Origin: an uncultured Sphingomonadaceae bacterium
GTDB lineage: Bacteria > Pseudomonadota > Alphaproteobacteria > Sphingomonadales > Sphingomonadaceae
Direction: 5' to 3'
DNA: 64,000 nt
NCBI GenBank assembly: GCA_947493325.1
Contig: CANLQI010000001.1
Coordinates: 181,001-245,000 of the forward strand
Positions 1 to 64,000 of the stretch are shown here, in pieces. Within the stretch, counting starts at the first letter, position 1, and every line of letters begins with the position of its first letter. The notes beneath the pieces were generated by a model. That model searched no databases. It saw only the letters and a program-made list of their open reading frames with translations, and was not told the origin of the DNA. A program made the translations under genes and the position numbers.

Positions 1-2
1 GC

Positions 3-65
3 GACATTATCTCTGCACCCGAAGGCGACGGCCAAAATGCTCAGACCGCCATTCCGGACGGTTAA
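3..65 (+). CDS. C-terminal end of an upstream gene (partial)
   Basis: An open frame enters from the left edge and ends at TAA, giving about 20 residues (ending AQTAIPDG). A strong hairpin terminator follows 26 bases later, as expected at the end of a rightward gene. Too little is present to name the product, and the choice of frame rests only on the stop lying just before the terminator. Confidence 0.4.
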   Translation, partial: DIISAPEGDGQNAQTAIPDG

Positions 66-91
66 GAACGCTAAAACAGATAGTCTTAAAT

Positions 92-122
92 AAAAAGCGC
101 GCCCAATCCGGCGCGCTTTTTT
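92..122. terminator. Bidirectional intrinsic terminator
   Basis: The arms AAAAAGCGCGCC and GGCGCGCTTTTT are perfect complements around a six-base loop, with T runs on either strand. It lies between the stop of the rightward partial gene and the stop of the leftward gene at 139, so it can serve both. Confidence 0.9.
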
Positions 123-138
123 GTGACTCGCGGTCAGC

Positions 139-606
139 TCAAGAGCATTTTATCAAGGTGAGCTCTTCTGCGCCGATTTTTTTAGTCATCTGTCCCGAAT
201 CATCAATCGATACTGTACTGCTATACATTTCCGGTGTTTCCAGCTTTGTCCAGACTTCCCCGTTGTCGGGATTATCCGACATCTGGCGCGTGATGGTTTC
301 GGTCAGCGTTTCGCCGTCAATGACCCATGTGCCATCCGCTCCAAACGTTGCCATTGTACCATCAGCATTATATTTCCAGATATCATCAGTTTCGCAATTG
401 CTGGCTTCAGGGGCCCACGTACCTGTTAGCATCGCGCTGGTAATGGATGGCGCATCGGGTTCGGTTTTCACGGGTTGTTCCACCGGTGGTGCCTGCGGAG
501 GCGCGGTGACAACAGCATCATCTGTTTTCTGGTTATTCAGATATAGTATTATGCCGCCGATAAGCGCTGCTATAACCAGCAGTAAAATCAGAATTTTTGC
601 TTTCAT
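139..606 (-). CDS. Membrane-anchored lipocalin-like protein of unknown function
   Basis: A 155-residue protein with a hydrophobic N-terminal segment (about residues 4-22), a proline-rich linker (about 34-52) and a small beta-rich domain beginning [12 protein letters not shown]. The GTW opening and alternating short strands resemble lipocalin-like periplasmic domains, but I cannot place it in a named family. Two cysteines, one near residue 71 and one next to the C-terminus, could form a disulfide in the periplasm. Its ATG overlaps the dxs stop in an ATGA arrangement, so it is probably translated together with dxs. Transcription ends at the hairpin at 92-122. Confidence 0.7.
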
Positions 607-2546
607 GCCCGTACGCCTGCTTCGCTCACCCCGCTGCTATTGTGACGCAGTGCCTTAAGCACTGTCTCTACAATAGCTTCGCTGTCGAGACCCGCTTCGG
701 CATATTGTTTGTCGGGATTGTCCTGATCCTGGAAACGGTCGGGCAGGCGCATGGTGCGGATTTTCAGGCCCGCGTCCATCAAGCCGGTGTCGCTGGCCAT
801 GGTCAGAACATGTGCGCCGAGGCCGCCGATCGCAGCTTCCTCGATGGTCACACATACTTCGTGCGTGGTGAGGAGCTTGCGAATCAACTCTTCGTCAAGC
901 GGTTTGGCGAAACGCAGGTCTGCAACAGTGGTGCTGAGCCCCTTTGCGTCGAGTTCATCAGCGGCTTTCAATGCCTCACCTAAACGCGTGCCAAGCGATA
1001 GAATAGCGACCTTGCTGCCCTCGCGTACGATGCGGCCTTTACCGATTTCAAGCTGCTGCGGCGTCTCGGGCAATTCCACGCCTGTGCCGCCGCCGCGCGG
1101 ATAGCGGAATGCAATCGGCCCGCTGTCATGCAGCGCCGCCGTATAGGTCATATGCACCAGTTCTGCCTCATCCGCTGCAGCCATCACCACGAAATTTGGG
1201 AGAGTGGAAAGGTAGGTGACATCGAACGACCCAGCGTGGGTGGAACCATCCGCCCCGACCAGTCCGGCCCGGTCAATGGCGAAGCGCACGGGCAGATTCT
1301 GAATCGCCACATCGTGCACCACCTGGTCATAGGCGCGTTGCAGAAACGTCGAGTAAATGGCCGCGAAAGGCCGCATGCCCTGTGCGGCGAGGCCGGCAGC
1401 AAACGTCACGCCGTGCTGTTCAGCAATCCCGACATCGAACGCGCGGTCGGGATGCGCTTTCGCAAATTTATCAACGCCTGTGCCCGATGGCATCGCGGCT
1501 GTAATCGCGCAGATTTTGGGGTCGGTCTCCGCCAGCTTTGCCAGCGTTTCACCAAATACATTTTGATATGCGGGCGGACCGCCGCCCGGCCCCTTGTCCT
1601 GCTTGCCAGTGACCACATCAAATTTGGCAACGCCGTGATATTTGTCGGCGGATTCCTCGGCAAAGCTGTATCCTTTGCCCTTTTCAGTAACGACATGGAT
1701 CAATATCGGGCCTTCTTCGGCATCGCGCACATTTTCGAGCACGGGAATCAGGTGTTCCAGATTGTGACCGTCTATCGGGCCGACATAATAAAAGCCGAGC
1801 TGTTCGAACAATGTGCCGCCGGTTGCCATACCGCGGGCATATTCTTCCGCTTTTTCCGCAACATTATGGACGCGGCGTGATAGCTTTGATGCGACCTTGC
1901 TCGCCATGGAGCGCAGGCCCATATATTCGGAAGACGACACGGCGCGCGCCAGATAAGCGGACAAGCCGCCCACCGGCGGCGCGATCGACATGTCATTGTC
2001 GTTGAGTATGACGATGAGGCGATTGCCTGCCTGCTCGGCATTGTTCATCGCTTCATAGGCCATGCCCGCGCTCATCGCGCCGTCGCCGATCACGGCGATC
2101 GCCTTGCCGGGCTTATCATTCAGCTTGTTGGCAACCGCAAAGCCAAGGGCTGCGGAGATGGAGGTCGAGCTGTGCGCCGCGCCGAAAGGGTCATATTCGC
2201 TCTCGCTGCGTTTGGTGAAGCCGGACAGCCCGCCGCCCTTGCGGAGTGTGCGAATACGGTCGCGGCGTCCGGTCAGAATTTTATGCGGATAGCATTGGTG
2301 GCCGACGTCAAACACCAACCGGTCTTCGGGGGTGTTGAACACATAATGGATCGCTGCCGTCAGCTCGACTACGCCCAAGCCAGACCCCAGATGCCCGCCG
2401 GTCGTCCCAACCGCGCTGATGACCTCGGCGCGCAGTTCGTCGGAGAGCTGGCGCAATTGTTCGGGCTTCAGCTTGCGCAGGTCTGCGGGAACGTCGACTG
2501 TGTCGAGCAGGGGTGTTTCGGGATCGGCCACGGGGGGGTTTGTCAT
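603..2546 (-). CDS. dxs: 1-deoxy-D-xylulose-5-phosphate synthase
   Basis: This enzyme condenses pyruvate with glyceraldehyde 3-phosphate, the first step of the MEP isoprenoid pathway, and also feeds thiamine and pyridoxal synthesis. The thiamine diphosphate motif [16 protein letters not shown] lies near residue 155, the central [10 protein letters not shown] segment follows, and the transketolase pyrimidine-binding part carries [15 protein letters not shown]. At 647 residues it has the usual length. The ORF track starts five codons earlier, but GAGGAAG sits six bases before the internal ATG at 2546 (MTNPPV), so I chose that start. The gene overlaps its downstream partner by four bases. Confidence 0.96.
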
Positions 2547-2770
2547 ATATGTCTTCCTCAACTTTACGACACTTTACGCGCAAAAACGCGCGGTGTCGAT
2601 GATATTGGAAGAATTATGAACAGCGATGGAACGAGATATATGCGCGGTGAAGTGAGATTTGTTCCGGCAACTGTCTACTCACACTCCCATCTCCGCTCAG
2701 GCTGAGTCTGTCGAAGCCTCGTGCCACCACCCTACGACAGGTCCGTATATGTTCTGGGTTGGTGATTGCC
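2547..2770. other. Intergenic region between dxs and the Fur-family gene
   Basis: It should contain the dxs promoter, although no clear sigma-70 match stands out. Around 2696-2718 it carries one copy of the short repeat GCTGAGTCTGTCGAAGCC, the inverse of the GCTTCGACAGGCTCAGC motif near 24027. Confidence 0.5.
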
Positions 2771-3229
2771 TCAATCACAGTCCCCGCATTTGCCGCGGAC
2801 CTCGATAACCGGGCGGACATCGCCAAAGCCGGCTTTCTGTGCGGCATTACGGACACTGCCCGATAGCGCATCGTCATCCAGATGTGTCGCACTGCCGCAT
2901 TCATCGCAGAGCAGGAATATGCAGTCATGCAGGCAACCGGGGTGCGAATTGGCGATATAGGCATTGGCGCTTTCGACGCGCCGTGCGAGGTTGGTTTTCA
3001 CGAACAGGTCGAGAATCCGGTACACACTATTGGGCGCGACCCGTTTGCCGCGCAATTCGCTGACCCGCTCGGCTATATCATAGGCAGACGCGGGTTTCCT
3101 TACCTCGGCCAGGGCACCGAAAATGGCCGAACGCATATCGGTCCACTGCTCGCCCGCCTGTTCCAGAGTGGATTTCGCGGCGTTCGTCAGGTCGTTGCCC
3201 GCATGTTCATGATGATGATGTGCTGCCAT
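2771..3229 (-). CDS. zur: Fur-family metal-responsive repressor, probably Zur
   Basis: A 152-residue Fur-fold regulator. The N-terminus is rich in histidine (HHHHEH), followed by the winged helix (SAYDIAERVSELRGKRVAPNSVYRIL, about residues 47-72). Two CxxC pairs, CDEC and the C-terminal CGDC, form the structural zinc site typical of Fur/Zur proteins. The sequence resembles Zur more than Fur or Mur, so it probably represses zinc uptake genes when zinc is plentiful. No zinc transporter lies beside it. The stop is 225 bases upstream of dxs, so the genes need not share a transcript. The subfamily assignment is inferred. Confidence 0.75.
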   Translation of the reverse strand: MAAHHHHEHAGNDLTNAAKSTLEQAGEQWTDMRSAIFGALAEVRKPASAYDIAERVSELRGKRVAPNSVYRILDLFVKTNLARRVESANAYIANSHPGCLHDCIFLLCDECGSATHLDDDALSGSVRNAAQKAGFGDVRPVIEVRGKCGDCD

Positions 3230-3266
3230 AGGTTCTATTTAGTGTATGGCGCGGATAAGCGCAAGA

Positions 3267-3965
3267 TCAACCGCGAACCGCCCTGGCTGTATAAAGGCCG
3301 GGGAACACCCGCTTCAGGTTTTGTACCTTGGGCTTGTCCCAGCGCAGGATATAGCCGTGGCGGGGGTTTTTGAACATAAAGTCCTGATGATATTCCTCCG
3401 CCTTGTAGAATTTTTTATAGCCTTCGACCTTTGTCACTATGGGCTGCGACCATATTTTCGCTTCGCCAAGCTGGCTGATGTAGGCGCGCGCCACGCGCAG
3501 CTGCTCTTTGTTCATTGGCACGATGGCATTGCGGTACTGGCTGCCCCGGTCAGGTCCCTGGCGGTTAAGCTGGGTCGGATCGGCGGTGACGGAGAAAAAT
3601 ACCTGCAACAGCTGGTCATAGCGCACGACTTTGGGATCATAGACGACGCGTACCGCCTCAGCATGGCCAGTGTCGCCGCCATTGGTCCTTTTGTAAGTGG
3701 CGGTGGACGCGCTGCCGCCGTGATAGCCCGACACCGCACTTTTCACGCCTTTTACATGGCTGAAAACGCCTTCCACGCCCCAGAAACAGCCGCCCGCGAA
3801 TATGGCGACCTGTAATTTGGCGGGTTCATTTGTCTTTGTTTTGGATGCGGGAAGGATTTTTGCTTTTTCCGCCATGACAGCAGAGGCCGGGGATAAGACG
3901 GTGGCGGAAGCAGCTATGCCCGCGATACCCAGGCCAAGTGCGGCGAGAAGAGCCTTGCCGCGCAT
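3267..3965 (-). CDS. msrA: Peptide-methionine (S)-S-oxide reductase, exported
   Basis: MsrA reduces the S epimer of methionine sulfoxide in proteins. The catalytic cysteine is Cys60 in FAGGCFWGVE, followed by the family motif SGYHGG. At 232 residues the protein is longer than cytosolic MsrA because of an N-terminal hydrophobic segment (LLAALGLGIAGIAAS) ending near ASA, a likely signal peptide that puts the enzyme in the periplasm. Its ATG overlaps the TAA of the small membrane gene upstream by one base (TAATG), so translation of the two is probably coupled. It lies 37 bases from the Fur-family gene start. Confidence 0.94.
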   Translation of the reverse strand: MRGKALLAALGLGIAGIAASATVLSPASAVMAEKAKILPASKTKTNEPAKLQVAIFAGGCFWGVEGVFSHVKGVKSAVSGYHGGSASTATYKRTNGGDTGHAEAVRVVYDPKVVRYDQLLQVFFSVTADPTQLNRQGPDRGSQYRNAIVPMNKEQLRVARAYISQLGEAKIWSQPIVTKVEGYKKFYKAEEYHQDFMFKNPRHGYILRWDKPKVQNLKRVFPGLYTARAVRG

Positions 3966-4120
3966 TAAATCAGCGACTGCATACTGGTGGTTACCTGCGC
4001 CACCTGCTGCACGATTTCGGCGCGCGCTTCTTGCGGTTGCAGAGTGAACAGAAGAACCGCACCAATGGCAAAACCGCCGGTGAAAAGGGCAAATACTTCG
4101 GATTTCAAAAAGCTCATCAT
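3965..4120 (-). CDS. Small single-pass membrane protein upstream of msrA
   Basis: The ORF track gives 107 residues, but the conserved-looking part is the last 50-51, beginning (M)MSFLKSEVFALF. AGGA lies four to seven bases before the two adjacent ATGs, supporting this start. The product has one transmembrane helix (about residues 8-27, FALFTGGFAIGAVLLFTL) and a short polar tail. It ends in a TAATG junction with msrA. I do not recognise a family. The coupling suggests a role with exported MsrA, for instance in anchoring or electron delivery, but this is conjecture. Confidence 0.6.
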   Translation of the reverse strand: MMSFLKSEVFALFTGGFAIGAVLLFTLQPQEARAEIVQQVAQVTTSMQSLI

Positions 4121-4287
4121 CGTCCTGTCTTTCGTAAACCTTATCATTCTATTCGCACCAATGCATGAAACGGTTACATAGGTCCGACAGTTTTTCTTTG
4201 CGCCCCTAAAGACGCGTATATGGCAGGATATGGCTGACCCGATTGTGAATAAGCGCACAGGGAGACGTTCAGCTTGTTTATCCTGCA

Positions 4288-4465
4288 TTCCCCCTTGATG
4301 GGGGAAGGATACGCAGCCTTATCGACGTTAGGAGATTAGGCGCAGTTGGATGGGGGTGAGGGTTCCTCTGGTCTATGTGCCAGACTAAGAGCGCACCCCC
4401 ATCCAGCTACGACTAGGCGGCAAGCCGCCAAGTCTCCACATCCTTCCCCCATCAAGGGGGAAGGG
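4288..4465. repeat. Palindromic element R1, copy A (about 180 bp)
   Basis: Both ends carry CCCCCTTGATGGGGG-type hairpins, and the interior has a second inverted pair around GGATGGGGGTG and CACCCCCATCC. Two more copies lie at 31633-31813 and 43343-43519. This copy is in the opposite orientation to the other two. It fills most of the gap between the aminotransferase stop and the small membrane gene. No open frame is supported. It looks like a non-autonomous palindromic element of the MITE/REP kind. Confidence 0.85.
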
Positions 4466-4469
4466 AAAA

Positions 4470-5675
4470 TCACCGCAACTGTGCGACCGCCTGCTCCAAC
4501 CGCAGCATCGCTTCTTTCAGTTTGTCCATCGACACGGCGTAGCTCACACGGAATGCGGGGCCGTGGCCGAATGCACTGCCGGGAACGACTGCGACATGTG
4601 CGGTTTCGAGGAAATATCGCGCGAGATCCGTATCGCTCTCAATACATGTGCCATCCGGCGCGGTGCGGCCCATCAACCCTTCCGCCTCGGCAAAGGCATA
4701 GAAAGCCCCTTCCGGCAGGCGGCAGCTTACACCGTCCAGTGCGTCCAGCGCAGGCACGATGTAGTTGCGGCGCGCGCGAAACTGGGCGATGCGTTCGCCG
4801 AGAAAATCTTGCGCTCCTTCCAGCGCGGCGACGGCTGCGGCCTGGCTGACCGAACTGGGGTTGGAGGTCGATTGCGATTGCAACCTGGCCATCGCGCCGA
4901 TCAGCCATTCAGGCCCTGTCGCATAGCCGATGCGAAAACCGGTCATTGCATAGGCTTTCGACACGCCGTTCATGGTGAGAATGCGGTCTGCAAGATCCGG
5001 CCGCACTGCGGCCATCGTCGCAAAAGGCGCGTCGTCATAGCGGATATGTTCGTAAATATCGTCGCTCAGCACCATTATGTGGGGATGCCGTGACAGTATG
5101 TTGCCAAGCGCCTCTAGCTCGTCGGCGCTGTAAACACTGCCTGTCGGATTACCGGGAGAGTTTAATATCAGCCAGCGGGTCTGCGGCGTGATTGCGGCGC
5201 TGAGCGTGTCGGCGGCCAGTTTATAGGAAGCCGCCGCAATGGTCGGTACAATCACGGGCATGGCACCGGCAAGCCGCACAATTTCGGGATAGCTGACCCA
5301 ATAAGGCGCGGGAATAATCACCTCGTCACCGGGGTCAAGCGTCGCCATTAGCGCATTAAAAATACTATGCTTGCCGCCGCAGTTTACGGAGATTTGGGAA
5401 GAGCTGACATGCAAGTCATTGTCGCGCGCGAACTTTGCGGTGATGGCAGCTTTCAGCTCGGGCGTACCGTCGATGGCGGTATAGCCTGTCTGCCCGTCCC
5501 GCATGGCCCGCGACGCGGCCTCGATTATGTGATCCGGCACGCCCTGATCGGGCTCACCCACGGACAATCCGATAATATCGATCCCATCCGCCCGCATCCG
5601 CCGCGCCGTGTCGGTAATGACGCTGGTGGCGGACGGACCGATACGCGATATGGCAGCGGATAGCTTCTTCTTCAT
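4470..5675 (-). CDS. Aspartate aminotransferase (class I, AAT-Ib type)
   Basis: A 401-residue PLP enzyme moving amino groups between aspartate or related amino acids and 2-oxoglutarate. The fold type I landmarks are NPTG at about 176-179, SDDIYEH near 204, and the Schiff-base lysine Lys240 in NGVSKAYAMTGFRIGY. The substrate-carboxylate arginine lies in the C-terminal FRVSYA segment. The sequence matches prokaryotic Ib-type aspartate (or aspartate/prephenate) aminotransferases. The neighbouring pabB-pabC gene and phhA give the locus an aromatic amino acid flavour, so prephenate or aromatic substrates are possible. The start overlaps the pabB-pabC stop by ATGA. Confidence 0.9.
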   Translation of the reverse strand: MKKKLSAAISRIGPSATSVITDTARRMRADGIDIIGLSVGEPDQGVPDHIIEAASRAMRDGQTGYTAIDGTPELKAAITAKFARDNDLHVSSSQISVNCGGKHSIFNALMATLDPGDEVIIPAPYWVSYPEIVRLAGAMPVIVPTIAAASYKLAADTLSAAITPQTRWLILNSPGNPTGSVYSADELEALGNILSRHPHIMVLSDDIYEHIRYDDAPFATMAAVRPDLADRILTMNGVSKAYAMTGFRIGYATGPEWLIGAMARLQSQSTSNPSSVSQAAAVAALEGAQDFLGERIAQFRARRNYIVPALDALDGVSCRLPEGAFYAFAEAEGLMGRTAPDGTCIESDTDLARYFLETAHVAVVPGSAFGHGPAFRVSYAVSMDKLKEAMLRLEQAVAQLR

Positions 5676-7453
5676 AAGATCAGCTTCGCGGCCATCAATC
5701 CGCGCACGCTGTTGCCGATATAAAAACCGCCCGCCAGGTCATCGCGCGTCAGCACGGCTTCACGCGCGCTGCCACTTTCCAGCATTTCGCCGCGCAATAC
5801 GCCGGGAAGCAGGCCGAGTTCCAGCGGCGGGGTGTGATAGCCCGCATCATTATCACCGACAAAGATATGCGTGAAGCTGCCCTCTGTCAGTCTGCCTTCA
5901 GGATCAGTGAAAATCACTTCATCGGCGCCAGATTCTGCTTTGGCGGAAAGGCGGGCGTCGTCATAAAAGGCGCGGGCCGTTGTTTTGTGACGCAGGCGAA
6001 AATCGCCGGCAGGGACGGGCAGCGGCATGATTGCAACTTTGGCGGGACCTGTCATGGCAGCGGGCAGGGGCTGTATTTCAACCGCCAGCGTACCTGCTTT
6101 GCTCAGCAACAACCGCAGTTTTGCGGGATTCAGGATATGGGAACAGGCGGCCGTTATCCGCGTCCGTGCTGTATCCTGATCAAATGGAAATCCCAATTCC
6201 GCCGCGCTTGCCTGCATCCGGGCGAGATGCGCATTAAGACGTGCAATGCCTTTGGCGGGGACAAAACCCATCGTCTCGATCAGGTCGAACTGCCGCATAT
6301 TGTCTGTCACAAAAGCCCCTTTAAGAGCGCACTCACGCCATTCGCCCATGACGTTGCTATCTGCCACAATTGCGCCGCCCAGACCCATTGTGGCGGTTTT
6401 TTCGGCAGTGTCCAGATGCAGTGTGCGGATCGCCACATTAAATGCGGCATCGCCGTCTGCATCGATCCGCCCCATTGACCCGCAATAGGGACCGCGCGGC
6501 CTTGGTTCGAGCGCCTGCAATATCTCCATCGCCCGGATTTTGGGAGTGCCTGTAATCGACCCGCATGGATAAATGGCGCGCAGGATGTCGGCGATGGTTC
6601 TGTTTTCCGCCAATTGCGCTTTTACGGTCGATGTCATCTGGTGGACAGTGGGATAGCTTTCGATGGCGAACAGGTGCGGCACATGCACGCTGCCCGGTTT
6701 CGCCACGCGGGAGATGTCATTGCGGAGCAGATCGACAATCATCAGGTTTTCCGCGCGGTCCTTTTCGCTGGTTTGCAGCTTGCTGGCCGCCTGCGCATCG
6801 GCTTTCGGGTCGCTCTGGCGTGCCACGGTCCCTTTCATCGGCCGTGCGGTGATTTCGCCTTTGTAGCATGTGAAGAAAAGTTCGGGCGAAAAGCTCAGTA
6901 GCCAGTCCTGCCCATCATAGATCACCCCGCCATAGCCTGCGCGGGCATGCGCACGGATATCGGCATAGATCGCCAATGGCTCGCCCGCATATTGGCCCGT
7001 GAGTTTATAAGTCAAATTGGCCTGATAGATATCGCCCGCACGGATCGCCTGCTGAATCGCGTTATAGGCGCTGTGATAGGCGGGAAAGTCGATATCGGGT
7101 GCGGCGTTATAGAGCGCGCTGTCTCGGCTGCGCTGTGCCTCCAGCCAGTGCGGCACATCATCGGGGGCAAGGGAGTGATAGTCTTCAAATAGGCCAAACC
7201 AGCACAATGGTTTGCCATTATCCGGCAACAGCGGCGCCAGTTTTGGCTCCAGGGCATAGCCCGCTTCATAGCTGAAATATCCGGCGGCATGCAGGCCTTG
7301 TGCCTGGGCTGCGTCCAGTTCTTCCATGGCGGCGTGTAATCCCGCCGTATCATGGGCGGTAATAATGCGGACTGGTTTTTCGTACAGCCGTGCATCCGAT
7401 GCACCATGCATACGCGCATCGTCGAGTAACACGAAGGGAGCATTTTGCATCAA
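5672..7453 (-). CDS. pabB: Fused aminodeoxychorismate synthase component I and aminodeoxychorismate lyase (PabB-PabC)
   Basis: A 593-residue fusion for p-aminobenzoate synthesis in the folate pathway. The N-terminal two thirds is the chorismate-binding enzyme, with PCGSITGTPKIRAMEIL and the preceding TSTVKAQL segment. The C-terminal part (from about residue 395) is a class IV PLP aminotransferase domain, with the lysine in HKTTAR and EGSFTHIF. The first domain makes 4-amino-4-deoxychorismate and the second removes pyruvate. No glutamine amidotransferase (PabA) lies in the window. The stop overlaps the aminotransferase start by ATGA, so the two are probably one transcript. Confidence 0.93.
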   Translation of the reverse strand: MMQNAPFVLLDDARMHGASDARLYEKPVRIITAHDTAGLHAAMEELDAAQAQGLHAAGYFSYEAGYALEPKLAPLLPDNGKPLCWFGLFEDYHSLAPDDVPHWLEAQRSRDSALYNAAPDIDFPAYHSAYNAIQQAIRAGDIYQANLTYKLTGQYAGEPLAIYADIRAHARAGYGGVIYDGQDWLLSFSPELFFTCYKGEITARPMKGTVARQSDPKADAQAASKLQTSEKDRAENLMIVDLLRNDISRVAKPGSVHVPHLFAIESYPTVHQMTSTVKAQLAENRTIADILRAIYPCGSITGTPKIRAMEILQALEPRPRGPYCGSMGRIDADGDAAFNVAIRTLHLDTAEKTATMGLGGAIVADSNVMGEWRECALKGAFVTDNMRQFDLIETMGFVPAKGIARLNAHLARMQASAAELGFPFDQDTARTRITAACSHILNPAKLRLLLSKAGTLAVEIQPLPAAMTGPAKVAIMPLPVPAGDFRLRHKTTARAFYDDARLSAKAESGADEVIFTDPEGRLTEGSFTHIFVGDNDAGYHTPPLELGLLPGVLRGEMLESGSAREAVLTRDDLAGGFYIGNSVRGLMAAKLIL

Positions 7454-7535
7454 TTGTGCTCCTGCGAAAGCAGGAGCCTAGGGCGGCGTACTTTTTTGCC
7501 GCACAGGATTCCTGCTTTCGCAGGAATACATATTA
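7454..7535. repeat. Short stem-loop repeats (TCCTGCGAAAGCAGGA type)
   Basis: Two copies of a small palindrome, TCCTGCGAAAGCAGGA and ATTCCTGCTTTCGCAGGAAT, stand in inverted orientation between phhA and pabB-pabC. Related hairpins occur at 48517-48544 and 55860-55925. The first sits directly upstream of the pabB-pabC start. Confidence 0.7.
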
Positions 7536-7584
7536 TTACCGATAAAACTGGGGCGAAGCAGAACATGCCCCTGCTTATAAAGCG

Positions 7585-8529
7585 TTACACTGGCTCCGCA
7601 AGCGACGCTGCACCACCGCGCAGCGCATATTCCTGTGTGCCCTTGTGATAGACCTTGTCGTCTGGCAGAACCGCGCTGTTGGCATAGGTAAAGCCGGGAT
7701 CGAGAGCTTCGTACAGATCGTTGAAATCGCGGTCGACGGTCATCGCGAACAGTTCTTCAAAACTGTCGATCACGAAATAGGTCGGCTGCAGGTCGGAAAT
7801 CACATAATCGGTGCGCACCACGCGGTCGACATCCAGGTGGATGCGGTTGGGTGATTTTGCCTCGACAGCGAATACGGCTTCAGTGGGGCCGGACAATATG
7901 CCCGCGCCATAGGATTTGATGCCGTCCGCTTCGTTGATCAGGCCGAATTCGACCGTGTACCAGTACAGCGCGCTGAGTGCTTTCAGCCGGTTGTATTTGA
8001 GCGCTTTCCATCCGGCACGGCCATAAGCTTCCATATAATCGGCAAATACAGGATCGGTGAGCAGTGGCACATGGCCGAACACGTCATGAAAGACATCGGG
8101 CTCCTGAATATAGTCGAATGTTTCACGGGTGCGGATAAAATTGCCCGCCGGGAAACGGCGATTGGCGAGGTGCCAGAAAAACACATGGTCGGGGATCAGC
8201 ATAGGTACAGGCACAACTTCCCAGCCGGTAATGGCTGACAGTTCCTCACTCATTTCCCCAAAATCAGGAACGCCGCCTTTGCCCAGATCGAGCCGTTTCA
8301 ATCCTTCGATAAAGGTGGTGGCGGCCCGGCCCGGCAATATGTCCATCTGCCGCTGGAACAGATCGTCCCAGATATGGTGGTCCTCGGCCGTATAGACGCG
8401 CTGCTGCGGCTCCAGCCAATCAGGCCCGACATGGTCCGGCTTGGCGAGCGGTGCGGTAAATGTATCTGCCGGAAGCTCCGGAATGGTTTCGAATCCGGAG
8501 GCGGCTTTTTGTATCAATGTCTGTTCCAT
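7585..8529 (-). CDS. phhA: Phenylalanine 4-monooxygenase
   Basis: This iron- and tetrahydropterin-dependent enzyme converts phenylalanine to tyrosine in the cytoplasm, opening phenylalanine breakdown. The iron ligands lie in HDVFGHVPLL, and the third ligand is the glutamate of YTVEFGLI. The protein is a single catalytic domain without the ACT domain of animal enzymes. I use the internal ATG (MEQTLIQ) at 8529, six codons after the track start, giving 314 residues. An Lrp-family regulator diverges immediately upstream, as in many proteobacteria where it activates phhA in response to phenylalanine or tyrosine. Confidence 0.95.
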   Translation of the reverse strand: MEQTLIQKAASGFETIPELPADTFTAPLAKPDHVGPDWLEPQQRVYTAEDHHIWDDLFQRQMDILPGRAATTFIEGLKRLDLGKGGVPDFGEMSEELSAITGWEVVPVPMLIPDHVFFWHLANRRFPAGNFIRTRETFDYIQEPDVFHDVFGHVPLLTDPVFADYMEAYGRAGWKALKYNRLKALSALYWYTVEFGLINEADGIKSYGAGILSGPTEAVFAVEAKSPNRIHLDVDRVVRTDYVISDLQPTYFVIDSFEELFAMTVDRDFNDLYEALDPGFTYANSAVLPDDKVYHKGTQEYALRGGAASLAEPV

Positions 8530-8644
8530 GGGATGTGTGTATAGCAAATGGCGGCAGGTAAGTCTTTTCTATTTCTTGCCACATAGCCTCCACATAAGGT
8601 AAGATATTCCTCAATATAATAAATAAAGGATGATTTTACCTAAT
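8530..8644. promoter_or_regulatory. Divergent control region of phhA and the Lrp-family gene
   Basis: An AT-rich stretch between two divergent starts. It contains an inverted pair AGGTAA (8597-8602) and TTACCT (8636-8641) around AATATAATAAATAA. Lrp-family proteins bind AT-rich imperfect palindromes, so this is where the regulator most likely acts on both genes. The exact site is inferred. Confidence 0.45.
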
Positions 8645-9103
8645 ATGAATATTTTAGAGGAAGATACCAAAATCCTGCGCGTGTTACAGGAAGAGGGGCG
8701 CATATCCAATGCGGAGCTTGCGGCAAGGGTGGGTATGTCGGCCAGCCCGTGCTGGCGCCGGGTTCGCAAATTGGAGCGGGAAGGCGTGATCCGCAGCTAT
8801 GCCGCACGGCTCGACCGCCGCGCACTTGGCCTGGACGTCTACGCTTATATCAGTGTGCAGATAGAGGACCATAGCGAGGATATTACGGCGAGTTTCGAGG
8901 ATGCCGCCAAAGCGCTGCCCGAAATCATTGCCTGTCATCAGGTGACGGGCGGTGCAGACTATATGCTCGTGGTTGCGAGCCGTGATCTCGACAGCTTCGC
9001 CGATCTAGCCAACAATAAACTCCGCCGCCTGCCCGGTATCAAGTCAATCAATTCCAGCTTCGTCCTGAAAGATGCCAAGCCGCAGGCAGGATTGCCGGTT
9101 TAG
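8645..9103 (+). CDS. Lrp/AsnC-family transcriptional regulator
   Basis: About 152 residues: an N-terminal helix-turn-helix (ISNAELAARVGMSASPCWRRVRKLEREGVI, about residues 18-47) and a C-terminal RAM ligand-binding domain (YISVQIEDH... HQVTGGADYMLVV). The ATG at 8645 gives the usual family N-terminus (MNILEEDTKILRVL); the track start at 8630 has AAGGA abutting it, which is too close. It is divergent from phhA and probably controls it and itself in response to an aromatic amino acid. Confidence 0.88.
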   Translation: MNILEEDTKILRVLQEEGRISNAELAARVGMSASPCWRRVRKLEREGVIRSYAARLDRRALGLDVYAYISVQIEDHSEDITASFEDAAKALPEIIACHQVTGGADYMLVVASRDLDSFADLANNKLRRLPGIKSINSSFVLKDAKPQAGLPV

Positions 9104-9243
9104 GGAGCAGGGTTGTTTGCAAAATCATCGGCCAGCAGGTCCCGAATTGCCGCTTCCATATGCGCGATAAACAGCTTGAGCCGGCGTGTCTGCCGCCGTG
9201 AGGGCAGGTATTGGCGGTAACGGTGCGCGATTGCGCCATTCAT
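9100..9243 (-). CDS. Possible 47-residue basic protein
   Basis: A short open frame reading MNGAIAHRYRQYLPSRRQ and ending DDFANNPAP, too short for the supplied track. It is rich in arginine and converges on the Lrp gene, its stop overlapping the Lrp stop. The amphipathic stretch LKLFIAHMEAAIRDLLADDF looks protein-like. There is no clear ribosome binding site before the ATG, so it may be chance. Confidence 0.3.
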   Translation of the reverse strand: MNGAIAHRYRQYLPSRRQTRRLKLFIAHMEAAIRDLLADDFANNPAP

Positions 9244-9323
9244 ATGAAACTATTCGCATAATAATATAGGGGTGCCAGTCCGGGCGATGGAGTGCCCGGA
9301 CCGGCATAAAGTCGAAGCGATGC

Positions 9324-10352
9324 TCAATAACCGCTTTCTTCGGCTTTTCCTGCGGCAGTCTGCGCAGGTGTCGGCGCGTTTGTAGCTTGGACGATCAGTT
9401 TTTTGGCTTCCGCAATCGCCGCGGCTTCGGTCATTTCATTCTTGCGGATCTGGTCGGCCATGGTCAGCAACTTACCGCTGATGATAGTGCCGGTCTGGGC
9501 TTCCTCTTCAACAGGAATGCCATTTTTCCGTGCGGCCACCATATCCCATGTGGCTCGCACAGCCTGCCAATAGGTGGCGGTATCTTGCCAGTAATCGTCC
9601 GCCGACTGCACGTTGTAATCGTCAAATTTTGTGTAGGTGTTGAGCACATATTCGCTGACAATCGGTTTCAGCTCGCCGTCCACCATGCCCATTTTGATAT
9701 TGTCCTGAAAATGAATCCAGCCATCGGGTGTGGGGGAGTGGCGGTTGATGGCATAATAGCGGTCATATACCGGATTGCGCACCGCATCACGCCGGGCGAG
9801 CGGACGCCAGGTCCAGTCGGAGCTCCAGCGGCGCGTACCGGCTTCGGTTTCCCATGTGCCAAGTCCTGCATAGCGCGGGCTGTCATCAACCTGATACACG
9901 GTCTGCGACCATTTTCCCTTGGCATTTTCGCGGCTGACCGGCTGCAATTCCCAGCGGTGGCGGTCCGAATAGACGAGCATGTTTTCAGGCTCATATTCCC
10001 AGTCCTGCCGCCAGTGTTTGATAATCATATTCTTGCCACCATGCTCCACGACGAGCAGGTGCTGCAGCATGATTTTATTGCCGCTATCCTCAATCACCCG
10101 GACGACTTCATTGCCGCCGGAAATCTTGCGTTCGCGCGGTTCATAGTCTGCGGTCCAGGGTGTCGATTCCTGCATATCGAAACGGACTTTATAATTGCCT
10201 GCCATCGCCAATATATCGGCGCGGTCGCGTTCGAATGCGCTTTGCTCTTCGCTGACAGCGGAACTAGCGATGCTCTGCTGCGCGATTGCCGGTGATAGCG
10301 TCATGGCGCTGGTCAGCAATACGGCGCCGAGTTTTACAGTGAATTTTGACAT
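9324..10352 (-). CDS. DUF6607-family exported protein, haem-receptor partner
   Basis: A 342-residue protein with a signal peptide (KLGAVLLTSAMTLSPAIAQQ). The mature part is rich in tryptophan and aromatic residues (WRQDWEYEP, SSDWTWRPLARRD), the pattern of the DUF6607 family, which is often found next to haem/haemoglobin TonB receptors. No enzyme motif is visible. It lies 30 bases after the receptor gene on the same strand and is probably under the same Fur-type control. A periplasmic or outer-membrane role in iron or haem acquisition is inferred from that context. Confidence 0.82.
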   Translation of the reverse strand: MSKFTVKLGAVLLTSAMTLSPAIAQQSIASSAVSEEQSAFERDRADILAMAGNYKVRFDMQESTPWTADYEPRERKISGGNEVVRVIEDSGNKIMLQHLLVVEHGGKNMIIKHWRQDWEYEPENMLVYSDRHRWELQPVSRENAKGKWSQTVYQVDDSPRYAGLGTWETEAGTRRWSSDWTWRPLARRDAVRNPVYDRYYAINRHSPTPDGWIHFQDNIKMGMVDGELKPIVSEYVLNTYTKFDDYNVQSADDYWQDTATYWQAVRATWDMVAARKNGIPVEEEAQTGTIISGKLLTMADQIRKNEMTEAAAIAEAKKLIVQATNAPTPAQTAAGKAEESGY

Positions 10353-10382
10353 GATATTTCTCCATCTGTCAGGGTGAATAGT

Positions 10383-12632
10383 TTAGAAACTGAGGCTTGC
10401 GGACATGCTGAAATTGCGCCCGGGACGGGTGTAGGCGTCGGTCACACCGGAACTGGCTGACAGGCCGCGTACATCGCTCCACGCGGCATATTTGCTATCA
10501 AATATGTTGAACAGGCCCGCGCGCAGCGTCACGTTTTCGGCAAAACGCACGAAAGCGGTGGCATCAAGGAGCAGCGATTCATCCGGGCGGAAACATTCTG
10601 TGTTGCACACGCTTTGCCTGTCGCCATCCACGATGATGGACGTTTCACCGCGGCTTTTGCGGGCGTTATAAGATGCGATAAGCTCGCCGCCGAAACGGCT
10701 TTCCGGATCGCGGTATCCAAGGCCCAGAACCGCGTTCAGCGGGTCAATAGATTCCAGCGGAATTACGCCACCACCAAAAGATTCCTCGCCATCGGCATAG
10801 GCCATGGCAAAACGGACACGAAAGCCGTTTTCATGGGTGTAATTCAGTTTCGCTTCCACGCCATGGACATCGACTTCATCGATGTTGATGAACTGGAAGA
10901 TCGCCGGGTCCTTCGGCCTGAAGCTGCCACCGACGACTTCCTGACGGATAAAATTATCGTAATGCGCAAAGAATCCGGCCACGCCGATGCTGAAACGGTC
11001 GTCGACATAGCGCACGCCTGCCTCGAAACTCTCGCTGGTTTCCGGGCCAAGATCGGGATTGGGTTCAGACGTATAGCCAAAGGCCAGATTTTCAAAGAAA
11101 TTATTCACCTGGCTGGGGGAAGGCGCCTTGAAGCCCTGCGAATAATTGCCATAAATACGCACGGTTTCGCTGGGCTTGAACGTAATGCCAATTTTGGGCG
11201 ATAGGCGCGAGCCGTCTTGTCCCTCTGCCGTAAATGTGGGCAGCAAAGGATCGTTCGCCGGATTGAGATCATAATAGTCGTACCGCAGCGCGGGAAAAAC
11301 TGTCATTGCGCCATCCGCAAAGCTGATCTCATCGCCGATAAAAACACCTGCAAGGGTAAAGTCGGTTTTCGGAAATGCGCGGGTCGGGAATATTTCACCT
11401 GTTGGCGGAATGGAGCCATCACGCAGGCCTGCCTGTTCGGTCCAGCTGATGTCACCGCCGAAAATCAGCCGGTGCTTGGTGCTGCCCATATTAAACTCAC
11501 TGCGCAGTTCGGCAAGTCCGCCATAGACTTCATTTTCGAACGTGTTGATGCGTGTTCGATCCGGCGCGGGAATGAACGACAGCTGGGTGCGGTCCTCGGC
11601 CGTAAACTGAAAATCCTCACCATCCTGCCAATAGGCGGCGATGCGGGCATAATCGATTATGCCTTCACCTTGCCACGTGTAATCAAGCGAAACACGTTTG
11701 CGCTCTGTCGTATCAAATGCCTCAAGCCGGTCCACGTTCCAGGTTGGGGAGGGGCCGAACAGAAATACCGGACCCAGTCCGGACAGCACGTGGGAGGACA
11801 CTTCGCGTTCCAGATATTCGCCCGTCAACCGGACGCGGTGGCCGCCACTTTGCCAGACCAGCTTACCCAAAAACGCGTTGCTTTCGCCGTCCTGTGGATT
11901 GGGCGTCGTGCGTTCTGCACCCTCGACGTCCTTCGTGCCTTTATTGTCCAGCTCCCTAAAATCGCGGCGGGTATAGGCCACCATTGCGGAGAAATCACCT
12001 AGTCGGCCCGCGACGGCTGACGTGCCTGCAAATTCTTCGTCGGCGGAGCTATATTGGGCGCGCATAAACCCGCCGAGATTCTTGTCCCCGTCAATCAAGT
12101 CCACGGGATCGGATGTGATAAAGCTGACCGCTCCCGATAGTCCATCGCTGCCGTAGAGCGCAGATGCGGGGCCGCGCAATATTTCCACCGATTTGACGAG
12201 GCCGACATCGGTGAAACCGCCGCGGCCCGCCGATTGTGCGCCAAAGGCAAAGCCGTCCGGTGAACGGATGCCGTCCACCTGAATCAGCACGCGGTTGCCG
12301 CCAATGCCGCGGATATTGAAACTTTCATTGCCCGCGCGGCCTGCGCTGCCCAGCGCAGAGCCGAAGCGCGCGGGCTGGCGGCGTACCGTCACACCAGGCT
12401 CAAAGCGCACCAGATCCTTGATATCGGTAGCAAGTTCATCGGCAATCTGCTCGTCATCGATCACCGTGACAGTAACCGGCACGTCTTCAATTTTTGCAGG
12501 CGATCGTGTGGCTGTGATCGTGATTTCAGGATTTCCCAGTCCGTCCGCATTTTCCGCAGAAGGCGCATCGTTCGCCCATGCCGGTGATGAAAGGCACATC
12601 GCCACCACCCCTGAAAGATAATATTTTGGCAT
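10383..12632 (-). CDS. TonB-dependent haemoglobin/transferrin-type receptor
   Basis: A 749-residue outer-membrane receptor. After a signal peptide ending at AWA comes a TonB-box-like EITITATR, the plug (about 45-165, with VEILRGPASALYGSDGLSGAVSF), and a long beta barrel ending in phenylalanine (SMSASLSF). The NIRGIGGNRVLIQVDGIR plug motif and length fit the haemoglobin/transferrin/lactoferrin receptor group. It would import haem or iron using TonB energy. A Fur-like box lies 19 bases upstream of the start, and DUF6607 follows in the likely operon. The actual ligand cannot be read from sequence. Confidence 0.9.
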   Translation of the reverse strand: MPKYYLSGVVAMCLSSPAWANDAPSAENADGLGNPEITITATRSPAKIEDVPVTVTVIDDEQIADELATDIKDLVRFEPGVTVRRQPARFGSALGSAGRAGNESFNIRGIGGNRVLIQVDGIRSPDGFAFGAQSAGRGGFTDVGLVKSVEILRGPASALYGSDGLSGAVSFITSDPVDLIDGDKNLGGFMRAQYSSADEEFAGTSAVAGRLGDFSAMVAYTRRDFRELDNKGTKDVEGAERTTPNPQDGESNAFLGKLVWQSGGHRVRLTGEYLEREVSSHVLSGLGPVFLFGPSPTWNVDRLEAFDTTERKRVSLDYTWQGEGIIDYARIAAYWQDGEDFQFTAEDRTQLSFIPAPDRTRINTFENEVYGGLAELRSEFNMGSTKHRLIFGGDISWTEQAGLRDGSIPPTGEIFPTRAFPKTDFTLAGVFIGDEISFADGAMTVFPALRYDYYDLNPANDPLLPTFTAEGQDGSRLSPKIGITFKPSETVRIYGNYSQGFKAPSPSQVNNFFENLAFGYTSEPNPDLGPETSESFEAGVRYVDDRFSIGVAGFFAHYDNFIRQEVVGGSFRPKDPAIFQFINIDEVDVHGVEAKLNYTHENGFRVRFAMAYADGEESFGGGVIPLESIDPLNAVLGLGYRDPESRFGGELIASYNARKSRGETSIIVDGDRQSVCNTECFRPDESLLLDATAFVRFAENVTLRAGLFNIFDSKYAAWSDVRGLSASSGVTDAYTRPGRNFSMSASLSF

Positions 12633-12650
12633 ATTTGATCCAATTGCTAA

Positions 12651-12665
12651 TGAATATGATTCTCA
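12651..12665 (-). promoter_or_regulatory. Fur-like iron box upstream of the haem receptor
   Basis: Read on the minus strand the site is TGAGAATCATATTCA, a 7-1-7 imperfect palindrome close to the classical TGATAATNATTATCA core. It lies 19 bases before the receptor ATG, where a bound repressor would block transcription. Confidence 0.6.
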
Positions 12666-12778
12666 ATAGCTTTTAAATACAGGGATTGTATGCGGACACA
12701 AGAGGATTTTTCAATTATATATGAAGCTGTACGAAACCGACCGATGGGAAACCGGTTATATACCGTGAGTACGCCCGA

Positions 12779-13651
12779 CTATCTGGCTTCGCCCTCGATC
12801 AGGGTGCGTTTTGCGATAATCGCATCGCATAGATAGCGCATGAGTGTTTTGATGCGCGGCGTGTCTTTCAGGTCGGGATGGGTGAGGACCCACACGTCCT
12901 GACCCTGTATCGTTTTTGCGCCGGGCAGCCGCATCAAATCGGGTTCGGGGTCGGCCATATAACATGCCGTGCGCGCCATGCCTTGCCCGGCAAGCAGCGC
13001 CCTGTGCCGCATGGTAAGGTCGCTCATGGTATAGAGTGTTGGCGCTTTTGAATAAGGTGATGCGGCTTTCCACTCGTCCCGGCTCCACCTATAAGTGGCC
13101 TCTAGCCAGCGCCGTGCATCGGGGGGTGTTTCATCCAGATAGCCGCGCCGACAATAATGGCTGAGCGCATAGGGGAACAGGCACCGTCCCACAAGATGAT
13201 CGGGCGGTTTATTGGTACCACGTATCACCACATCGGCTTCTGACCGGTCCAGATTGGCAAACCCGTATGAAGAGATGATAGTCAGATCAATATCGGGATA
13301 AAGCTTGCAAAAAGCGTCTATCTCATTGAGCAGGAGGAACTGGCCTATGGCCTCTGGCAGCGATAATGTGATCGGTCCCTTATCGGCGGAGCCTGCCGCG
13401 CGCTGTTGCCGCTCTGCCCGCTGCGCAATCTCTTCCATGTCTTCGGCTGCGCCAACCATTTTCGCCCCGGCTTCAGTGGGGCGATAGCCGCTTGCAGACT
13501 GTTCGAATAAAATGCCTGCAGACCCGGCCTGCAGGGCGGCCAGGCGCCGGGAGACAGTACTGTGATTGATTCCCAATAGTTTGGCCGCGCCCCGCAAGCT
13601 GCCGCTGCGATGCAATGCGAGTATCAACCGATAGTCATCCCAATCATCCAT
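12779..13651 (-). CDS. LysR-family transcriptional regulator
   Basis: A 290-residue regulator with an N-terminal winged helix (GSLRGAAKLLGINHSTVSRRLAALQ, about residues 17-41) and a periplasmic-binding-protein-like effector domain starting near residue 92. It is divergent from the lipoprotein gene at 13753 and separated by about 100 bases that hold two related GGTGC...GCA motifs. LysR proteins usually control the divergent gene and themselves, so the lipoprotein is the likely target. The effector is unknown. Confidence 0.9.
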   Translation of the reverse strand: MDDWDDYRLILALHRSGSLRGAAKLLGINHSTVSRRLAALQAGSAGILFEQSASGYRPTEAGAKMVGAAEDMEEIAQRAERQQRAAGSADKGPITLSLPEAIGQFLLLNEIDAFCKLYPDIDLTIISSYGFANLDRSEADVVIRGTNKPPDHLVGRCLFPYALSHYCRRGYLDETPPDARRWLEATYRWSRDEWKAASPYSKAPTLYTMSDLTMRHRALLAGQGMARTACYMADPEPDLMRLPGAKTIQGQDVWVLTHPDLKDTPRIKTLMRYLCDAIIAKRTLIEGEAR

Positions 13652-13652
13652 C

Positions 13653-13733
13653 GGTGCAATATCGCACCACTAAGGCTATAAGTAAATCCACACACTGGCC
13701 AAAAATTCAACTTATATGGTGCCAATACGCAAC
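13653..13733. promoter_or_regulatory. Candidate LysR binding sites in the divergent intergenic region
   Basis: GGTGCAATATCGCACC at 13653-13668 is a near-perfect palindrome next to the LysR start. A related GGTGCCAATACGCAAC lies at 13718-13733 before the lipoprotein start. Two related sites in a divergent gap is the usual LysR arrangement; assignment to this regulator is inferred. Confidence 0.5.
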
Positions 13734-13752
13734 TTAACAATCGAGATAATCC

Positions 13753-14562
13753 ATGCATTTATTTCTCCGCAATTTCACGTCCCTGACTTTCCTGGCGGGG
13801 GCTTCCCTGTTTGCTGCAGCGTGCAGCGCGAGTCCCGGGACGCAGGCTGATGACCAGCCAGCGGCCGCGCAACCGGACACAGCCGGCGTGCTGCAACTTG
13901 ACTTTAAAAAGGGGCAGCTTCTCTCCTTTGTTGTACCGCAGACGCGTGAAGATGGTGATACGGCGCGCAAAGCCTATTATGACAAGGCGTTCCCCATAGC
14001 CGAAAAGCTTGGGTACAAACATGAAGCGACCTTGCGGGTGCGTGATAAGATCATCAGCGACTATGACCCGAGCGGATTTCTGCTCTATTCCTGGCCTGGC
14101 GCAGATGCATTGCGTGCGTTTGAAGCGGATCCCGCCTGGCCCGCTATCAAGGCTTCGCGTCCGGACGCCTGGTCGGAACTTAAAATATATACAGACGAGC
14201 TGGAGCAGGACCTGACGCTCAGTTTCGATCCGGCCAAGACATATACGGTCGTTGTCGCCTGGCTAAAGCCGGGCAAGGAAGCGGATTATGCGCGTTACCT
14301 GGATGGCATTACCGAAGCAGTCAATGCGGCAGGCGGGCGTTTTATCTACAAAATGAAAAACCCGGTGTTCGAAAACCATGCGTCATCGCCCGCCGCGCCG
14401 CAGCAGCTCACTTTTGTCGAATGGGATGATCTCGAAGGCTTTGCAAAGGTCCGTCAGAGTGATGCCTATAAGCAGAACCAGCAATATTTCGCGAGCGGCG
14501 TCGATCATGTCGAATTCTACCGGCTGGCCCTGTCTCAGCCGGCATTGTCTCAGGAAGAATAG
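13753..14562 (+). CDS. Lipoprotein with two tandem ferredoxin-like (DUF1330/ABM-like) domains
   Basis: A 269-residue protein with a signal sequence and lipobox (FAAACSAS), so probably lipid-anchored after processing at the cysteine near residue 24. The mature part seems to be two similar alpha/beta halves, one starting GQLLSFVVPQTREDGDTARKAYYDKAFPIAEKLG and the other TYTVVVAWLKPGKEADYARYLDGITEAVNAAGG. Each has the look of DUF1330 or ABM dimeric ferredoxin-like domains. No catalytic residues are obvious. It is divergent from the LysR gene, its probable regulator. The function is unknown. Confidence 0.75.
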   Translation: MHLFLRNFTSLTFLAGASLFAAACSASPGTQADDQPAAAQPDTAGVLQLDFKKGQLLSFVVPQTREDGDTARKAYYDKAFPIAEKLGYKHEATLRVRDKIISDYDPSGFLLYSWPGADALRAFEADPAWPAIKASRPDAWSELKIYTDELEQDLTLSFDPAKTYTVVVAWLKPGKEADYARYLDGITEAVNAAGGRFIYKMKNPVFENHASSPAAPQQLTFVEWDDLEGFAKVRQSDAYKQNQQYFASGVDHVEFYRLALSQPALSQEE

Positions 14563-14639
14563 CGCCGCCGGAAAATTATCCGCTATTTCTGTGCTATAGG
14601 ATAATGCGACTCTGCAATTTCAACAGGAGCGCATGACCT

Positions 14640-15746
14640 ATGCCCTTTTATAACGACCTGCGTCCCGACAGCGATCACAAGAAACGTGACTATGCGCTGA
14701 TTTTTCCCGGCATGAAAAAATCGGAGAAAAAGCGTGCGATCAACGGGATTCTGCGGCTGAAAGAAGGATTGGATAAAGAAATTTCTGCACGGCGGACGGA
14801 CAGTAACCTCTTGATCGCCAGCTGGAATATCAAGGAATTTGGGCATACCAAACAGCGTCTGCCCGAAGCCTATTTCTATATCGCAGAAGTCGTGTCGCGT
14901 TTTGATTTGGTGATTGTGCAGGAGATCAAGTCCACGCTCGATGATCTGCGTATATTGCTGCGTATATTGGGCGGGGACTGGGATTATATCGTCAATGACA
15001 TCACCAGCGGTGATGATGGCAATTCGGAACGTAGCGCGTATCTGTATAACAATAAACGCGTGAAGCTGTCGGGCACGGTGGGCGAGCTGGTTTTATGGAA
15101 AGATATTACCGACGGTAGCGCCATCAAGCAGCTCAAGCGCACGCCCTATCTTACGGGTTTCCGGGCGGGGTGGAAGGAATTTGCGCTGTTGAATGTGCAT
15201 CTGCAGCCCGGTGATGACAAGGACGAGGTCAAATACCGCAAGCAGGAAGTCAGCCTGATGATGCGGGCGCTGGCAGAGAAAATGGACGAAGGCTGGACCA
15301 AAAGCCTGGTCATCGCCGGGGATTTCAATTTTTACCGCAAAAAAGATGATGCTGCGATTTCCCTCATCGAGGATGCCGGCTTTTTCGAGATAGAGGGACT
15401 TGTCGGCGTCAACACCAATGCGGCGGACAAACATGCCTTTGACCGTATGTTCATTCGCAAGAATGAATATTTCAAAATCGTGCGCGATATTGAGGGAAAC
15501 CGGATAGGCGGTGTTTTCAACATATTCGACTACGTCTATCGTAAGGGACAGGCGCGGCGGTATAAAAAATATATCCTGGAAAGCTATGGCGGTGAAAAGG
15601 ACCTGGCTGGCGATGCCGATGCTCTGGAAAAACAATACCATGTCTATTGGAAGCGCAATCAGGTTTCGGACCATCTGCCAATCTGGTTCGAACTGGAAAT
15701 AGACAGCTCGCAGAAATTCCTGGAAGGAAAGCTGGAATCTTTTTGA
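14640..15746 (+). CDS. Endonuclease/exonuclease/phosphatase-family protein
   Basis: A 368-residue EEP-fold hydrolase without a signal peptide. The metal and catalytic motifs are SWNIKEFG (near 60), VIVQEIK (near 98), NVHLQPG, AGDFNF (near 224) and the terminal DHLP. These support Mg-dependent phosphodiesterase activity on nucleic acid or a phospho-ester; the substrate is not clear. AGGAG sits six bases before an out-of-frame ATG at 14633 that begins a six-codon frame (MTYALL, then TAA) overlapping this start, so translation may depend on re-initiation. The gene converges with the Crp/Fnr gene. Confidence 0.85.
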   Translation: MPFYNDLRPDSDHKKRDYALIFPGMKKSEKKRAINGILRLKEGLDKEISARRTDSNLLIASWNIKEFGHTKQRLPEAYFYIAEVVSRFDLVIVQEIKSTLDDLRILLRILGGDWDYIVNDITSGDDGNSERSAYLYNNKRVKLSGTVGELVLWKDITDGSAIKQLKRTPYLTGFRAGWKEFALLNVHLQPGDDKDEVKYRKQEVSLMMRALAEKMDEGWTKSLVIAGDFNFYRKKDDAAISLIEDAGFFEIEGLVGVNTNAADKHAFDRMFIRKNEYFKIVRDIEGNRIGGVFNIFDYVYRKGQARRYKKYILESYGGEKDLAGDADALEKQYHVYWKRNQVSDHLPIWFELEIDSSQKFLEGKLESF

Positions 15747-15764
15747 ATCGGACTGGCTGACGGT

Positions 15765-16451
15765 TCAGCTATTGGTATCAATCCATTCGATCAGCGTATT
15801 GATGTCACGTATTTCGAGTGACCCGTAGCCGGTCTTTACAAGCCCCTGCTCCGCCAGAACCTTGAGTGCCTTGCTGAGCGCTATACGCGAAACCGCCATT
15901 TCTTCGGCAAGGTCACTCTGGCGCACGGGCATTTCTACCCGCCCCTGTGCATGCCCGGCTTTTTCGAGCAGGTTTTTGGCAAGGCGTACCCTGAGCGGCA
16001 GGCGGCGCTCGTCTTCAAGCAATTGCAGCGCGCGGTAAAATTGGCGGGTGACATGGCCGATAATATAGTCACGCAGCTTTGGATGGCTGTCCATAAGCCG
16101 GTCTAGCTGTGTTTTTGAAATAATCCGGAGCCGGCAATCTTCCGCAGCGTAGGCATCAAACGCACGGTTTATCCCTGCAAATAACGGAAGCTCGCCGTAG
16201 GCCTCGCCGGTAGTCAGCACTGTGAGAACATTGGTATAGCCATCCACATCGGTATTGCTGAAACGTACGCCCCCGCTTTCGATAATCGTAAACTCCTGGC
16301 CCGAATCCCCGCTCTGGTGAATCATCTGCCCTTTTTTAAAGGTCACTATATGTCCCTGTGCATTGATGGCATCGCGAAGTTCTTGAGGCAGCGTTGTATA
16401 GAAACTGGCGAGCTGCAGGGGGCGAGTGAGGATCTGACGACTGGCTTGCAT
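15765..16451 (-). CDS. Crp/Fnr-family transcriptional regulator
   Basis: A 228-residue regulator with a cyclic-nucleotide-type sensor fold (about 20-140, GQEFTIIESGGVRFSN and GEAYGELPLFAGINRAFDAYA), a long dimerisation helix, and a C-terminal winged helix (RQSDLAEEMAVSRIALSKALKVLAEQGLV). The four-cysteine Fnr cluster is absent, so it is not an oxygen sensor of that kind. There is no visible ribosome binding site before the ATG, and a 12-bp palindrome sits five bases upstream, so the message may be leaderless or autoregulated. It is divergent from the sterol-desaturase-family gene, a likely target. Confidence 0.9.
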   Translation of the reverse strand: MQASRQILTRPLQLASFYTTLPQELRDAINAQGHIVTFKKGQMIHQSGDSGQEFTIIESGGVRFSNTDVDGYTNVLTVLTTGEAYGELPLFAGINRAFDAYAAEDCRLRIISKTQLDRLMDSHPKLRDYIIGHVTRQFYRALQLLEDERRLPLRVRLAKNLLEKAGHAQGRVEMPVRQSDLAEEMAVSRIALSKALKVLAEQGLVKTGYGSLEIRDINTLIEWIDTNS

Positions 16452-16557
16452 AATGTAAACTAGTTTATTTTTTGGCTTGTGTCACTGGTTTATACACATT
16501 TGCAAATAAACTCGCAGCGCAGGCAACCGTTTCAAAAATTCGGAAAAAGGAAACAAA
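16452..16557. promoter_or_regulatory. Divergent control region with two palindromes
   Basis: TAAACTAGTTTA at 16456-16467 is a perfect 12-bp palindrome, and TGTGT-N11-ACACA spans 16478-16498. The second resembles the spaced half sites bound by Crp/Fnr-family dimers. Both lie between the regulator and the hydroxylase gene. Confidence 0.5.
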
Positions 16558-17400
16558 ATGAAACCTGAAATGCTCGTTATACTAGGCATTTTTCTGGGTT
16601 TCACCCTGCTCGAAATTCTGCGCACCGGTTTTTTACATAAGCAAGGCCAGAGAGCCAAAGACGCCTGGGTCGAGATTATCGGTACTGTTATGCTGCTCGG
16701 CTTTACCCAGCCGCTTATTCTTTTCACGGCCTATACCGTTATGTCATTCGCGTTTCCGGGGGCGGAAGGTAGCTGGGCGGTGCTGCCCATCATTGCGCAG
16801 GTCGCGCTGTTTCTGGTGTTTGACGACCTGACCCAATATGGCTGGCACCGGCTGTCACACAGCGTGCCATGGCTCTATGCGCTGCACCGCCCGCACCACG
16901 ATGCCCCCTATATGAGCACGCGGATCGTTTACCGGAACAACATATTCTATTATTTCGTGATGCCCGGCATCTGGTTTTCCGGGGCGCTTATATATCTCGG
17001 TCTGGGCTGGGTTTATGCATTCTACATTATAGTCAAAATGACCGTCATTATTGGCGCGCATAGCGATGTGCGCTGGGATGAAAAACTGTACGCAATAAAA
17101 TGGCTCTCACCCATTATGTGGGTAGTGGAGCGCACCATATCGACGCCCGCGACGCATAGCGCGCATCATGGCCGCCATGCTGCAGATGGCATAACACATT
17201 ATAAAGGAAATTATGGCAACCTGCTGTTTTTCTGGGATGTATTATTCGGCACAGCCAAAATCACGCGGCAATATCCATCCGAATTCGGGGTGGAAAATCT
17301 GCCCGAAACAAGCGCTGCAGAGCAACTTTTATGGCCTGTAATACGCAATAAGAGATACCCCTCCGATCCCGGGGAGCCCGCCATTATGCCAGCCGAATAG
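16558..17400 (+). CDS. Sterol desaturase / fatty acid hydroxylase-family membrane protein
   Basis: A 280-residue integral membrane di-iron oxygenase. The histidine clusters are HRLSH (about 98-102), HRPHH (about 111-115) and the distal HSAHHGRH (about 200-207), the pattern HX3H, HX2HH, HX2HH of this superfamily. Four or so hydrophobic segments surround them. Such enzymes hydroxylate or desaturate lipids, carotenoids or sterol-like compounds using oxygen; the substrate here is not evident. AAGGAAA precedes the start. The divergent Crp/Fnr gene may control it. Confidence 0.9.
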   Translation: MKPEMLVILGIFLGFTLLEILRTGFLHKQGQRAKDAWVEIIGTVMLLGFTQPLILFTAYTVMSFAFPGAEGSWAVLPIIAQVALFLVFDDLTQYGWHRLSHSVPWLYALHRPHHDAPYMSTRIVYRNNIFYYFVMPGIWFSGALIYLGLGWVYAFYIIVKMTVIIGAHSDVRWDEKLYAIKWLSPIMWVVERTISTPATHSAHHGRHAADGITHYKGNYGNLLFFWDVLFGTAKITRQYPSEFGVENLPETSAAEQLLWPVIRNKRYPSDPGEPAIMPAE

Positions 17401-17424
17401 GCAGGCGGCCAAGTTTGGAGGGGG

Positions 17425-17463
17425 AATCGCCGGACCAGTCACAAGGCTGGCCGGCGATTTTGT
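17425..17463 (+). terminator. Intrinsic terminator after the hydroxylase gene
   Basis: AATCGCCGG and CCGGCGATT form a stem, extended by CCAG with CTGG, followed by TTTTGTT. It lies 25 bases past the stop. Confidence 0.75.
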
Positions 17464-17651
17464 TATGTTGCCAAAAACGTTACGGAAACCTGGGCTTTAT
17501 CTCCGTTCTGATACGAAAAACCAGCCTTTTTGCGCTGCTTTCTTGGTGTGTCCAGCTTGACATTGCCTATTTTCGGTTCGAGACAGAGACGAGTGCTGTA
17601 ACAAAAACGAAATATCGAATGTACAGCACATGAGTTCGCAGGAGAGTTATT

Positions 17652-18449
17652 ATGGCCACCGCATTTGCTGCCACTGGCGTCGCACCGCCCAAACCGCCAT
17701 CCGCATTTTTGGCGTTGAGCGAATTGCCGCGGGCATTATTTGAACTGGGCAGCTTGCCATGGGCCTCGCCTTTATTATCCAGGGCGCCCGATGGCGATGG
17801 CCATCCTGTGCTGGTCCTGCCAGGCTTTATGGCCAGTGACGGTTCCACCGCATTGCTGCGCCGTTTTCTGGAAAAACGTGGTTATGATGCACATGCGTGG
17901 AAGCTGGGCCGAAATCTGGGACCAAAATCCATCGGGGCAGAAGCAGAGCATCTGATTGACCTGCTTGACGCCGTGCATACACTGACCGGCAAGAAAGTCA
18001 GTCTGGTCGGCTGGAGCCTGGGCGGCGTTATGGCGCGGCAATTGTCGCGCCGCCGGCCCGATGCCGTGCGGCAGGTGATTTCGCTGGGTTCGCCCTTTGC
18101 CGGGCATCCCAAAGCCACCACCGTGTGGAAAATTTATGAGCGGCTTACAGGCCACAAGATTGACGATCCCGAAACATTGAAGCAGCTTGAGGAAAGCGAA
18201 TTGCCGCCGCCCGTGCCTTCCACCGCGATATTCAGCAAGGCGGATGGTATTGTGGCATGGGAAATCTGCCGCGAGCCGGAAGGTCCGCAAACCGATAATA
18301 TCGAAGTCTATGGCAGCCACTGCGGCCTGGGCGTCAACGCCGCAGTACTCTTCGCAGTGGCTGATCGCCTCGCACAGGACGAAGATGACTGGAAGCCCTT
18401 CGACCGCAAGGGCATGCGGGGTTTCGTCTATCCTTCATCGGGGCATTAG
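17652..18449 (+). CDS. Alpha/beta hydrolase, lipase- or PGAP1-like
   Basis: A 265-residue hydrolase. The early motif VLVLPGFMASDGST forms the oxyanion hole region, and the nucleophile serine lies in GWSLGG (about residue 123). KADGIVAW and GSHCGLGVN near the C-terminus would supply the aspartate and histidine. Esterase or lipase activity is likely; the natural substrate is unknown. AGGAGAG precedes the ATG. The 25-45 region is hydrophobic but not a clean signal peptide. The WS/DGAT gene on the other strand ends nearby, so a link with neutral lipid turnover is possible but only positional. Confidence 0.85.
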   Translation: MATAFAATGVAPPKPPSAFLALSELPRALFELGSLPWASPLLSRAPDGDGHPVLVLPGFMASDGSTALLRRFLEKRGYDAHAWKLGRNLGPKSIGAEAEHLIDLLDAVHTLTGKKVSLVGWSLGGVMARQLSRRRPDAVRQVISLGSPFAGHPKATTVWKIYERLTGHKIDDPETLKQLEESELPPPVPSTAIFSKADGIVAWEICREPEGPQTDNIEVYGSHCGLGVNAAVLFAVADRLAQDEDDWKPFDRKGMRGFVYPSSGH

Positions 18450-18478
18450 ACCCGTTATAGCAGTTTAGCTTACAATTC

Positions 18479-18573
18479 TGCCACTCCCGGCTGGGCCGGG
18501 AGTCTATCTCACCACTGTTGCGTTTATATGTGAGCTTAGGAGATGGATTCCCGCCTTCGCGGGAATGACGAGT
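18479..18573. repeat. Palindromic repeat R2, diverged copy
   Basis: GGGAGTCTATCTCAC, CGTTTATATGTGAG and ATTCCCGCCTTCGCGGGAATGACG match the order of motifs in the R2 copies at 22337 and 48751, with several substitutions. It lies between two convergent genes. Confidence 0.65.
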
Positions 18574-18610
18574 TACATGTCGGAATGGTATAATTGCCAA
18601 ATGGATTCAG

Positions 18611-20188
18611 CTACGCCCTTTTGCCCCGCGGTGCCGTTTTCTTTTTGGCCGCCGTCTTGCGGGGCTTTGTCTTTGTGGCTGCTTTAGGCTTGGCTTTCGC
18701 TTTGCTTTTTGTGGCAGAGCTTTTGGCGGCGGGTTTCGTCTTTGGCTTGGTTGCGTCTTTCTTGCCGGAAGCTCCCACTGTCGCCGTTCTCAGTTCCTCG
18801 AACGTTTCCTGCATGGCGGCCGCGTAATTTTCCGGATCAGGCATCATATCGCGGTCGGACGTGAAGGAAATGCCGATCGTGCCGCGGTAACTGTAGACCG
18901 CGTTGATAAGGCCCATGCCGTCAAATACTGGCCCAAGGCTGTAGGTTGCGACCATTTCTGCACCGGCAAAGAATAATGGCACAGGGCTGCCCGGAATATT
19001 GGTGACGACGCAGTTAAATGCGGGTGAATGTGCATTGGCCACGCCCATACGCGTGTAAAGCCGTGCGGCCACACCGCTGAGTCCGGCGGGCATCAGCTTG
19101 TTATAATCAGCGAGCGTGCGCGCGCCGATGGCATTGGTCATCGCCTTGGAATTCTGGGCCTGTTCGTGCACGAATTCGAGCCGTGCGACAGGGTCTTCGA
19201 TATGCGTGCCGAGCGCGACAATCATGGCGGATACCTGATTGCCCATGGCTTTCTTTTCGCCCTCGCTGCGCACCGAAATAGGTGCCATCGCGTTCATGGT
19301 CGATTTGGGCAGGTCACCGCGTGATTTGAGATATTTACGTAATCCGCCGCCGACAATCGAAAGGATCACGTCATTGACCGTTGCCCCCGTAATTGTGTCC
19401 TTGATAGCGCGAATGTCTTTCAGCGGGAACATGGCCGCATCAAATACGCGGTGCGGCGATACTTTGGCATTCAGCAGCGTCTTGGGCGCATTGCGCGCGC
19501 CTTTCAGGCTGATTTCGCCCTTGCTGATCTCACGGCCCAGCCGCGCAATGCCGGGCAGCGTGCGACCAATGGTTTCCACCACGCGCAGCGGCTGCGTCAG
19601 GTTGTTGACATAGCTGCGCGCCAAAAGCTCGGCGACATTGGGCATATTTTCGGGCTTCCAGGGCTTGGCTTCCGGGCGGCCCGGAACATCAGGGGTCAAG
19701 TCGTGAATGGCTGCGGCCATTTCCACGCCGGACATGCCGTCAATCGCGGCATGATGCACTTTGGAAACCACCGCAAAGCTGCCTTTGGGAATGCCGTCAA
19801 TATTGTCGAGCCCCTCGACAACGTTAAATTCCCAGAGCGGCTTTTCCATATCCAGCGGACGGGCATGCAGCCGTGATGTCAAAATGCAAAGCTGCCGCCA
19901 GTCCCCCGGTTTGGGCAACGCAAAGTGGCGCACATGATATTCTAGGTCGAATTCGGGATCTTCAATCCAGTATGGATGATCGACATCAAGCGGTGCGCGC
20001 ACAAGCCGCTGACGAAATGCGCGTGCCCCATGCAGGCGGCTTTCGATAAAGGATAATATATCCTTGAACCGGACAAATCCGCCCGGTGCGGTCGAGGGAT
20101 CATATATGGCACATGATCCGATATGCATCGGCGTCGTGCGCGTTTCCATATAGACAAAACTCGCATCCTGACCGCTCAACTGTTCCAT
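18611..20188 (-). CDS. Wax ester synthase/diacylglycerol acyltransferase with a lysine/alanine-rich tail
   Basis: WS/DGAT enzymes transfer acyl groups from acyl-CoA to fatty alcohols or diacylglycerol, making storage wax or triacylglycerol at the membrane. The active-site motif HHAAIDG is at 145-151, and PLWE (117-120) and NDVILS match the family. The track start is 21 codons too early: AGGAGG lies eight bases before the ATG at 20188 (MEQLSGQD), giving 525 residues. About 50 C-terminal residues (KPKTKPAAKSSATKSKAKAKPK onward) form a histone-H1-like tail not part of the enzyme. It could bind DNA or polyanions; that role is inferred. Confidence 0.93.
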   Translation of the reverse strand: MEQLSGQDASFVYMETRTTPMHIGSCAIYDPSTAPGGFVRFKDILSFIESRLHGARAFRQRLVRAPLDVDHPYWIEDPEFDLEYHVRHFALPKPGDWRQLCILTSRLHARPLDMEKPLWEFNVVEGLDNIDGIPKGSFAVVSKVHHAAIDGMSGVEMAAAIHDLTPDVPGRPEAKPWKPENMPNVAELLARSYVNNLTQPLRVVETIGRTLPGIARLGREISKGEISLKGARNAPKTLLNAKVSPHRVFDAAMFPLKDIRAIKDTITGATVNDVILSIVGGGLRKYLKSRGDLPKSTMNAMAPISVRSEGEKKAMGNQVSAMIVALGTHIEDPVARLEFVHEQAQNSKAMTNAIGARTLADYNKLMPAGLSGVAARLYTRMGVANAHSPAFNCVVTNIPGSPVPLFFAGAEMVATYSLGPVFDGMGLINAVYSYRGTIGISFTSDRDMMPDPENYAAAMQETFEELRTATVGASGKKDATKPKTKPAAKSSATKSKAKAKPKAATKTKPRKTAAKKKTAPRGKRA

Positions 20189-20196
20189 ATATTTTG

Positions 20197-20202
20197 CCTC
20201 CT
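20197..20202 (-). promoter_or_regulatory. Ribosome binding site deciding the WS/DGAT start
   Basis: A full AGGAGG on the minus strand, eight bases before the ATG at 20188, rules in MEQLSG as the start over the longer ORF. Confidence 0.85.
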
Positions 20203-20360
20203 GCACGCAGAATCGCTCCACTGCGATTTCCCGAGTCCCAAGGCATAGCATGACTTTACGGGGATGGCATAATTGCGTGGGTTGGATAGGCAGGGAATGT
20301 CCGATGCCGTAACGACAGACCTGCCGCGATCAGCATACCATGGACTGGAGATGGAGGAAA

Positions 20361-20435
20361 TGGAGCGGGCGAAGAGATTCGAACTCTCGACCCCAACCTT
20401 GGCAAGGTTGTGCTCTACCCCTGAGCTACGCCCGC
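20361..20435 (-). tRNA. tRNA-Gly (anticodon GCC)
   Basis: Read on the minus strand it starts GCGGGCGTAGCTCAGGGGTA and closes with CGCCCGC T CCA. The acceptor stem pairs GCGGGCG with CGCCCGC, the anticodon stem CAACC pairs with GGTTG around TTGCCAA, and the T arm carries TTCGAAT. The length is 75 with encoded CCA. The GCC anticodon reads GGC and GGT, common glycine codons here. Confidence 0.97.
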
Positions 20436-20509
20436 TCGAGCGGCTGGCCCGGGTGTGCAGAAATATCTGCCTATTGACCAGCGAAGTGGGCGGTTAGCAT
20501 GGAGGTTTT

Positions 20510-20623
20510 ATGCCCGCAAGCCTAAAATGTGCATCTTGCCGCATTTTCACATATAATTTTCATGGCCGCACACACACATGGGGCTTGGCATTGCGCCCAA
20601 GTGCACCCATGTTACACAGATAA
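20510..20623 (+). CDS. Possible 37-residue protein upstream of the thioredoxin-TPR gene
   Basis: GGAGG sits four bases before an ATG that opens a 37-codon frame (MPASLKCASCRIF...), ending 55 bases before the next gene. It holds a CxxC pair. There is no homology I can recall, and codon use is not distinctive, so it could be a leader peptide or chance. Confidence 0.22.
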   Translation: MPASLKCASCRIFTYNFHGRTHTWGLALRPSAPMLHR

Positions 20624-20667
20624 AACGCGCTGTTACCGCGCGATGATGCATCTTTGACGAATTTAAT

Positions 20668-20672
20668 GGGGA
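20668..20672 (+). promoter_or_regulatory. Ribosome binding site favouring a TTG start
   Basis: GGGGA ends six bases before TTG at 20679 and 15 before the first in-frame ATG, so the TTG is the better-spaced start. Confidence 0.5.
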
Positions 20673-20678
20673 AATGAT

Positions 20679-21599
20679 TTGGCCAGCATGGGACTGACAA
20701 CCGACGAACAGAAACTGGTGGAGGAATTCCGCGCTCAGGTGGTGGAACCTTCGATGACCGGAATTGTGGTGCTGGATTTCTGGGCCGAATGGTGCGGACC
20801 ATGCAAGGCGCTCACGCCGGTGCTGGAAAAAGTCTGCGCAGAATATGCCGATAAAGGCGTGACACTCGCCAAGATCAATGTGGATGAAAACAAGTTCATC
20901 GCCAGCCAGTTTCAGGTCCAGTCGATCCCGACCGTCTACGCCCTGTTTCAGGGGCAACCGGTTGCCGATATGACGCAGGCGCGCACTGAATCGCAGATCA
21001 AGTCCATCCTCGACCAACTGCTTGAAAAACTGCCGCTGGGTGAAAATACGGATGCCGCCGCAGATCAGGCGCAGGATATTGCGCCGCTTATGGAAATGGG
21101 CGAAGAAGTGCTGGCCGCCGGTGATGCCCAGCGCGCCTTTGGCATATTCGGGCAGATTACCGATATGGTGCCCGATAATATGGACGCTGTCTCTGGCCTG
21201 ATCCGCGCGATGGTGGCAGGTGGTAAAGTCGAAGAGGCACAGGCGATGCTGGATGCACTACCTGAAGACAAGGCAGGCGATTCCGCGCTGGACCGTGCCA
21301 AATCGGCATTGGCGCTGGCCGCCGAAGCGCCCGCCAGCGGCGAGGCCGCAAAGCTGAAAGCCGAGGTGGAGGCGCATCCGGATGACCATCAGAAACGGCT
21401 CGATTACGCGACTGCGCTCTTTGCCGGACAGGACCGCGATGGCGCGGCGGAGCAGCTTTTGACAATTATTCAGGCCGATAACGAATGGAATGACGGCGCG
21501 GCAAGGGCCAAGCTGCTGCAGATTTTTGAATCCATCGGTCTGGAAGATCCATGGGTGGCGGCGACGCGGCGCAAACTGTCCGCGGCGATTTTCGGATAG
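20679..21599 (+). CDS. Thioredoxin-TPR chaperone (CnoX/YbbN-like)
   Basis: A 306-residue protein: an N-terminal thioredoxin fold with the active pair WCGPC (Cys39, Cys42), the cis-proline in SIPTVYALFQ, and a C-terminal TPR-like region (about 130-306, GDAQRAFGIFGQITDMVPDN). This is the CnoX layout, a holdase that binds unfolding proteins and hands them to folding chaperones. The intact CxxC suggests redox activity as in alphaproteobacterial members. The ORF opens with TTG at 20679; GGGGA ends six bases before it, while the ATG at 20688 would be 15 bases away. The LON-domain gene follows six bases later. Confidence 0.9.
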   Translation: MASMGLTTDEQKLVEEFRAQVVEPSMTGIVVLDFWAEWCGPCKALTPVLEKVCAEYADKGVTLAKINVDENKFIASQFQVQSIPTVYALFQGQPVADMTQARTESQIKSILDQLLEKLPLGENTDAAADQAQDIAPLMEMGEEVLAAGDAQRAFGIFGQITDMVPDNMDAVSGLIRAMVAGGKVEEAQAMLDALPEDKAGDSALDRAKSALALAAEAPASGEAAKLKAEVEAHPDDHQKRLDYATALFAGQDRDGAAEQLLTIIQADNEWNDGAARAKLLQIFESIGLEDPWVAATRRKLSAAIFG

Positions 21600-21605
21600 G
21601 ATTTT

Positions 21606-22259
21606 ATGACGGCGCTGACCACCACACGCATTTCCATTTTCCCGTTACCGGGCGCGATTCTGTTCCCCGGATTGCAATTGCCGCTGCATATGTTTGAACC
21701 TCGCTATCGTTCGATGGTGAGCGATGCAATGGCACGCGACCGGCAGATCGGTATGATCCAGCCGAATGATCACAATGTGGAGGGCATGGGCGGCGGAGCA
21801 GATGCACCGGACCTGTTCAAAATCGGTTGCCTGGGACGGATTTGCGATGTCGAGGCGATGGATGACGGACGCTATAATGTGATTCTGGAAGGCATTGCCC
21901 GTTTCCGGCTGGTGCGCGAACTGGATGTTACGACACCATTTCGGCAGGTGGAAGCGGAACTGATCGAAGAAGCGCCGGACAGCGATATATTGGCGGGTAT
22001 AGAGCGCGCCTCATTGGAGCGTGAATCGCGTAAGTTTGCCGATGCACAGGGCTATGCGGTGGATTGGGAGCAGGTGTCGCGGCTGGATGACGTTTCGCTG
22101 GTGAATGGCGTGTCGCAAATCGCTCCGTTCGACAGCGCCGCGAAACAGGCGTTGCTCGAAGCAAATAGCATTGGCGAGCGTGCGGAACTGATGGTGCAGC
22201 TCATGCAGTTTTTCAGCCAGCGTGGAGGTGATGATGACCCGCGGGTGACGTTGCAGTAA
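21606..22259 (+). CDS. LON substrate-binding-domain protein
   Basis: A 217-residue stand-alone LON N-terminal (PUA-like) domain: ISIFPLPGAILFPGLQLPLHMFEPRYRSMV at the start is characteristic, followed by GCLGRI and the helical second half. It lacks the AAA ATPase and the serine-lysine protease of Lon. Such proteins are of poorly known function and may bind misfolded protein. It begins six bases after the CnoX-like gene, so the two are almost certainly one operon, linking it to protein quality control. Confidence 0.9.
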   Translation: MTALTTTRISIFPLPGAILFPGLQLPLHMFEPRYRSMVSDAMARDRQIGMIQPNDHNVEGMGGGADAPDLFKIGCLGRICDVEAMDDGRYNVILEGIARFRLVRELDVTTPFRQVEAELIEEAPDSDILAGIERASLERESRKFADAQGYAVDWEQVSRLDDVSLVNGVSQIAPFDSAAKQALLEANSIGERAELMVQLMQFFSQRGGDDDPRVTLQ

Positions 22260-22620
22260 ACTCCTGTCGTCACCCTGAACTTGTTTGGCGTTTATCCCTT
22301 TCAAGCAAGGAACGGCACCATTCGTATTAATAACATCGTCATTCCCAGCTTGCCTGCCCTCGCGAAGGCGGGGGACTGGGAATCTATCTCACAATAGCTG
22401 CATGTAAACGCAAGTCTGGTGAGATAGATTCCCGCTTTCGCGGGAATGACGGTGTTCCCTTAACTTAAGGGGATTAAAGCCAACTGGTTTCAGGGTTCAG
22501 AGCTGCATAAGTAAGCGCCTGTTTTGCGCTCTGGATACTAAAACAAGTTCAGCATGACGGATTATTGTTTTTGAAATGGAGCGCTGAGCAATATAGCTAC
22601 ACCAATTGCGGTTACGGTTT
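22260..22620. repeat. Repeat-filled gap: R2 copy 1 nested in an R4-type inverted pair
   Basis: R2 occupies 22337-22454: GGGAATCTATCTCAC and GTGAGATAGATTCCC are perfect 15-base inverted arms, ending GCTTTCGCGGGAATGACGGTG. Outside it, CACCCTGAACTTGTTT (22269) and AAACAAGTTCAGCATGACG (22543) are the two ends of an R4-type element. R2 therefore looks inserted between R4 ends. No gene is seen. Confidence 0.75.
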
Positions 22621-23265
22621 TCATAAACCAAAACTTCCGCGCAGGCCGTCGATGATGAACTGTGCCGCCAATGCTGCCAGCAGCACGCCGAGCAGCCTGG
22701 TAATAACGGCTTCGACCTTGTCGCCCAACAACCGCATCACCGGCCCCGCCGCCCATAGGGCAAAAAATGTCAGGATAAGCACCGCAGCGACGGCGCTGAA
22801 TATTACCACGGCACTGTCCACGCCTTCGTTCTGCGACATCAGCAGCATGATGGAAGCGATTGATCCCGGCCCTGCCATCATTGGCATCGCCATGGGGAAA
22901 ATCGAAACATCTTCTATCTCGGGCTGGTCGTCTTCCTGTTGATCAATGATCTTCTGCGCGCGTTCCTCGCGGCGGGCCGTGCGTTTTTCGAACACCATTT
23001 CTATGGCAATAATGAACAGCATAATGCCGCCCGCAATGCGGAAACTGTCGAGCTGGATGTGCAATGCGGCGAGCAGCTGTTCGCCGAAAAGCCCGAATAT
23101 CAAAAGTATCAGCGCGGATACGATGACGGCCCGCAAAGCCATGGTGCGGCGCTGTGCATGGCTTGCGCCCGTTGTGAGGCTGGCAAATATGGGCGCACAG
23201 CCAGGCGGGTCGATGACCACGAAGAAAATCGCAAATGCGGACAGAAAAAGCTCGATATCAATCAT
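22621..23265 (-). CDS. MarC/YchE-family membrane protein
   Basis: A 214-residue inner-membrane protein with about six transmembrane helices, starting with IDIELFLSAFAIFFVVIDPPGCAPIFASLT, the MarC signature. The family was once linked to multiple antibiotic resistance but its function is not established. The central charged loop (EKRTARREERAQKIIDQQEDDQPEIED) is cytoplasmic. The ATG overlaps the stop of the upstream lipoprotein gene by ATGA. Confidence 0.9.
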   Translation of the reverse strand: MIDIELFLSAFAIFFVVIDPPGCAPIFASLTTGASHAQRRTMALRAVIVSALILLIFGLFGEQLLAALHIQLDSFRIAGGIMLFIIAIEMVFEKRTARREERAQKIIDQQEDDQPEIEDVSIFPMAMPMMAGPGSIASIMLLMSQNEGVDSAVVIFSAVAAVLILTFFALWAAGPVMRLLGDKVEAVITRLLGVLLAALAAQFIIDGLRGSFGL

Positions 23266-23963
23266 GGCGTGCCGGCGGGTATATCGTCCTGAATAACGGT
23301 TTCATAAGCGCTGCCGTTCCACAGCGAAACGGTCAGCGTGCGCGCTGTATCCGCCTTTACATCCCATGTCCACTTTAGTGTTTGGTCGCGCGACATGCGG
23401 GTATTGGCCTGCGGCACTTGCGCGGGAACTGCGCCCTTGCAAGAGGCGATGCGGGTTTTCACAAAATCGGGTTTTGTGCGGGTCTCGCCTGCAAAACCGC
23501 CATGGTCGAACAGGAATTTCCAGTCGGCATCGGCGGCGCGTATGTCATAGCGGCGCTGCCATATCGTGGTAAAATAACCTTGCAGCGCGGCTTCATTTTT
23601 AAAGCCGCCCTGCGAAGCCGCTGTGCGCCCGTCGCACGACATGTAAATGGCTTCGGCTTCCCATTGCGGCGCTGTGGCCGGATCAGTCTTGGCTTTCAGC
23701 CATTCTTGCGCGTTAACGGCTTGCGGGATGAGCATGACGGCGTCATCGGCCGCCAGTTCGCGAAAAGCGGTCCACAGTCCATCCTCACGTGCCATACGGT
23801 TAAACGCGATTTCAGCGGCGACAACACCGCTGGGATTGGGCTGCAGTTTTTTGAGCTCGAAATCATTGCCGCTGCCAAATGGCCGGGCGCAGGCAGTAAG
23901 GGCGACCAGAGCAAATATGGTCAGTCCCGTGGAAACTGCCTTGATGAATGGATTATAATGCAT
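23262..23963 (-). CDS. Lipoprotein, possibly NTF2/SnoaL-like
   Basis: About 233 residues from the internal ATG at 23963 (MHYNPFIKAV). A hydrophobic segment ends in the lipobox LTACARP, so the protein is probably lipid-anchored. GVVAAEIAFNRMAREDGLWTAFRELAADDAVML resembles the opening helices of SnoaL/NTF2-like domains (DUF4440 type), and a repeated-strand region follows. The function is unknown. The longer track ORF begins MLSLSKHVH, translated from an intergenic repeat, and is not the start. The stop overlaps marC by ATGA. Confidence 0.7.
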   Translation of the reverse strand: MHYNPFIKAVSTGLTIFALVALTACARPFGSGNDFELKKLQPNPSGVVAAEIAFNRMAREDGLWTAFRELAADDAVMLIPQAVNAQEWLKAKTDPATAPQWEAEAIYMSCDGRTAASQGGFKNEAALQGYFTTIWQRRYDIRAADADWKFLFDHGGFAGETRTKPDFVKTRIASCKGAVPAQVPQANTRMSRDQTLKWTWDVKADTARTLTVSLWNGSAYETVIQDDIPAGTP

Positions 23964-23973
23964 GGGCTGTTGG

Positions 23974-24044
23974 TCCTGAGCTTGCCGAAGGACGTGTTGC
24001 AGCGAAATGCCAAACAAATGAACATGCTTCGACAGGCTCAGCAC
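23974..24044. repeat. Inverted repeat R6 (CTGAGCTTGCCGAAGG / CTTCGACAGGCTCAG)
   Basis: Two diverged inverted arms, about 15 bases each, enclose about 35 bases just upstream of the lipoprotein gene. The same motif occurs at 2696-2718. It is the origin of the false MLSLSKH protein start. Confidence 0.65.
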
Positions 24045-24079
24045 TAACGGGTATTATGTAAGATTGGCAAGCCCGCGCA

Positions 24080-24973
24080 TCAAAAACCCGCCGGATCATC
24101 CAGCCCGGCACGGCGGTGCGCCGCGACCAGTGTGTTGCGCAGCAAACAGGCAATGGTCATGGGGCCGACACCGCCCGGTACCGGCGTAATCGCGGCGGCA
24201 TGTCCAATGACTTCTGCCGTGGCGACATCACCCACCAGTTTCGTTTTACCCTCTTCGCCAGATGCGATGCGGTTAATGCCGACATCGATTACGACCGCGC
24301 CCGGTTTGACCCAGTCGCCTTTCACCATTTCCGCGCGGCCCACGGCGGCGACGACAATATCGGCTCGGCGCACAACTTCGGCCAGGCCTCTGGTGCGGCT
24401 GTGCGCGAGCGTGACGGTGCAGTTTTCCTGAAGCAGCAGCTGCGCCATCGGTTTGCCGACGATATTGGATCGTCCGACCACAACAGCGTCCAGCCCGGAC
24501 AGATCGCCCAGCCGGTCTTTCAGCAGCATCAGACTGCCAAGCGGCGTACAGGGTACCAGCGCGTCTTCGCCCACCGCCAGTTTGCCTGCATTGATAACGT
24601 GGAAACCATCGACATCCTTGGCCGGATCAATCGCGGCAATTACGGCCTTGTCGTCAATATGATCCGGGAGCGGCAGTTGCACCAATATACCGTCAATCGC
24701 ATCATCGGCATTGAGCGTTTCAACAAGCGCGATCAGATCGTCCTGCGATACATCGGTATCGGGGCGATGTTCGATGCTTTCCATACCTGCCGCAACCGTT
24801 GCCTTGCCTTTGGATCGGACATAGACTTGGCTGGCGGGGTCTTCGCCGACCAGAACGACCGCCAGGCCGGGTTTGCGTCCCGCAGCCTCCACGAACTGCG
24901 GGACAGCCGCGCCGACGCGCTCTCTCAGGTCTGCGGCAAATGCCTTGCCGTCGATCAGCGTCGGGTCGCTCAT
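24080..24973 (-). CDS. folD: Bifunctional methylenetetrahydrofolate dehydrogenase/cyclohydrolase
   Basis: FolD interconverts methylene-, methenyl- and 10-formyl-tetrahydrofolate for purine and one-carbon metabolism. The catalytic tyrosine-lysine region is [11 protein letters not shown] (about 47-58), the NADP-binding part begins [13 protein letters not shown], and the C-terminal [10 protein letters not shown] motif is intact. At 297 residues it is full length. It starts three bases after the YggT stop, so the pair is probably one transcript. Confidence 0.96.
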
Positions 24974-24976
24974 ACC

Positions 24977-25258
24977 CTAATATACAGCAATATTGCCGAG
25001 TATGATCATCACGATCTGCAACCCGATAATGAGCACCAGCGGCGACAGGTCAATGGCGCCGGTGTCGGGCATGATTTTGCGTATTGGATCGAGTAAAGGC
25101 GCAAGTATCATATTGAAAGAATTGTAAATAGTTGAAACGGCGGGGTGATGCATGCTGACAACATTGAACATCACCAGCAGGCTGATGATAAATTGTACAA
25201 TAACAAGCATGATTATCACATTGACGAGCAGATCAAGTATCTGGAGTATCATGAGCAT
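24977..25258 (-). CDS. YggT-family membrane protein
   Basis: The supported start is the internal ATG at 25258 (MLMILQILDLLVNVIIMLVIVQF), giving 93 residues with two transmembrane stretches and the family motif DPIRKIMPDTGAIDLSPLVLIIGLQ. YggT proteins are small inner-membrane proteins linked by genetics to osmotic tolerance and cell envelope or division functions in other bacteria. It lies three bases before folD. The extra 23 residues in the track lack membrane character. Confidence 0.88.
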   Translation of the reverse strand: MLMILQILDLLVNVIIMLVIVQFIISLLVMFNVVSMHHPAVSTIYNSFNMILAPLLDPIRKIMPDTGAIDLSPLVLIIGLQIVMIILGNIAVY

Positions 25259-25375
25259 GGAAGCGTTTATCCTTGAGGGGGTTTTCTCTCTAGAGGTGTT
25301 ATAGCTGACTAATACCCCTTTGTGCAATGGATTAATGTGCAGAGCCGTTTCTGCTATGCGTCATTTGCGGGTATT

Positions 25376-26278
25376 TCAAGCCCGCCGCACCAATGTGCCC
25401 GCGCCTTTTTCAGTGAAAAATTCCAGCAGCATGGCATGTGGCACGCGGCCGTCGAGAATGACGGCAGCATCCACATCCTGCTCCACCGCAGCCACACAGG
25501 TTTCCAGCTTGGGGATCATACCGCCGCTGATTGTGCCATCGCTCTGCAACTGTTCAATTTTTGCCGGATCAAGGTCGGATATCATATGCCCTTCTTTGTC
25601 CAGCACGCCGGCCACATCGGTGAGCAGGAACAGCCGTGCGGCCTTTAGTGCCCCGGCTACCGCGCCCGCCATGGTGTCGGCGTTGATATTATAGGTCTGT
25701 CCGTCTGGCCCCACGCCTATCGGTGCGATCACAGGAATCATACCCGATGCTGACAGGCTTTCGAGCACGCTGCAATCAACTTCGCTTGGCTCGCCCACAA
25801 AGCCCAGATCGACAATGCGTTCGATATTGCTGTCCGGATCGCGCGCGGTGCGGCGCAGCTTGCGTGCCTTTACAAAGCCGCCATCCTTACCGCTGATGCC
25901 AATGGCCTGCCCGCCTGCGGTCGTAATCCATTGTACCAGCTCTTTATTGATCGCGCCCGACAGCACCATTTCGGCAATTTCAGCAGTGGCCTTGTCGGTC
26001 ACACGCAAGCCGTCGACGAATTTGCTTTCGACGCCCACACGTTTCAGCATCGCGCCAATCTGCGGGCCGCCGCCATGCACCACAACCGGATTGATACCGA
26101 CCGCTTTCAGCAGGACAATATCCTCGGCAAAATTGCGCGCCAGCTCTGCATCACCCATGGCATGACCGCCATATTTCACCACAAATGTCTGGCCCGCATA
26201 GCGTTGTAGATAGGGCAACGCTTCGGTCAGCGTCTCCGCCTTGGCCAGCATGGCGGGATCATGGGCGTTACCCGTCAT
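25376..26278 (-). CDS. argB: Acetylglutamate kinase
   Basis: ArgB phosphorylates N-acetylglutamate in arginine synthesis. The amino acid kinase motifs are [12 protein letters not shown] (about 31-42) and [10 protein letters not shown] (about 66-75), and the late segment [10 protein letters not shown] closes the ATP site. At 300 residues it has the extended N-terminal helix seen in arginine-sensitive hexameric enzymes, which suggests feedback inhibition by arginine. It overlaps the upstream transporter gene by ATGA. Confidence 0.96.
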
Positions 26279-27015
26279 GCCTCGCTGCTTAACCCGCCGG
26301 TGTCGAGCTGTTTGCCAAGCCGGACAAGGAACACGATGAGGAAGGGGACCACCACAAAGGACAATACAACCTTGGCCAGCATCTGCCCGCCCATCAGGGT
26401 GGCGATCGGAAATACGCCATAAAAGGCGATGGTGATGAACAGCAGGGTATCGACCACCTGGCTGAGCGCGCTGGCAATCGCGCCGCGTACGGCCACAAAT
26501 TTGCCTTCACCGCTGCCGCGCAACATGCTGAAAATCGTGACGTTCAGGAATTGCGATGTGCCATAGGCAACGATGCCTGCCGCCATCAGGCGCGGGCTTT
26601 GGCCCACAACCATTTCAAACGCGGCCAGACGCTGCGGGTCCATCTTGTCAGCAGCGGGCAGGGCCAGCACCAGCAGGATAAACAGCATGGAGGCTATGAG
26701 CGGCACAAAACCAAGTATAACGAAACGGTTGGCCATGGCGCGGCCATGCAGCTCGGCCACCGCGCTGGAGAGCATGACCAGCATCAGGAAGGGGAAAATC
26801 CCCGCTTCAACGGCGAGCGGCCCCAGCGCCACCTGTTTATTGCCGACCACGCCTGCAAGTACGGTCATGCCGCCATACAGCAGCGCGAATACCAGCAGAG
26901 ACAGGGGAATTGTCCGGTTGGACAATATGCCTTCCTCCTGTGTTTGAGTGACAGGAGCCGCGGCTTTCACATGGACGCCCGCGTCGTTTAGTTCGGAATG
27001 CTGTGTGTCGGTCAT
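26275..27015 (-). CDS. Queuosine precursor transporter (YhhQ/VUT family)
   Basis: A 246-residue inner-membrane protein with about six transmembrane helices after a polar N-terminal 30 residues. The conserved family pieces are [30 protein letters not shown] and [21 protein letters not shown]. Members take up queuosine precursors such as preQ0 or preQ1 for tRNA modification. The stop overlaps the argB start. No queuosine riboswitch could be made out upstream. Confidence 0.87.
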
Positions 27016-27321
27016 TTCGGACTGTTATCGTCTTTTGCGGCATATGAAAAGGCAGCATTGTTCGTAAAAACTCGCTTTATCCACAATTGCCGTGCTTTAC
27101 GGGGAGCCGGACTTATGTATAGGCTTTGCAAAGAGAGACTTGTTTGCTGGAAATTTCATTCCTCTCTTCTTTCGTCATGCTGAACTTGTTTCAGCATCCA
27201 GAGCTGAAACCACAGCGTTTGCTGCTCTGGACCCTGAAATAAATTCAGGGTGACGGAGAGAGTTCAGGATGACGTACATAGTATATGCTGCATCAATGGC
27301 AGCCACATTCGGGGGAATGAC
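27016..27321. repeat. Intergenic region with an R4-type repeat
   Basis: From 27173 to about 27275 the DNA reads CGTCATGCTGAACTTGTTTCAGCATCC, then an inner inverted pair around CCAGAGC and GCTCTGG, then CTGAAATAAATTCAGGGTGACG. The ends are inverse copies of each other. The left part (27016-27170) should hold the promoter of the transporter gene; nothing definite was seen. Confidence 0.65.
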
Positions 27322-28641
27322 ATGAACCGCTATCTGATGAGCCTGATCGGTATTGCCATCATAATCGGCATTGCGCTGCTGCTGTCGAATAACCGCCGTC
27401 ATATCCGCCTGCGCGTTGTGGGCGCGGCGTTTGCGCTGCAGGCGGGCATTGCCGTGCTGGTGCTCTATGTCCCCTGGGGCAAGGCCGCGATACAGGGCAT
27501 GTCGCAGGGGGTGTCAAACCTGCTTTCCTATGCCAATGAAGGTACGGCGTTCCTGTTTGGCGCGCTGGCATCGGATGAGCTGGGACAGAATTTCGCTATT
27601 CAGGCGCTGCCCGTCATCATCTTTTTCTCGGCGCTGATTTCGGTGCTCTATTATGTCGGCATCATGCAGTTCATCATCAAATGGGTGGGCGGCGCGATTC
27701 AGAAAATCATCGGTATTTCCAAAGTGGAAAGCCTGTGCAGCGCGGCCAATATCTTTGTCGGGCAAAGCGAATCCCCGCTGGTCATTAAGCCGTATCTGGC
27801 GGACCTTAAACCCTCGCAGCTCTTCACGGTGATGAGCGTTGGCATGGCGGGCGTGGCAGGCACGATCCTGGCCGCCTATGCCGCGATGGGCATCCGCATT
27901 GATTACCTGCTGGCCGCGGCGTTTATGTCGGCGCCGGGCGGCATACTGATGGCCAAGATCATCATGCCCGATAATCCTGACGAAATTGTCGATGACAGCA
28001 ATATTCAAGCGGTGGAATATGAAGACGAAAAACCCGCTAACGTCATTATGGCTGCGGCGATGGGCGCGCAGACCGGCGTCAAGCTGGCCGTGGCCGTAGG
28101 CGCGATGGTGCTTGCTTTCGTAGCGCTGGTGGCGCTGGCAAATGGCATCGTCGGCGGTATTGGCGGCTGGTTTGGCTATGGTGATCTCAGCTTCCAGCAG
28201 ATGATCGGCTATATCTTTGCGCCGATCATGTACCTGCTCGGTGTGCCGTGGGATGAGGCGCTCAGGGCGGGCGGCCTGTTCGGGACCAAGGTGGTGTTGA
28301 ACGAATTTGTCGCCTTTATTGACTTGGGCAATGCCGAGGGATTGTCCCCGCTGACAGTGGCCATTGCAACGTTTGCGCTGTGCGGCTTTGCGAATTTCAG
28401 CTCGATCGCCATCCAGATGGCGGTGACTGGCGGCCTCGCCCCGACGCAGCGGCCAATGATCGCGAAACTGGGCCTGAAAGCGCTGGCGGCGGGATCGCTC
28501 GCCAATCTGATGAGCGCGGCGCTGGCAGGGTTGCTGATTACGCCGGATGCTGCGGGCGCGGTGGCGAGAGAGCCGGTGGCGGTGGAAGCCCCTGCTGAAG
28601 CGGAAGCACCGGCTGAAGGTGAGACGACACCTGCTGACTGA
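27322..28641 (+). CDS. Concentrative nucleoside transporter (NupC/CNT family)
   Basis: A 439-residue inner-membrane symporter that would import nucleosides with sodium or protons. The segment NIFVGQSESPLVIKPYL is the substrate-binding hallmark of CNT proteins, and GTKVVLNEFVAF plus CGFANFSSIAIQ form the C-terminal gate. The start at 27322 (MNRYLMSLIG) is preceded by GGGGGA; the track start is 24 codons earlier inside a repeat. The C-terminus ends in an acidic Ala/Pro/Glu-rich tail. Confidence 0.93.
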   Translation: MNRYLMSLIGIAIIIGIALLLSNNRRHIRLRVVGAAFALQAGIAVLVLYVPWGKAAIQGMSQGVSNLLSYANEGTAFLFGALASDELGQNFAIQALPVIIFFSALISVLYYVGIMQFIIKWVGGAIQKIIGISKVESLCSAANIFVGQSESPLVIKPYLADLKPSQLFTVMSVGMAGVAGTILAAYAAMGIRIDYLLAAAFMSAPGGILMAKIIMPDNPDEIVDDSNIQAVEYEDEKPANVIMAAAMGAQTGVKLAVAVGAMVLAFVALVALANGIVGGIGGWFGYGDLSFQQMIGYIFAPIMYLLGVPWDEALRAGGLFGTKVVLNEFVAFIDLGNAEGLSPLTVAIATFALCGFANFSSIAIQMAVTGGLAPTQRPMIAKLGLKALAAGSLANLMSAALAGLLITPDAAGAVAREPVAVEAPAEAEAPAEGETTPAD

Positions 28642-28899
28642 ATAGTTAGTAATAAAACCTCGTTTGCGCCTCACCCGTCACCCCAGCGCAGGCTGGGGTC
28701 CAGATAAGGATGCGTGCAGACTGCGAGGTTTGCGTATGGCCGGATCATATCAATGAAGCGGCTTGTGACACGCCGCATGCCTGCTGCCACTCGAAAGGGC
28801 ATCTGGATTCCAGCCTTCGCTGGAATGACAGTGAGGGTTGGAATGACAGTGAGGGTTGGAATGACAGTGAGGGTTGGAATGACAAGGAAAAATAAGTGG
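28642..28899. repeat. Intergenic region with an inverted repeat and an 18-bp tandem repeat
   Basis: Left: CACCCCAGCGCAGGCTGGGGTCCAGAT and, later, ATCTGGATTCCAGCCTTCGCTGGAATGACA, both hairpins. Right: TGGAATGACAGTGAGGGT occurs three and a half times in tandem at 28821-28883, all exact, starting from the end of the hairpin. Confidence 0.85.
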
Positions 28900-31530
28900 T
28901 CACTCTTCCCTCAGCGCCTTTTTCAGCTCATACAGCTTGTCCAGCGCGTCTCTCGGGCTCATCGCGTCGATATCCATATCGGCAATCGCTTCGCGGATGG
29001 CATCGCTTTCGGCTTCTTCCTCTTGCGAGATTGAGGCCGCGAATAACGGCAGGTCGTCAAGTCCTGCTGCCAGTCCACCAGTGGCGGCGCGGCCTGCTTC
29101 CAGCTTGGACAGCACGGCCTTTGCGCGCGCCAGCACCGGCTTTGAAATCCCGGCCAGTTTTGCGACAGCGAGCCCATAGCTGCGGTCCGCGGGTCCCTCG
29201 GCCAATTCGTGCAGCAGCACAAGCTCGCCTTTCCACTCCTTCGCCCGTACATGGTGGAGCGACAGCGCATCCAGCGTCTCGGCCAGCCGGGTCAGTTCAT
29301 GATAATGGGTGGCAAACAGGCAGCGGCAGCGATTGCTTTCGTGCACCGCCTCGACCACGGCCCAGGCGAGCGCCAACCCGTCATAGGTGGAGGTACCGCG
29401 GCCCACTTCGTCCAATATCACGAAACTGTCGGGTGTCGCCTGTGCCAATATCGCGGCGGTTTCAACCATTTCGACCATGAAGGTGGAACGACCCTTGGCC
29501 AGATTGTCCGAGGCGCCAACACGGCTGAACAAACGGTCGACAATGCCCATATGTGCGCGGCTCGCAGGCACGTATCCGCCAGCCTGTGCCAGCAATATGA
29601 TCAGTGCATTTTGCCTAAGGAATGTCGATTTACCACCCATATTGGGCCCGGATACCAGCCATAGCCGATCTTCCGTATTCAGTGCGCAATCGTTTGCCAC
29701 AAATGGTGCATTATCTTTCGCCAGTGCAGCCTCGACTACGGGGTGGCGGCCATTTTCGATTTCCAGTACCGGCGCATCCGCAAATTCGGGGCAGCACCAG
29801 CTGCCTTCCGCCGCACGCTCGGCATGGCTGGCGGCGACATCAATGCGGGCAAGTGTATTGGCGGTCGCAGCAATTGCATCCTTGCGGGCCATGACTTGTT
29901 CTATCAGGTCTTCAAAATGCGCTTCTTCGGCAGCTAGCGCATGGCCGCCCGCTTCGGCGATGCGTACGGCTTCTTCGTGCAGTTCGGTGGAATTGAACCG
30001 CACCGCTCCGGCAAGTGTCTGCCGGTGGGTGAAGCCCGAATCCTCGGCCATGAGCGTGTCACCATGGCGCGCGGGCACTTCGACAAAATAGCCGAGCACC
30101 GCATTGTGCTTGATCTTGAGCGTATTGATGCCGGTCTGTGCGCGGTATTTTGCTTCCAGCGCGGCAATAGCGCTGCGGGCATTTTTGCCGGTATTACGCA
30201 GCTCATCAAGCGCGGCATCATATCCGGGCTTGATATAGCCGCCCGACTGCCGCTCGGTCGGCGGTGTTTCGATAAGTGCATTATGAAACAGGTCCACCAG
30301 CACGCCATGGCCATCCAGCGCCGGCAGCCATTGCTGCAAAAGCTCCGGCGTGCCATCCAGCGTGCGCAGCTGTTCGCGCAGCGTGCGCGCGGCATCCAGC
30401 CCATCGCGGACCTGGCCCAGGTCACGCGGACTGCCGCGTAGTGCCACGATGCGTCCCAGCGCACGGGCGATATCGGGAATGGATTTCAGCACATCGCGCA
30501 GATTGTCGCGCAGCAGGCGGCTTTCGTGCAACCAGCGCACCACGTCCAGCCGTGCCCGGATCGCAGTTTTGTCACGCAGCGGCGCGGCAAGGTCATTCGC
30601 CAGCGCCCTTGCACCCGCGCCGGTTATTGTCCGGTCGATATTGCCAAGCAGGCTGGTCTTGCGGGTCCCATCCGTACCCACGAGTATCTCGAGGCTCTCC
30701 CTAGTCGTTTCGTCGATCAGCAGAAACGCGTCTTTTCGGGTACGCTGCGGGGCCTGTAAAAAAGGCAGACTGCCTTTGGTAACATGCTCCAGATATTTGA
30801 GCAGCCCGCCGGCCGCCGCCAGCTCTGCGCGCGTGAAATCGCCGAAGCTGTCCAGCGTTGCAACCTCGAAATGTTTGCGCAGCGCGGCATCGGCGGCGCT
30901 GCTGTCAAACTCGCGGGCGGCGCGCGGTTCATACGACAGGCCTGCAAGGTCCATGGTTTCCGGAGCGATTATCTCGCTGGGGTTCAGCCGCGCTATTTCC
31001 GCGTTCAGCGAGTCTGCATTCATTGCCATCATGGCAAATGCGCCCGTGGAGATATCACACACAGCAAGGCCAGTTTCCCCGTGCACCTCGGCCAGTGCCA
31101 GCAGGCGGTTGTCGCGGCGCGCATCGAGCAGGTTTTCCTCGGTCAGCGTGCCTGCAGTCACGAACCGGACGATATCGCGCGCGACCAGCGATTTAGATCC
31201 CCGCGCCTTGGCCTCGGCAGGCGTCTCGGTCTGCTCAGCAATCGCCACTTTGTGTCCCGCGCGGATCAGTTTGGCGAGATAGCTTTCGGCCGCATGGACC
31301 GGTACGCCGCACATCGGCACGGGCTGCCCATCATGTTCACCGCGCGATGTAAGCGCAATATCCAGCGTGGCCGCGGCTGCCTTGGCATCATCAAAGAACA
31401 GCTCAAAAAAATCACCCATCCGGTAAAAGAGCAGGCAGTCAGGCGCTTGCGCCTTGAGTGCAAGGAACTGCGCCATCATCGGCGTAGGACCCTTGGCCTT
31501 TTTCTTGGGTTTTGTTTTGCCGGAAACCAT
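28900..31530 (-). CDS. mutS: DNA mismatch repair protein MutS
   Basis: MutS finds base mismatches and starts repair with MutL. Near the N-terminus are [28 protein letters not shown], with the Phe-x-Glu mismatch-contact motif; the ATPase has Walker [14 protein letters not shown] and the Walker B region [15 protein letters not shown]. The C-terminus ends [10 protein letters not shown] use the ATG at 31530 ([14 protein letters not shown]), giving 876 residues; the longer track ORF adds 34 residues without family resemblance. The gene is divergent from maeB across a copy of element R1. Confidence 0.96.
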
Positions 31531-31632
31531 GTCTGCCACCGATAGCCGAGCAGGCAATGGCTGAAAAGTCGGTAGAAGCCAGAATTGTTGAAAACTGTAT
31601 ATTTCCTGCAATCCTCCAATATAACCCGTCAT

Positions 31633-31813
31633 CCCCTTCCCCTTGATGGGGGAAGGATGTGGAGACTTGGTGGCTTGCCGCCTAGTCGTAGCTGGATGGG
31701 GGTGTGCTCTCGTCTTGATACAGCACGTCCAGAGGAGCCCTCACCCCCATCCAACTGCGCGTAACAGCTTCCAGCTGTAACGCTGCGTATCCTTCCCCCA
31801 TCAAGGGGGAAGG
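31633..31813. repeat. Palindromic element R1, copy B
   Basis: Outer ends are CCTTCCCCTTGATGGGGGAAGG and CCTTCCCCCATCAAGGGGGAAGG; the interior has GTAGCTGGATGGGGGTG and CACCCCCATCCAACTGCG, and CAGCTTCCAGCTG. It shares orientation and most sequence with copy C at 43343. It lies inside the divergent mutS/maeB promoter region. Confidence 0.88.
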
Positions 31814-31923
31814 AAAAGCCAATGATTTGCCGCATATTCCCCCTATCGCTTGCACGGATTAGACGCTACGTAAGGCCCTTATTGCGCAGAAATAACCGCA
31901 CCGGAATTTGGGGAATTACATAT

Positions 31924-34203
31924 ATGTCCGACGAAAACTCCGAAGATGGCATCGTTCCGTTCACCGACCGCGAAGCATTATTATTCCACAGCCATGGCCG
32001 CCCAGGCAAAATCGAGATTGTCGCGTCCAAACCCATGGCCACGCAGCGCGATCTGTCGCTCGCTTATTCCCCCGGCGTCGCGGTTCCCGTGCGCGCTATC
32101 GCGGAGGATCCCGCCACAGCTTATGATTATACCGCGAAAGGTAATCTTGTCGCTGTCATCTCAAATGGTACAGCCATTCTCGGCCTCGGCAATCTGGGTG
32201 CGCTGGCATCAAAACCGGTGATGGAGGGCAAGGCGGTCCTTTTCAAACGCTTTGCAGATGTCGACTCGATCGACATTGAGCTGAAAACCGAAGATGTGGA
32301 TGCATTTATCAACGCCGTTGAACTGATGGAGCCAAGTTTTGGCGGCATCAACCTGGAAGACATCGCGGCGCCGGCCTGTTTCATCATCGAACAGACGCTG
32401 CGCGAGCGTATGAATATCCCGGTATTTCATGATGACCAGCATGGCACGGCGATTATTACGGCAGCAGGGCTTATCAATGCCTGCCTGCTGACCGGGCGTA
32501 AGGTTGCCGACGTAAAAGTGGTGGTAAATGGCGCGGGCGCGGCGGCGATTGCGTGTACCGAGCTGATCAAGGCGATGGGTGTGTCGCATGACAATGTTAT
32601 CATGTGTGACCGCACCGGTGTGATCTATCAGGGCCGCGAAGAGGGCATGGACCAGTGGAAATCGGCACATGCGGCAAAAACCGATGCGCGCGATTTGACC
32701 GAAGCGCTGAAAGGTGCCGATGTGTTCCTCGGTCTCTCTGCGGCGGGTGCGCTCAAACCGGAAATGGTGAAAGATATGGCGAAGCAGCCGATCATTTTTG
32801 CCATGGCCAATCCGGATCCTGAAATTACACCGCCAGAAGCCAAAGCGGCGCGCCCCGATGCGATTGTCGCCACGGGCCGGTCGGATTATCCCAACCAGGT
32901 CAATAATGTGCTGGGCTTTCCCTTTATCTTTCGCGGCGCGCTTGATGTGCGGGCGACGCGCATCAATGACGAGATGAAAATCGCGGCGGCGAATGCCATT
33001 GCAGAACTGGCCCGCGAGCAGGTAGCGGAGGAAGTTGCCGCAGCCTATGGCGGCACCGCGCATAAATTTGGTGAAGATTATATCATTCCCGCACCATTTG
33101 ACCCGCGCCTCATGGAAGTTGTGCCGGCTGCAGTGGCACAGGCGGCGATGGATAGCGGCGTCGCGCAAAAGGATATTGCCGATATGGCGGTCTATCGCCA
33201 TGACCTGAAAGCGCGGCTCAATCCGACCACGTCTGTATTGACACAGGTATATGAAACGGCCCGCAAGACGCCCAAGCGCGTTGTGTTTGCCGAGGGCGAG
33301 GAAGAAGTCGTGCTGCGTGCGGCAATCCAGTTCCGTGATGGCGGATATGGCACGCCAGTGCTCGTCGGGCGCGACAAGCGTGTGCTGAATAAACTGCATC
33401 AGCTCATGGCCGATCATCCCGAGGATTTTGAAATTCACAACAGCGCCAATTCACCGCTGGTGCCGAAAATGGTCGATTATCTGTATGAACGGCTGCATCG
33501 GCGCGGTTATATGCGGCGCGATGTACAGCGTATGGTCAATCAGGACCGTAATATTTTTACAGCGACTTTGCTTGCTCTGGGTGAAGCGGATGCGATGATT
33601 ACTGGCGTTACGCGGACATTCAGCCAGTCCATGCGCGAAGTGCGCCGCGTGCTGGACCCGAAAGCAGGGCAGGTGCCGTTCGGCATTCACGTGATGGTCG
33701 GTAAAAGCCACACTGTTTTCCTTGCCGATACGACGGTGAACGAACGCCCTGATCCCGATGAACTGGCATGGATTGCCGAGCAGACAGCGGCGGTGGCGCG
33801 ACGTTTGGGGCATGAGCCGCGCGTGGCTTTCTTGAGCTATTCGACATTTGGCAATCCGGCAGGTAAATGGCTCGATAATATCCGCAATGCGGTCAGCGTC
33901 ATGGACACCAAAAAAGTCGATTTCGAATATGAAGGCGAAATGGCGCCCGATGTTGCATTGAACCCCGACCTCATGAAAAACTATCCGTTCTGCCGTCTGT
34001 CCGGCCCTGCCAATGTACTAATCATGCCCGGCCTGCAATCGGCGAACCTGTCGGCAAAGATCCTACGCGAACTGGGCGGGGATGCCACTATCGGCCCGAT
34101 GATGGTCGGCATGGAAAAACCGGTGCAGATCGCCACCATGTCATCCACCGCGTCGGAACTGTTGACACTGTCGGTGCTGGCCACCGCAGGTATCGTGAAA
34201 TAG
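31924..34203 (+). CDS. maeB: NADP-dependent malic enzyme (MaeB type, with phosphotransacetylase-like domain)
   Basis: This enzyme decarboxylates malate to pyruvate and makes NADPH. The N-terminal half is the malic enzyme ([40 protein letters not shown]) and the C-terminal half, from about residue 430, is a phosphotransacetylase-like domain (VFAEGEEEVVLRAA... LSYSTFGNPAG) that in MaeB proteins is regulatory rather than catalytic. GGGGA precedes the ATG at 31924 (MSDENSEDG); the track start is 34 codons earlier. The 759 residues are the normal length. Confidence 0.95.
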   Translation: MSDENSEDGIVPFTDREALLFHSHGRPGKIEIVASKPMATQRDLSLAYSPGVAVPVRAIAEDPATAYDYTAKGNLVAVISNGTAILGLGNLGALASKPVMEGKAVLFKRFADVDSIDIELKTEDVDAFINAVELMEPSFGGINLEDIAAPACFIIEQTLRERMNIPVFHDDQHGTAIITAAGLINACLLTGRKVADVKVVVNGAGAAAIACTELIKAMGVSHDNVIMCDRTGVIYQGREEGMDQWKSAHAAKTDARDLTEALKGADVFLGLSAAGALKPEMVKDMAKQPIIFAMANPDPEITPPEAKAARPDAIVATGRSDYPNQVNNVLGFPFIFRGALDVRATRINDEMKIAAANAIAELAREQVAEEVAAAYGGTAHKFGEDYIIPAPFDPRLMEVVPAAVAQAAMDSGVAQKDIADMAVYRHDLKARLNPTTSVLTQVYETARKTPKRVVFAEGEEEVVLRAAIQFRDGGYGTPVLVGRDKRVLNKLHQLMADHPEDFEIHNSANSPLVPKMVDYLYERLHRRGYMRRDVQRMVNQDRNIFTATLLALGEADAMITGVTRTFSQSMREVRRVLDPKAGQVPFGIHVMVGKSHTVFLADTTVNERPDPDELAWIAEQTAAVARRLGHEPRVAFLSYSTFGNPAGKWLDNIRNAVSVMDTKKVDFEYEGEMAPDVALNPDLMKNYPFCRLSGPANVLIMPGLQSANLSAKILRELGGDATIGPMMVGMEKPVQIATMSSTASELLTLSVLATAGIVK

Positions 34204-34220
34204 CGAGTGTTAACCCCCGC

Positions 34221-34990
34221 TCAAACAGGTAATGCGTTGTTCCTGATGTCTTCCAGCGGATTGTGTCGCAAAAGTACCAGATTGGCTTTATAGCCGGGAC
34301 GAATTTGGCCTGTTTTGACCCCGGCCCACTCGCCGGGCGCCACCGTGGCAGAAGCCAGTATCTGCGGCGCAGACATGCCGGCGTTATATAGTGTTTCCAT
34401 TTCATCATGCAGCGAAAATCCCGGGACAGTGGCGGGTACATTGGCGTCAGTTCCCGCCAGGATACGTACATTTATTTCAAGAAACGCCCGTAGCAATATA
34501 TGCTGCGCCTTGGCATAGGCCTGCCAAGAAATGCGGCTTTTTGCACGTTTTTCCGGACCTCATTCTTCAGGCCAGCGATAGATATTGACTTCCGGCAGCC
34601 AGCCCATGCCCCGTGATGTGATTACGGTGCCTTCCGTGATACCCGGATTGGCATATGTGAGTCCGACTTCCCCCAGTAATTCATTTAAATTCGTCTTTTG
34701 TTTAGGATTGGTAGGATTGCCATAAATCCTCCAGCACTATGGCTTCGGGCAGATGACCCACGATCGGGAGAGAATATTTACCCGCGATTTCGCTCACGTC
34801 TGCATAGCCAGCCTTATCCAGAAAGCTGCTGGTTTTAACTGCGTCATGGCATCATGGGCCATCGTGCATGGTCTGGCGGACCTGATTATTTCCGGGCGTG
34901 CCACGCTCCCTTGCGTTTTGATCAAATAACGCGCACCGAACGGGATGCGGTCCTGATTGATATTATTTCGCAGGTTTATGAAAAATTACC
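34221..34990 (-). pseudogene. Decayed imidazolonepropionase-like amidohydrolase
   Basis: The last 90 residues remain readable (FLEINVRILAGTDANVPATVPGFSLHDEMETL ... GQIRPGYKANLVLL), the C-terminal end of a metal-dependent amidohydrolase with the GTD metal-ligand motif and the closing beta-sandwich piece. Reading further upstream on the same strand, the frame is stopped by TGA at 34560-34562. More remote homology (KAGYADVSEIAGKYSLPIVGHLPEA) appears in another frame near 34740-34820, so there is also a frameshift. The 5' half is gone. It is flanked by maeB and the sensor kinase. Confidence 0.7.
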
Positions 34991-35018
34991 CGAATCCTGA
35001 TGCTATGCAAAGACTGTA

Positions 35019-37088
35019 TTACATCAAATGCTTACGCATCATGCCAATAAGTTCGTCGGGCGAAAACGGCTTGCCTAGTAAATCCGTGTGCGGGCTATCT
35101 GCGGAAAGATCACCGCCCGCATAACCGCTCATCAGGATGATCGGCATATCGGGAAAATCCTGCGCAATCAGCGCGGCAAGTTCCTGCCCGTCCATGCGCG
35201 GCATGCGGATGTCGGACAGCACCAGCTGCGGCTTTGTGCGCATCCCGCGCAAGATGGCAATGGCTTCCTCGCCGTCACTCGCTTCGGTGACTTCCATGCC
35301 TTCTTCGCGCAGCAATTCGGCAACATGGCTGCGCAGGTCGTGATTGTCTTCGACCACCAGCACAAATTTACCGGCCATGCCTTTGGGCGCGTCGGTTTCA
35401 TGCGCGCTTTCGGTCGGTCCGGTCGCTGCAATATTGCCATCATGCTCTGCGGCGGGCAGCCATATGGAAATGGTTGTGCCCACGCCTTGTCTGGTATCCA
35501 GAGTTACAAAACCGCCCGATTGCAGGACAAAGCCCTGTACCTGACTGAGGCCCAGACCTGTGCCTTTGCCTGTTTCTTTGGTGGTGAAAAAAGGCTCAAA
35601 TATGCGCGCGGCAATATCTTCGGAAATACCGGAACCGGTGTCACTGACGCAGATTTTTACAAAATCGCCGCTATGGGCATCGCTGCCGATCGTTTCGGCC
35701 TGTTCTTCGGTGACGGTATAATTACCGGCTTTGAGCGTTACGCGGCCATCTCCCGTTTCACCCGCCTCCAGTGCGTCGCGCGCGTTGACGATCAAGTTCA
35801 GGATCGCGTTTTCAAGCTGTGCGGCATCGATGTTAATCGGCCATGTCTGCTCCGCGCACTGCACATCAAACGTATAGCGTGCATCGAGCACCTGCTGCGC
35901 CAGCGGGGTCAGCCCCTCAATCAGATCGCTCACAGACACAATGGCGGGCGTGAGCGACTGCCGCCGCGCAAAGGCGAGAAGTCGCTGCGTAAGGCTGGCA
36001 GCGCGCTTCGCGCCTTCACGCGCATTGTCGATGGCCATTTCTATTTTTTCCAGGCCGCCTGTTTTTTTCGCACGGCGGCGCGCAATATCCAGATTGCCCA
36101 ATATGATTGTCAGTAAATTATTGAAATCATGAGCAATACCTCCTGTCAACTGGCCTATCGATTCCATCCGCTGCACATGGGCAAGCTGTGCTTCTGTTTC
36201 ACGCGCATGGGTAATATCGCGTGCAATTCCGAAAATCAGATCATCCTGTTTGGCAAGGTTCCAGCTCAAATAACGCGCATCCCCTTTCTGGTCGCGCATG
36301 ATACGTTCCAGTGTTACGCTGGTTTCCAGGTTTTCGAGCTGCGCCGGGCCGCGCTCTTCGCTTTCATGAATATAGTCGGCAACTTTTTTCGGATTGAGCG
36401 GGTCAATCTCGCCAAACGCCTGTTCCCATGCCGGGTTGCCCGCTATCAATGTCCCGTCGGTACGGGCGATCAGCATCATGTCGAGCGAGCTGTCCCATAG
36501 CCGGTCGCGTTGATCCGCGGCAAGCTCCACGGCAATCTGTTTGACGGCGAGAGTTTTGCGCAGTTCCAACAGCGCCGCAGCCTGACGTGCCAGTGCTGCC
36601 AGAGCACCCGCGTATTTGAATTCGGTGCGCGGCTTGGTATCCGACATGCAGATTGTGCCGACTGCATAGCCTTCGGGTGAAATAATCGGCGCGCCTGCGT
36701 AAAAGCGGATATGGGGAGGGCCGGTCACAAGCGGATTGTCCGCAAAGCGGGGGTCTTTTGCGGCGTCCAATATCACCATGACTTCGCTGGAACGGATGGC
36801 ATGGTCGCAAAAGGCAATATTGCGCGGTGTTTCCGTATCGCTTAGACCCACGGCGGACTTGAACCATTGCCGTTCCTCATCGATCAACGCCATATAGGCT
36901 ATCGGTACATCCGCAATGGTTTGCGCTGTGGCGACAAGGTCGTCGAACAGCCCTTCCGTGCTGCTATCCACAATGTCATAGGAACGCAGGGCTGCGAGCC
37001 GTCCGGGTTCGTCATCGGCCAGAAAAAGCTGCGACGTGCTGCCTGTATTCTGGAACATGGATGAGAGAGGCGCATTTGAAGAAGTCAC
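35019..37088 (-). CDS. Hybrid sensor histidine kinase with GAF, PAS and receiver domains
   Basis: A 689-residue cytoplasmic signalling protein without membrane segments. In order: GAF (about 30-180, [20 protein letters not shown]), PAS (about 200-300), HisKA with the phospho-accepting histidine in [11 protein letters not shown] (about 323), HATPase ([22 protein letters not shown]) and a C-terminal receiver whose aspartate is in [11 protein letters not shown] (about 627). The GAF class resembles those of light or redox-sensing kinases, but the ligand is unknown. No partner regulator lies beside it. Two direct repeats GGGAAGTAAAYACT lie just before the start. Confidence 0.93.
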
Positions 37089-37113
37089 CCGCCATCTTAA
37101 TCAGGCACACATC

Positions 37114-37145
37114 GGGAAGTAAATACTCATTGGGAAGTAAACACT
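37114..37145 (-). promoter_or_regulatory. Direct repeat upstream of the sensor kinase gene
   Basis: GGGAAGTAAATACT at 37114-37127 and GGGAAGTAAACACT at 37132-37145 differ at one base and are 18 bases apart, in the 61-base gap between trmB and the kinase. Tandem direct repeats of this spacing are a common form of response-regulator site; the binder is unknown. Confidence 0.4.
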
Positions 37146-37149
37146 ATTG

Positions 37150-37857
37150 TCATCCTGATTCTGCACGCCGCCGGTAGCGGAAATACCAGACTTCATGCCC
37201 CTGTTTGCGCGCCTTGGCTTCATAGCGGGTCTCCGGCCAGCCACCCGGGCGGGTCAGAAAGTCTTTTGGGCCCTCACACAGCCATTCGAATTCGCGGCGC
37301 TGACGCATAATCATCATCGCATGTTCGACATAGACCGGATGGTCTGTACCAAAGCGGAATTCGCCGCCCGATTTCAGCTTGCGTGCAATGAGGTCTAACG
37401 GACCGTGGTTCATAAACCGGCGTTTCGCATGACGCGCCTTTGGCCATGGATCGGGATGGAGCAGGTAAATAAAACTGACTGTGCCATCGGGAATACGTTC
37501 CAGCACATCCAGCGCATCGCCCATATGCAAGCGGATATTGGGCAGCATCCCGTCACGGATATGCATCAGCGCGCCGACGACGCCGTTGAGGAACGGCTCG
37601 CACCCGATAAAGCCATGATCGGGCAGCATATCGGCGCGGAAAGCCATATGTTCACCGGACCCGAAACCGATTTCGAAATGCAGCGGGCGGTCGCTTCCGA
37701 ACAGACTTGCGGCGGTCACTGTGCCCTGTGCCGGCACGGAAATTTCCGGGAGCAGTTCATCCACAAGCTGCTGCTGGCTATCGCGCAGTTTCTTGCCCTT
37801 TGAGCGGCCATAGAGGCGGCGCATCGTCGTCGGATCGGAATCAGTTTTATGAGACAT
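37150..37857 (-). CDS. trmB: tRNA (guanine-N7-)-methyltransferase
   Basis: TrmB methylates N7 of guanine 46 in the tRNA variable loop using S-adenosylmethionine. The SAM site is HFEIGFGSGEHM (about 60-71), and the catalytic stretch is FIYLLHPDPWPKARHAKRRF. At 235 residues it is full length. The downstream sensor kinase begins 61 bases later on the same strand. It is divergent from the GGDEF gene. Confidence 0.95.
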   Translation of the reverse strand: MSHKTDSDPTTMRRLYGRSKGKKLRDSQQQLVDELLPEISVPAQGTVTAASLFGSDRPLHFEIGFGSGEHMAFRADMLPDHGFIGCEPFLNGVVGALMHIRDGMLPNIRLHMGDALDVLERIPDGTVSFIYLLHPDPWPKARHAKRRFMNHGPLDLIARKLKSGGEFRFGTDHPVYVEHAMMIMRQRREFEWLCEGPKDFLTRPGGWPETRYEAKARKQGHEVWYFRYRRRAESG

Positions 37858-37972
37858 GGATCAGCGGATTAGAGATTTGACTGGATTTTGCAAGGCTGCC
37901 GGATGTGGGCGGGCGCATAAGAGACGCGGCGCATTAACAAACTGTTTACCATTTTTTACTATCTATCAATAC

Positions 37973-39157
37973 ATGATAAGCAACTATTTTTTCTCCCTGT
38001 TGGCCATGATCATCATGGTGCTTTTCTCCGGTGTTTTTTTCGGCTTGTATTTTTCTGATAAAAAACAAAAATTTGCCGGGTGGACAGCCCTGACCTATGT
38101 CTTGGCCTCGCTGGGCTATTTTACGGACATCAACCGCTCCGCCTTTACCCATGCTACTGCAGATTTTCTGGTTAACGGTATCATGTGGACGGCGGGCTTA
38201 TGCCTGATAAAGGCGGTATATGTCCGCGTATCAAAGCCATTTCCGTTCTTCCGGCTTGCGGTCATCACATGTATTATGATTGCGGTGCAAAGCTGGTTTA
38301 GCCTTGTGCATGACGCACCCATCATGCGCTCCATCATGCTCGGCTTTTTGTCCGGCATTGCGTTGCTGTCGGTTCTGCCCGCCGTATGGCGAAAAAGCGA
38401 CAACATTATCGATAAGGTTGTTTTCTGGATCGTTCTGGGCCTTGCGACCAGCTATATTCTCAAGTCTGCGTTCACATTATTTTTTACGGGTGGAGATTAT
38501 GCACAGGCAAATTCTGCTTATTCATCCGAGGCTATGGTGCGCCAATTGATTACCGCTGTCGCGAGCCTAACCGGCGCGGTAACGCTTTTGATTGCTGCTG
38601 GATATGATGCCGTTATGCGCACCCAACGGCTGAATACTATTGATCCACTGACCCATGTGCTCAACCGCCGTGGCTATGAAGAATTACTGGATCAGAAAAG
38701 TGAGAATATCGCCGAACTGGGCACGGGCCGCGCGGCGCTGATGTTCGATATCGATAATTTCAAACAGGTAAATGATGCACACGGACATCAAACGGGTGAC
38801 GCCGTGCTGGTGCGAATGGCGGAAACGGCAAAATCGATTCTGGAATGCCACGGTGAAGTGGCGCGGGTGGGAGGCGAAGAATTTGCTATCATCCTTAACC
38901 GCGCAAGCTCTGGCATGGCGCATGAAATTGCCGAACATCTGCGGCTGGCATTCAGCCTGCTGATGCACCCCGAATTGCCGGAAAGCGAATTTGTGACGGC
39001 CAGTTTCGGAGTCGCACATGTCGAGCAGGGCGAAACGCTTAAACGCGCATTCCACCGCGCGGATGCTGCACTATATGCGGCCAAGGACCGCGGCCGCAAC
39101 CGTGTTGTGGATGCAAAGAACCTGCGCCGACGGGTACGCATGAAAAACGCGGCTTGA
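37973..39157 (+). CDS. Membrane-bound diguanylate cyclase (GGEEF)
   Basis: A 394-residue protein with a six- or seven-helix membrane region (about 1-215) and a C-terminal GGDEF domain. The active-site motif is RVGGEEFAIIL, so it should make cyclic di-GMP from GTP. The segment MFDIDNFKQVNDAHGHQTGD is intact. No EAL domain or clear upstream RxxD inhibitory site was seen. The start is the ATG at 37973; the longer track ORF overlaps trmB and adds 39 polar residues. The signal sensed by the membrane part is unknown. Confidence 0.93.
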   Translation: MISNYFFSLLAMIIMVLFSGVFFGLYFSDKKQKFAGWTALTYVLASLGYFTDINRSAFTHATADFLVNGIMWTAGLCLIKAVYVRVSKPFPFFRLAVITCIMIAVQSWFSLVHDAPIMRSIMLGFLSGIALLSVLPAVWRKSDNIIDKVVFWIVLGLATSYILKSAFTLFFTGGDYAQANSAYSSEAMVRQLITAVASLTGAVTLLIAAGYDAVMRTQRLNTIDPLTHVLNRRGYEELLDQKSENIAELGTGRAALMFDIDNFKQVNDAHGHQTGDAVLVRMAETAKSILECHGEVARVGGEEFAIILNRASSGMAHEIAEHLRLAFSLLMHPELPESEFVTASFGVAHVEQGETLKRAFHRADAALYAAKDRGRNRVVDAKNLRRRVRMKNAA

Positions 39158-39170
39158 GCCTCTAGTCCTG

Positions 39171-40394
39171 CTAGAGCGCAGCTTTCAGTTTATCCACCAG
39201 ATCGGTTTTTTCCCACGGGAAGAAATCGCCATCCGCCGTGCGGCCGAAATGGCCATAGGCGGCGCTTTTGGTGTAGATCGGCTTGTTGAGGCCCAGATGC
39301 TCACGAATGCCTTTTGGTGTCAGGCGCACAAGCTGCGGCAGCACAGCTTCCACTCTCGCTTCGTCAACACCGTCCACGCCCGTACCGTGCAGGTCGACAT
39401 AAACTGACAGCGGCTCGGCCACGCCGATGGCATAGGAAAGCTGGATCGTGCAGCGTTTGGCAAGGCCGGCTGCAACAATATTCTTCGCAAGATAGCGGGT
39501 GACATAGGCTGCGCTGCGGTCGACTTTGGTCGGGTCTTTGCCAGAAAATGCACCGCCGCCATGCGGCGCAGCTCCTCCATAAGTATCGACGATAATCTTG
39601 CGGCCCGTTAGCCCTGCATCACCATCAGGTCCGCCAATTTCGAAACGGCCTGTCGGATTGACATGGATAACAGTCTGATCGGTAATAAAACCGTCCGGAA
39701 GCACATCTTTGAACACGCTGATAACATAGTCGCGCAATTCATTATATTTGGCTTCATCACCTTCGCCGCCGTGAAAGAAATATCCTGATGCATGCTGGGT
39801 TGAAACCACGAGTGCGGTTGCTTCTACAGGCTTGCCATCAATGTAGCGCAGCGTGACCTGACTTTTGCTGTCCGGTTCCAGAAAAGGAGCCTTGCCACTA
39901 TGGCGGTCTGCGGCCAGGCGTTCGAGGATTTTATGGCTGTAATCCAGCGTTGCCGGCATCAGGTCGGGGGTTTCATCACACGCAAAACCGAACATAATGC
40001 CCTGATCGCCTGCGCCTTCATCTTTGGCTTCACCCGCATCAACACCTTGGGCGATATGTGCAGATTGTCCGTGCAAGTGGTTTTCAAAAGTCAGCGTTTC
40101 CCAATGGAAACCATCCTGTTGATAGCCAATGCGCCTGACAGTATCGCGTACCGTTTTTTCAATCTCTTCCAACGCGCCATCGGCCCAACCGTTTTCGGCG
40201 TCATAGACACCCTTGCAGCGGATTTCGCCTGCAAGCACGATCCTGTCCGTTGTGGTGAGCGTTTCGCATGCCACCCGCGCTTCAGAGTCTTTGGAAAGGA
40301 ACAGATCGACGATTGCGTCGGAAATCTGGTCGGAAACTTTGTCTGGATGGCCTTCCGATACGGATTCGGATGTGAATAAATAGCTATTGCGCAT
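39171..40394 (-). CDS. metK: S-adenosylmethionine synthetase
   Basis: MetK makes S-adenosylmethionine from methionine and ATP. The start at 40394 ([19 protein letters not shown]) is fixed by family length (407 residues). Landmarks are [28 protein letters not shown] and [20 protein letters not shown] 73-base gap follows the upstream lnt stop and contains a 16-bp perfect palindrome, a likely operator. Confidence 0.97.
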
Positions 40395-40443
40395 GAGTTT
40401 TCCTATCGTTTCGATATCGGTGCTTTGCGACGCACATATGGAT

Positions 40444-40459
40444 ATAAAGAATTCTTTAT
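40444..40459. promoter_or_regulatory. Perfect 16-bp palindrome upstream of metK
   Basis: ATAAAGAATTCTTTAT, fully self-complementary, about 50 bases before the metK ATG and between lnt and metK. A smaller palindrome CGATATCG is at 40412-40419. Repressors of the SAM cycle, such as ArsR-family SahR/SamR proteins, are known to act at metK and ahcY in proteobacteria, but I cannot confirm that their motif matches this one. Confidence 0.55.
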
Positions 40460-40467
40460 GCGCTTCA

Positions 40468-42078
40468 TTAACGGCGGCGCAGACCAATGGCAACAGCGGA
40501 TATCAACAGGATGATTGCCAAACCGATCGGTAAGATATTGCCTAGCCGCGAAAACAATGTGGCTGCATGCGCAGCGGGTATATAGCTGTCTATGCGGCCT
40601 GCCTTACCCATAGGAATAGCCTCCATGATTTTGCCATTTGCATCAATCACGGCGCTGATGCCTGTGGGTGTGGAGCGGATAACCGGCAATCCTTCCTCTA
40701 TCGCGCGCAGCCGTGCCTGCGCCAGGTGCTGCGGTGGGCCCCACGCGCCAAACCATGCGTCATTGCTGGGGTTGAAGATAAAATCAGGCCGGTTTTCGGG
40801 ATTGACCACTTGCCCTGAAAATATGATTTCATAGCAGACCTGTATGCCGGCCATACCAAATTCACCCAGATTCATATTGCGTGGTCCCGGGCCGGGTGTG
40901 AAATCGAGGTCGCCTGGGGCAAGGCGTGACAGGCCGAACACAGAGAGCACCTCACGCATCGGCAGATATTCACCATAAGGTACAAGATGGCTCTTGTCAT
41001 AGCTGCTGATAAGTTCACTGCTCGTATCCATCGCCATCACACTGTTCCGGGCGCCGGTAATCTGACCGTTTTCATTCACATCGAGCTTGAGTGCGCCCAG
41101 CACCATAATATCGCCGTCATTCATCGTGGCCCGAAGCCGCGCGCGCGATTCTTCTGCTGAACCGGGATAGTAAAAGCGATCCGGATAGCCTTTTTCCAAA
41201 AAATCCGGAATCGCCGCCTCGGGCCAGAATATCAGGCGTGGTTCTTCGCTATCCGATTTCGTAAGGCCTGCGAGTTTGGCGAAATTTTCGTCCGCATTGC
41301 CTTCCTCCCATTTCACATCCTGCCCGATATTGGGTTGGACGACAGTGATGGGTGTAGCTCGATCGCCGTCGCGCTCAATGGCGGCAGGCGCGGCGATCAG
41401 GCTCATGGCCACAACCGCCATAATCACCGCCGCAGGAGACCGCCAATGTCTGTGCGCAAGGAGAACAAGGCTGCCAGCCAGCAGTATGACCAAGCCAGCA
41501 AGACCATAAGTGCCGATATAGCCGATTGTGCCAGTCAGCCACGGCATCAGCAATATGGCGCCCAGCGGATTCCAGATGAAACCGGTAAAGACCCAGCTTC
41601 TCAGCCATTCGGTGATAATCCACATACCGGCAAAAGCGAAGATCAAAACCCAACTTGCCGTTTGATCCGTAACTTCTGCCGATCCATCCTTCACCCCCGA
41701 GTGCGTGGCGGTGACGTTCGTGTTCAGGAGTTTTGCAATCCACCATGCTCCGAGCGCCGCCAGCGCCGGATAGACCGCCAGATATAGCGACAGCAGAATC
41801 ACGGCCAGATAACCCAGCCATGCGGGCATCGCCGCCTGAAAGGTAAAGGCGGTGGCAATCCAGTTCAGCCCAACCACAAAATGCCCCAGCCCGAACAGCC
41901 AGCCGCGCATAAAGGCCGCCTTTTTATGCGGTGCAAGCGCAATCAGCTGGATCAGCAGCGCGAAACATAGCAATGTCACCCACCATAGATTTAGCGGCGC
42001 AAATCCTGTAGCCGACAGGCCGCCTGCCGCCAGCGCGAGCCATTTGGGATAATCGAATATGCGTTTCAGCCATTGCAT
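40468..42078 (-). CDS. lnt: Apolipoprotein N-acyltransferase
   Basis: Lnt adds the third acyl chain to lipoproteins at the inner membrane. About seven N-terminal transmembrane segments (residues 8-200) are followed by the periplasmic nitrilase-fold domain. The triad is visible as Glu in [12 protein letters not shown], Lys in [15 protein letters not shown], and Cys in [13 protein letters not shown] final membrane helix ends [12 protein letters not shown] use the ATG at 42078 (MQWLKRIF), giving 536 residues. metK follows after 73 bases. Confidence 0.94.
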
Positions 42079-42221
42079 GCCCCACGCTATGCCTATGCTC
42101 GGCGTACGATGCAATCTGCGATTTATTGGTTTTGTTACAGCGAAGCTCGATTTACATGTTTGGGCAATGCCATAAATATCAACTTTTGTTTCGGTCTTGT
42201 TATTTCGGTATAAGCCGCTCT

Positions 42222-42896
42222 ATGCTCGTCGATATGATCATCACCAGCTTATTTGCCGCATTCGCCATGCAGGCTGCCTCCGCTCTCCCGCTCAAAGAAA
42301 TGCAGGCATTTACCGACATACACCGCCGCGATATGCGCTGCGCCACTGTATTTGCGATAGTCGCACAGGAACAGCAGAGGGGGGAAAAATCGGCACTCGC
42401 CTATCCACCGCTTAAAAAACGCGGGCAGAAATATTTTGCCGATGTCGGGGAAAGAGTGTCCGCACAGACGGGTCAACCGAAAGAGGCGCTGCAACAGGAA
42501 TTTGTGGCCATCGCCACGTCATTGCAGGAAAATGCGGCCAAACGTGCCAGCCCGGAAGCGGCGATTGCGGAGCATATGGCCAAATGCCTGCCACTGCTGG
42601 ACGCCGCCATCCCGCCGCCGGATAAGCCGGGATTGCCGCAGTGCGCGGTCTATCTTCAGCTCGCCTATGAGGAAATTCATGCGCGCGAAGGACTATCTGC
42701 GGCGGCAAAGGATATGAAAACACTTGCCACCGTGCTTGCATCGCGCAGCCGCGACATGCTGCGCGATCAGGGCAAAAGCACGTTTGAAATTGACACCCAT
42801 ATATTCACCGTGCGCGAACAGATTATGGCCGAGGTGACACAGAACCCCGATCAAAATATCGACTACGAAGATTGCTTTGAACTGGCAAAGCCGTAG
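42222..42896 (+). CDS. Secreted protein of unknown function
   Basis: About 224 residues from the ATG at 42222 (MLVDMIITSLFAAFAMQAASALPL), which gives a plausible signal peptide; the longer track start has none. The rest is mostly helical with several cysteines (MRCATVFAIV, AKCLPLL, PQCAVYLQ, EDCFELAKP), which could pair in the periplasm. I do not recognise a family. The VOC gene follows nine bases after the stop, so the two are probably co-transcribed. Confidence 0.6.
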   Translation: MLVDMIITSLFAAFAMQAASALPLKEMQAFTDIHRRDMRCATVFAIVAQEQQRGEKSALAYPPLKKRGQKYFADVGERVSAQTGQPKEALQQEFVAIATSLQENAAKRASPEAAIAEHMAKCLPLLDAAIPPPDKPGLPQCAVYLQLAYEEIHAREGLSAAAKDMKTLATVLASRSRDMLRDQGKSTFEIDTHIFTVREQIMAEVTQNPDQNIDYEDCFELAKP

Positions 42897-42905
42897 GGCT
42901 GCGCA

Positions 42906-43334
42906 GTGGCAGACAATTTGCGCCCATTCCACCTTGCCATGCCAGTCCATGATCTTGCCGTGGCGCGGGCGTTTTATGGCGGTGTGCTGGGATGTACAGA
43001 GGGACGCGCATCGGATCGCTGGATCGATTTCAATCTCTACGGACATCAGTTTGTCGCGCATCTGGATAGTGCGCCCCGAGCCAAGTGCGTGGTCAATATG
43101 GTCGATGGTGATGCTGTCCCCGTGCCGCATTTTGGGGTAATATTGGACATGGCCACATGGCACGAACTGGCGGATCGGCTGCGAGCAGCAGGTACGGATT
43201 TTGTGATCGCACCGCATATCCGTTTCGAGGGGCAGGTGGGCGAACAGACTACGATGTTTTTGCACGACCCCAGCGGCAATGCCCTGGAATTCAAGGCTTT
43301 CGCCGATGATGCACAGATTTTTGCGGTGGAATGA
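42906..43334 (+). CDS. VOC-superfamily (glyoxalase/dioxygenase-like) protein
   Basis: A 142-residue protein with two VOC modules, starting at [28 protein letters not shown] and [13 protein letters not shown] are the typical first and last motifs. Possible metal ligands are the first histidine, the histidine in the centre (HFGVILDM) and the final glutamate. Without an obvious substrate it could be a glyoxalase-like lyase, a dioxygenase or a binding protein. Confidence 0.82.
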
Positions 43335-43342
43335 TATATTTT

Positions 43343-43519
43343 CCTTCCCCCTTGATGGGGGAAGGATGTGGAGACTTGGCGACTTGTCGCCTAGTCGAAG
43401 CTGGATGGGGGTGCGCTCTCGTCTTGATGTGGCATCTGGAGGAACCCTCACCCCCATCCAACTGCGCGTAACAGCTTCCAGCTGTAACGCTTCGTATCCT
43501 TCCCCCATCAAGGGGGAAG
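43343..43519. repeat. Palindromic element R1, copy C
   Basis: Nearly the same as copy B through GGAAGGATGTGGAGACTTGG, the CACCCCCATCCAACTGCGCGTAACAGC stretch and the final CCCCCATCAAGGGGG end. It sits between the convergent VOC and DedA genes. Confidence 0.88.
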
Positions 43520-43531
43520 AAGAATAGTTCC

Positions 43532-44113
43532 TCAAAACAAAAACTTCACCGCCGCAAAGCCGCCGACAAATAATACTCCGCCCAATGTAGTCGCCAGCGC
43601 GAAGTTTTCGTCGATCCATTTCTTCATCGGCGGGCCAAAATATTTGAGCAGCACCGCAACCAGGAAAAACCGGGCTGAACGTGCAATGATGGCGGCGAAT
43701 ATCAGGATATGGAGCGGCATCGCCACCGATCCTGCGGCGATGGTAATGACCTTGAACGGCAGCGGCGTGAAGCCCGCGAGCAGCACAATGATCCAGCCAT
43801 ATTTGATAAATTCCGCGCGGAACGTATCGAATTTGTCCATCGCGCCGTAAAATTCGAGGATCGGTTGCCCCAGCGCCTCGAACAGGAAATAGCCAATCGC
43901 ATAGCCGAGCAGCGCACCCAGCACCGATGCCACTGTACAGATAAAGGCATAACGCAGCGCTTTTTCGGGACGCGACAGGCACATGGGCGCCAGCACAACG
44001 TCGGGTGGAATCGGGAAAAAACTGCTTTCCATGAAACTGATGCCCGACAGCCACCGCTCGGCATGCGGGTGCGCGGCTTTCGCGAGCGTCCATTCATAAA
44101 GTTTTTTGAGCAT
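43532..44113 (-). CDS. DedA/YqaA-family membrane protein
   Basis: A 193-residue inner-membrane protein (SNARE-associated/VTT domain). SFMESSFFPIPPDVVLAPM is the re-entrant motif and GFTPLPFKVITIAAG the second half of the domain. DedA proteins act in lipid or undecaprenyl phosphate flipping and membrane homeostasis; this YqaA branch is less studied. About five transmembrane segments are visible. Confidence 0.88.
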   Translation of the reverse strand: MLKKLYEWTLAKAAHPHAERWLSGISFMESSFFPIPPDVVLAPMCLSRPEKALRYAFICTVASVLGALLGYAIGYFLFEALGQPILEFYGAMDKFDTFRAEFIKYGWIIVLLAGFTPLPFKVITIAAGSVAMPLHILIFAAIIARSARFFLVAVLLKYFGPPMKKWIDENFALATTLGGVLFVGGFAAVKFLF

Positions 44114-44165
44114 TATTTGATTTTCCTTTTGTTTCGCTCTCGCTCACTTTATGGCACCAGCCCGC

Positions 44166-44240
44166 TCCCCCGCCCAACCTCCCGACAAGGTATAATGTCA
44201 TCGGGAGGTTGGGCGGGGGAAGGTTGGGCGGGGGAGTGGG
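44166..44240. repeat. 20-bp perfect inverted repeat with an extra half
   Basis: TCCCCCGCCCAACCTCCCGA (44166-44185) and its exact reverse complement (44201-44220) flank 15 bases, and the second arm is then repeated (AGGTTGGGCGGGGGAGTGGG). It lies between the end of the symporter gene and the DedA start, so the transcript would form a strong hairpin. Confidence 0.8.
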
Positions 44241-44281
44241 CCGGTATCGACTTATTGCCACGAGGCAATCAGATCAACTCA

Positions 44282-45850
44282 TCAATGTCCGCCCGGTGCG
44301 CCGGAGATTTCCTCTGACAGTTCCGCAGGTGTTTCGCGGCCGTGATCGGTGCCTGCGGTGCGATTACCCTTGGCGAGTGCAAAGACCACGCCAGACAGCG
44401 CCAGCAATGCGACAATGTTCGGCAATGTCATCGCGGCATTGGAAATATCGCCCAGACGCCACACCAGCTCCAGCGGCGCGAACGAGCCGAAGAAGATGAC
44501 CACGCACCACAGCACGCGCCAGATAATATGCAGCGTTTTCTCTCCGCGCAGCGATGCGCCGGGCATCTGGTCATAGATATAGGTAATCGCGCGTTCGCCG
44601 TAATAGCTCCACGTGAGCAATGTGGTGAACACGAACAGGATCAGCGCAACGGACACAATTAATGTACCGATCGGAATACCGAATACATCAAAAGGAAAGG
44701 CCGCCGCATAAGCACCCGATGTCATGGCAAAACCATTGAGGTCGGACTGCCATGCATGGTTGACAGCCACGGTTGCACCATCAACGGTCGCGGTGAAATC
44801 ACCTGTTACTGTCAGCATGACCAGCGCTGTCATCGTACAGATGACCACTGTGTCGATAAATGTACCCATCATCGCGAAACGGCCCTGTGCGGCGGGGTCG
44901 TTGGTTTGGGCGACGGCATGGGCGATCGGGGTGGAGCCCTGGCCTGCCTCGTTGGAAAACAGCCCGCGCGCCACGCCGGCACGGATCGCGATAATAATCG
45001 CCGCGCCCAGGAAACCGCCGCTTGCCGACTGCGCATTGAATGCGCCGCTGAAAATGCGTCCGAATGTTTCGGGCAGGCCGGGCAGATTGATGAGCAGCGC
45101 GATCAGCGCCATCAACAGATATGCGCCCGCCATCCAGGGTACGATCGTTTCGGCCACGCGGCCGATCGACTTGATCCCGCCGATAATCACGACAAACACC
45201 GCAATGGCGGCGACCAGCCCGCCGATCCATTCCTCAATCCCGAACAGCTCGTTGGCGCTGTCGCCCAGGCTGTTCGCCTGAATACCGTTGCCTGTTACAA
45301 CCGCAGAAAACAGCGTGCCGAGACAGAATAGGATCGCCAGCCATTTCCATTTCGGACCCAGGCCCAGCGTGATGTACGTCATCGGCCCGCCGCGATAGGT
45401 ACCTTCCTCGGTCTTCTCGCGGAAACGCACGGCCAGCGAACCTTCGGCAAAGGCCAGCGCCATGCCGAACAGCGCCGTGACCCACATCCAGAATATCGCG
45501 CCCGGACCGCCCAGCGTTATGGCAGTGGCGACACCGGCCAGATTACCTGTGCCAACCTGCCCCGAAAGCGCGGTTGACAGCGCGGCAAAAGGTGAAATCT
45601 CGCCCGCGCCCTTGCCATCGGATTTCTTGAACAGCCCGGCCATGGCGGGGAACAGCTTGCGGATCGGATAGCCGCGCAGCCCGAACATGAAATATAGCCC
45701 CGCGCCCAACAGGATGATGACCATGGGCGGGAAGGGCATAAGCTCTTCGCCATTCCATTGTCCGGCCCAGATAAAGTCCGACACATTGGTGATGGGGTCA
45801 ATCATCCCCTCCAATGCGGCGGCAAAACTGCCTTGCTGCGCTGCGCTCAC
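44282..45850 (-). CDS. Alanine/glycine:cation symporter (AGCS family)
   Basis: A 522-residue inner-membrane transporter with about eleven helices. SALFGMALAFAEGSLAVRFREK, GIQANSLGDSANELFGIEEWIGG and NEAGQGSTPIAHAVAQTNDPAAQG (the last the AGCS signature) are clear. It would take up alanine or glycine with sodium. The ORF track starts 76 codons earlier, in a repeat (RPNPFGGGCAASRREIK); GGGAGGA before GTG at 45850 (VSAAQQGSF) fixes the real start. The C-terminal tail is acidic and polar. Confidence 0.92.
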   Translation of the reverse strand: MSAAQQGSFAAALEGMIDPITNVSDFIWAGQWNGEELMPFPPMVIILLGAGLYFMFGLRGYPIRKLFPAMAGLFKKSDGKGAGEISPFAALSTALSGQVGTGNLAGVATAITLGGPGAIFWMWVTALFGMALAFAEGSLAVRFREKTEEGTYRGGPMTYITLGLGPKWKWLAILFCLGTLFSAVVTGNGIQANSLGDSANELFGIEEWIGGLVAAIAVFVVIIGGIKSIGRVAETIVPWMAGAYLLMALIALLINLPGLPETFGRIFSGAFNAQSASGGFLGAAIIIAIRAGVARGLFSNEAGQGSTPIAHAVAQTNDPAAQGRFAMMGTFIDTVVICTMTALVMLTVTGDFTATVDGATVAVNHAWQSDLNGFAMTSGAYAAAFPFDVFGIPIGTLIVSVALILFVFTTLLTWSYYGERAITYIYDQMPGASLRGEKTLHIIWRVLWCVVIFFGSFAPLELVWRLGDISNAAMTLPNIVALLALSGVVFALAKGNRTAGTDHGRETPAELSEEISGAPGGH

Positions 45851-45855
45851 GAAAA

Positions 45856-45862
45856 TCCTCCC
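45856..45862 (-). promoter_or_regulatory. Ribosome binding site deciding the AGCS GTG start
   Basis: GGGAGGA on the minus strand lies five bases before GTG at 45850. No comparable site precedes the repeat-coded extension. Confidence 0.7.
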
Positions 45863-45954
45863 AGTGACTTCTTTATTAATGACAAGGATTAGCAGGCGCG
45901 GCGCGTTTGGCAAATGTTTATGCAAATGACTGCGTAAAAGGGAAGTCTGTTTTA

Positions 45955-46238
45955 TTTCACGGCGAGATGCTGCGCATCCGCCTCCAAACGGGTTCGGCCT
46001 GACCGGCCGGCGGCCAGCCGGCCTTTGCCTGACTGCTGGTCGCCGTTCGGAATTTCGCGTGACGATGGCTGGTTCCAAATCCTCCCCATGCCTGCGGCAC
46101 AGGGAGGATTTGGATGAATCATAAACGCTTCGCGAAAGTCCGGTGCTGCGACCAGCAGCACCGCAAGCGCGACCGCGCGCCGGCCCTTATTGGGCCGAAC
46201 CCATTTGGAGGCGGCCCGCAGCGCCTTGCCGTGAAATC
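45955..46238. repeat. Palindromic composite repeat R3, copy a
   Basis: TTTCACGGCGAGATGCTGCGCATCCGCCTCC at one end is mirrored by GGAGGCGGCCCGCAGCGCCTTGCCGTGAAA at the other, over about 285 bp. Inside are GGCCGGCGGCCAGCCGGCC-type hairpins and an inner AAATCCTCCCCATGCC...GGCACAGGGAGGATTT pair. Related copies are at 52381, 53896, 56019 and (partial) 57411. Confidence 0.82.
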
Positions 46239-46312
46239 AAACAGACTCCGCTTGCCCGAATCTCGCGGCTGTGCCAGTTTAACCGTTCAATTAATTTTGC
46301 GGAGCGCGATCC

Positions 46313-47398
46313 ATGACACAGCAGACCCAGATTCATATCGACAAAACCAATCTCGCCCAGGCGGAAGTGGTCGTCAGCGACCTGCCCGAACCCGGGGCGG
46401 GTGAATTGCTGCTGGAGATTGAAAGCTTTGCACTGACCGCCAATAATATCACCTATGCCGTGATGGGCGAGCAGATGAAATACTGGAATTTCTTTCCCGC
46501 GGCCGATCCGGCAAAGGGTATTCTCCCCATGTGGGGCCATGCGAAAGTGGCGGCATCCAATCATGATGACTTTGCAGTCGGTGAGCGGGTTTACGGCTAT
46601 CTGCCGATGGGCAGCCACCTGATCGTGCAGCCGGGCAAGATATCCGATGGCGGCTTTATGGACATGGCGCCGCACCGGCATGAAATGTCGCCGCTCTACA
46701 GCCAGTATCGCCGGCTGGCGGCGGATCCCGCGCATCACCCCGATTTTGAGGATGAGCGGGCTTTGTTCGCGCCGCTGTTCACTACCAGTTTCCTGATCGA
46801 GGATATGTTCCGCCGTGCCGCTTGGCATGAGGCGCAGGCGCTGGTCATCACCAGTGCATCATCGAAAACCGCGATGGCCTTGGCGCACGTGGCGCGCGCC
46901 TCCAGCCCCGACATCAAACGCATCGGCCTGACATCGGCGGGCAATGTCGAATTTACCAAGGGTCTGGGCTTTTACGATGAAGTCGTCGCCTATGACGCGG
47001 TCGATACACTGGACGCGGACCTGCGCACCGTGTCAGTCGATTTCGCGGGCAATGGTGAAGTTCTGGCGGCTATTCACAGTCACTTTGACAGCAATCTGGC
47101 GTTCAGTTCACTGGTCGGCGCGACCCATGTCGATGCGCGCGGCGGGGCGCAGGGGCTGGCGGGCCCCGCGCCCATATTGTTTTTCGCGCCCACAGTGATG
47201 CAGGAATTAATCGGTCAAATGGGTCCGGCAGGATTTGCCGAAGCCATGGCGGGCCGCTGGAACGCTTTTGTGCAGGATGTGGCGGGGCAGGTGGCAGTGG
47301 AGCCTGTCAGTGGCGGCGACGCCATCCGCGATGCCTACCGCGACATGCTGGCCGGAAACGTGGCCCCCACACGCGGGCTGATGTGTGCTTTTGGGTGA
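46313..47398 (+). CDS. DUF2855-family protein
   Basis: A 361-residue protein of the DUF2855 family (LTANNITYAVMGEQMKYWNFFP, GYLPMGSHLIVQPGKISDGGFMD). The layout, an N-terminal GroES-like part and a central nucleotide-fold-like stretch (ALVITSASSKTAMALAHVA), resembles zinc-free MDR alcohol dehydrogenases or quinone reductases. No zinc ligands are seen. The substrate is unknown. The toxin-antitoxin promoter starts immediately after its stop. Confidence 0.83.
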   Translation: MTQQTQIHIDKTNLAQAEVVVSDLPEPGAGELLLEIESFALTANNITYAVMGEQMKYWNFFPAADPAKGILPMWGHAKVAASNHDDFAVGERVYGYLPMGSHLIVQPGKISDGGFMDMAPHRHEMSPLYSQYRRLAADPAHHPDFEDERALFAPLFTTSFLIEDMFRRAAWHEAQALVITSASSKTAMALAHVARASSPDIKRIGLTSAGNVEFTKGLGFYDEVVAYDAVDTLDADLRTVSVDFAGNGEVLAAIHSHFDSNLAFSSLVGATHVDARGGAQGLAGPAPILFFAPTVMQELIGQMGPAGFAEAMAGRWNAFVQDVAGQVAVEPVSGGDAIRDAYRDMLAGNVAPTRGLMCAFG

Positions 47399-47400
47399 TA

Positions 47401-47429
47401 TTGACATTATAGGGATAATGCATTATATG
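47401..47429 (+). promoter_or_regulatory. Sigma-70 promoter of the toxin-antitoxin operon
   Basis: TTGACA at 47401-47406 and TATATG at 47424-47429 are separated by 17 bases, close to the ideal. It sits two bases past the DUF2855 stop. Confidence 0.7.
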
Positions 47430-47450
47430 CCGTATATATAAGGCGTAATA
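47418..47450 (+). promoter_or_regulatory. Probable antitoxin operator at the start site
   Basis: ATTATATGCC and GGCGTAAT are imperfect inverted arms around GTATATATAA, covering the -10 box and likely start site. Xre-type antitoxins usually repress their own operon at such a site. Confidence 0.45.
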
Positions 47451-47500
47451 AGTGGTATAAATCTTAATAAGGATGTATGCCCTAACCAAAAGGTGCAATC

Positions 47501-47905
47501 ATGTCTGAACTTGCTGATGCCCGTGGCGTATTTCGCGGCTTTCCCGCTTTGAACGGCGGCGCGGCGCTCTATGGCGATACCGCTTTTCTGTCGCCCGACA
47601 GTCTTTCCGACAGTTTCGGCATTACCAAGACCGAACTGGCACAGGTGCTGGGCGTCAGCCGCGACGCGATGTCGAAACGCAGCCGTATCGAAGGCCCGGC
47701 CATGCAGAAAAAGCTGCGCGATATGGCGGACATTGTCGTCCGCATCACCGGGTGGTCGGGCAGCTTGCTCTCCGCCTATGCCTGGTACCGTACACAGCCT
47801 ATCCCCTCATTCGGCGATCGCACGGCCGAAGCGATGGTCAAGGCGGGCGAAGGCGAGGCCGTGCGCGCCTATCTCGACCGCATAGCCGAAGGCGGATTTG
47901 CCTGA
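47501..47905 (+). CDS. Antitoxin Xre/MbcA/ParS family (DUF2384)
   Basis: A 134-residue antitoxin: an N-terminal helix-turn-helix (SFGITKTELAQVLGVSRDAMSKRSR, about residues 38-63) and a C-terminal toxin-binding domain (MADIVVRITGWSGSLLSAYAWYRTQPIPSFGDRTAEAMVKAGEGEAVRAYLDRIAEGGFA). The SFGDRTAEAMVKAG motif is diagnostic. It would neutralise the RES toxin 28 bases downstream and repress the operon. AAGG precedes the ATG. Confidence 0.92.
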   Translation: MSELADARGVFRGFPALNGGAALYGDTAFLSPDSLSDSFGITKTELAQVLGVSRDAMSKRSRIEGPAMQKKLRDMADIVVRITGWSGSLLSAYAWYRTQPIPSFGDRTAEAMVKAGEGEAVRAYLDRIAEGGFA

Positions 47906-47932
47906 TCGGGATTTACCTGACATGGGGGCGCA

Positions 47933-48463
47933 GTGAAACCCATCCATTATAGAGGCCTTGCCTTTCGCGCGCATCACCCTGGCTGGGCCTATGACCCGGT
48001 ATCGGGGGAGGGCGCGCGGCGGCATGGCGGGCGCTTCAACCGCAAGGGGCAGGCCTGCTTGTATCTGGCGCTTGATTATCGCACCGCATGGCTGGAGGCG
48101 CAGCAGGGCTTTGCGTTCAAGCCGCAGCCGCTGACGATCTGCGCGTATGATATCGATTGTACCGATATTGCCGATGCAAGCACCGCGCAGGGGCGCAGGT
48201 CGTGGCAGGTGGATGCGGAGGAACTGGCCGCGCCGTGGGAATATATGATGCACCGCGGCGAAGCGCCGCCCGGCTGGCAAATATCCGCGCGTCTGCGCAA
48301 AGCGGGCATGGCGGGGCTGATGGTACGCAGCTTTGCCCCCGGTGCGCGCGCGGATAATATCAATCTGGTGCTGTGGCAATGGAGCAGCAAACAGCGCCCG
48401 CACAAAATTACCGTTATCGACGATGACGCACGGCTGCCAAAAGACCGCGAAAGCTGGCGCTAG
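47933..48463 (+). CDS. RES-domain toxin (NAD+ phosphorylase)
   Basis: A 176-residue protein of the RES family, toxins that degrade NAD+ by phosphorolysis. It starts at GTG after GGGGGCG. The conserved Arg appears in RGLAFRAHHPGWAYDP, followed by GRFNRKGQACLYLALDYRTAWLEAQQG with the conserved Glu, and a serine in MVRSFAPGA, which together give the R-E-S set. The antitoxin gene precedes it with a 27-base gap. Both genes look intact. Confidence 0.92.
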   Translation: MKPIHYRGLAFRAHHPGWAYDPVSGEGARRHGGRFNRKGQACLYLALDYRTAWLEAQQGFAFKPQPLTICAYDIDCTDIADASTAQGRRSWQVDAEELAAPWEYMMHRGEAPPGWQISARLRKAGMAGLMVRSFAPGARADNINLVLWQWSSKQRPHKITVIDDDARLPKDRESWR

Positions 48464-49019
48464 ACGGGATAGTGTGTGGCCGCGACTATGACTGATTACA
48501 TTGGACAGCCGAAAAACCGTATTCCTGCTTTTGCAGGAGTACGGAATATGGCTGAAAATACATCCGTCATTCCAGCCCATTCCGTCATTTCGGCCCTCTT
48601 CGTCACCCCGGACTTGATCCGGGGTCCATCCATCAAGTACAGAACTGTAGCCAGAGGAGAAATGGATGCTGAAATAAATTCAGCATGACGAAAGAGAAGA
48701 TAGACAGAAATGAGCCACCCACCCATTGCACGCGGTCACCCCAAACCCGCCGTCATTCCCAGCTTGACTGGGAATCTATCTCACAATAGCTGCATGTAAA
48801 CGCAAGTCTGGTGAGATAGATTCCCGCTTTCGCGGGAATGACGGTGTGCCCTTGGCGCAAGGGGATAAACACCGATCAAGTCCGGGGTGACGGAGTTCTT
48901 AAATTTAAAATATTTGGTTATCTGCTTGAGCGGTATAATCACCAAACAAGTTCAGCATGGCGGAATGGGCTTAGGGTGAGGGGGCAAGGTAATCCGTCCA
49001 GAGCTTATCGCCAACGCTC
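48464..49019. repeat. Repeat-filled gap: hairpin, R4-type element and R2 copy 2
   Basis: CCGTATTCCTGC-TTTT-GCAGGAGTACGG at 48517-48544 could terminate the toxin operon. An R4-type element (CGTCATTCC...TTCAGCATGACG) spans 48565-48690. R2 copy 2 is at 48751-48846, identical to copy 1 through GGGAATCTATCTCACAATAG and on to GGGAATGACGGTG. The rest (48870-49019) has more R4-like fragments. No gene is supported. Confidence 0.75.
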
Positions 49020-49637
49020 TCACCCCTGCGCAGGCATCAGCTCCATGTCGATTGCCTTGGCCGCCTTATACGCCTCGCGCTCTGACAGCCGCGCGGCATA
49101 GGCGGTGAAATTTTCCCGCTCGGGCAGCGTTTTGAACTGCGTACCCCAGATCACCTGCGACCCCATATAGACATCCGCCGCGGTAAACCGGTCGCCGCAG
49201 ACATATTGGCGGCTGCCCAGCATGCTATCAAGCACATCCACCATCTGGTCATAGCTGCCATATCCCGCCATGCGTGATTTTTCCTCGTCGGTGTGAAAGC
49301 CCAGGCTGTTATTGGTTATCGCCGCTTCCACCGGCCCCGCGCCATAGAACATCCAGCGATAATAATCCGCGCGTTCGCTGTCTTTCGGGGCAAATCCGCT
49401 ATCGGGAAACACATCGGCCAAATAGGCGCAGATGGCGGCGCATTCGGTCACGGTCCTGCCGTCATGCACAATGGCGGGGACTTTGCCCATCGGGTTGACG
49501 GCCAGATATTCAGGCGATTTGATATCGGCATATTCGATAATATGCTGCGCATACTCCGCGCCTGCCTCATGCAGTGCCCAGCGCGCAATCTGGCCGCGGG
49601 ACATGGGGTTGGTGTAAAACTGGATTGTGCCGGACAT
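49020..49637 (-). CDS. Glutathione S-transferase-family protein
   Basis: A 205-residue two-domain GST. The thioredoxin-like N-terminal half has FYTNPMSRGQIARWALHEAG (with Ser13 in the catalytic region), NPMGKVPAIV with the cis-proline, and TECAAICAYLAD. The helical half has RFTAADVYMGSQVIWG, the N-capping box. It would conjugate or reduce electrophiles with glutathione. The AGGAGA before the ATG at 49637 fixes the start; the track adds 26 residues. Confidence 0.9.
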   Translation of the reverse strand: MSGTIQFYTNPMSRGQIARWALHEAGAEYAQHIIEYADIKSPEYLAVNPMGKVPAIVHDGRTVTECAAICAYLADVFPDSGFAPKDSERADYYRWMFYGAGPVEAAITNNSLGFHTDEEKSRMAGYGSYDQMVDVLDSMLGSRQYVCGDRFTAADVYMGSQVIWGTQFKTLPERENFTAYAARLSEREAYKAAKAIDMELMPAQG

Positions 49638-49678
49638 GATTCTCTCCTGATGGTGAAAGGAGGATATAACATCGCCGC

Positions 49679-50065
49679 CTAAAATTCGAAAACCCAGATT
49701 CCGATCAGCAGGCATAGCCCGCCAAGCCCCATAAAGGCCGCGATCAGGCGCAGGTTGACACCCTTGACCGGTTCGGCGTCATGGGCATCGAGCCGTTCCT
49801 GCACGGCGCATCCGCGTTTTTGCGCGGCGTAGATGATGAATATGCCCACCGCCATGAATATGCTCGCAATCGCCTTCGGCGCCCAGGCGGGTTCCCATTT
49901 GCCGAACAGGGCGTTGAAACCGATGCCGATACCGATCGCGGCGAGACCCGTGCGCATCCAGCCCGCAAATGTGCGCTCGTTTGCCATCATGGTCCGGTCC
50001 TCGGCCCAGTCGGTACGGTCCTGCGCGAGCTGCTGGCTGTCTTTTCTGTCGTTGGTATCGCCCAT
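49679..50065 (-). CDS. DUF202-family membrane protein
   Basis: A 128-residue protein with a polar N-terminus (DWAEDRTMMANERTFAGWMRTGLAAIGIGIGFNALF, typical of DUF202/YidH) and three transmembrane helices. No function is established for the family. It is on the same strand as the GST gene, 41 bases before it. Confidence 0.88.
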   Translation of the reverse strand: MGDTNDRKDSQQLAQDRTDWAEDRTMMANERTFAGWMRTGLAAIGIGIGFNALFGKWEPAWAPKAIASIFMAVGIFIIYAAQKRGCAVQERLDAHDAEPVKGVNLRLIAAFMGLGGLCLLIGIWVFEF

Positions 50066-50522
50066 ATGTTCCCCTGTGATCTGACGCGTATGGTTCTACA
50101 ACGTACCATATCCGGCCCTGTTCCGAATCGTTTCTATCCGTACCCCGTCTTATCCGTACTCCGGCATTACAGTACCCCGGCCTTTCCTTCCGTCATCCTG
50201 ACCCCATCCCGTCATCCTGAACTTGTTTCAGGATCCATCGTGCAGTTACAGGACAGTTTTCGCCGCTTGTGCGCAATGCTTGCCGTTAACGCAGTGCCAC
50301 ATTCCCAAAACAGCGATCAGTTTCGAAATGGATCCTGAGACAAGTTCAGGATGACGGGTGGAGTTCATGCATAACGTACACACGGAAATTTATAGCTTCC
50401 TGCACCGGGAGCAGAGTGAGAATGACGGCCGCACACCGCAGTGCGCTAACTATGCCATGCCCCTTTTGCATGCGGGCAAATTGGTTTAGCATCCGCTGCA
50501 GCCATATCATGACGGGGATTTG
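50066..50522. repeat. Repeat-filled gap before the patatin gene
   Basis: An R4 long-form element runs 50211-50356: GTCATCCTGAACTTGTTTCAGGATCC at one end, GATCCTGAGACAAGTTCAGGATGAC at the other, with CAGTTACAGGACAGTTTTCGCCGCTTGTG inside. A homologous copy is at 57199-57364. Upstream, TCCGTACTCCGGCATTAC and TCGTTTCTATCCGTACC repeat TCCGTA. The remainder (50360-50522) contains the gene leader. Confidence 0.75.
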
Positions 50523-52355
50523 ATGAACGACACGCCGCAAAATGACCGCGATGATGCAGCGGCCCCCGGGACCGGGGGCTTTGGCTGGCTGCGCGATGTA
50601 TTGCTGGGCGATATCGGCGAAGATGCGCTGGCCGCGCTCGCCGCTGCGGCGCAAAAGCGCGTTATTCCGGGCGGCAGCAACCTGGTCGAACAGGGCCATG
50701 CTGCGAGCGCCATTTTCTTTGTGCAGACGGGCCGCTTTCGCGTTCTGATCGAAAAAGCGGATGGTACGCAGCATATGGTGGCTGAGGTCAACGCGGGTGA
50801 ACCGGTGGGGGAGCTGGCGTTTTTTGGCGGCGGCACACGCACCGCAACGGTGCAGGCTGCGCGCGATTCCACGGTGTTGGCACTGGGGTGTGAGGCCTAT
50901 GACAAAGTGGCGAGGGCGCATCCCGGAATCGTGTCGGCATTGCTGGGGGCGGTGTCGCGGCGGCTGGCCGAAGTGACGGCAAAAACCCCGCAGATGGAGG
51001 CACAAGCCGCGCGGGTGATTGCTGTGCTGCCCGCGGGAAACAGCCAGTATCCCACAGATTTTGTCGAAACCCTTGCGGCGGCGGTGCGCACATCCACAGG
51101 CGCGGATCAGGCCGTCACGACAATCGATGCATATGGCGGCGCGCGCAGCACGGCAGATTACGAACAATGGCTGCAGGCAGAGGAAGCGAAGGGCGGCTAT
51201 ATCCTGATCGATGCGCGCGGCGACAGCGATTGGGGGCAGCTTGTGTGCCGCAATGCCGATGCGCTGGTGCTGGTCGCCGATGCTGCTGCGGATAATGGTT
51301 TGTCCGATCTTGAAAGCGCCGCATTCGATTGGGTGTGGCCGCAAAACCGCACTTTGGTCATGCTGCGCGCGGCATCGGCGCAGGCAATCGCCGGAACGCA
51401 GCATTGGCGCGCCCCGCGCGATCCGCATCTGCACGTGCATCTGGCGCTGGACCGTCCGGTGCAAATGGACCGGCTCGCGCGCTTCCTGACGGGCCGTGCG
51501 GTCGGGCTGGTGCTCGCAGGCGGGGGCGCGCTGGGCTGCGCGCATCTGGGCGTGATTCAGGGGCTGCAGGATGCCGGCGTGCCAATCGATTATATTGGCG
51601 GGACCAGCGCGGGTGCGGCGATGGGCGGCGCGATTGCGCAGGGCAATAGCCCGGCCGAAACGCTGGACCAGGTAGAGGCGATGTTTATCGGGGCCAAGGC
51701 GATGAAACGGCTCACCGTGCCGGTGCACTCGCTGCTCGACCCGGCGGTGTTCGATGCCGAACTGAAAGCGCGCTACAGCAATGCCGATATCACTGATCAG
51801 CCGCTGCCGTTCTTTGCGATCTCCACCAATCTTTCGACCAACAATCTGCACATCCACCGCGACGGCCCGTTGTGGGAGGCTGTGCGCGCGTCGGGATCAC
51901 TGCCGACGATATTGCCGCCGTTTATTGATGGCGATGGCAATATATTGGTGGATGGCGGCGTGCTTGACAATATTCCGGTGATCGCGATGCGCGCGCGCAA
52001 GGCGGGGCCGAATATCGTGGTTGCGCTGGGCGATGCCAGCCAGCCGTGGCGGGTGGACGCGGACTATGGGGACTTGCGCAGCCGGGGTGCGCTCTTGCGC
52101 GATGTGGCGCTACGCCGCAGGGCTCCCAATGATTTTCCGAACCTGATCGAAGTGATGCAGCGCTCCATGGTGGTTTCCAGCCGCATTGCATCGCGCGCGA
52201 TGCTGCGCGAGTGTGACATACTGTTGACCCCGCCGATCCTGGAGGGAATGCAAATCCTCCACTGGCACCGCGGCCGCGCACAGGCGGAAGCCGCAGCAGA
52301 ATATGTCGCGCAGCAGGTGGAGGAAAATGCCGATTTGCGCGCGTTGATAGGGTGA
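50523..52355 (+). CDS. Patatin-like phospholipase with an N-terminal cyclic-nucleotide-binding domain
   Basis: A 610-residue NTE-like protein. Residues about 25-150 form a cNMP-binding fold with the binding cassette GEPVGELAFFGGGTRTATV intact (Glu and Arg present). A linker domain follows, then patatin (from about 320): GLVLAGGGALGCAHLG, the serine in GGTSAGAA, and the catalytic aspartate in DGGVLDNIP. The enzyme would cleave membrane phospholipids, perhaps under cAMP or cGMP control. The track start is TTG; ATG at 50523 with GGGGA before it is better. Confidence 0.9.
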   Translation: MNDTPQNDRDDAAAPGTGGFGWLRDVLLGDIGEDALAALAAAAQKRVIPGGSNLVEQGHAASAIFFVQTGRFRVLIEKADGTQHMVAEVNAGEPVGELAFFGGGTRTATVQAARDSTVLALGCEAYDKVARAHPGIVSALLGAVSRRLAEVTAKTPQMEAQAARVIAVLPAGNSQYPTDFVETLAAAVRTSTGADQAVTTIDAYGGARSTADYEQWLQAEEAKGGYILIDARGDSDWGQLVCRNADALVLVADAAADNGLSDLESAAFDWVWPQNRTLVMLRAASAQAIAGTQHWRAPRDPHLHVHLALDRPVQMDRLARFLTGRAVGLVLAGGGALGCAHLGVIQGLQDAGVPIDYIGGTSAGAAMGGAIAQGNSPAETLDQVEAMFIGAKAMKRLTVPVHSLLDPAVFDAELKARYSNADITDQPLPFFAISTNLSTNNLHIHRDGPLWEAVRASGSLPTILPPFIDGDGNILVDGGVLDNIPVIAMRARKAGPNIVVALGDASQPWRVDADYGDLRSRGALLRDVALRRRAPNDFPNLIEVMQRSMVVSSRIASRAMLRECDILLTPPILEGMQILHWHRGRAQAEAAAEYVAQQVEENADLRALIG

Positions 52356-52380
52356 GGGGTGAATGTACCGGGGATACTCC

Positions 52381-52675
52381 AAATCCTCCCTGTCGCGAAG
52401 CGATGGGGAGGGGGACCGCTTGGCGCAGCCAAGTGGTGGAGGGGTGGGTGCAGTGTAAATACAAAACCTGCTTATTGCCGCTCTCACCCCTCCACCACTC
52501 GTTGCGCGAGCGGTCCCCCTCCCCGAAACTAAAGTTTCAGGGAGGATCTGGATGCATCATCACCGTTTCGCGTGGGTTCCGAGTTGCGACCAGCAACTCG
52601 GCAGCGCATGACCATGCGTCGGCCGTTAGGCCGAACCCATTTGGAGGCGGATGCGTAGCATCTCGCCGTGAAACC
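52381..52675. repeat. Palindromic composite repeat R3, copy b
   Basis: AAATCCTCCCTGTCGCGAAGCGATGGGGAGGGGGACCGC, then the hairpin CTTGGCGCAGCCAAG, a mirrored CCCCTCCACCACTCG...GCGGTCCCCCTCCCC, and finally GGCCGAACCCATTTGGAGGCGG...CTCGCCGTGAAA. It shares its inner block with copies c and d. Confidence 0.8.
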
Positions 52676-52804
52676 AAAAACAGCGGAGCCGGGACCTCTC
52701 CCTCAGTCATTCCGGTCCCCCCGCGCGCCGCATTTGCCTCTCACCTACCATTCTTATATGCTTTGCGCCTGACTCCAAATCATGACACAGAATGAGGCAA
52801 ATCC

Positions 52805-53647
52805 ATGAACGATCAAAGTGCGATGAACGTTACGGCAGGCTTTAATATCCCCGATCCCGCCGACATCGAATCGGTCAGAGGCAAGGTGCCTGACACCGAA
52901 TGGGCGATGCGCTGTGATCTGGCCGCCACCTACCGGCTGTGTGCGCTGCATGGCTGGACCGATCTGGTCTTTACGCATATTTCCGCGCGCCTGCCCGATG
53001 AACCGAATGACAAGGGTGAGATGGAGGAACGGTTCCTGATTAACCCATATGGTGTGATGTTTGACGAAATGACGGCGTCGGCGCTGGTGAAAATCGATAT
53101 CCATGGCAATATCTGTCAGGACACACCCTATTTCATCAATCCGGCGGGCTTTACAATCCACAGCGCGGTGCATGCCGCGCGCGCGGATGCGGGTTGTGTC
53201 ATCCATGTCCACACCCCCTATGGCATCGCCGTGTCGGTGCAGAAAAAGGGCCTGCGCCGCTATACGCAATTTTCGATGCAGGTCTATAATGACCTTGCCT
53301 ATCATGACTATGAAGGCGTTGCGCTGGAGCTTGAGGAGCGGGAGCGGATTGTCGCCGATATGGGGGATAAAAACCTGTTGATGCTGCGCAACCACGGCAC
53401 ACTTAGCGTGGGGCCGAACTGCGCGATTGCGTTTCTGCGCATGTATTTCTTGGAAAATGCCTGCAAGACGCAGATCCTGGCGCAGGCCGCGGGCGGTGAG
53501 GAACATCTGCATGAGGAACCCGCCGAAATGGCGGACACCGTCGCGGGCCAATCGGCGGCGGCATTCATGCCGGGCATGGGCGACAATCTGGTCTGGCCCG
53601 GCCTGATGCGCAAACTCGCGCGGAGCAACCCGGGGCATGATCATTAG
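52805..53647 (+). CDS. Class II aldolase/adducin-family protein
   Basis: A 280-residue zinc-dependent aldolase-fold protein. The metal ligands are His in VIHVHTPYG (about residues 137-141) and the later NHGTLSVG histidine; FTHISARLP and NPYGVMFDEMT match the N-terminal part of the family. Such proteins act as fuculose- or ribulose-phosphate aldolases or epimerases, or as non-enzymatic adducin-like proteins; the substrate is not clear. GAGG precedes the ATG. No partner genes stand beside it. Confidence 0.88.
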   Translation: MNDQSAMNVTAGFNIPDPADIESVRGKVPDTEWAMRCDLAATYRLCALHGWTDLVFTHISARLPDEPNDKGEMEERFLINPYGVMFDEMTASALVKIDIHGNICQDTPYFINPAGFTIHSAVHAARADAGCVIHVHTPYGIAVSVQKKGLRRYTQFSMQVYNDLAYHDYEGVALELEERERIVADMGDKNLLMLRNHGTLSVGPNCAIAFLRMYFLENACKTQILAQAAGGEEHLHEEPAEMADTVAGQSAAAFMPGMGDNLVWPGLMRKLARSNPGHDH

Positions 53648-54305
53648 AGGGCTGGATTGAGGCGGGCCAAAGCGCTGATCGAAGCGGTTGCGCCATATCG
53701 GGCCATCAAAGCGCCGTACGCGGCTCCATCCGTACTCCGGCGAAGGCCGGGGTCATAGCGGCAGGCACAACCGCAGTAATGGATCCCGGCCTCAAGCAAA
53801 GCTTGAGTTTATCCTGAGCGACTGCTTTCCAAGCAGTCAGCCGAAGGGCCGGGATACCGTAACGCCGGGATACTGTGATATGGCTCCGCTTTTCTTTGAT
53901 TTCACGGCTAGTTCGCTTGCGCATCCGCCTCCAAATGGGTTCCGGCCAATAAGGCCGGGCGCGCAGTCGCGCTTGCGGTGCTGCTGGCCGCAGCACCGGG
54001 ATTTCGCGAAACGATGGCTGGTTTCAAATCCTCCCTGTGCCGCAGGCATGGGGAGGGGGACCGCTTGGCGCAGCCAAGTGGTGGAGGGGTGAAAGCGGCA
54101 ATAGGCAGGTTTTGTATTTACACTGCACCTACCCCTCCACCACTCGCCGCGCGAGCGGTCCCCCTCCCCATCGCTTCGCGACAGGGAGGATAAATTTTTT
54201 GATTTCACGGCGAGATGCTGAAACCCACCCCGCATCCTGAACCAGAACCCCCGCGTATATTTCACCTTGCGCCGCGCCGCTGTTTGCGCCAGTTTCCGTT
54301 TCGAT
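53648..54305. repeat. Repeat-filled gap: GGCAGGCACA-type block and R3 copy c
   Basis: Between 53735 and 53800 is GGCAGGCACAACCGCAGTAATGGATCCCGGCCT, shared with 55707-55752. R3 copy c spans 53896-54220 with both ends (TTTGATTTCACGGC / GATTTCACGGCGAGATGCTG). From 54221 to 54305 lies the leader of the sigma factor gene, without a clear promoter or ribosome binding site. Confidence 0.75.
53896..54220. repeat. Palindromic composite repeat R3, copy c
   Basis: The longest regular copy. Inside, GGAGGGGGACCGCTTGGCGCAGCCAAGTGGTGGAGGGGTG and CACCTACCCCTCCACCACTCGCCGCGCGAGCGGTCCCCCTCC are inverted arms about 40 bases long. Confidence 0.82.
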
Positions 54306-54887
54306 ATGGCAACGCAAAACCCCAAGCCCGGTCAGGCCGCAGAGCTGCGCGATCACCTTTCGCATCTGCTCGCGCGTGTGGGGGCGGGCGACCGCAGCGC
54401 GCTGAAATCCGTATATGATCTCACCCATGCGAAACTTTTTGGCGTTTGCCTGCGTATCTTGAATGACGATGCATTGGCGGAGGATGCGCTGCAGGACAGC
54501 TATATCAAGGTGTGGCGCAGCGCAGACCGGTTCGATGCGGGCCGGGCCAGTCCGATCACCTGGCTCGCGGCCATCGCGCGCAATACGGCGATCGACCGGC
54601 GGCGCGCGCTGGGCACGCGTGAATATGTGAGCGACGATATACTGGCGGACGCGCCGTCAAATGAAACCGATGCGCTGACGCGGCTGGAGGAAGGCGAAAA
54701 AGCCGACGCGCTCCGCAAATGCCTCGGCACGCTGGAGGAGAAACAGAGGAACGTCATCCGCACGGCGTTTTTCGAAGGCGACAGTTACCGCGAGCTGGCA
54801 GAGCGGATGGGCACGCCGCTGGGGACGGTAAAAAGCTGGGTCAGGCGCGGATTAAAGCGGTTAAAGGACTGCATGGAAGATGAGTGA
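54306..54887 (+). CDS. ECF-type RNA polymerase sigma factor
   Basis: A 193-residue sigma-70-family protein with region 2 (LFGVCLRILNDDALAEDALQDSYIKVWRSADRF, and the ARASPITWLAAIARNTAIDRRR end) and region 4 (RTAFFEGDSYRELAERMGTPLGTVKSWVRRGLKRLK). It would direct RNA polymerase to a stress promoter. It resembles SigK/RpoE-like ECF proteins. The next gene is its anti-sigma factor, overlapping by eight bases. The start at 54306 is chosen for family length; no good ribosome binding site precedes it. Confidence 0.93.
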   Translation: MATQNPKPGQAAELRDHLSHLLARVGAGDRSALKSVYDLTHAKLFGVCLRILNDDALAEDALQDSYIKVWRSADRFDAGRASPITWLAAIARNTAIDRRRALGTREYVSDDILADAPSNETDALTRLEEGEKADALRKCLGTLEEKQRNVIRTAFFEGDSYRELAERMGTPLGTVKSWVRRGLKRLKDCMEDE

Positions 54888-55680
54888 AGAGCAAGAATTT
54901 ACGGGCGGGGACGATGCGGCGCTGGCGGCGGAGCTGGTGCTCGGCCTGCTCGAAGGCGAAGATAAAGCCGCGGCGCTGCGGCGGCAGCTGGCCGACCCGC
55001 AATTCGCCGCCGAAGTGGACCGGTGGCATGCGCGGCTCGACCCGCTCTATCATGAATTTGCCGAAGCCGCGCCCGGCGCGGGCGTGTGGGATGGCATCGA
55101 GCGGCGGCTGGGTGCAGAGGCGCCGGCGGCTGTCCCCGCCGATATGGCGGCGGGCAATGCTGGCAACGCTTCCATTGACCCTGGCAATGACCCCGGCAAT
55201 GACCCCGGCAATAACAATGCCGTGGCGCAGATGAAACGCTGGCGTTTCGGTGCGCTGGCATCGGGCGCGCTGGCGGCCTGTCTGGCGCTCGCGCTGCTGC
55301 TTAATCCGGCGCAGGTCGATACTCCCGTGACGGTCCCTGACACGCCGCAGGTGGCGGTAGCGCAGCTGACCGGGCCGATCGAGGGGCTCGTGCTGGCGGT
55401 GTCCTATAATGCCGATACGGCTGAGATGCGGGTCGATGTCGACGGCATGCCGGAAACCGAAACCGAACCGGAAATCTGGATCCGCGCCGGTGACGGTACG
55501 GTGCGCTCGCTGGGTCAGATCGGCCGCGACGGCGTCAGCGAAATGGTACTGCTGCAGGGCGACCGCGCGCTGCTCACCGGGGACGCGCAGCTGTTCCTGA
55601 CGATGGAACCGCCGTCCGAAACCCCGCACGAAATCCCCAGCGGCGAACCCGTGGCGACGGGGCGGATAAGCTTTATCTGA
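54880..55680 (+). CDS. RskA-like anti-sigma factor
   Basis: A 266-residue single-pass membrane protein. The N-terminal domain (LAAELVLGLLEGEDKAAALRRQLADPQFAAEVDRWHARL) should bind the sigma factor; no zinc-binding HxxxCxxC motif is present, as usual for RskA. One helix (FGALASGALAACLALALLL, about residues 124-142) follows, then a periplasmic RskA domain (PIEGLVLAVSYNADTAEMRV). Before the helix is a GNDPGNDPGN tandem. It overlaps the sigma gene, so both are made together. Release of sigma would need proteolysis. Confidence 0.9.
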   Translation: MSEEQEFTGGDDAALAAELVLGLLEGEDKAAALRRQLADPQFAAEVDRWHARLDPLYHEFAEAAPGAGVWDGIERRLGAEAPAAVPADMAAGNAGNASIDPGNDPGNDPGNNNAVAQMKRWRFGALASGALAACLALALLLNPAQVDTPVTVPDTPQVAVAQLTGPIEGLVLAVSYNADTAEMRVDVDGMPETETEPEIWIRAGDGTVRSLGQIGRDGVSEMVLLQGDRALLTGDAQLFLTMEPPSETPHEIPSGEPVATGRISFI

Positions 55681-56493
55681 GATATTTTATACTTTGGCAT
55701 TGCCTGGGGTCCAGGGCGGCAGGCACAGCCGCAGTAATGGATCCCGGCCTGCGCCGGGATACGCGAAGGCGCGGGATACTGTGTCGCCAGAACATATGTG
55801 TGGCCGCGTCTTTGGCTGGTTGCACTGGATTGACGTCCAGGCAGTATTCCTGCGAACGCAGGGATCCAGGGCGGCGTAGTGGGACGGCAGCATCTACCGC
55901 CCTGGGCTCCTGCTTTCGCATGAGCACGGGGAAGGCATGCACCCAGCCCGTCATTCCCGCCCTCTGACTGACTGCTGGTCACGGCACCGGGATTTCGTGA
56001 GACGACAGCGACATTATCAAATCCTCCCTGTGCCGCAGGCATGGGGAGGGGGACCATTTTGCTGTCGCAAAACGGTCCCCCTCCCCGAAACTAAAGTTTC
56101 AGGGAGGATGAATCTCTTTGATTTCACGGCGAGATGCTGCGCATCCGCCTCCAAATGGGTTCGGCCTAACCGGCCGGCGTGCGGTCGCACGCTGCCGAGT
56201 TGCTGGGCGCAACTCGGGAATTTCGCCATAAAGAGAAGTAGAGTGCAACTGCGATTAAACGAAAGGTATTGCATGGCGAAATCCCGAACGGCGACCAGCC
56301 GTTCGCAAAGGCCGACTGGCCGCCGGCCGGTTAGGCCGAACCCCATCGGAGGCGTGAACGAAGCGAACTGGCTGTGAGATCAAAAGACTCCTCCCAAAAA
56401 ATAAATTTTCCGTCCCCTGCATCCGCTCGGCGTTTCACGCCGTAGCTTTTCACATATCCACCCCCCGGATATGGAAATTTAGGAGATACCGAT
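55681..56493. repeat. Repeat-filled gap between anti-sigma and fasciclin genes
   Basis: First a GGCAGGCACA-type block (55707-55752) and GATCCCGGCCTGCGCCGGGAT hairpin; then TTCCTGCGAACGCAGGGATCCAGGGCGGCGTAG and CTCCTGCTTTCGCATGAG near 55848-55925; then R3 copy d (56019-56386). The last 100 bases lead into the fasciclin gene, with AGGAGATACCGAT before its ATG. No gene is supported. Confidence 0.75.
56019..56386. repeat. Palindromic composite repeat R3, copy d
   Basis: The segments match copies a-c but are rearranged: AAATCCTCCCTGTGCCGCAGGCATGGGGAGGGGGACC and its inverse first, then TTTGATTTCACGGCGAGATGCTGCGC ... GGCCGGCGTGCGG, GAGTTGCTGGGCGCAACTC, and at the end GGCCGAACCCCATCGGAGGCG...GTGAGATCAAA. 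Confidence 0.8.
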
Positions 56494-57051
56494 ATGAAAA
56501 AACTACGTTCAACAAAATTCGCCATTGCCCTTGCCGCCTCTGCCGCGCTGATGGGCGGGACGGCGGCCACGGCGGGTCATCATAAAGAAAAGGCGGCGAC
56601 CCAGAATATTGTCGAGAAAGCCGCTGCCACGGATGATTTCTCCACATTGGTTGCTGCGGTAACCGCTGCGGACCTTGCTGGTACATTATCGGGTGATGGC
56701 CCGTTCACGGTGTTCGCGCCCACGAATGACGCCTTTGCGGCGCTGCCCGATGGCACGGTCGAAACGCTGCTCAAGCCCGAGAATAAAGGGCAGCTGCAAT
56801 CCGTGCTGACGTACCACGTCGTTGCCGGCCGTTTAAAAGCCAAATATCTGATCGGTCTGGTCAAGAAATCAAAAAGCGGCGTGGCCAGAATTGGCACAGT
56901 GCAGGGCGGCATACTCAAAGCAACCGTGGACAGCCATGGCGCACTGATCCTCACCGATGAGCAGGGCCGGTCGTCCAAAGTGGTGATGGCCGATGTGAAC
57001 CAGTCAAATGGCGTGATCCATGCTATCGATGCGGTGGTACTCCCGGGTTAA
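56494..57051 (+). CDS. Fasciclin-domain secreted protein
   Basis: A 185-residue protein with a signal peptide (FAIALAASAALMGGTAATAG) and one FAS1 domain. FTVFAPTNDAFAALPDGTVETLL and the terminal NGVIHAIDAVVLPG are its two conserved motifs (H1 and H2), with YHVVAG between. FAS1 proteins act in adhesion or stress protection and are often encoded near an ECF sigma/anti-sigma pair. AGGAGATACCGAT precedes the ATG. An excellent terminator follows. Confidence 0.92.
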   Translation: MKKLRSTKFAIALAASAALMGGTAATAGHHKEKAATQNIVEKAAATDDFSTLVAAVTAADLAGTLSGDGPFTVFAPTNDAFAALPDGTVETLLKPENKGQLQSVLTYHVVAGRLKAKYLIGLVKKSKSGVARIGTVQGGILKATVDSHGALILTDEQGRSSKVVMADVNQSNGVIHAIDAVVLPG

Positions 57052-57084
57052 CCCCCTCCAGATCCCGAGGAGACACCGCATGGA

Positions 57085-57122
57085 CGGCCCGCAGGCATGG
57101 CAGCCTGCGGGCCGTTTGTTTA
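57085..57122 (+). terminator. Intrinsic terminator after the fasciclin gene
   Basis: CGGCCCGCAGGC and GCCTGCGGGCCG are perfect 12-base arms around ATGGCA, followed by TTTGTTTA. It lies 33 bases past the stop. Confidence 0.92.
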
Positions 57123-57198
57123 TGTGATTTTGGCCGCAGCATCGGATCAACGCGAAGCGATGGGTTTGATAAACAACAGTCGCACTAACTCCAAAATC

Positions 57199-57364
57199 GT
57201 CATGCTGATACTGAAACAAGTTCAGCATGACGGTTTCAGGATCCATGGTACAGTTACAGAACATTTTTCACCGCTTGTGTGCAACGCTTGCCGTTAGAGC
57301 ACTCCACACTGTCAAAACCGTGCTCAGTTTCGAAATTGATCCTGAAATAAATTCAGGATGACGG
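57199..57364. repeat. R4 long-form repeat, second copy
   Basis: CAGGATCCATGGTACAGTTACAGAACATTTTTCACCGCTTGTGTGCAACGCTTGCCGTTA matches 50231-50290 with few changes, and the end TTCGAAATTGATCCTGAAATAAATTCAGGATGAC matches 50322-50356. A short CGTCATGCTGATACTGAAACAAGTTCAGCATGACG hairpin is attached at the left. Confidence 0.8.
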
Positions 57365-57410
57365 GATTGGGCCAGGATGACGGAAGGAGAGGTCGCGGCT
57401 CCGCTTTTCT

Positions 57411-57481
57411 TTGATTTCACAGCGAGATGCTAGGCATCCGCCTCCAAATGGGTTCGGCCTAACCGCCCGGCGTGTGGCCGC
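57411..57481. repeat. Palindromic composite repeat R3, partial copy e
   Basis: Only one end is present: TTTGATTTCACAGCGAGATGCTAGGCATCCGCCTCCAAATGGGTTCGGCCTAACCG. The element breaks off near 57481, where the gene transfer agent tail remnant begins. Confidence 0.75.
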
Positions 57482-57514
57482 GCGCTATCGGTTCCGGGCA
57501 ATGCCAGCGCGCTG

Positions 57515-58213
57515 TTGTGCGACACACGAAACCATATCGATGTGCTGCTGCTCAACAATGATATGCATTTGCGCGGCGCGGCGGCGGCGGAGCTTGCGAA
57601 CGGGGCCAATCTTGCAGTTGTTGGCGAAGAAGTCCTGCAATTCACCCGCGCCGAATATATCGCGCCGCGTACGTTTCGCCTGTCCGGCCTGTGGCGCGGG
57701 CGGGGCGGCACGGAATATGCGGTGGCGGGCCATGGCGCGGATGAGGATTTTGTGCTGCTGGACAATGCCCTGCTGCCAGTGCTTGAAACCGGCGCGCAGA
57801 CGGTGCCGCCCGCATTTGCAGCGATTGGCAGGGGCGATGCGGATGCCGTGATAGCTGAGGCGCCTTCGGATATTCGCGCGTTTGAACCATTTTCACCTGT
57901 GCATATGCGTGCGGACTGGTCGGGGGCGGACAATCTGCAGATATCGTGGGTGCGCCGCAGCCGCAGCGGCACGGCATGGCGCGACCATGTTGATGTGCCA
58001 CTGGGCGAGGAAAGCGAATGCTACAGCGTTGTCATGATGTCCGATGCGGACCAAATCCTGTTGCGGGCAGATGTGGATGCGCCCCGAATCGCAATCGATC
58101 CCGCCATGATCCAGTCGGCCCGCATGCAGGGCGTGGCCGATGTGCAAGTCACAGTCCGGCAAAAAGGGCAGTTTACGGTGTCCCGGCCCACGTATTTATC
58201 TGTTCCGCTGTGA
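57515..58213 (+). pseudogene. C-terminal remnant of a gene transfer agent/phage tail host-specificity protein
   Basis: The 232 residues match only the end of the large gene transfer agent tail protein (RcGTA gp15-like, TIM-barrel 'megatron'). LLNNDMHLRGAAAAELANGANLAVVGEEVLQFTRAEYI...FRLSGLWRGRGGTEYAVAGHGADEDFVLLDNALL is the characteristic part. The full protein is over 1,000 residues. The frame is open back to 57434, and the first part is coded by repeat R3 (in-frame TAG at 57431); the tail-like sequence starts near 57485. TTG is the only start-like codon. DUF2793 follows, as in sphingomonad gene transfer agents. Confidence 0.65.
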
Positions 58214-58289
58214 TGCGCGGATATCCGCTGCGCAGAATTTTCCCTGAAACAAAATAAATATAATAAAATAACATGAAAGTGAGCACCAT

Positions 58290-58751
58290 ATGACTCTAGA
58301 AACCGATTCGGCCACCGACCGCCATGGCTTTCCGCTGCTGCATGCAGGGCAGGCGCAAAAGGAAATCTTTCACAATGAAGCGCTGGTGGCGCTGGACCAT
58401 ATTATTATGCCGGTTGTTGAAACCGTTGCCGATGACCCGGACAGCCTGACGCCGGAAGCGGGCCAGAGCTGGCTTGTATCGAGCAGTGCACCCGGCGCAT
58501 GGGCGGGCGAAGCGGGCAAAATCGCAAGCTGGACCATAAATGGTTGGAGAATATGGGAACCAAAGCCGGGTACATACGTTTTCGATCGGCAGGCTGACTG
58601 TTTCCGTATATATCAGGGAAGCAGCTGGTTTGTACCATTGGCTCTATCGGCACCAACAGGAGGAACAGTCATTGATGTAGAAGCAAGGGATATGCTGGTT
58701 TCCATCATGGAAATATTGCGGAATTTTCGTTTGATACCTGCAAATATATAA
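58290..58751 (+). CDS. DUF2793-family protein (gene transfer agent/phage-associated)
   Basis: A 153-residue protein. HAGQAQKEIFHNEALVALDHIIMPVVETV is the DUF2793 signature, followed by a beta-rich PGAWAGEAGKIASWTINGWRIWEPKPG. In sphingomonads it is often the last gene after the tail host-specificity gene of the gene transfer agent; here only the C-terminal fragment of that partner survives upstream. This gene looks intact. Its role, perhaps as a tail fibre component or glycan-binding module, is unknown. The stop is followed by an AT-rich region and the OmpA promoter. Confidence 0.8.
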   Translation: MTLETDSATDRHGFPLLHAGQAQKEIFHNEALVALDHIIMPVVETVADDPDSLTPEAGQSWLVSSSAPGAWAGEAGKIASWTINGWRIWEPKPGTYVFDRQADCFRIYQGSSWFVPLALSAPTGGTVIDVEARDMLVSIMEILRNFRLIPANI

Positions 58752-58949
58752 AGATATCGGGTAATTAACGCGGCAATTTAAAAGTTTTGCAGATAAAATA
58801 TAGGCTAATATCCCGTTTTTTGCATCGATAACCCCAAAATGGCGACATTTTGGCAACACAATTACAAATTGCCAGCTTGCACACCTGCTTCGTTGGCGCT
58901 AGATAGAGCATCTGAATTCTCGTTCCTAAATAGAAAAAGGGGAAATTAA
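58752..58949 (+). promoter_or_regulatory. OmpA-family gene promoter region
   Basis: An AT-rich stretch, with TTGCAC at 58877-58882 and TAGATA at 58900-58905, 17 bases apart, as the likely promoter, giving an untranslated leader of about 40 bases and AGGGGA before the ATG. CAAAATGGCGACATTTTG (about 58836-58853) is a further hairpin. Confidence 0.6.
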
Positions 58950-60053
58950 ATGCGGAAGTTAGTCATTGGACTGGCACTTGCATCCACAGCTTTGACCGTA
59001 CCTGCACATGCACGTGACGGTGAGTGGTATGTTGGTGTAGACGGCGGTGTTACGCTCGTTGAAGATATGGAACTCGATATCGGCGTCAATTCAAACGCTG
59101 CATCTATCGATAATGAATACGGCTATGACTTTGGTGGTCTGGTTGGTTACGACTTCGGCGGTTTTCGTCTGGAAACAGAAGTAAGCTACCGTGAAGCTGA
59201 TCCCGACACATTCTCAACCAACCTGCCGATAACCGGTATTGGTACCGGCACGTTTGACTCAAACGGCGATACGAATGTTCTTTCATTCATGCTGAACGGT
59301 CTGCTTGACTTTGGCGACGATGATGGCGTTCAGGGTTTCGTTGGTGGCGGTGTTGGTATCGCACGTGTTGACGTTGAAAACATTGTTGCGGCACCTGCAT
59401 TCCTTGACGACTCTGACACAGGTTTCGCGTGGCAGGCTCTTGCCGGCGTACGCGCTCCACTCAGCGATAGCTGGGACGTTGGTCTGAAATACCGTTTCTT
59501 CAACGCAGACAATGTTGATCTTGTGAGCAGCTTCGGTGATGATGTTGAAGGACGTTTCCGTTCACACTCTATCCTTGGTAGCCTGATCTACAACTTCGGC
59601 GGTGCACCTGATCCGGTTGTTCCGGCTCCGGTACCTGCGCCTGCACCAGCACCTGCGCCTGTACCGGTACCTCCACCGGCTCCTGTGGCAGCGCCATGTG
59701 CAACTGGCCCTTACATTGTGTTCTTTGATTTCGACCAGTCGAACATTACGCCAGAAGCAGCAACCATTCTGGACAACGCCGTATCGGCCTATGCCAACGA
59801 ATCATGCCGGAACGTTCCGATCATGCTCGCAGGTCACACCGATACTTCAGGCTCAGCGTCTTATAACGTTGGTCTGTCACAGCGCCGGAACGAATCTGTT
59901 CGTGCATATCTGGAATCACGCAGCGTTCCATCCGCGGCAATCTCTTCCGAAGCATTTGGTGAAACCCAGCTTCGTGTTGATACCGCTGACGGTGTTCGCG
60001 AACTTCAAAACCGCCGTGTGGAAATCACATACGGTCCAGGTTCTGGAATGTAA
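58950..60053 (+). CDS. OmpA-family outer-membrane protein
   Basis: A 367-residue protein: signal peptide (LVIGLALASTALTVPAHA), an eight-strand OmpA/OprF-like barrel (about 22-215), a VPAPVPAPAPAPAP hinge (about 227-250), and an OmpA C-terminal peptidoglycan-binding domain (IVFFDFDQSNITPEAATILDNAV, LAGHTDTSGSASYNVGLSQRRNESV, with the Asp and Arg of the DAP site). It tethers the outer membrane to the wall. Codon use favours GGT, GTT and CGT, unlike the GC-rich neighbours, as in very highly expressed genes. A terminator follows. Confidence 0.95.
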   Translation: MRKLVIGLALASTALTVPAHARDGEWYVGVDGGVTLVEDMELDIGVNSNAASIDNEYGYDFGGLVGYDFGGFRLETEVSYREADPDTFSTNLPITGIGTGTFDSNGDTNVLSFMLNGLLDFGDDDGVQGFVGGGVGIARVDVENIVAAPAFLDDSDTGFAWQALAGVRAPLSDSWDVGLKYRFFNADNVDLVSSFGDDVEGRFRSHSILGSLIYNFGGAPDPVVPAPVPAPAPAPAPVPVPPPAPVAAPCATGPYIVFFDFDQSNITPEAATILDNAVSAYANESCRNVPIMLAGHTDTSGSASYNVGLSQRRNESVRAYLESRSVPSAAISSEAFGETQLRVDTADGVRELQNRRVEITYGPGSGM

Positions 60054-60084
60054 TTTTTCGAAATCCCTTCGAAATCAGGAATTG

Positions 60085-60112
60085 GGGCTGGCCTTCGGGT
60101 CGGCCCTTTTTC
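60085..60112 (+). terminator. Intrinsic terminator after the OmpA-family gene
   Basis: GGGCTGGCC-TTCG-GGTCGGCCC forms a nine-pair stem with a TTCG tetraloop and two G-T pairs, followed by TTTTTC. Confidence 0.9.
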
Positions 60113-60310
60113 TTTGGGTCGGATATATTTTGGCCAGACATATTCGGCCGCCATATGCAGGGTTGCAAAGCCATGCTTCAAGACAGTTTTAGGACAATAG
60201 AGCCAATACATGTCCCGCATTTGGTGCGGCGATAATTTTATGGATATTCTGGCATCTGCCCCTAATATGACGGACAGAAAATAGTATCGAACAGATGACG
60301 GGCGGATAAT

Positions 60311-61612
60311 ATGAAAATCACGATGATTGGCACGGGCTATGTGGGACTTGTTTCGGGGGCGTGTTTTTCCGATTTTGGCCATGACGTTATCTGTGTTGAC
60401 AAGGACGCGGGCAAAATTGCCGCTCTGGAACGCGGCGAGATGCCGATATACGAACCTGGCCTCAAAAACCTGGTTGCGCGCAATGTAGAGGCGGGCCGGC
60501 TGAACTTCACAACTGAAATCGCAGATGCGGTGGCAGATGCCGATGCGATTTTTATTGCAGTGGGGACACCGTCACGCCGCGGCGACGGACATGCGGACCT
60601 CAGCTATGTCTATGCCGCAGCGGGCGAGATTGCCGACAATCTTTCAAAATCCGCTGTCGTTGTGAATAAATCGACCGTGCCAGTGGGCACAGGCGATGAG
60701 GTGGAACGCATCATGCGCGAACATGCACCGGACCTGGACATTGCGGTTGTTTCCAATCCTGAATTCCTGCGCGAAGGCGCGGCGATTGGCGATTTCAAAC
60801 GGCCGGACCGGATTGTGATCGGGACCGAGGGTGCGAAAGCGCGCGAAGTGATGCACGAAATCTATCGGCCGCTGTTTCTCAATGAATCGCCTTTGCTCTT
60901 TACGGCGCGGCGCACGGCAGAGCTTATCAAATATGCGGCCAATGCGTTTTTGGCGACCAAGATTACCTTCATCAATGAAATTGCCGATCTTTGCGAAAAA
61001 GTGGGGGCGGATGTGCAGGACGTGTCACGCGGCATTGGCCTTGATAACCGGATCGGGCCGAAATTCCTGCATGCAGGCCCCGGCTATGGTGGTTCATGTT
61101 TTCCCAAGGATACGCTCGCGCTGATGAAAACCGCGCAGGACCATGATAGCCCGGTGCGCATTGTCGAGGCGGTGGTACAGGTCAACGATAACCGCAAACG
61201 CGCGATGGGCCGCAAGGTGATTGATGCCATGGGCGGCGAAGTACGCGGCAAAAAAGTCGCGCTGCTGGGCCTGACCTTCAAACCCAATACCGATGACATG
61301 CGCGATGCCCCCTCGATCGCAATTGTCCAGGCGCTGCAGGATGCCGGCGCGAAAGTCAGCGCCTATGACCCCGAGGGCATGGAGGTCGCCGCGGAAATCC
61401 TGCCGGATGTGGAGATGGCGCAAGACGCCTATGCAGCCGCCGATGGCGCAGATGCTCTGGTTATCGTAACCGAATGGGATATTTTCCGCGCGCTCGACAT
61501 GCGCCGCATAGCGTCATCCATGCATGCCACAACACTCGTCGACCTGCGCAATATCTATCAGGCCGGCGACATGGAAGGGCTGGGCTTCAGCTACACCAGC
61601 GTGGGACGGTAA
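60311..61612 (+). CDS. ugd: UDP-glucose 6-dehydrogenase
   Basis: This enzyme oxidises UDP-glucose to UDP-glucuronate with two NAD+, feeding exopolysaccharide or lipopolysaccharide sugars. Landmarks are the N-terminal NAD site MIGTGYVGLVSGACFSDFGHDV, KSTVPVGTGDEV, the catalytic cysteine in GPGYGGSCFPKD (about residue 263), and the C-terminal LGLTFKPNTDDMRDAPS. At 433 residues it is normal length. GGCGGA precedes the ATG. No polysaccharide genes lie beside it. Confidence 0.95.
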   Translation: MKITMIGTGYVGLVSGACFSDFGHDVICVDKDAGKIAALERGEMPIYEPGLKNLVARNVEAGRLNFTTEIADAVADADAIFIAVGTPSRRGDGHADLSYVYAAAGEIADNLSKSAVVVNKSTVPVGTGDEVERIMREHAPDLDIAVVSNPEFLREGAAIGDFKRPDRIVIGTEGAKAREVMHEIYRPLFLNESPLLFTARRTAELIKYAANAFLATKITFINEIADLCEKVGADVQDVSRGIGLDNRIGPKFLHAGPGYGGSCFPKDTLALMKTAQDHDSPVRIVEAVVQVNDNRKRAMGRKVIDAMGGEVRGKKVALLGLTFKPNTDDMRDAPSIAIVQALQDAGAKVSAYDPEGMEVAAEILPDVEMAQDAYAAADGADALVIVTEWDIFRALDMRRIASSMHATTLVDLRNIYQAGDMEGLGFSYTSVGR

Positions 61613-61638
61613 TATAGTCCTGTTATAGGGAGTTAAAC

Positions 61639-62220
61639 ATGCCAAATATATCTTTCAAAGCCGCGGCACTGGTGTCGGTGCTGTCGCTTTGTGCCTGTGA
61701 TAACCAGCGGATCGAACCGCCTGTGCAGGAGGCGGAATCACAAGTTGCACGTGCCCTGTTGTTTCAGGCAAATGGTTCTGCAGCGGGTGAAGCAATTGTG
61801 GCGCAGGGTGACGGCGAACTGCTGTTGACTGTAAATGTGGAAAATATGGAAGCGGGAACGCGCGGCGTGCATATTCATGGCAAAGGCATGTGCGATGCGC
61901 CCGATTTCAAGGGCGCGGGCGGGCACTGGAACCCCACAAATGCCGAGCATGGATTGGAAAATCCGGCGGGCGCGCATGCCGGTGATTTGCCGAACCTTGT
62001 GATTGGCGAAGATGGCACAGGCACGCTTGAGGCGCGCATCAAGGCCGGTGTATTGCAGGATGGCGCATTGCAGGATGGTGATGTCACGCTGATGGACGCG
62101 GATGGCGCATCATTCATGGTCCATGCCGGCCCCGATGATATGGTCACGGACCCCAGCGGCGATAGCGGCAGCCGCATTGCCTGCGGCGTATTTGCCATCA
62201 GCACGGGCGGCGTGAACTGA
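61639..62220 (+). CDS. sodC: Cu/Zn superoxide dismutase, lipoprotein
   Basis: A 193-residue SodC. A lipobox LCAC (Cys20) after the hydrophobic start suggests a lipid-anchored envelope protein. Metal ligands are HIHG, GGHWNPTNAEHG and the late FMVHAGPDD; AHAGDLPN fits the usual core, and two cysteines (GMCDAPDF and RIACGVF) can form the structural disulfide. It dismutates superoxide in the periplasm. AGGGAG precedes the ATG. It begins 27 bases after ugd on the same strand. Confidence 0.92.
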   Translation: MPNISFKAAALVSVLSLCACDNQRIEPPVQEAESQVARALLFQANGSAAGEAIVAQGDGELLLTVNVENMEAGTRGVHIHGKGMCDAPDFKGAGGHWNPTNAEHGLENPAGAHAGDLPNLVIGEDGTGTLEARIKAGVLQDGALQDGDVTLMDADGASFMVHAGPDDMVTDPSGDSGSRIACGVFAISTGGVN

Positions 62221-62289
62221 CTATACGCACGTTATAGAGAGCCAGCGCCACACAGAACCCGCGCCGTACAGGCATTTGGTCACCATGTT

Positions 62290-63903
62290 TTAGCTGAATG
62301 CTTTTCCTTCTGCTTCCTCGGCCCTGGAAATCACTGTCTCCTCGGCGAGTGGCACGCTGCGATAGGCGAGTATCAGCAGTATCAGGCCGATCGGCACGAC
62401 GGCCAGAACCGATAATATGCCCACCGATAGATTGTCTCCCATTCGCGTGGACACATAGCCCGCCATATAGGGCCCAAGGGCGAGGGCAATGAGTGTCGTT
62501 GCAAGGAAAAACGTTGCGGTTGCCGTGCCACGCATACGCGGCATGACCAGCTCCTGTGTCGTGGCCGCAGTTGCGCCCAGGGCTGAACTGCTGAACAATG
62601 ATATCATGAAATTCAGGACGTAAAACAACGGCACACTGTCTGTGGTGAATGCAATGATCAGCGGTATGACGGGCGCCAGCAGTCCGAACATGACAACCAG
62701 CAACCGGCCCGCTGCATTGCGTTCGCGCAGCCAGTCGGACATGCGGCCGCCGATGATGACGCCCAGAAATCCGCCCATCGCGCTGCCCCCGCCGACCCAG
62801 AAACCGATCGCGCTTTTGGATTCGCCCAGCACGCGCTCGGCATAGGGCGCGGCCCAGAATGAAACCGAGTAGGCGATGAAGGCAACGGCGCCATAGCCCA
62901 ATATCGTGTATAAAAAGGCAGGCGATCCCCATATCAGCTTGAAGGTGGGGGCGTCACGTTCGCGAAGGGACGTCGCCCATGAGATAATGGCGTAATAGCC
63001 GATACCGACAGCAATCCATTGTGCCACGCTGCCCGTTGCATACACCAGCCCGGCCACGATTAACGCGATTGCGGCCGCGGCCATTATGTTATTGGCAAAT
63101 GCGCGCCCGCCGCGCCGGGCCGCCGCTATCAGTGTGAAAGGCGGAATGACGGCGAACAGTTCCTGTGTAAATCCCTTGAACGGCTGCTTGCTGGGCTTGG
63201 CGGGAATGCCATCGATAAGCCCGCGCACCGGTTCCTTAAGCGAATAGACCCAAATCGCGAGCAACAGCCCGGGTATGCCGACCGCCATAAAGGCAACCTG
63301 CCAACCGACCAGACCGCCAGGCCCGCCGCCCGGATAGGCCTGATTCCAGTTTTCCACGATCAGCCCGCCGATCGCGAGCGATATACCGCCGCCCAGATAC
63401 AGACCGGCGGAATAGATAGCGAGCGCGGTGCCGCGCATTTTTTTGGGAAACCAGTCGGATATAAGCGAATAGGCAGCGGGGCTGGCAGTGGCTTCGCCCA
63501 CGCCCACACCGATCCGCGCCGCGCCAAGCTGCGCGCCGTTTTTCGCCAGGCCCGACAATGCCGTCATGCCCGACCACAGCGCGAGGCCGATGGTCATCAG
63601 CTTGGTCCGGTTCCAGCTGTCGGCAAGCCGGCCCAGCGGAATGCCGAACAGCGCATAGAATACGCCAAATGCCGTGCCATATAAAAAGCCTAGATCGGCA
63701 TCGCTCAGGCCCAGATCGGCTTTGATGTCATTGGCGAGGATCGAGATGATCTGGCGGTCGATAAAGTTGAACACATAGACCAGGAACAGGATAAACAGCA
63801 CATACCAGGCGTAAGGCTCGGCTTTAACCGGCGGAGTAATTTCGGTGGAGGTTTGTGCCTCCGCATTGTCCAGAACATTCTCCGTGCTGCTATCTGTGCT
63901 CAT
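62290..63903 (-). CDS. Spinster-type major facilitator superfamily transporter
   Basis: A 537-residue inner-membrane protein with twelve helices. NFIDRQIISILANDIKADLGLSDADLGFLYGTAFGVFYALFGIPLGRLAD is the N-terminal signature of the spinster branch, found often in sphingomonads; the A-motif is GRLADSWNRTK. A polar N-terminal stretch rich in Ser, Thr and Glu precedes it. The ATG at 63903 is chosen over the longer track start. The substrate, perhaps a lipid-like or aromatic molecule, is unknown. Confidence 0.9.
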   Translation of the reverse strand: MSTDSSTENVLDNAEAQTSTEITPPVKAEPYAWYVLFILFLVYVFNFIDRQIISILANDIKADLGLSDADLGFLYGTAFGVFYALFGIPLGRLADSWNRTKLMTIGLALWSGMTALSGLAKNGAQLGAARIGVGVGEATASPAAYSLISDWFPKKMRGTALAIYSAGLYLGGGISLAIGGLIVENWNQAYPGGGPGGLVGWQVAFMAVGIPGLLLAIWVYSLKEPVRGLIDGIPAKPSKQPFKGFTQELFAVIPPFTLIAAARRGGRAFANNIMAAAAIALIVAGLVYATGSVAQWIAVGIGYYAIISWATSLRERDAPTFKLIWGSPAFLYTILGYGAVAFIAYSVSFWAAPYAERVLGESKSAIGFWVGGGSAMGGFLGVIIGGRMSDWLRERNAAGRLLVVMFGLLAPVIPLIIAFTTDSVPLFYVLNFMISLFSSSALGATAATTQELVMPRMRGTATATFFLATTLIALALGPYMAGYVSTRMGDNLSVGILSVLAVVPIGLILLILAYRSVPLAEETVISRAEEAEGKAFS

Positions 63904-63992
63904 GCAAGGCATCCTTTTGTCATTTGGCAAAAGAAACGCTAGCAGAGGATATGGGTATAGCAAAGCGAACATATCACACAGGAGACGCTTCT

Positions 63993-64000
63993 ATGCAGCG
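63993..64000 (+). CDS. Start of a further rightward gene (partial)
   Basis: AGGAGA lies eight bases before an ATG at 63993, divergent from the MFS gene. Only M-Q and part of the next codon are inside the window, so the gene cannot be named. Confidence 0.4.

Follow-up and report, generated by a model that had tools for sequence, protein, structure and literature searches.

The C-terminal fragment of gp15 and the DUF2793 gene that stand side by side in the right part of the window (the whole stretch of 64,000 nucleotides analysed here) are very probably the right-hand stump, left in place, of a degraded RcGTA-like cluster that once occupied this very site. A gene transfer agent (GTA) is a virus-like machine for sharing DNA, and the stump alone would be ordinary gene decay, one more decayed GTA. 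In three genomes of one genus, the window's own included, one and the same locus holds a complete cluster, the 5' half of a cluster and a 3' stump, respectively.

The stop-to-stop frame at 57434-58213 is open over 259 codons with no internal stop, and positions 57476-58213 in it represent the final ~249 residues of the GTA tail protein gp15, the 'megatron' of RcGTA. In fact, 57476-58210 can be aligned at 51% identity (E value 5e-69) to residues 536-783 of gp15 in G001, a genome of the same genus (CANMFE01, uncultured Sphingomonadaceae bacterium) where the protein has 784 residues; the alignment is extendable leftward to 57476 from the boundary given in Table 1. The Pfam family PF23666 (Rcc01698_C) is matched at 1e-21 over profile positions 18-98 of 98, and the tail protein family PHROG 4271 at 2.8e-39. 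Moreover, the fragment used as a profile finds the RcGTA megatron in PDB 6tba/6teh (residues 1080-1288 of 1304, 1.8e-27) and also matches the C-terminus of the phage megatron 8gtc. Judged by these alignments, the homology to gp15 is far beyond chance, and the original prediction, which had named a gp15-type GTA tail C-terminus, is borne out. Compared with the RcGTA gp15 (rcc01698), the C-terminal ~210-250 residues are homologous, with the core RGRxGTE...WxRRxR...E.E.Y in common, whereas the window fragment is devoid of all N-terminal tail domains, the start site and the particle genes. More specifically, it is not a full-length gp15, which in the family has ~700-800 aa and includes N-terminal tail-hub domains, as its frame has 259 codons against 787 in G001, and the N-terminal part was not found anywhere in the genome. 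A search of IMG/VR gave no near relative of the fragment, the best match having 38% identity.

At the corresponding site of G001 there is a complete GTA cluster, in the order glutathione S-transferase (GST), patatin, terminase ... capsid ... gp15, DUF2793, OmpA, UDP-glucose dehydrogenase and SodC. The window keeps GST, patatin, DUF2793, OmpA, UDP-glucose dehydrogenase and SodC in this same order (Table 1), and its flanks are the same as those in both G001 and G002, a sister species in the same genus, that is, the fragment stands at the orthologous position between conserved flanks. Locus, flanks and the gp15-DUF2793-ompA order are thus held in common with the RcGTA-like cluster of sphingomonads as seen in G001, while the window is without terminase through gp15 codon ~540, for which ~5 kb (52.4-57.4 kb) of unrelated genes and repeats stand in. 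The gene blocks on both sides have stayed where they were, which excludes the alternative raised earlier, namely a transfer of this end to a site away from the cluster. Among the genes of the replaced segment, the aldolase-like gene is not an ortholog of any G001 or G002 gene, because it has only ~39% matches there (52% in other genera). The ECF sigma, anti-sigma and fasciclin genes, at 54267-57051, occupy the former place of the GTA cluster; such trios also occur together elsewhere in G004 and G018, genomes of two other genera, and none was found in G001 or G002. The position of the left breakpoint cannot be fixed, since nothing in G001 or G002 corresponds to the segment from the patatin gene to the repeat arm R3. 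Inverted repeats of a second family (ATCCTCCCTG...GGGGAGGGGGACC) lie at 52380-52545, 54028-54191 and 56021-56110; together with those of the first (R2/R3) they stand between the gene groups that replace the cluster.

Table 1. Features of the former GTA site in the window, with the deletions of relatives referred to in the text
Feature	Position	Strand	Evidence or remark
Glutathione S-transferase-like gene, outer left flank of ancestral GTA site	49020..49715	-	Ortholog of the gene left of the G001 patatin, ~80%
Patatin-like/cNMP-binding gene, left flank	50520..52355	+	74% to the G001 gene just upstream of the GTA cluster
Class II aldolase-like gene (name by eye), between left flank and remnant	52805..53647	+	ORF
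ECF sigma factor-like and anti-sigma-like pair (names by eye), replaced segment	54267..55680	+	ORFs
R2, complete ~282-nt palindromic repeat of the R3 family	56109..56390	.	Inverted arms; fold -161 kcal/mol, z -12
Fasciclin-domain gene, replaced segment	56494..57051	+	PF02469, 1.2e-31
R3, single arm of palindromic repeat, abuts gp15 fragment	57408..57486	+	91% to R2 over 79 nt
gp15 (Rcc01698/megatron) C-terminal remnant	57487..58213	+	51% to G001 gp15 536-783; PF23666; PDB 6tba/6teh
DUF2793 gene, GTA tail-fibre-like, full length (153 aa)	58290..58751	+	PF10983, 1.2e-21; 69% to G001 DUF2793
OmpA-like outer membrane protein, right flank	58950..60053	+	71% to the gene behind DUF2793 in G001; PF00691, PF13505
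UDP-glucose dehydrogenase-like and SodC-like genes (names by eye), right flank	60311..62220	+	89% and 66% to G001, same order
Complementary deletion in G002, 5' half of cluster	G002:C2:333001-352000, 5979-14742		Joined to DUF2793
Recurrent scar, interior of GTA missing	G149 3561-4359; G098; G099; G103; G174		terL codon ~157 (HSH|A) / DUF2793 codon ~19

The remainder of the cluster was sought in the whole assembly to which the window belongs (8 contigs, 100% complete). The model GTA_TIM (PF13547) has no match in the window, and none of 201 family genomes reaches its cut-off, those with intact clusters included; because of this, G001 proteins were used as search markers in place of Pfam. GTA_TIM in fact marks sphingomonad GTAs poorly, as complete clusters that have a TIM-like gp12 fusion gene stay below its cut-off. 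No GTA gene was found in the genome with terL, portal, capsid, gp6 and gp13, nor with gp12/TIM-like, the gp15 N-terminus, TerS, gp8 and protease; one weak match is left, of 58 residues with 43% identity and an E value of 2e-5, from the gp15-N/TerS portion of the query. The genome has no RcGTA-like head-tail cluster, in which terL, portal, protease, capsid and tail genes would stand together. The check for a second gp15 copy that had been proposed earlier was run and found none, which argues for deletion rather than duplication, and the proposal that a deletion or insertion removed the rest of the cluster is supported, in the form of a deletion or replacement; the complete cluster of G001 and the absence of the tested genes speak for it. 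The fragment might also be imagined as a partial copy that duplication or transposition had brought in from a cluster at another site, as it abuts a repeat arm and its upstream neighbours differ from those of G001. However, there is no second copy or other cluster gene in the assembly and the DUF2793-ompA-UGDH-SodC order downstream is exactly the native one of G001, so that this origin is refuted for the present assembly and hardly credible altogether.

As to the origin of the stump, we infer an ancestor with the gene order still seen in G001: patatin, then an entire cluster from small terminase to gp15, and behind it DUF2793, ompA and UDP-glucose dehydrogenase. A rearrangement would have taken out the part from terminase to about gp15 codon 540 (~19 kb in G001 coordinates). 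In the gap there are now the ~5 kb with the aldolase-like gene, the sigma/anti-sigma/fasciclin group and the palindromic repeats, and the right junction abuts one arm of a palindromic repeat. The loss is probably recent on the genus scale; no close strain with an intact cluster was found by which it could be dated directly.

The repeats at this junction deserve separate consideration. R2 is a near-perfect palindrome of 282 nt, and its family, for which no Rfam family was found, has 37 matches in the genome, both whole (~280 nt) and half copies. R3 and gp15 join at about 57486/57487, with no more than a few bases between the end of R3 and the first codon that has gp15 homology. This closeness would be accounted for by homologous recombination between two palindromic repeat copies, one left of the cluster and one inserted in gp15, and R3-related elements are indeed present in G001, immediately behind patatin and also at two sites within the GTA cluster, between its genes. 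Nevertheless we regard such recombination as doubtful, since the G001 gp15 has no repeat inside, R3 is one arm only, and the junction of the deletion in G002 has no repeat, which means that repeats are not required. In the original prediction R3 was called a palindromic repeat, which is right for its family as seen in R2, though R3 itself is one arm and not the whole palindrome; a deletion at R3 likewise describes the junction correctly, with R3 as its cause being unproven. The join was further described as in frame. No stop interrupts it, but the earliest start codon of the frame is a TTG at 57515, already inside the gp15 part, and the repeat therefore adds open frame and no predicted protein; 'in frame' here is the absence of a stop codon, not a made fusion protein.

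A point against reading the fragment as a stump is that it bears no stop, no frameshift and no relaxed selection, as a functional piece would. In a codon model of four taxa, omega is 0.05 on the window branch of the gp15 fragment against 0.12 in the background, and a neutral period on this branch costs 3 log units at a dS of 0.1 and 7 at 0.2. The gp15 stumps of G004 and G018 show the same lack of relaxation, and the omega of DUF2793 is ~0.13. Such unrelaxed stumps mean either that a function persists or that the losses are young. If selection had kept the gp15 C-terminus and DUF2793 for a new role such as binding to cell surfaces, one would understand the open frame, the low omega on the window branch, the full length of DUF2793 and its omega, the retention of the pair in two other genera, and the DUF2793 still kept by 14 of the 34 surveyed genomes that have neither gp15C nor terL. 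Against such a role, which we consider improbable, stands the want of a start site or promoter: the + strand between 56400 and 59000 showed no promoter-like site, and by eye no convincing ribosome site precedes the TTG at 57515 or the next ATG. Without N-terminus, start site and promoter the gp15 fragment is probably not translated, and the earlier suggestion that the pair may be expressed is left unsupported. Moreover, the sister G002 does without gp15 and the N-terminus of DUF2793, and deletions that keep only the 5' half occur too. The N-terminal fragments of terL (~157 codons) in seven GTA-minus relatives served as a control; they have neither the Walker B motif nor the nuclease, yet all seven are equally unrelaxed, and a neutral tail of dS 0.05 on them brings a summed loss of 35 log units. 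It is unlikely that a terL stump is useful in all seven, and it is therefore simpler to take the remnants still visible as young. Recency thus suffices, and explains the unrelaxed gp15 fragment better than a new function does; the stump would then be without function, and the new surface role that had been proposed for the gp15C/DUF2793 pair is possible but unsupported.

DUF2793 has been reported to be the tail fibre of RcGTA and to co-evolve with the GTA genes (PMC10883770). Compared with this tail fibre (PF10983), the window protein is full length and in its native place, directly downstream of the gp15 fragment as in G001, but it is an orphan with no tail to attach to. The gene is intact, as had been predicted, and the order of gp15 followed by DUF2793, which had been given as usual for sphingomonads, is indeed that of G001, G112 and G119. 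The protein weakly matches chain S of 8gtc, an entry that also contains a megatron. As no particle genes are left, its incorporation in a GTA particle is not expected, and it may still be read, as a tail-fibre part without a particle.

Among 201 family genomes that were surveyed, gp15C and terL are both present in 139, gp15C only in 22, terL only in 6 and neither in 34, and therefore loss and partial loss of GTA clusters are common. About half of the Sphingomonadales members have been reported to conserve GTA genes, to a varying degree (PMC9836097); relative to partial GTA clusters in Alphaproteobacteria, the window's pair is a decay product of the same kind, and it differs by the palindromic repeat arm at its junction and by the complementary deletion in a sister species. 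More specifically, G002 has kept the cluster from terminase to gp6 codon 95 and then continues directly with DUF2793 codon 42. Parallel cases are found in G004 and G018, where gp15 stumps from about codons 653 and 609 are followed by DUF2793 and ompA, and in the genera of these two the genomes G112 and G119 have an entire cluster between the flanks of those stumps. Older losses with nothing left to see exist as well: 20 of the 201 genomes have neither terL, gp15C nor DUF2793. A bias toward keeping the gp15 end is not established, with 3 true short gp15 stumps against up to 6 genomes that have terL and no gp15C. G117, a candidate stump by frame length, was rejected, as its gp15 is frameshifted and its tail genes are present; at 4172-6860 (reverse strand) the frameshift divides gp15, leaving 622 aa on one side and the C-terminal portion on the other, a case of early decay. 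In G205, at 9600-9640, the capsid sequence ...KRV is joined in frame to AGQAQKE of DUF2793, another partial loss, and the join likely shares GGGCAGG, consistent with a microhomology deletion.

A more interesting lead than the window's stump is a recurrent scar in relatives, whose sites the window's deletion does not use. In five of the fetched GTA-minus loci that keep DUF2793, terL breaks off at codon ~157, after ...GPQHSH(A), and is continued by DUF2793 from codon ~19 (...AGQAQKE). A 37-base junction pattern was found in 26 of 401 family genomes, spread over 15 genera, and the reversed control pattern gave no match; a further sample from the order added four scar genomes, all of the same family, and none in other families. 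The pattern is of fixed length, by which scars of other lengths would be missed, and the five loci found without it are all of that length. The register is constant among the scars, and the crossover point appears to vary by a few bases. In the terL tree, the fragments of scar genomes group with the intact terL of their own genus, and parsimony on the terL-fragment tree gives 21 changes for 24 scar rows; by this tree, the cluster would have been replaced by an in-register terL::DUF2793 scar in ~30 genomes on about 20 separate occasions. Transfer of a scar allele between genera is disfavoured, as no donor-like tract lies beside the scar and a single scar clade is rejected (p-AU 1e-64). Selection for a scar fusion protein is also rejected, neither frame being conserved and several scars having no standard start just upstream of DUF2793. 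No shared microhomology at the scars is obvious by eye, and a site-specific enzyme is one option for the mechanism.

From an evolutionary point of view, a possible reading, which we offer tentatively, is that GTA loss in this family is repeated and, where traceable, recent, that a sequence-specific terL::DUF2793 deletion is a frequent route to it, and that GTA-minus lineages are common and short-lived. Models predict invasion by GTA-minus cells (PMC6209664), and repeated loss, if true, bears on the persistence of GTAs that lyse their cells. A dated and well-placed stump together with a recurrent scar would make the turnover of GTA clusters measurable, in terms of loss frequency, mechanism and the persistence of the losers. 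Finally, one contig of a further relative (G154:C28) ends at 25418 in DUF2793 codon ~20, which is the DUF2793 side of the recurrent scar, and this break perhaps comes from mixed intact and scar populations.
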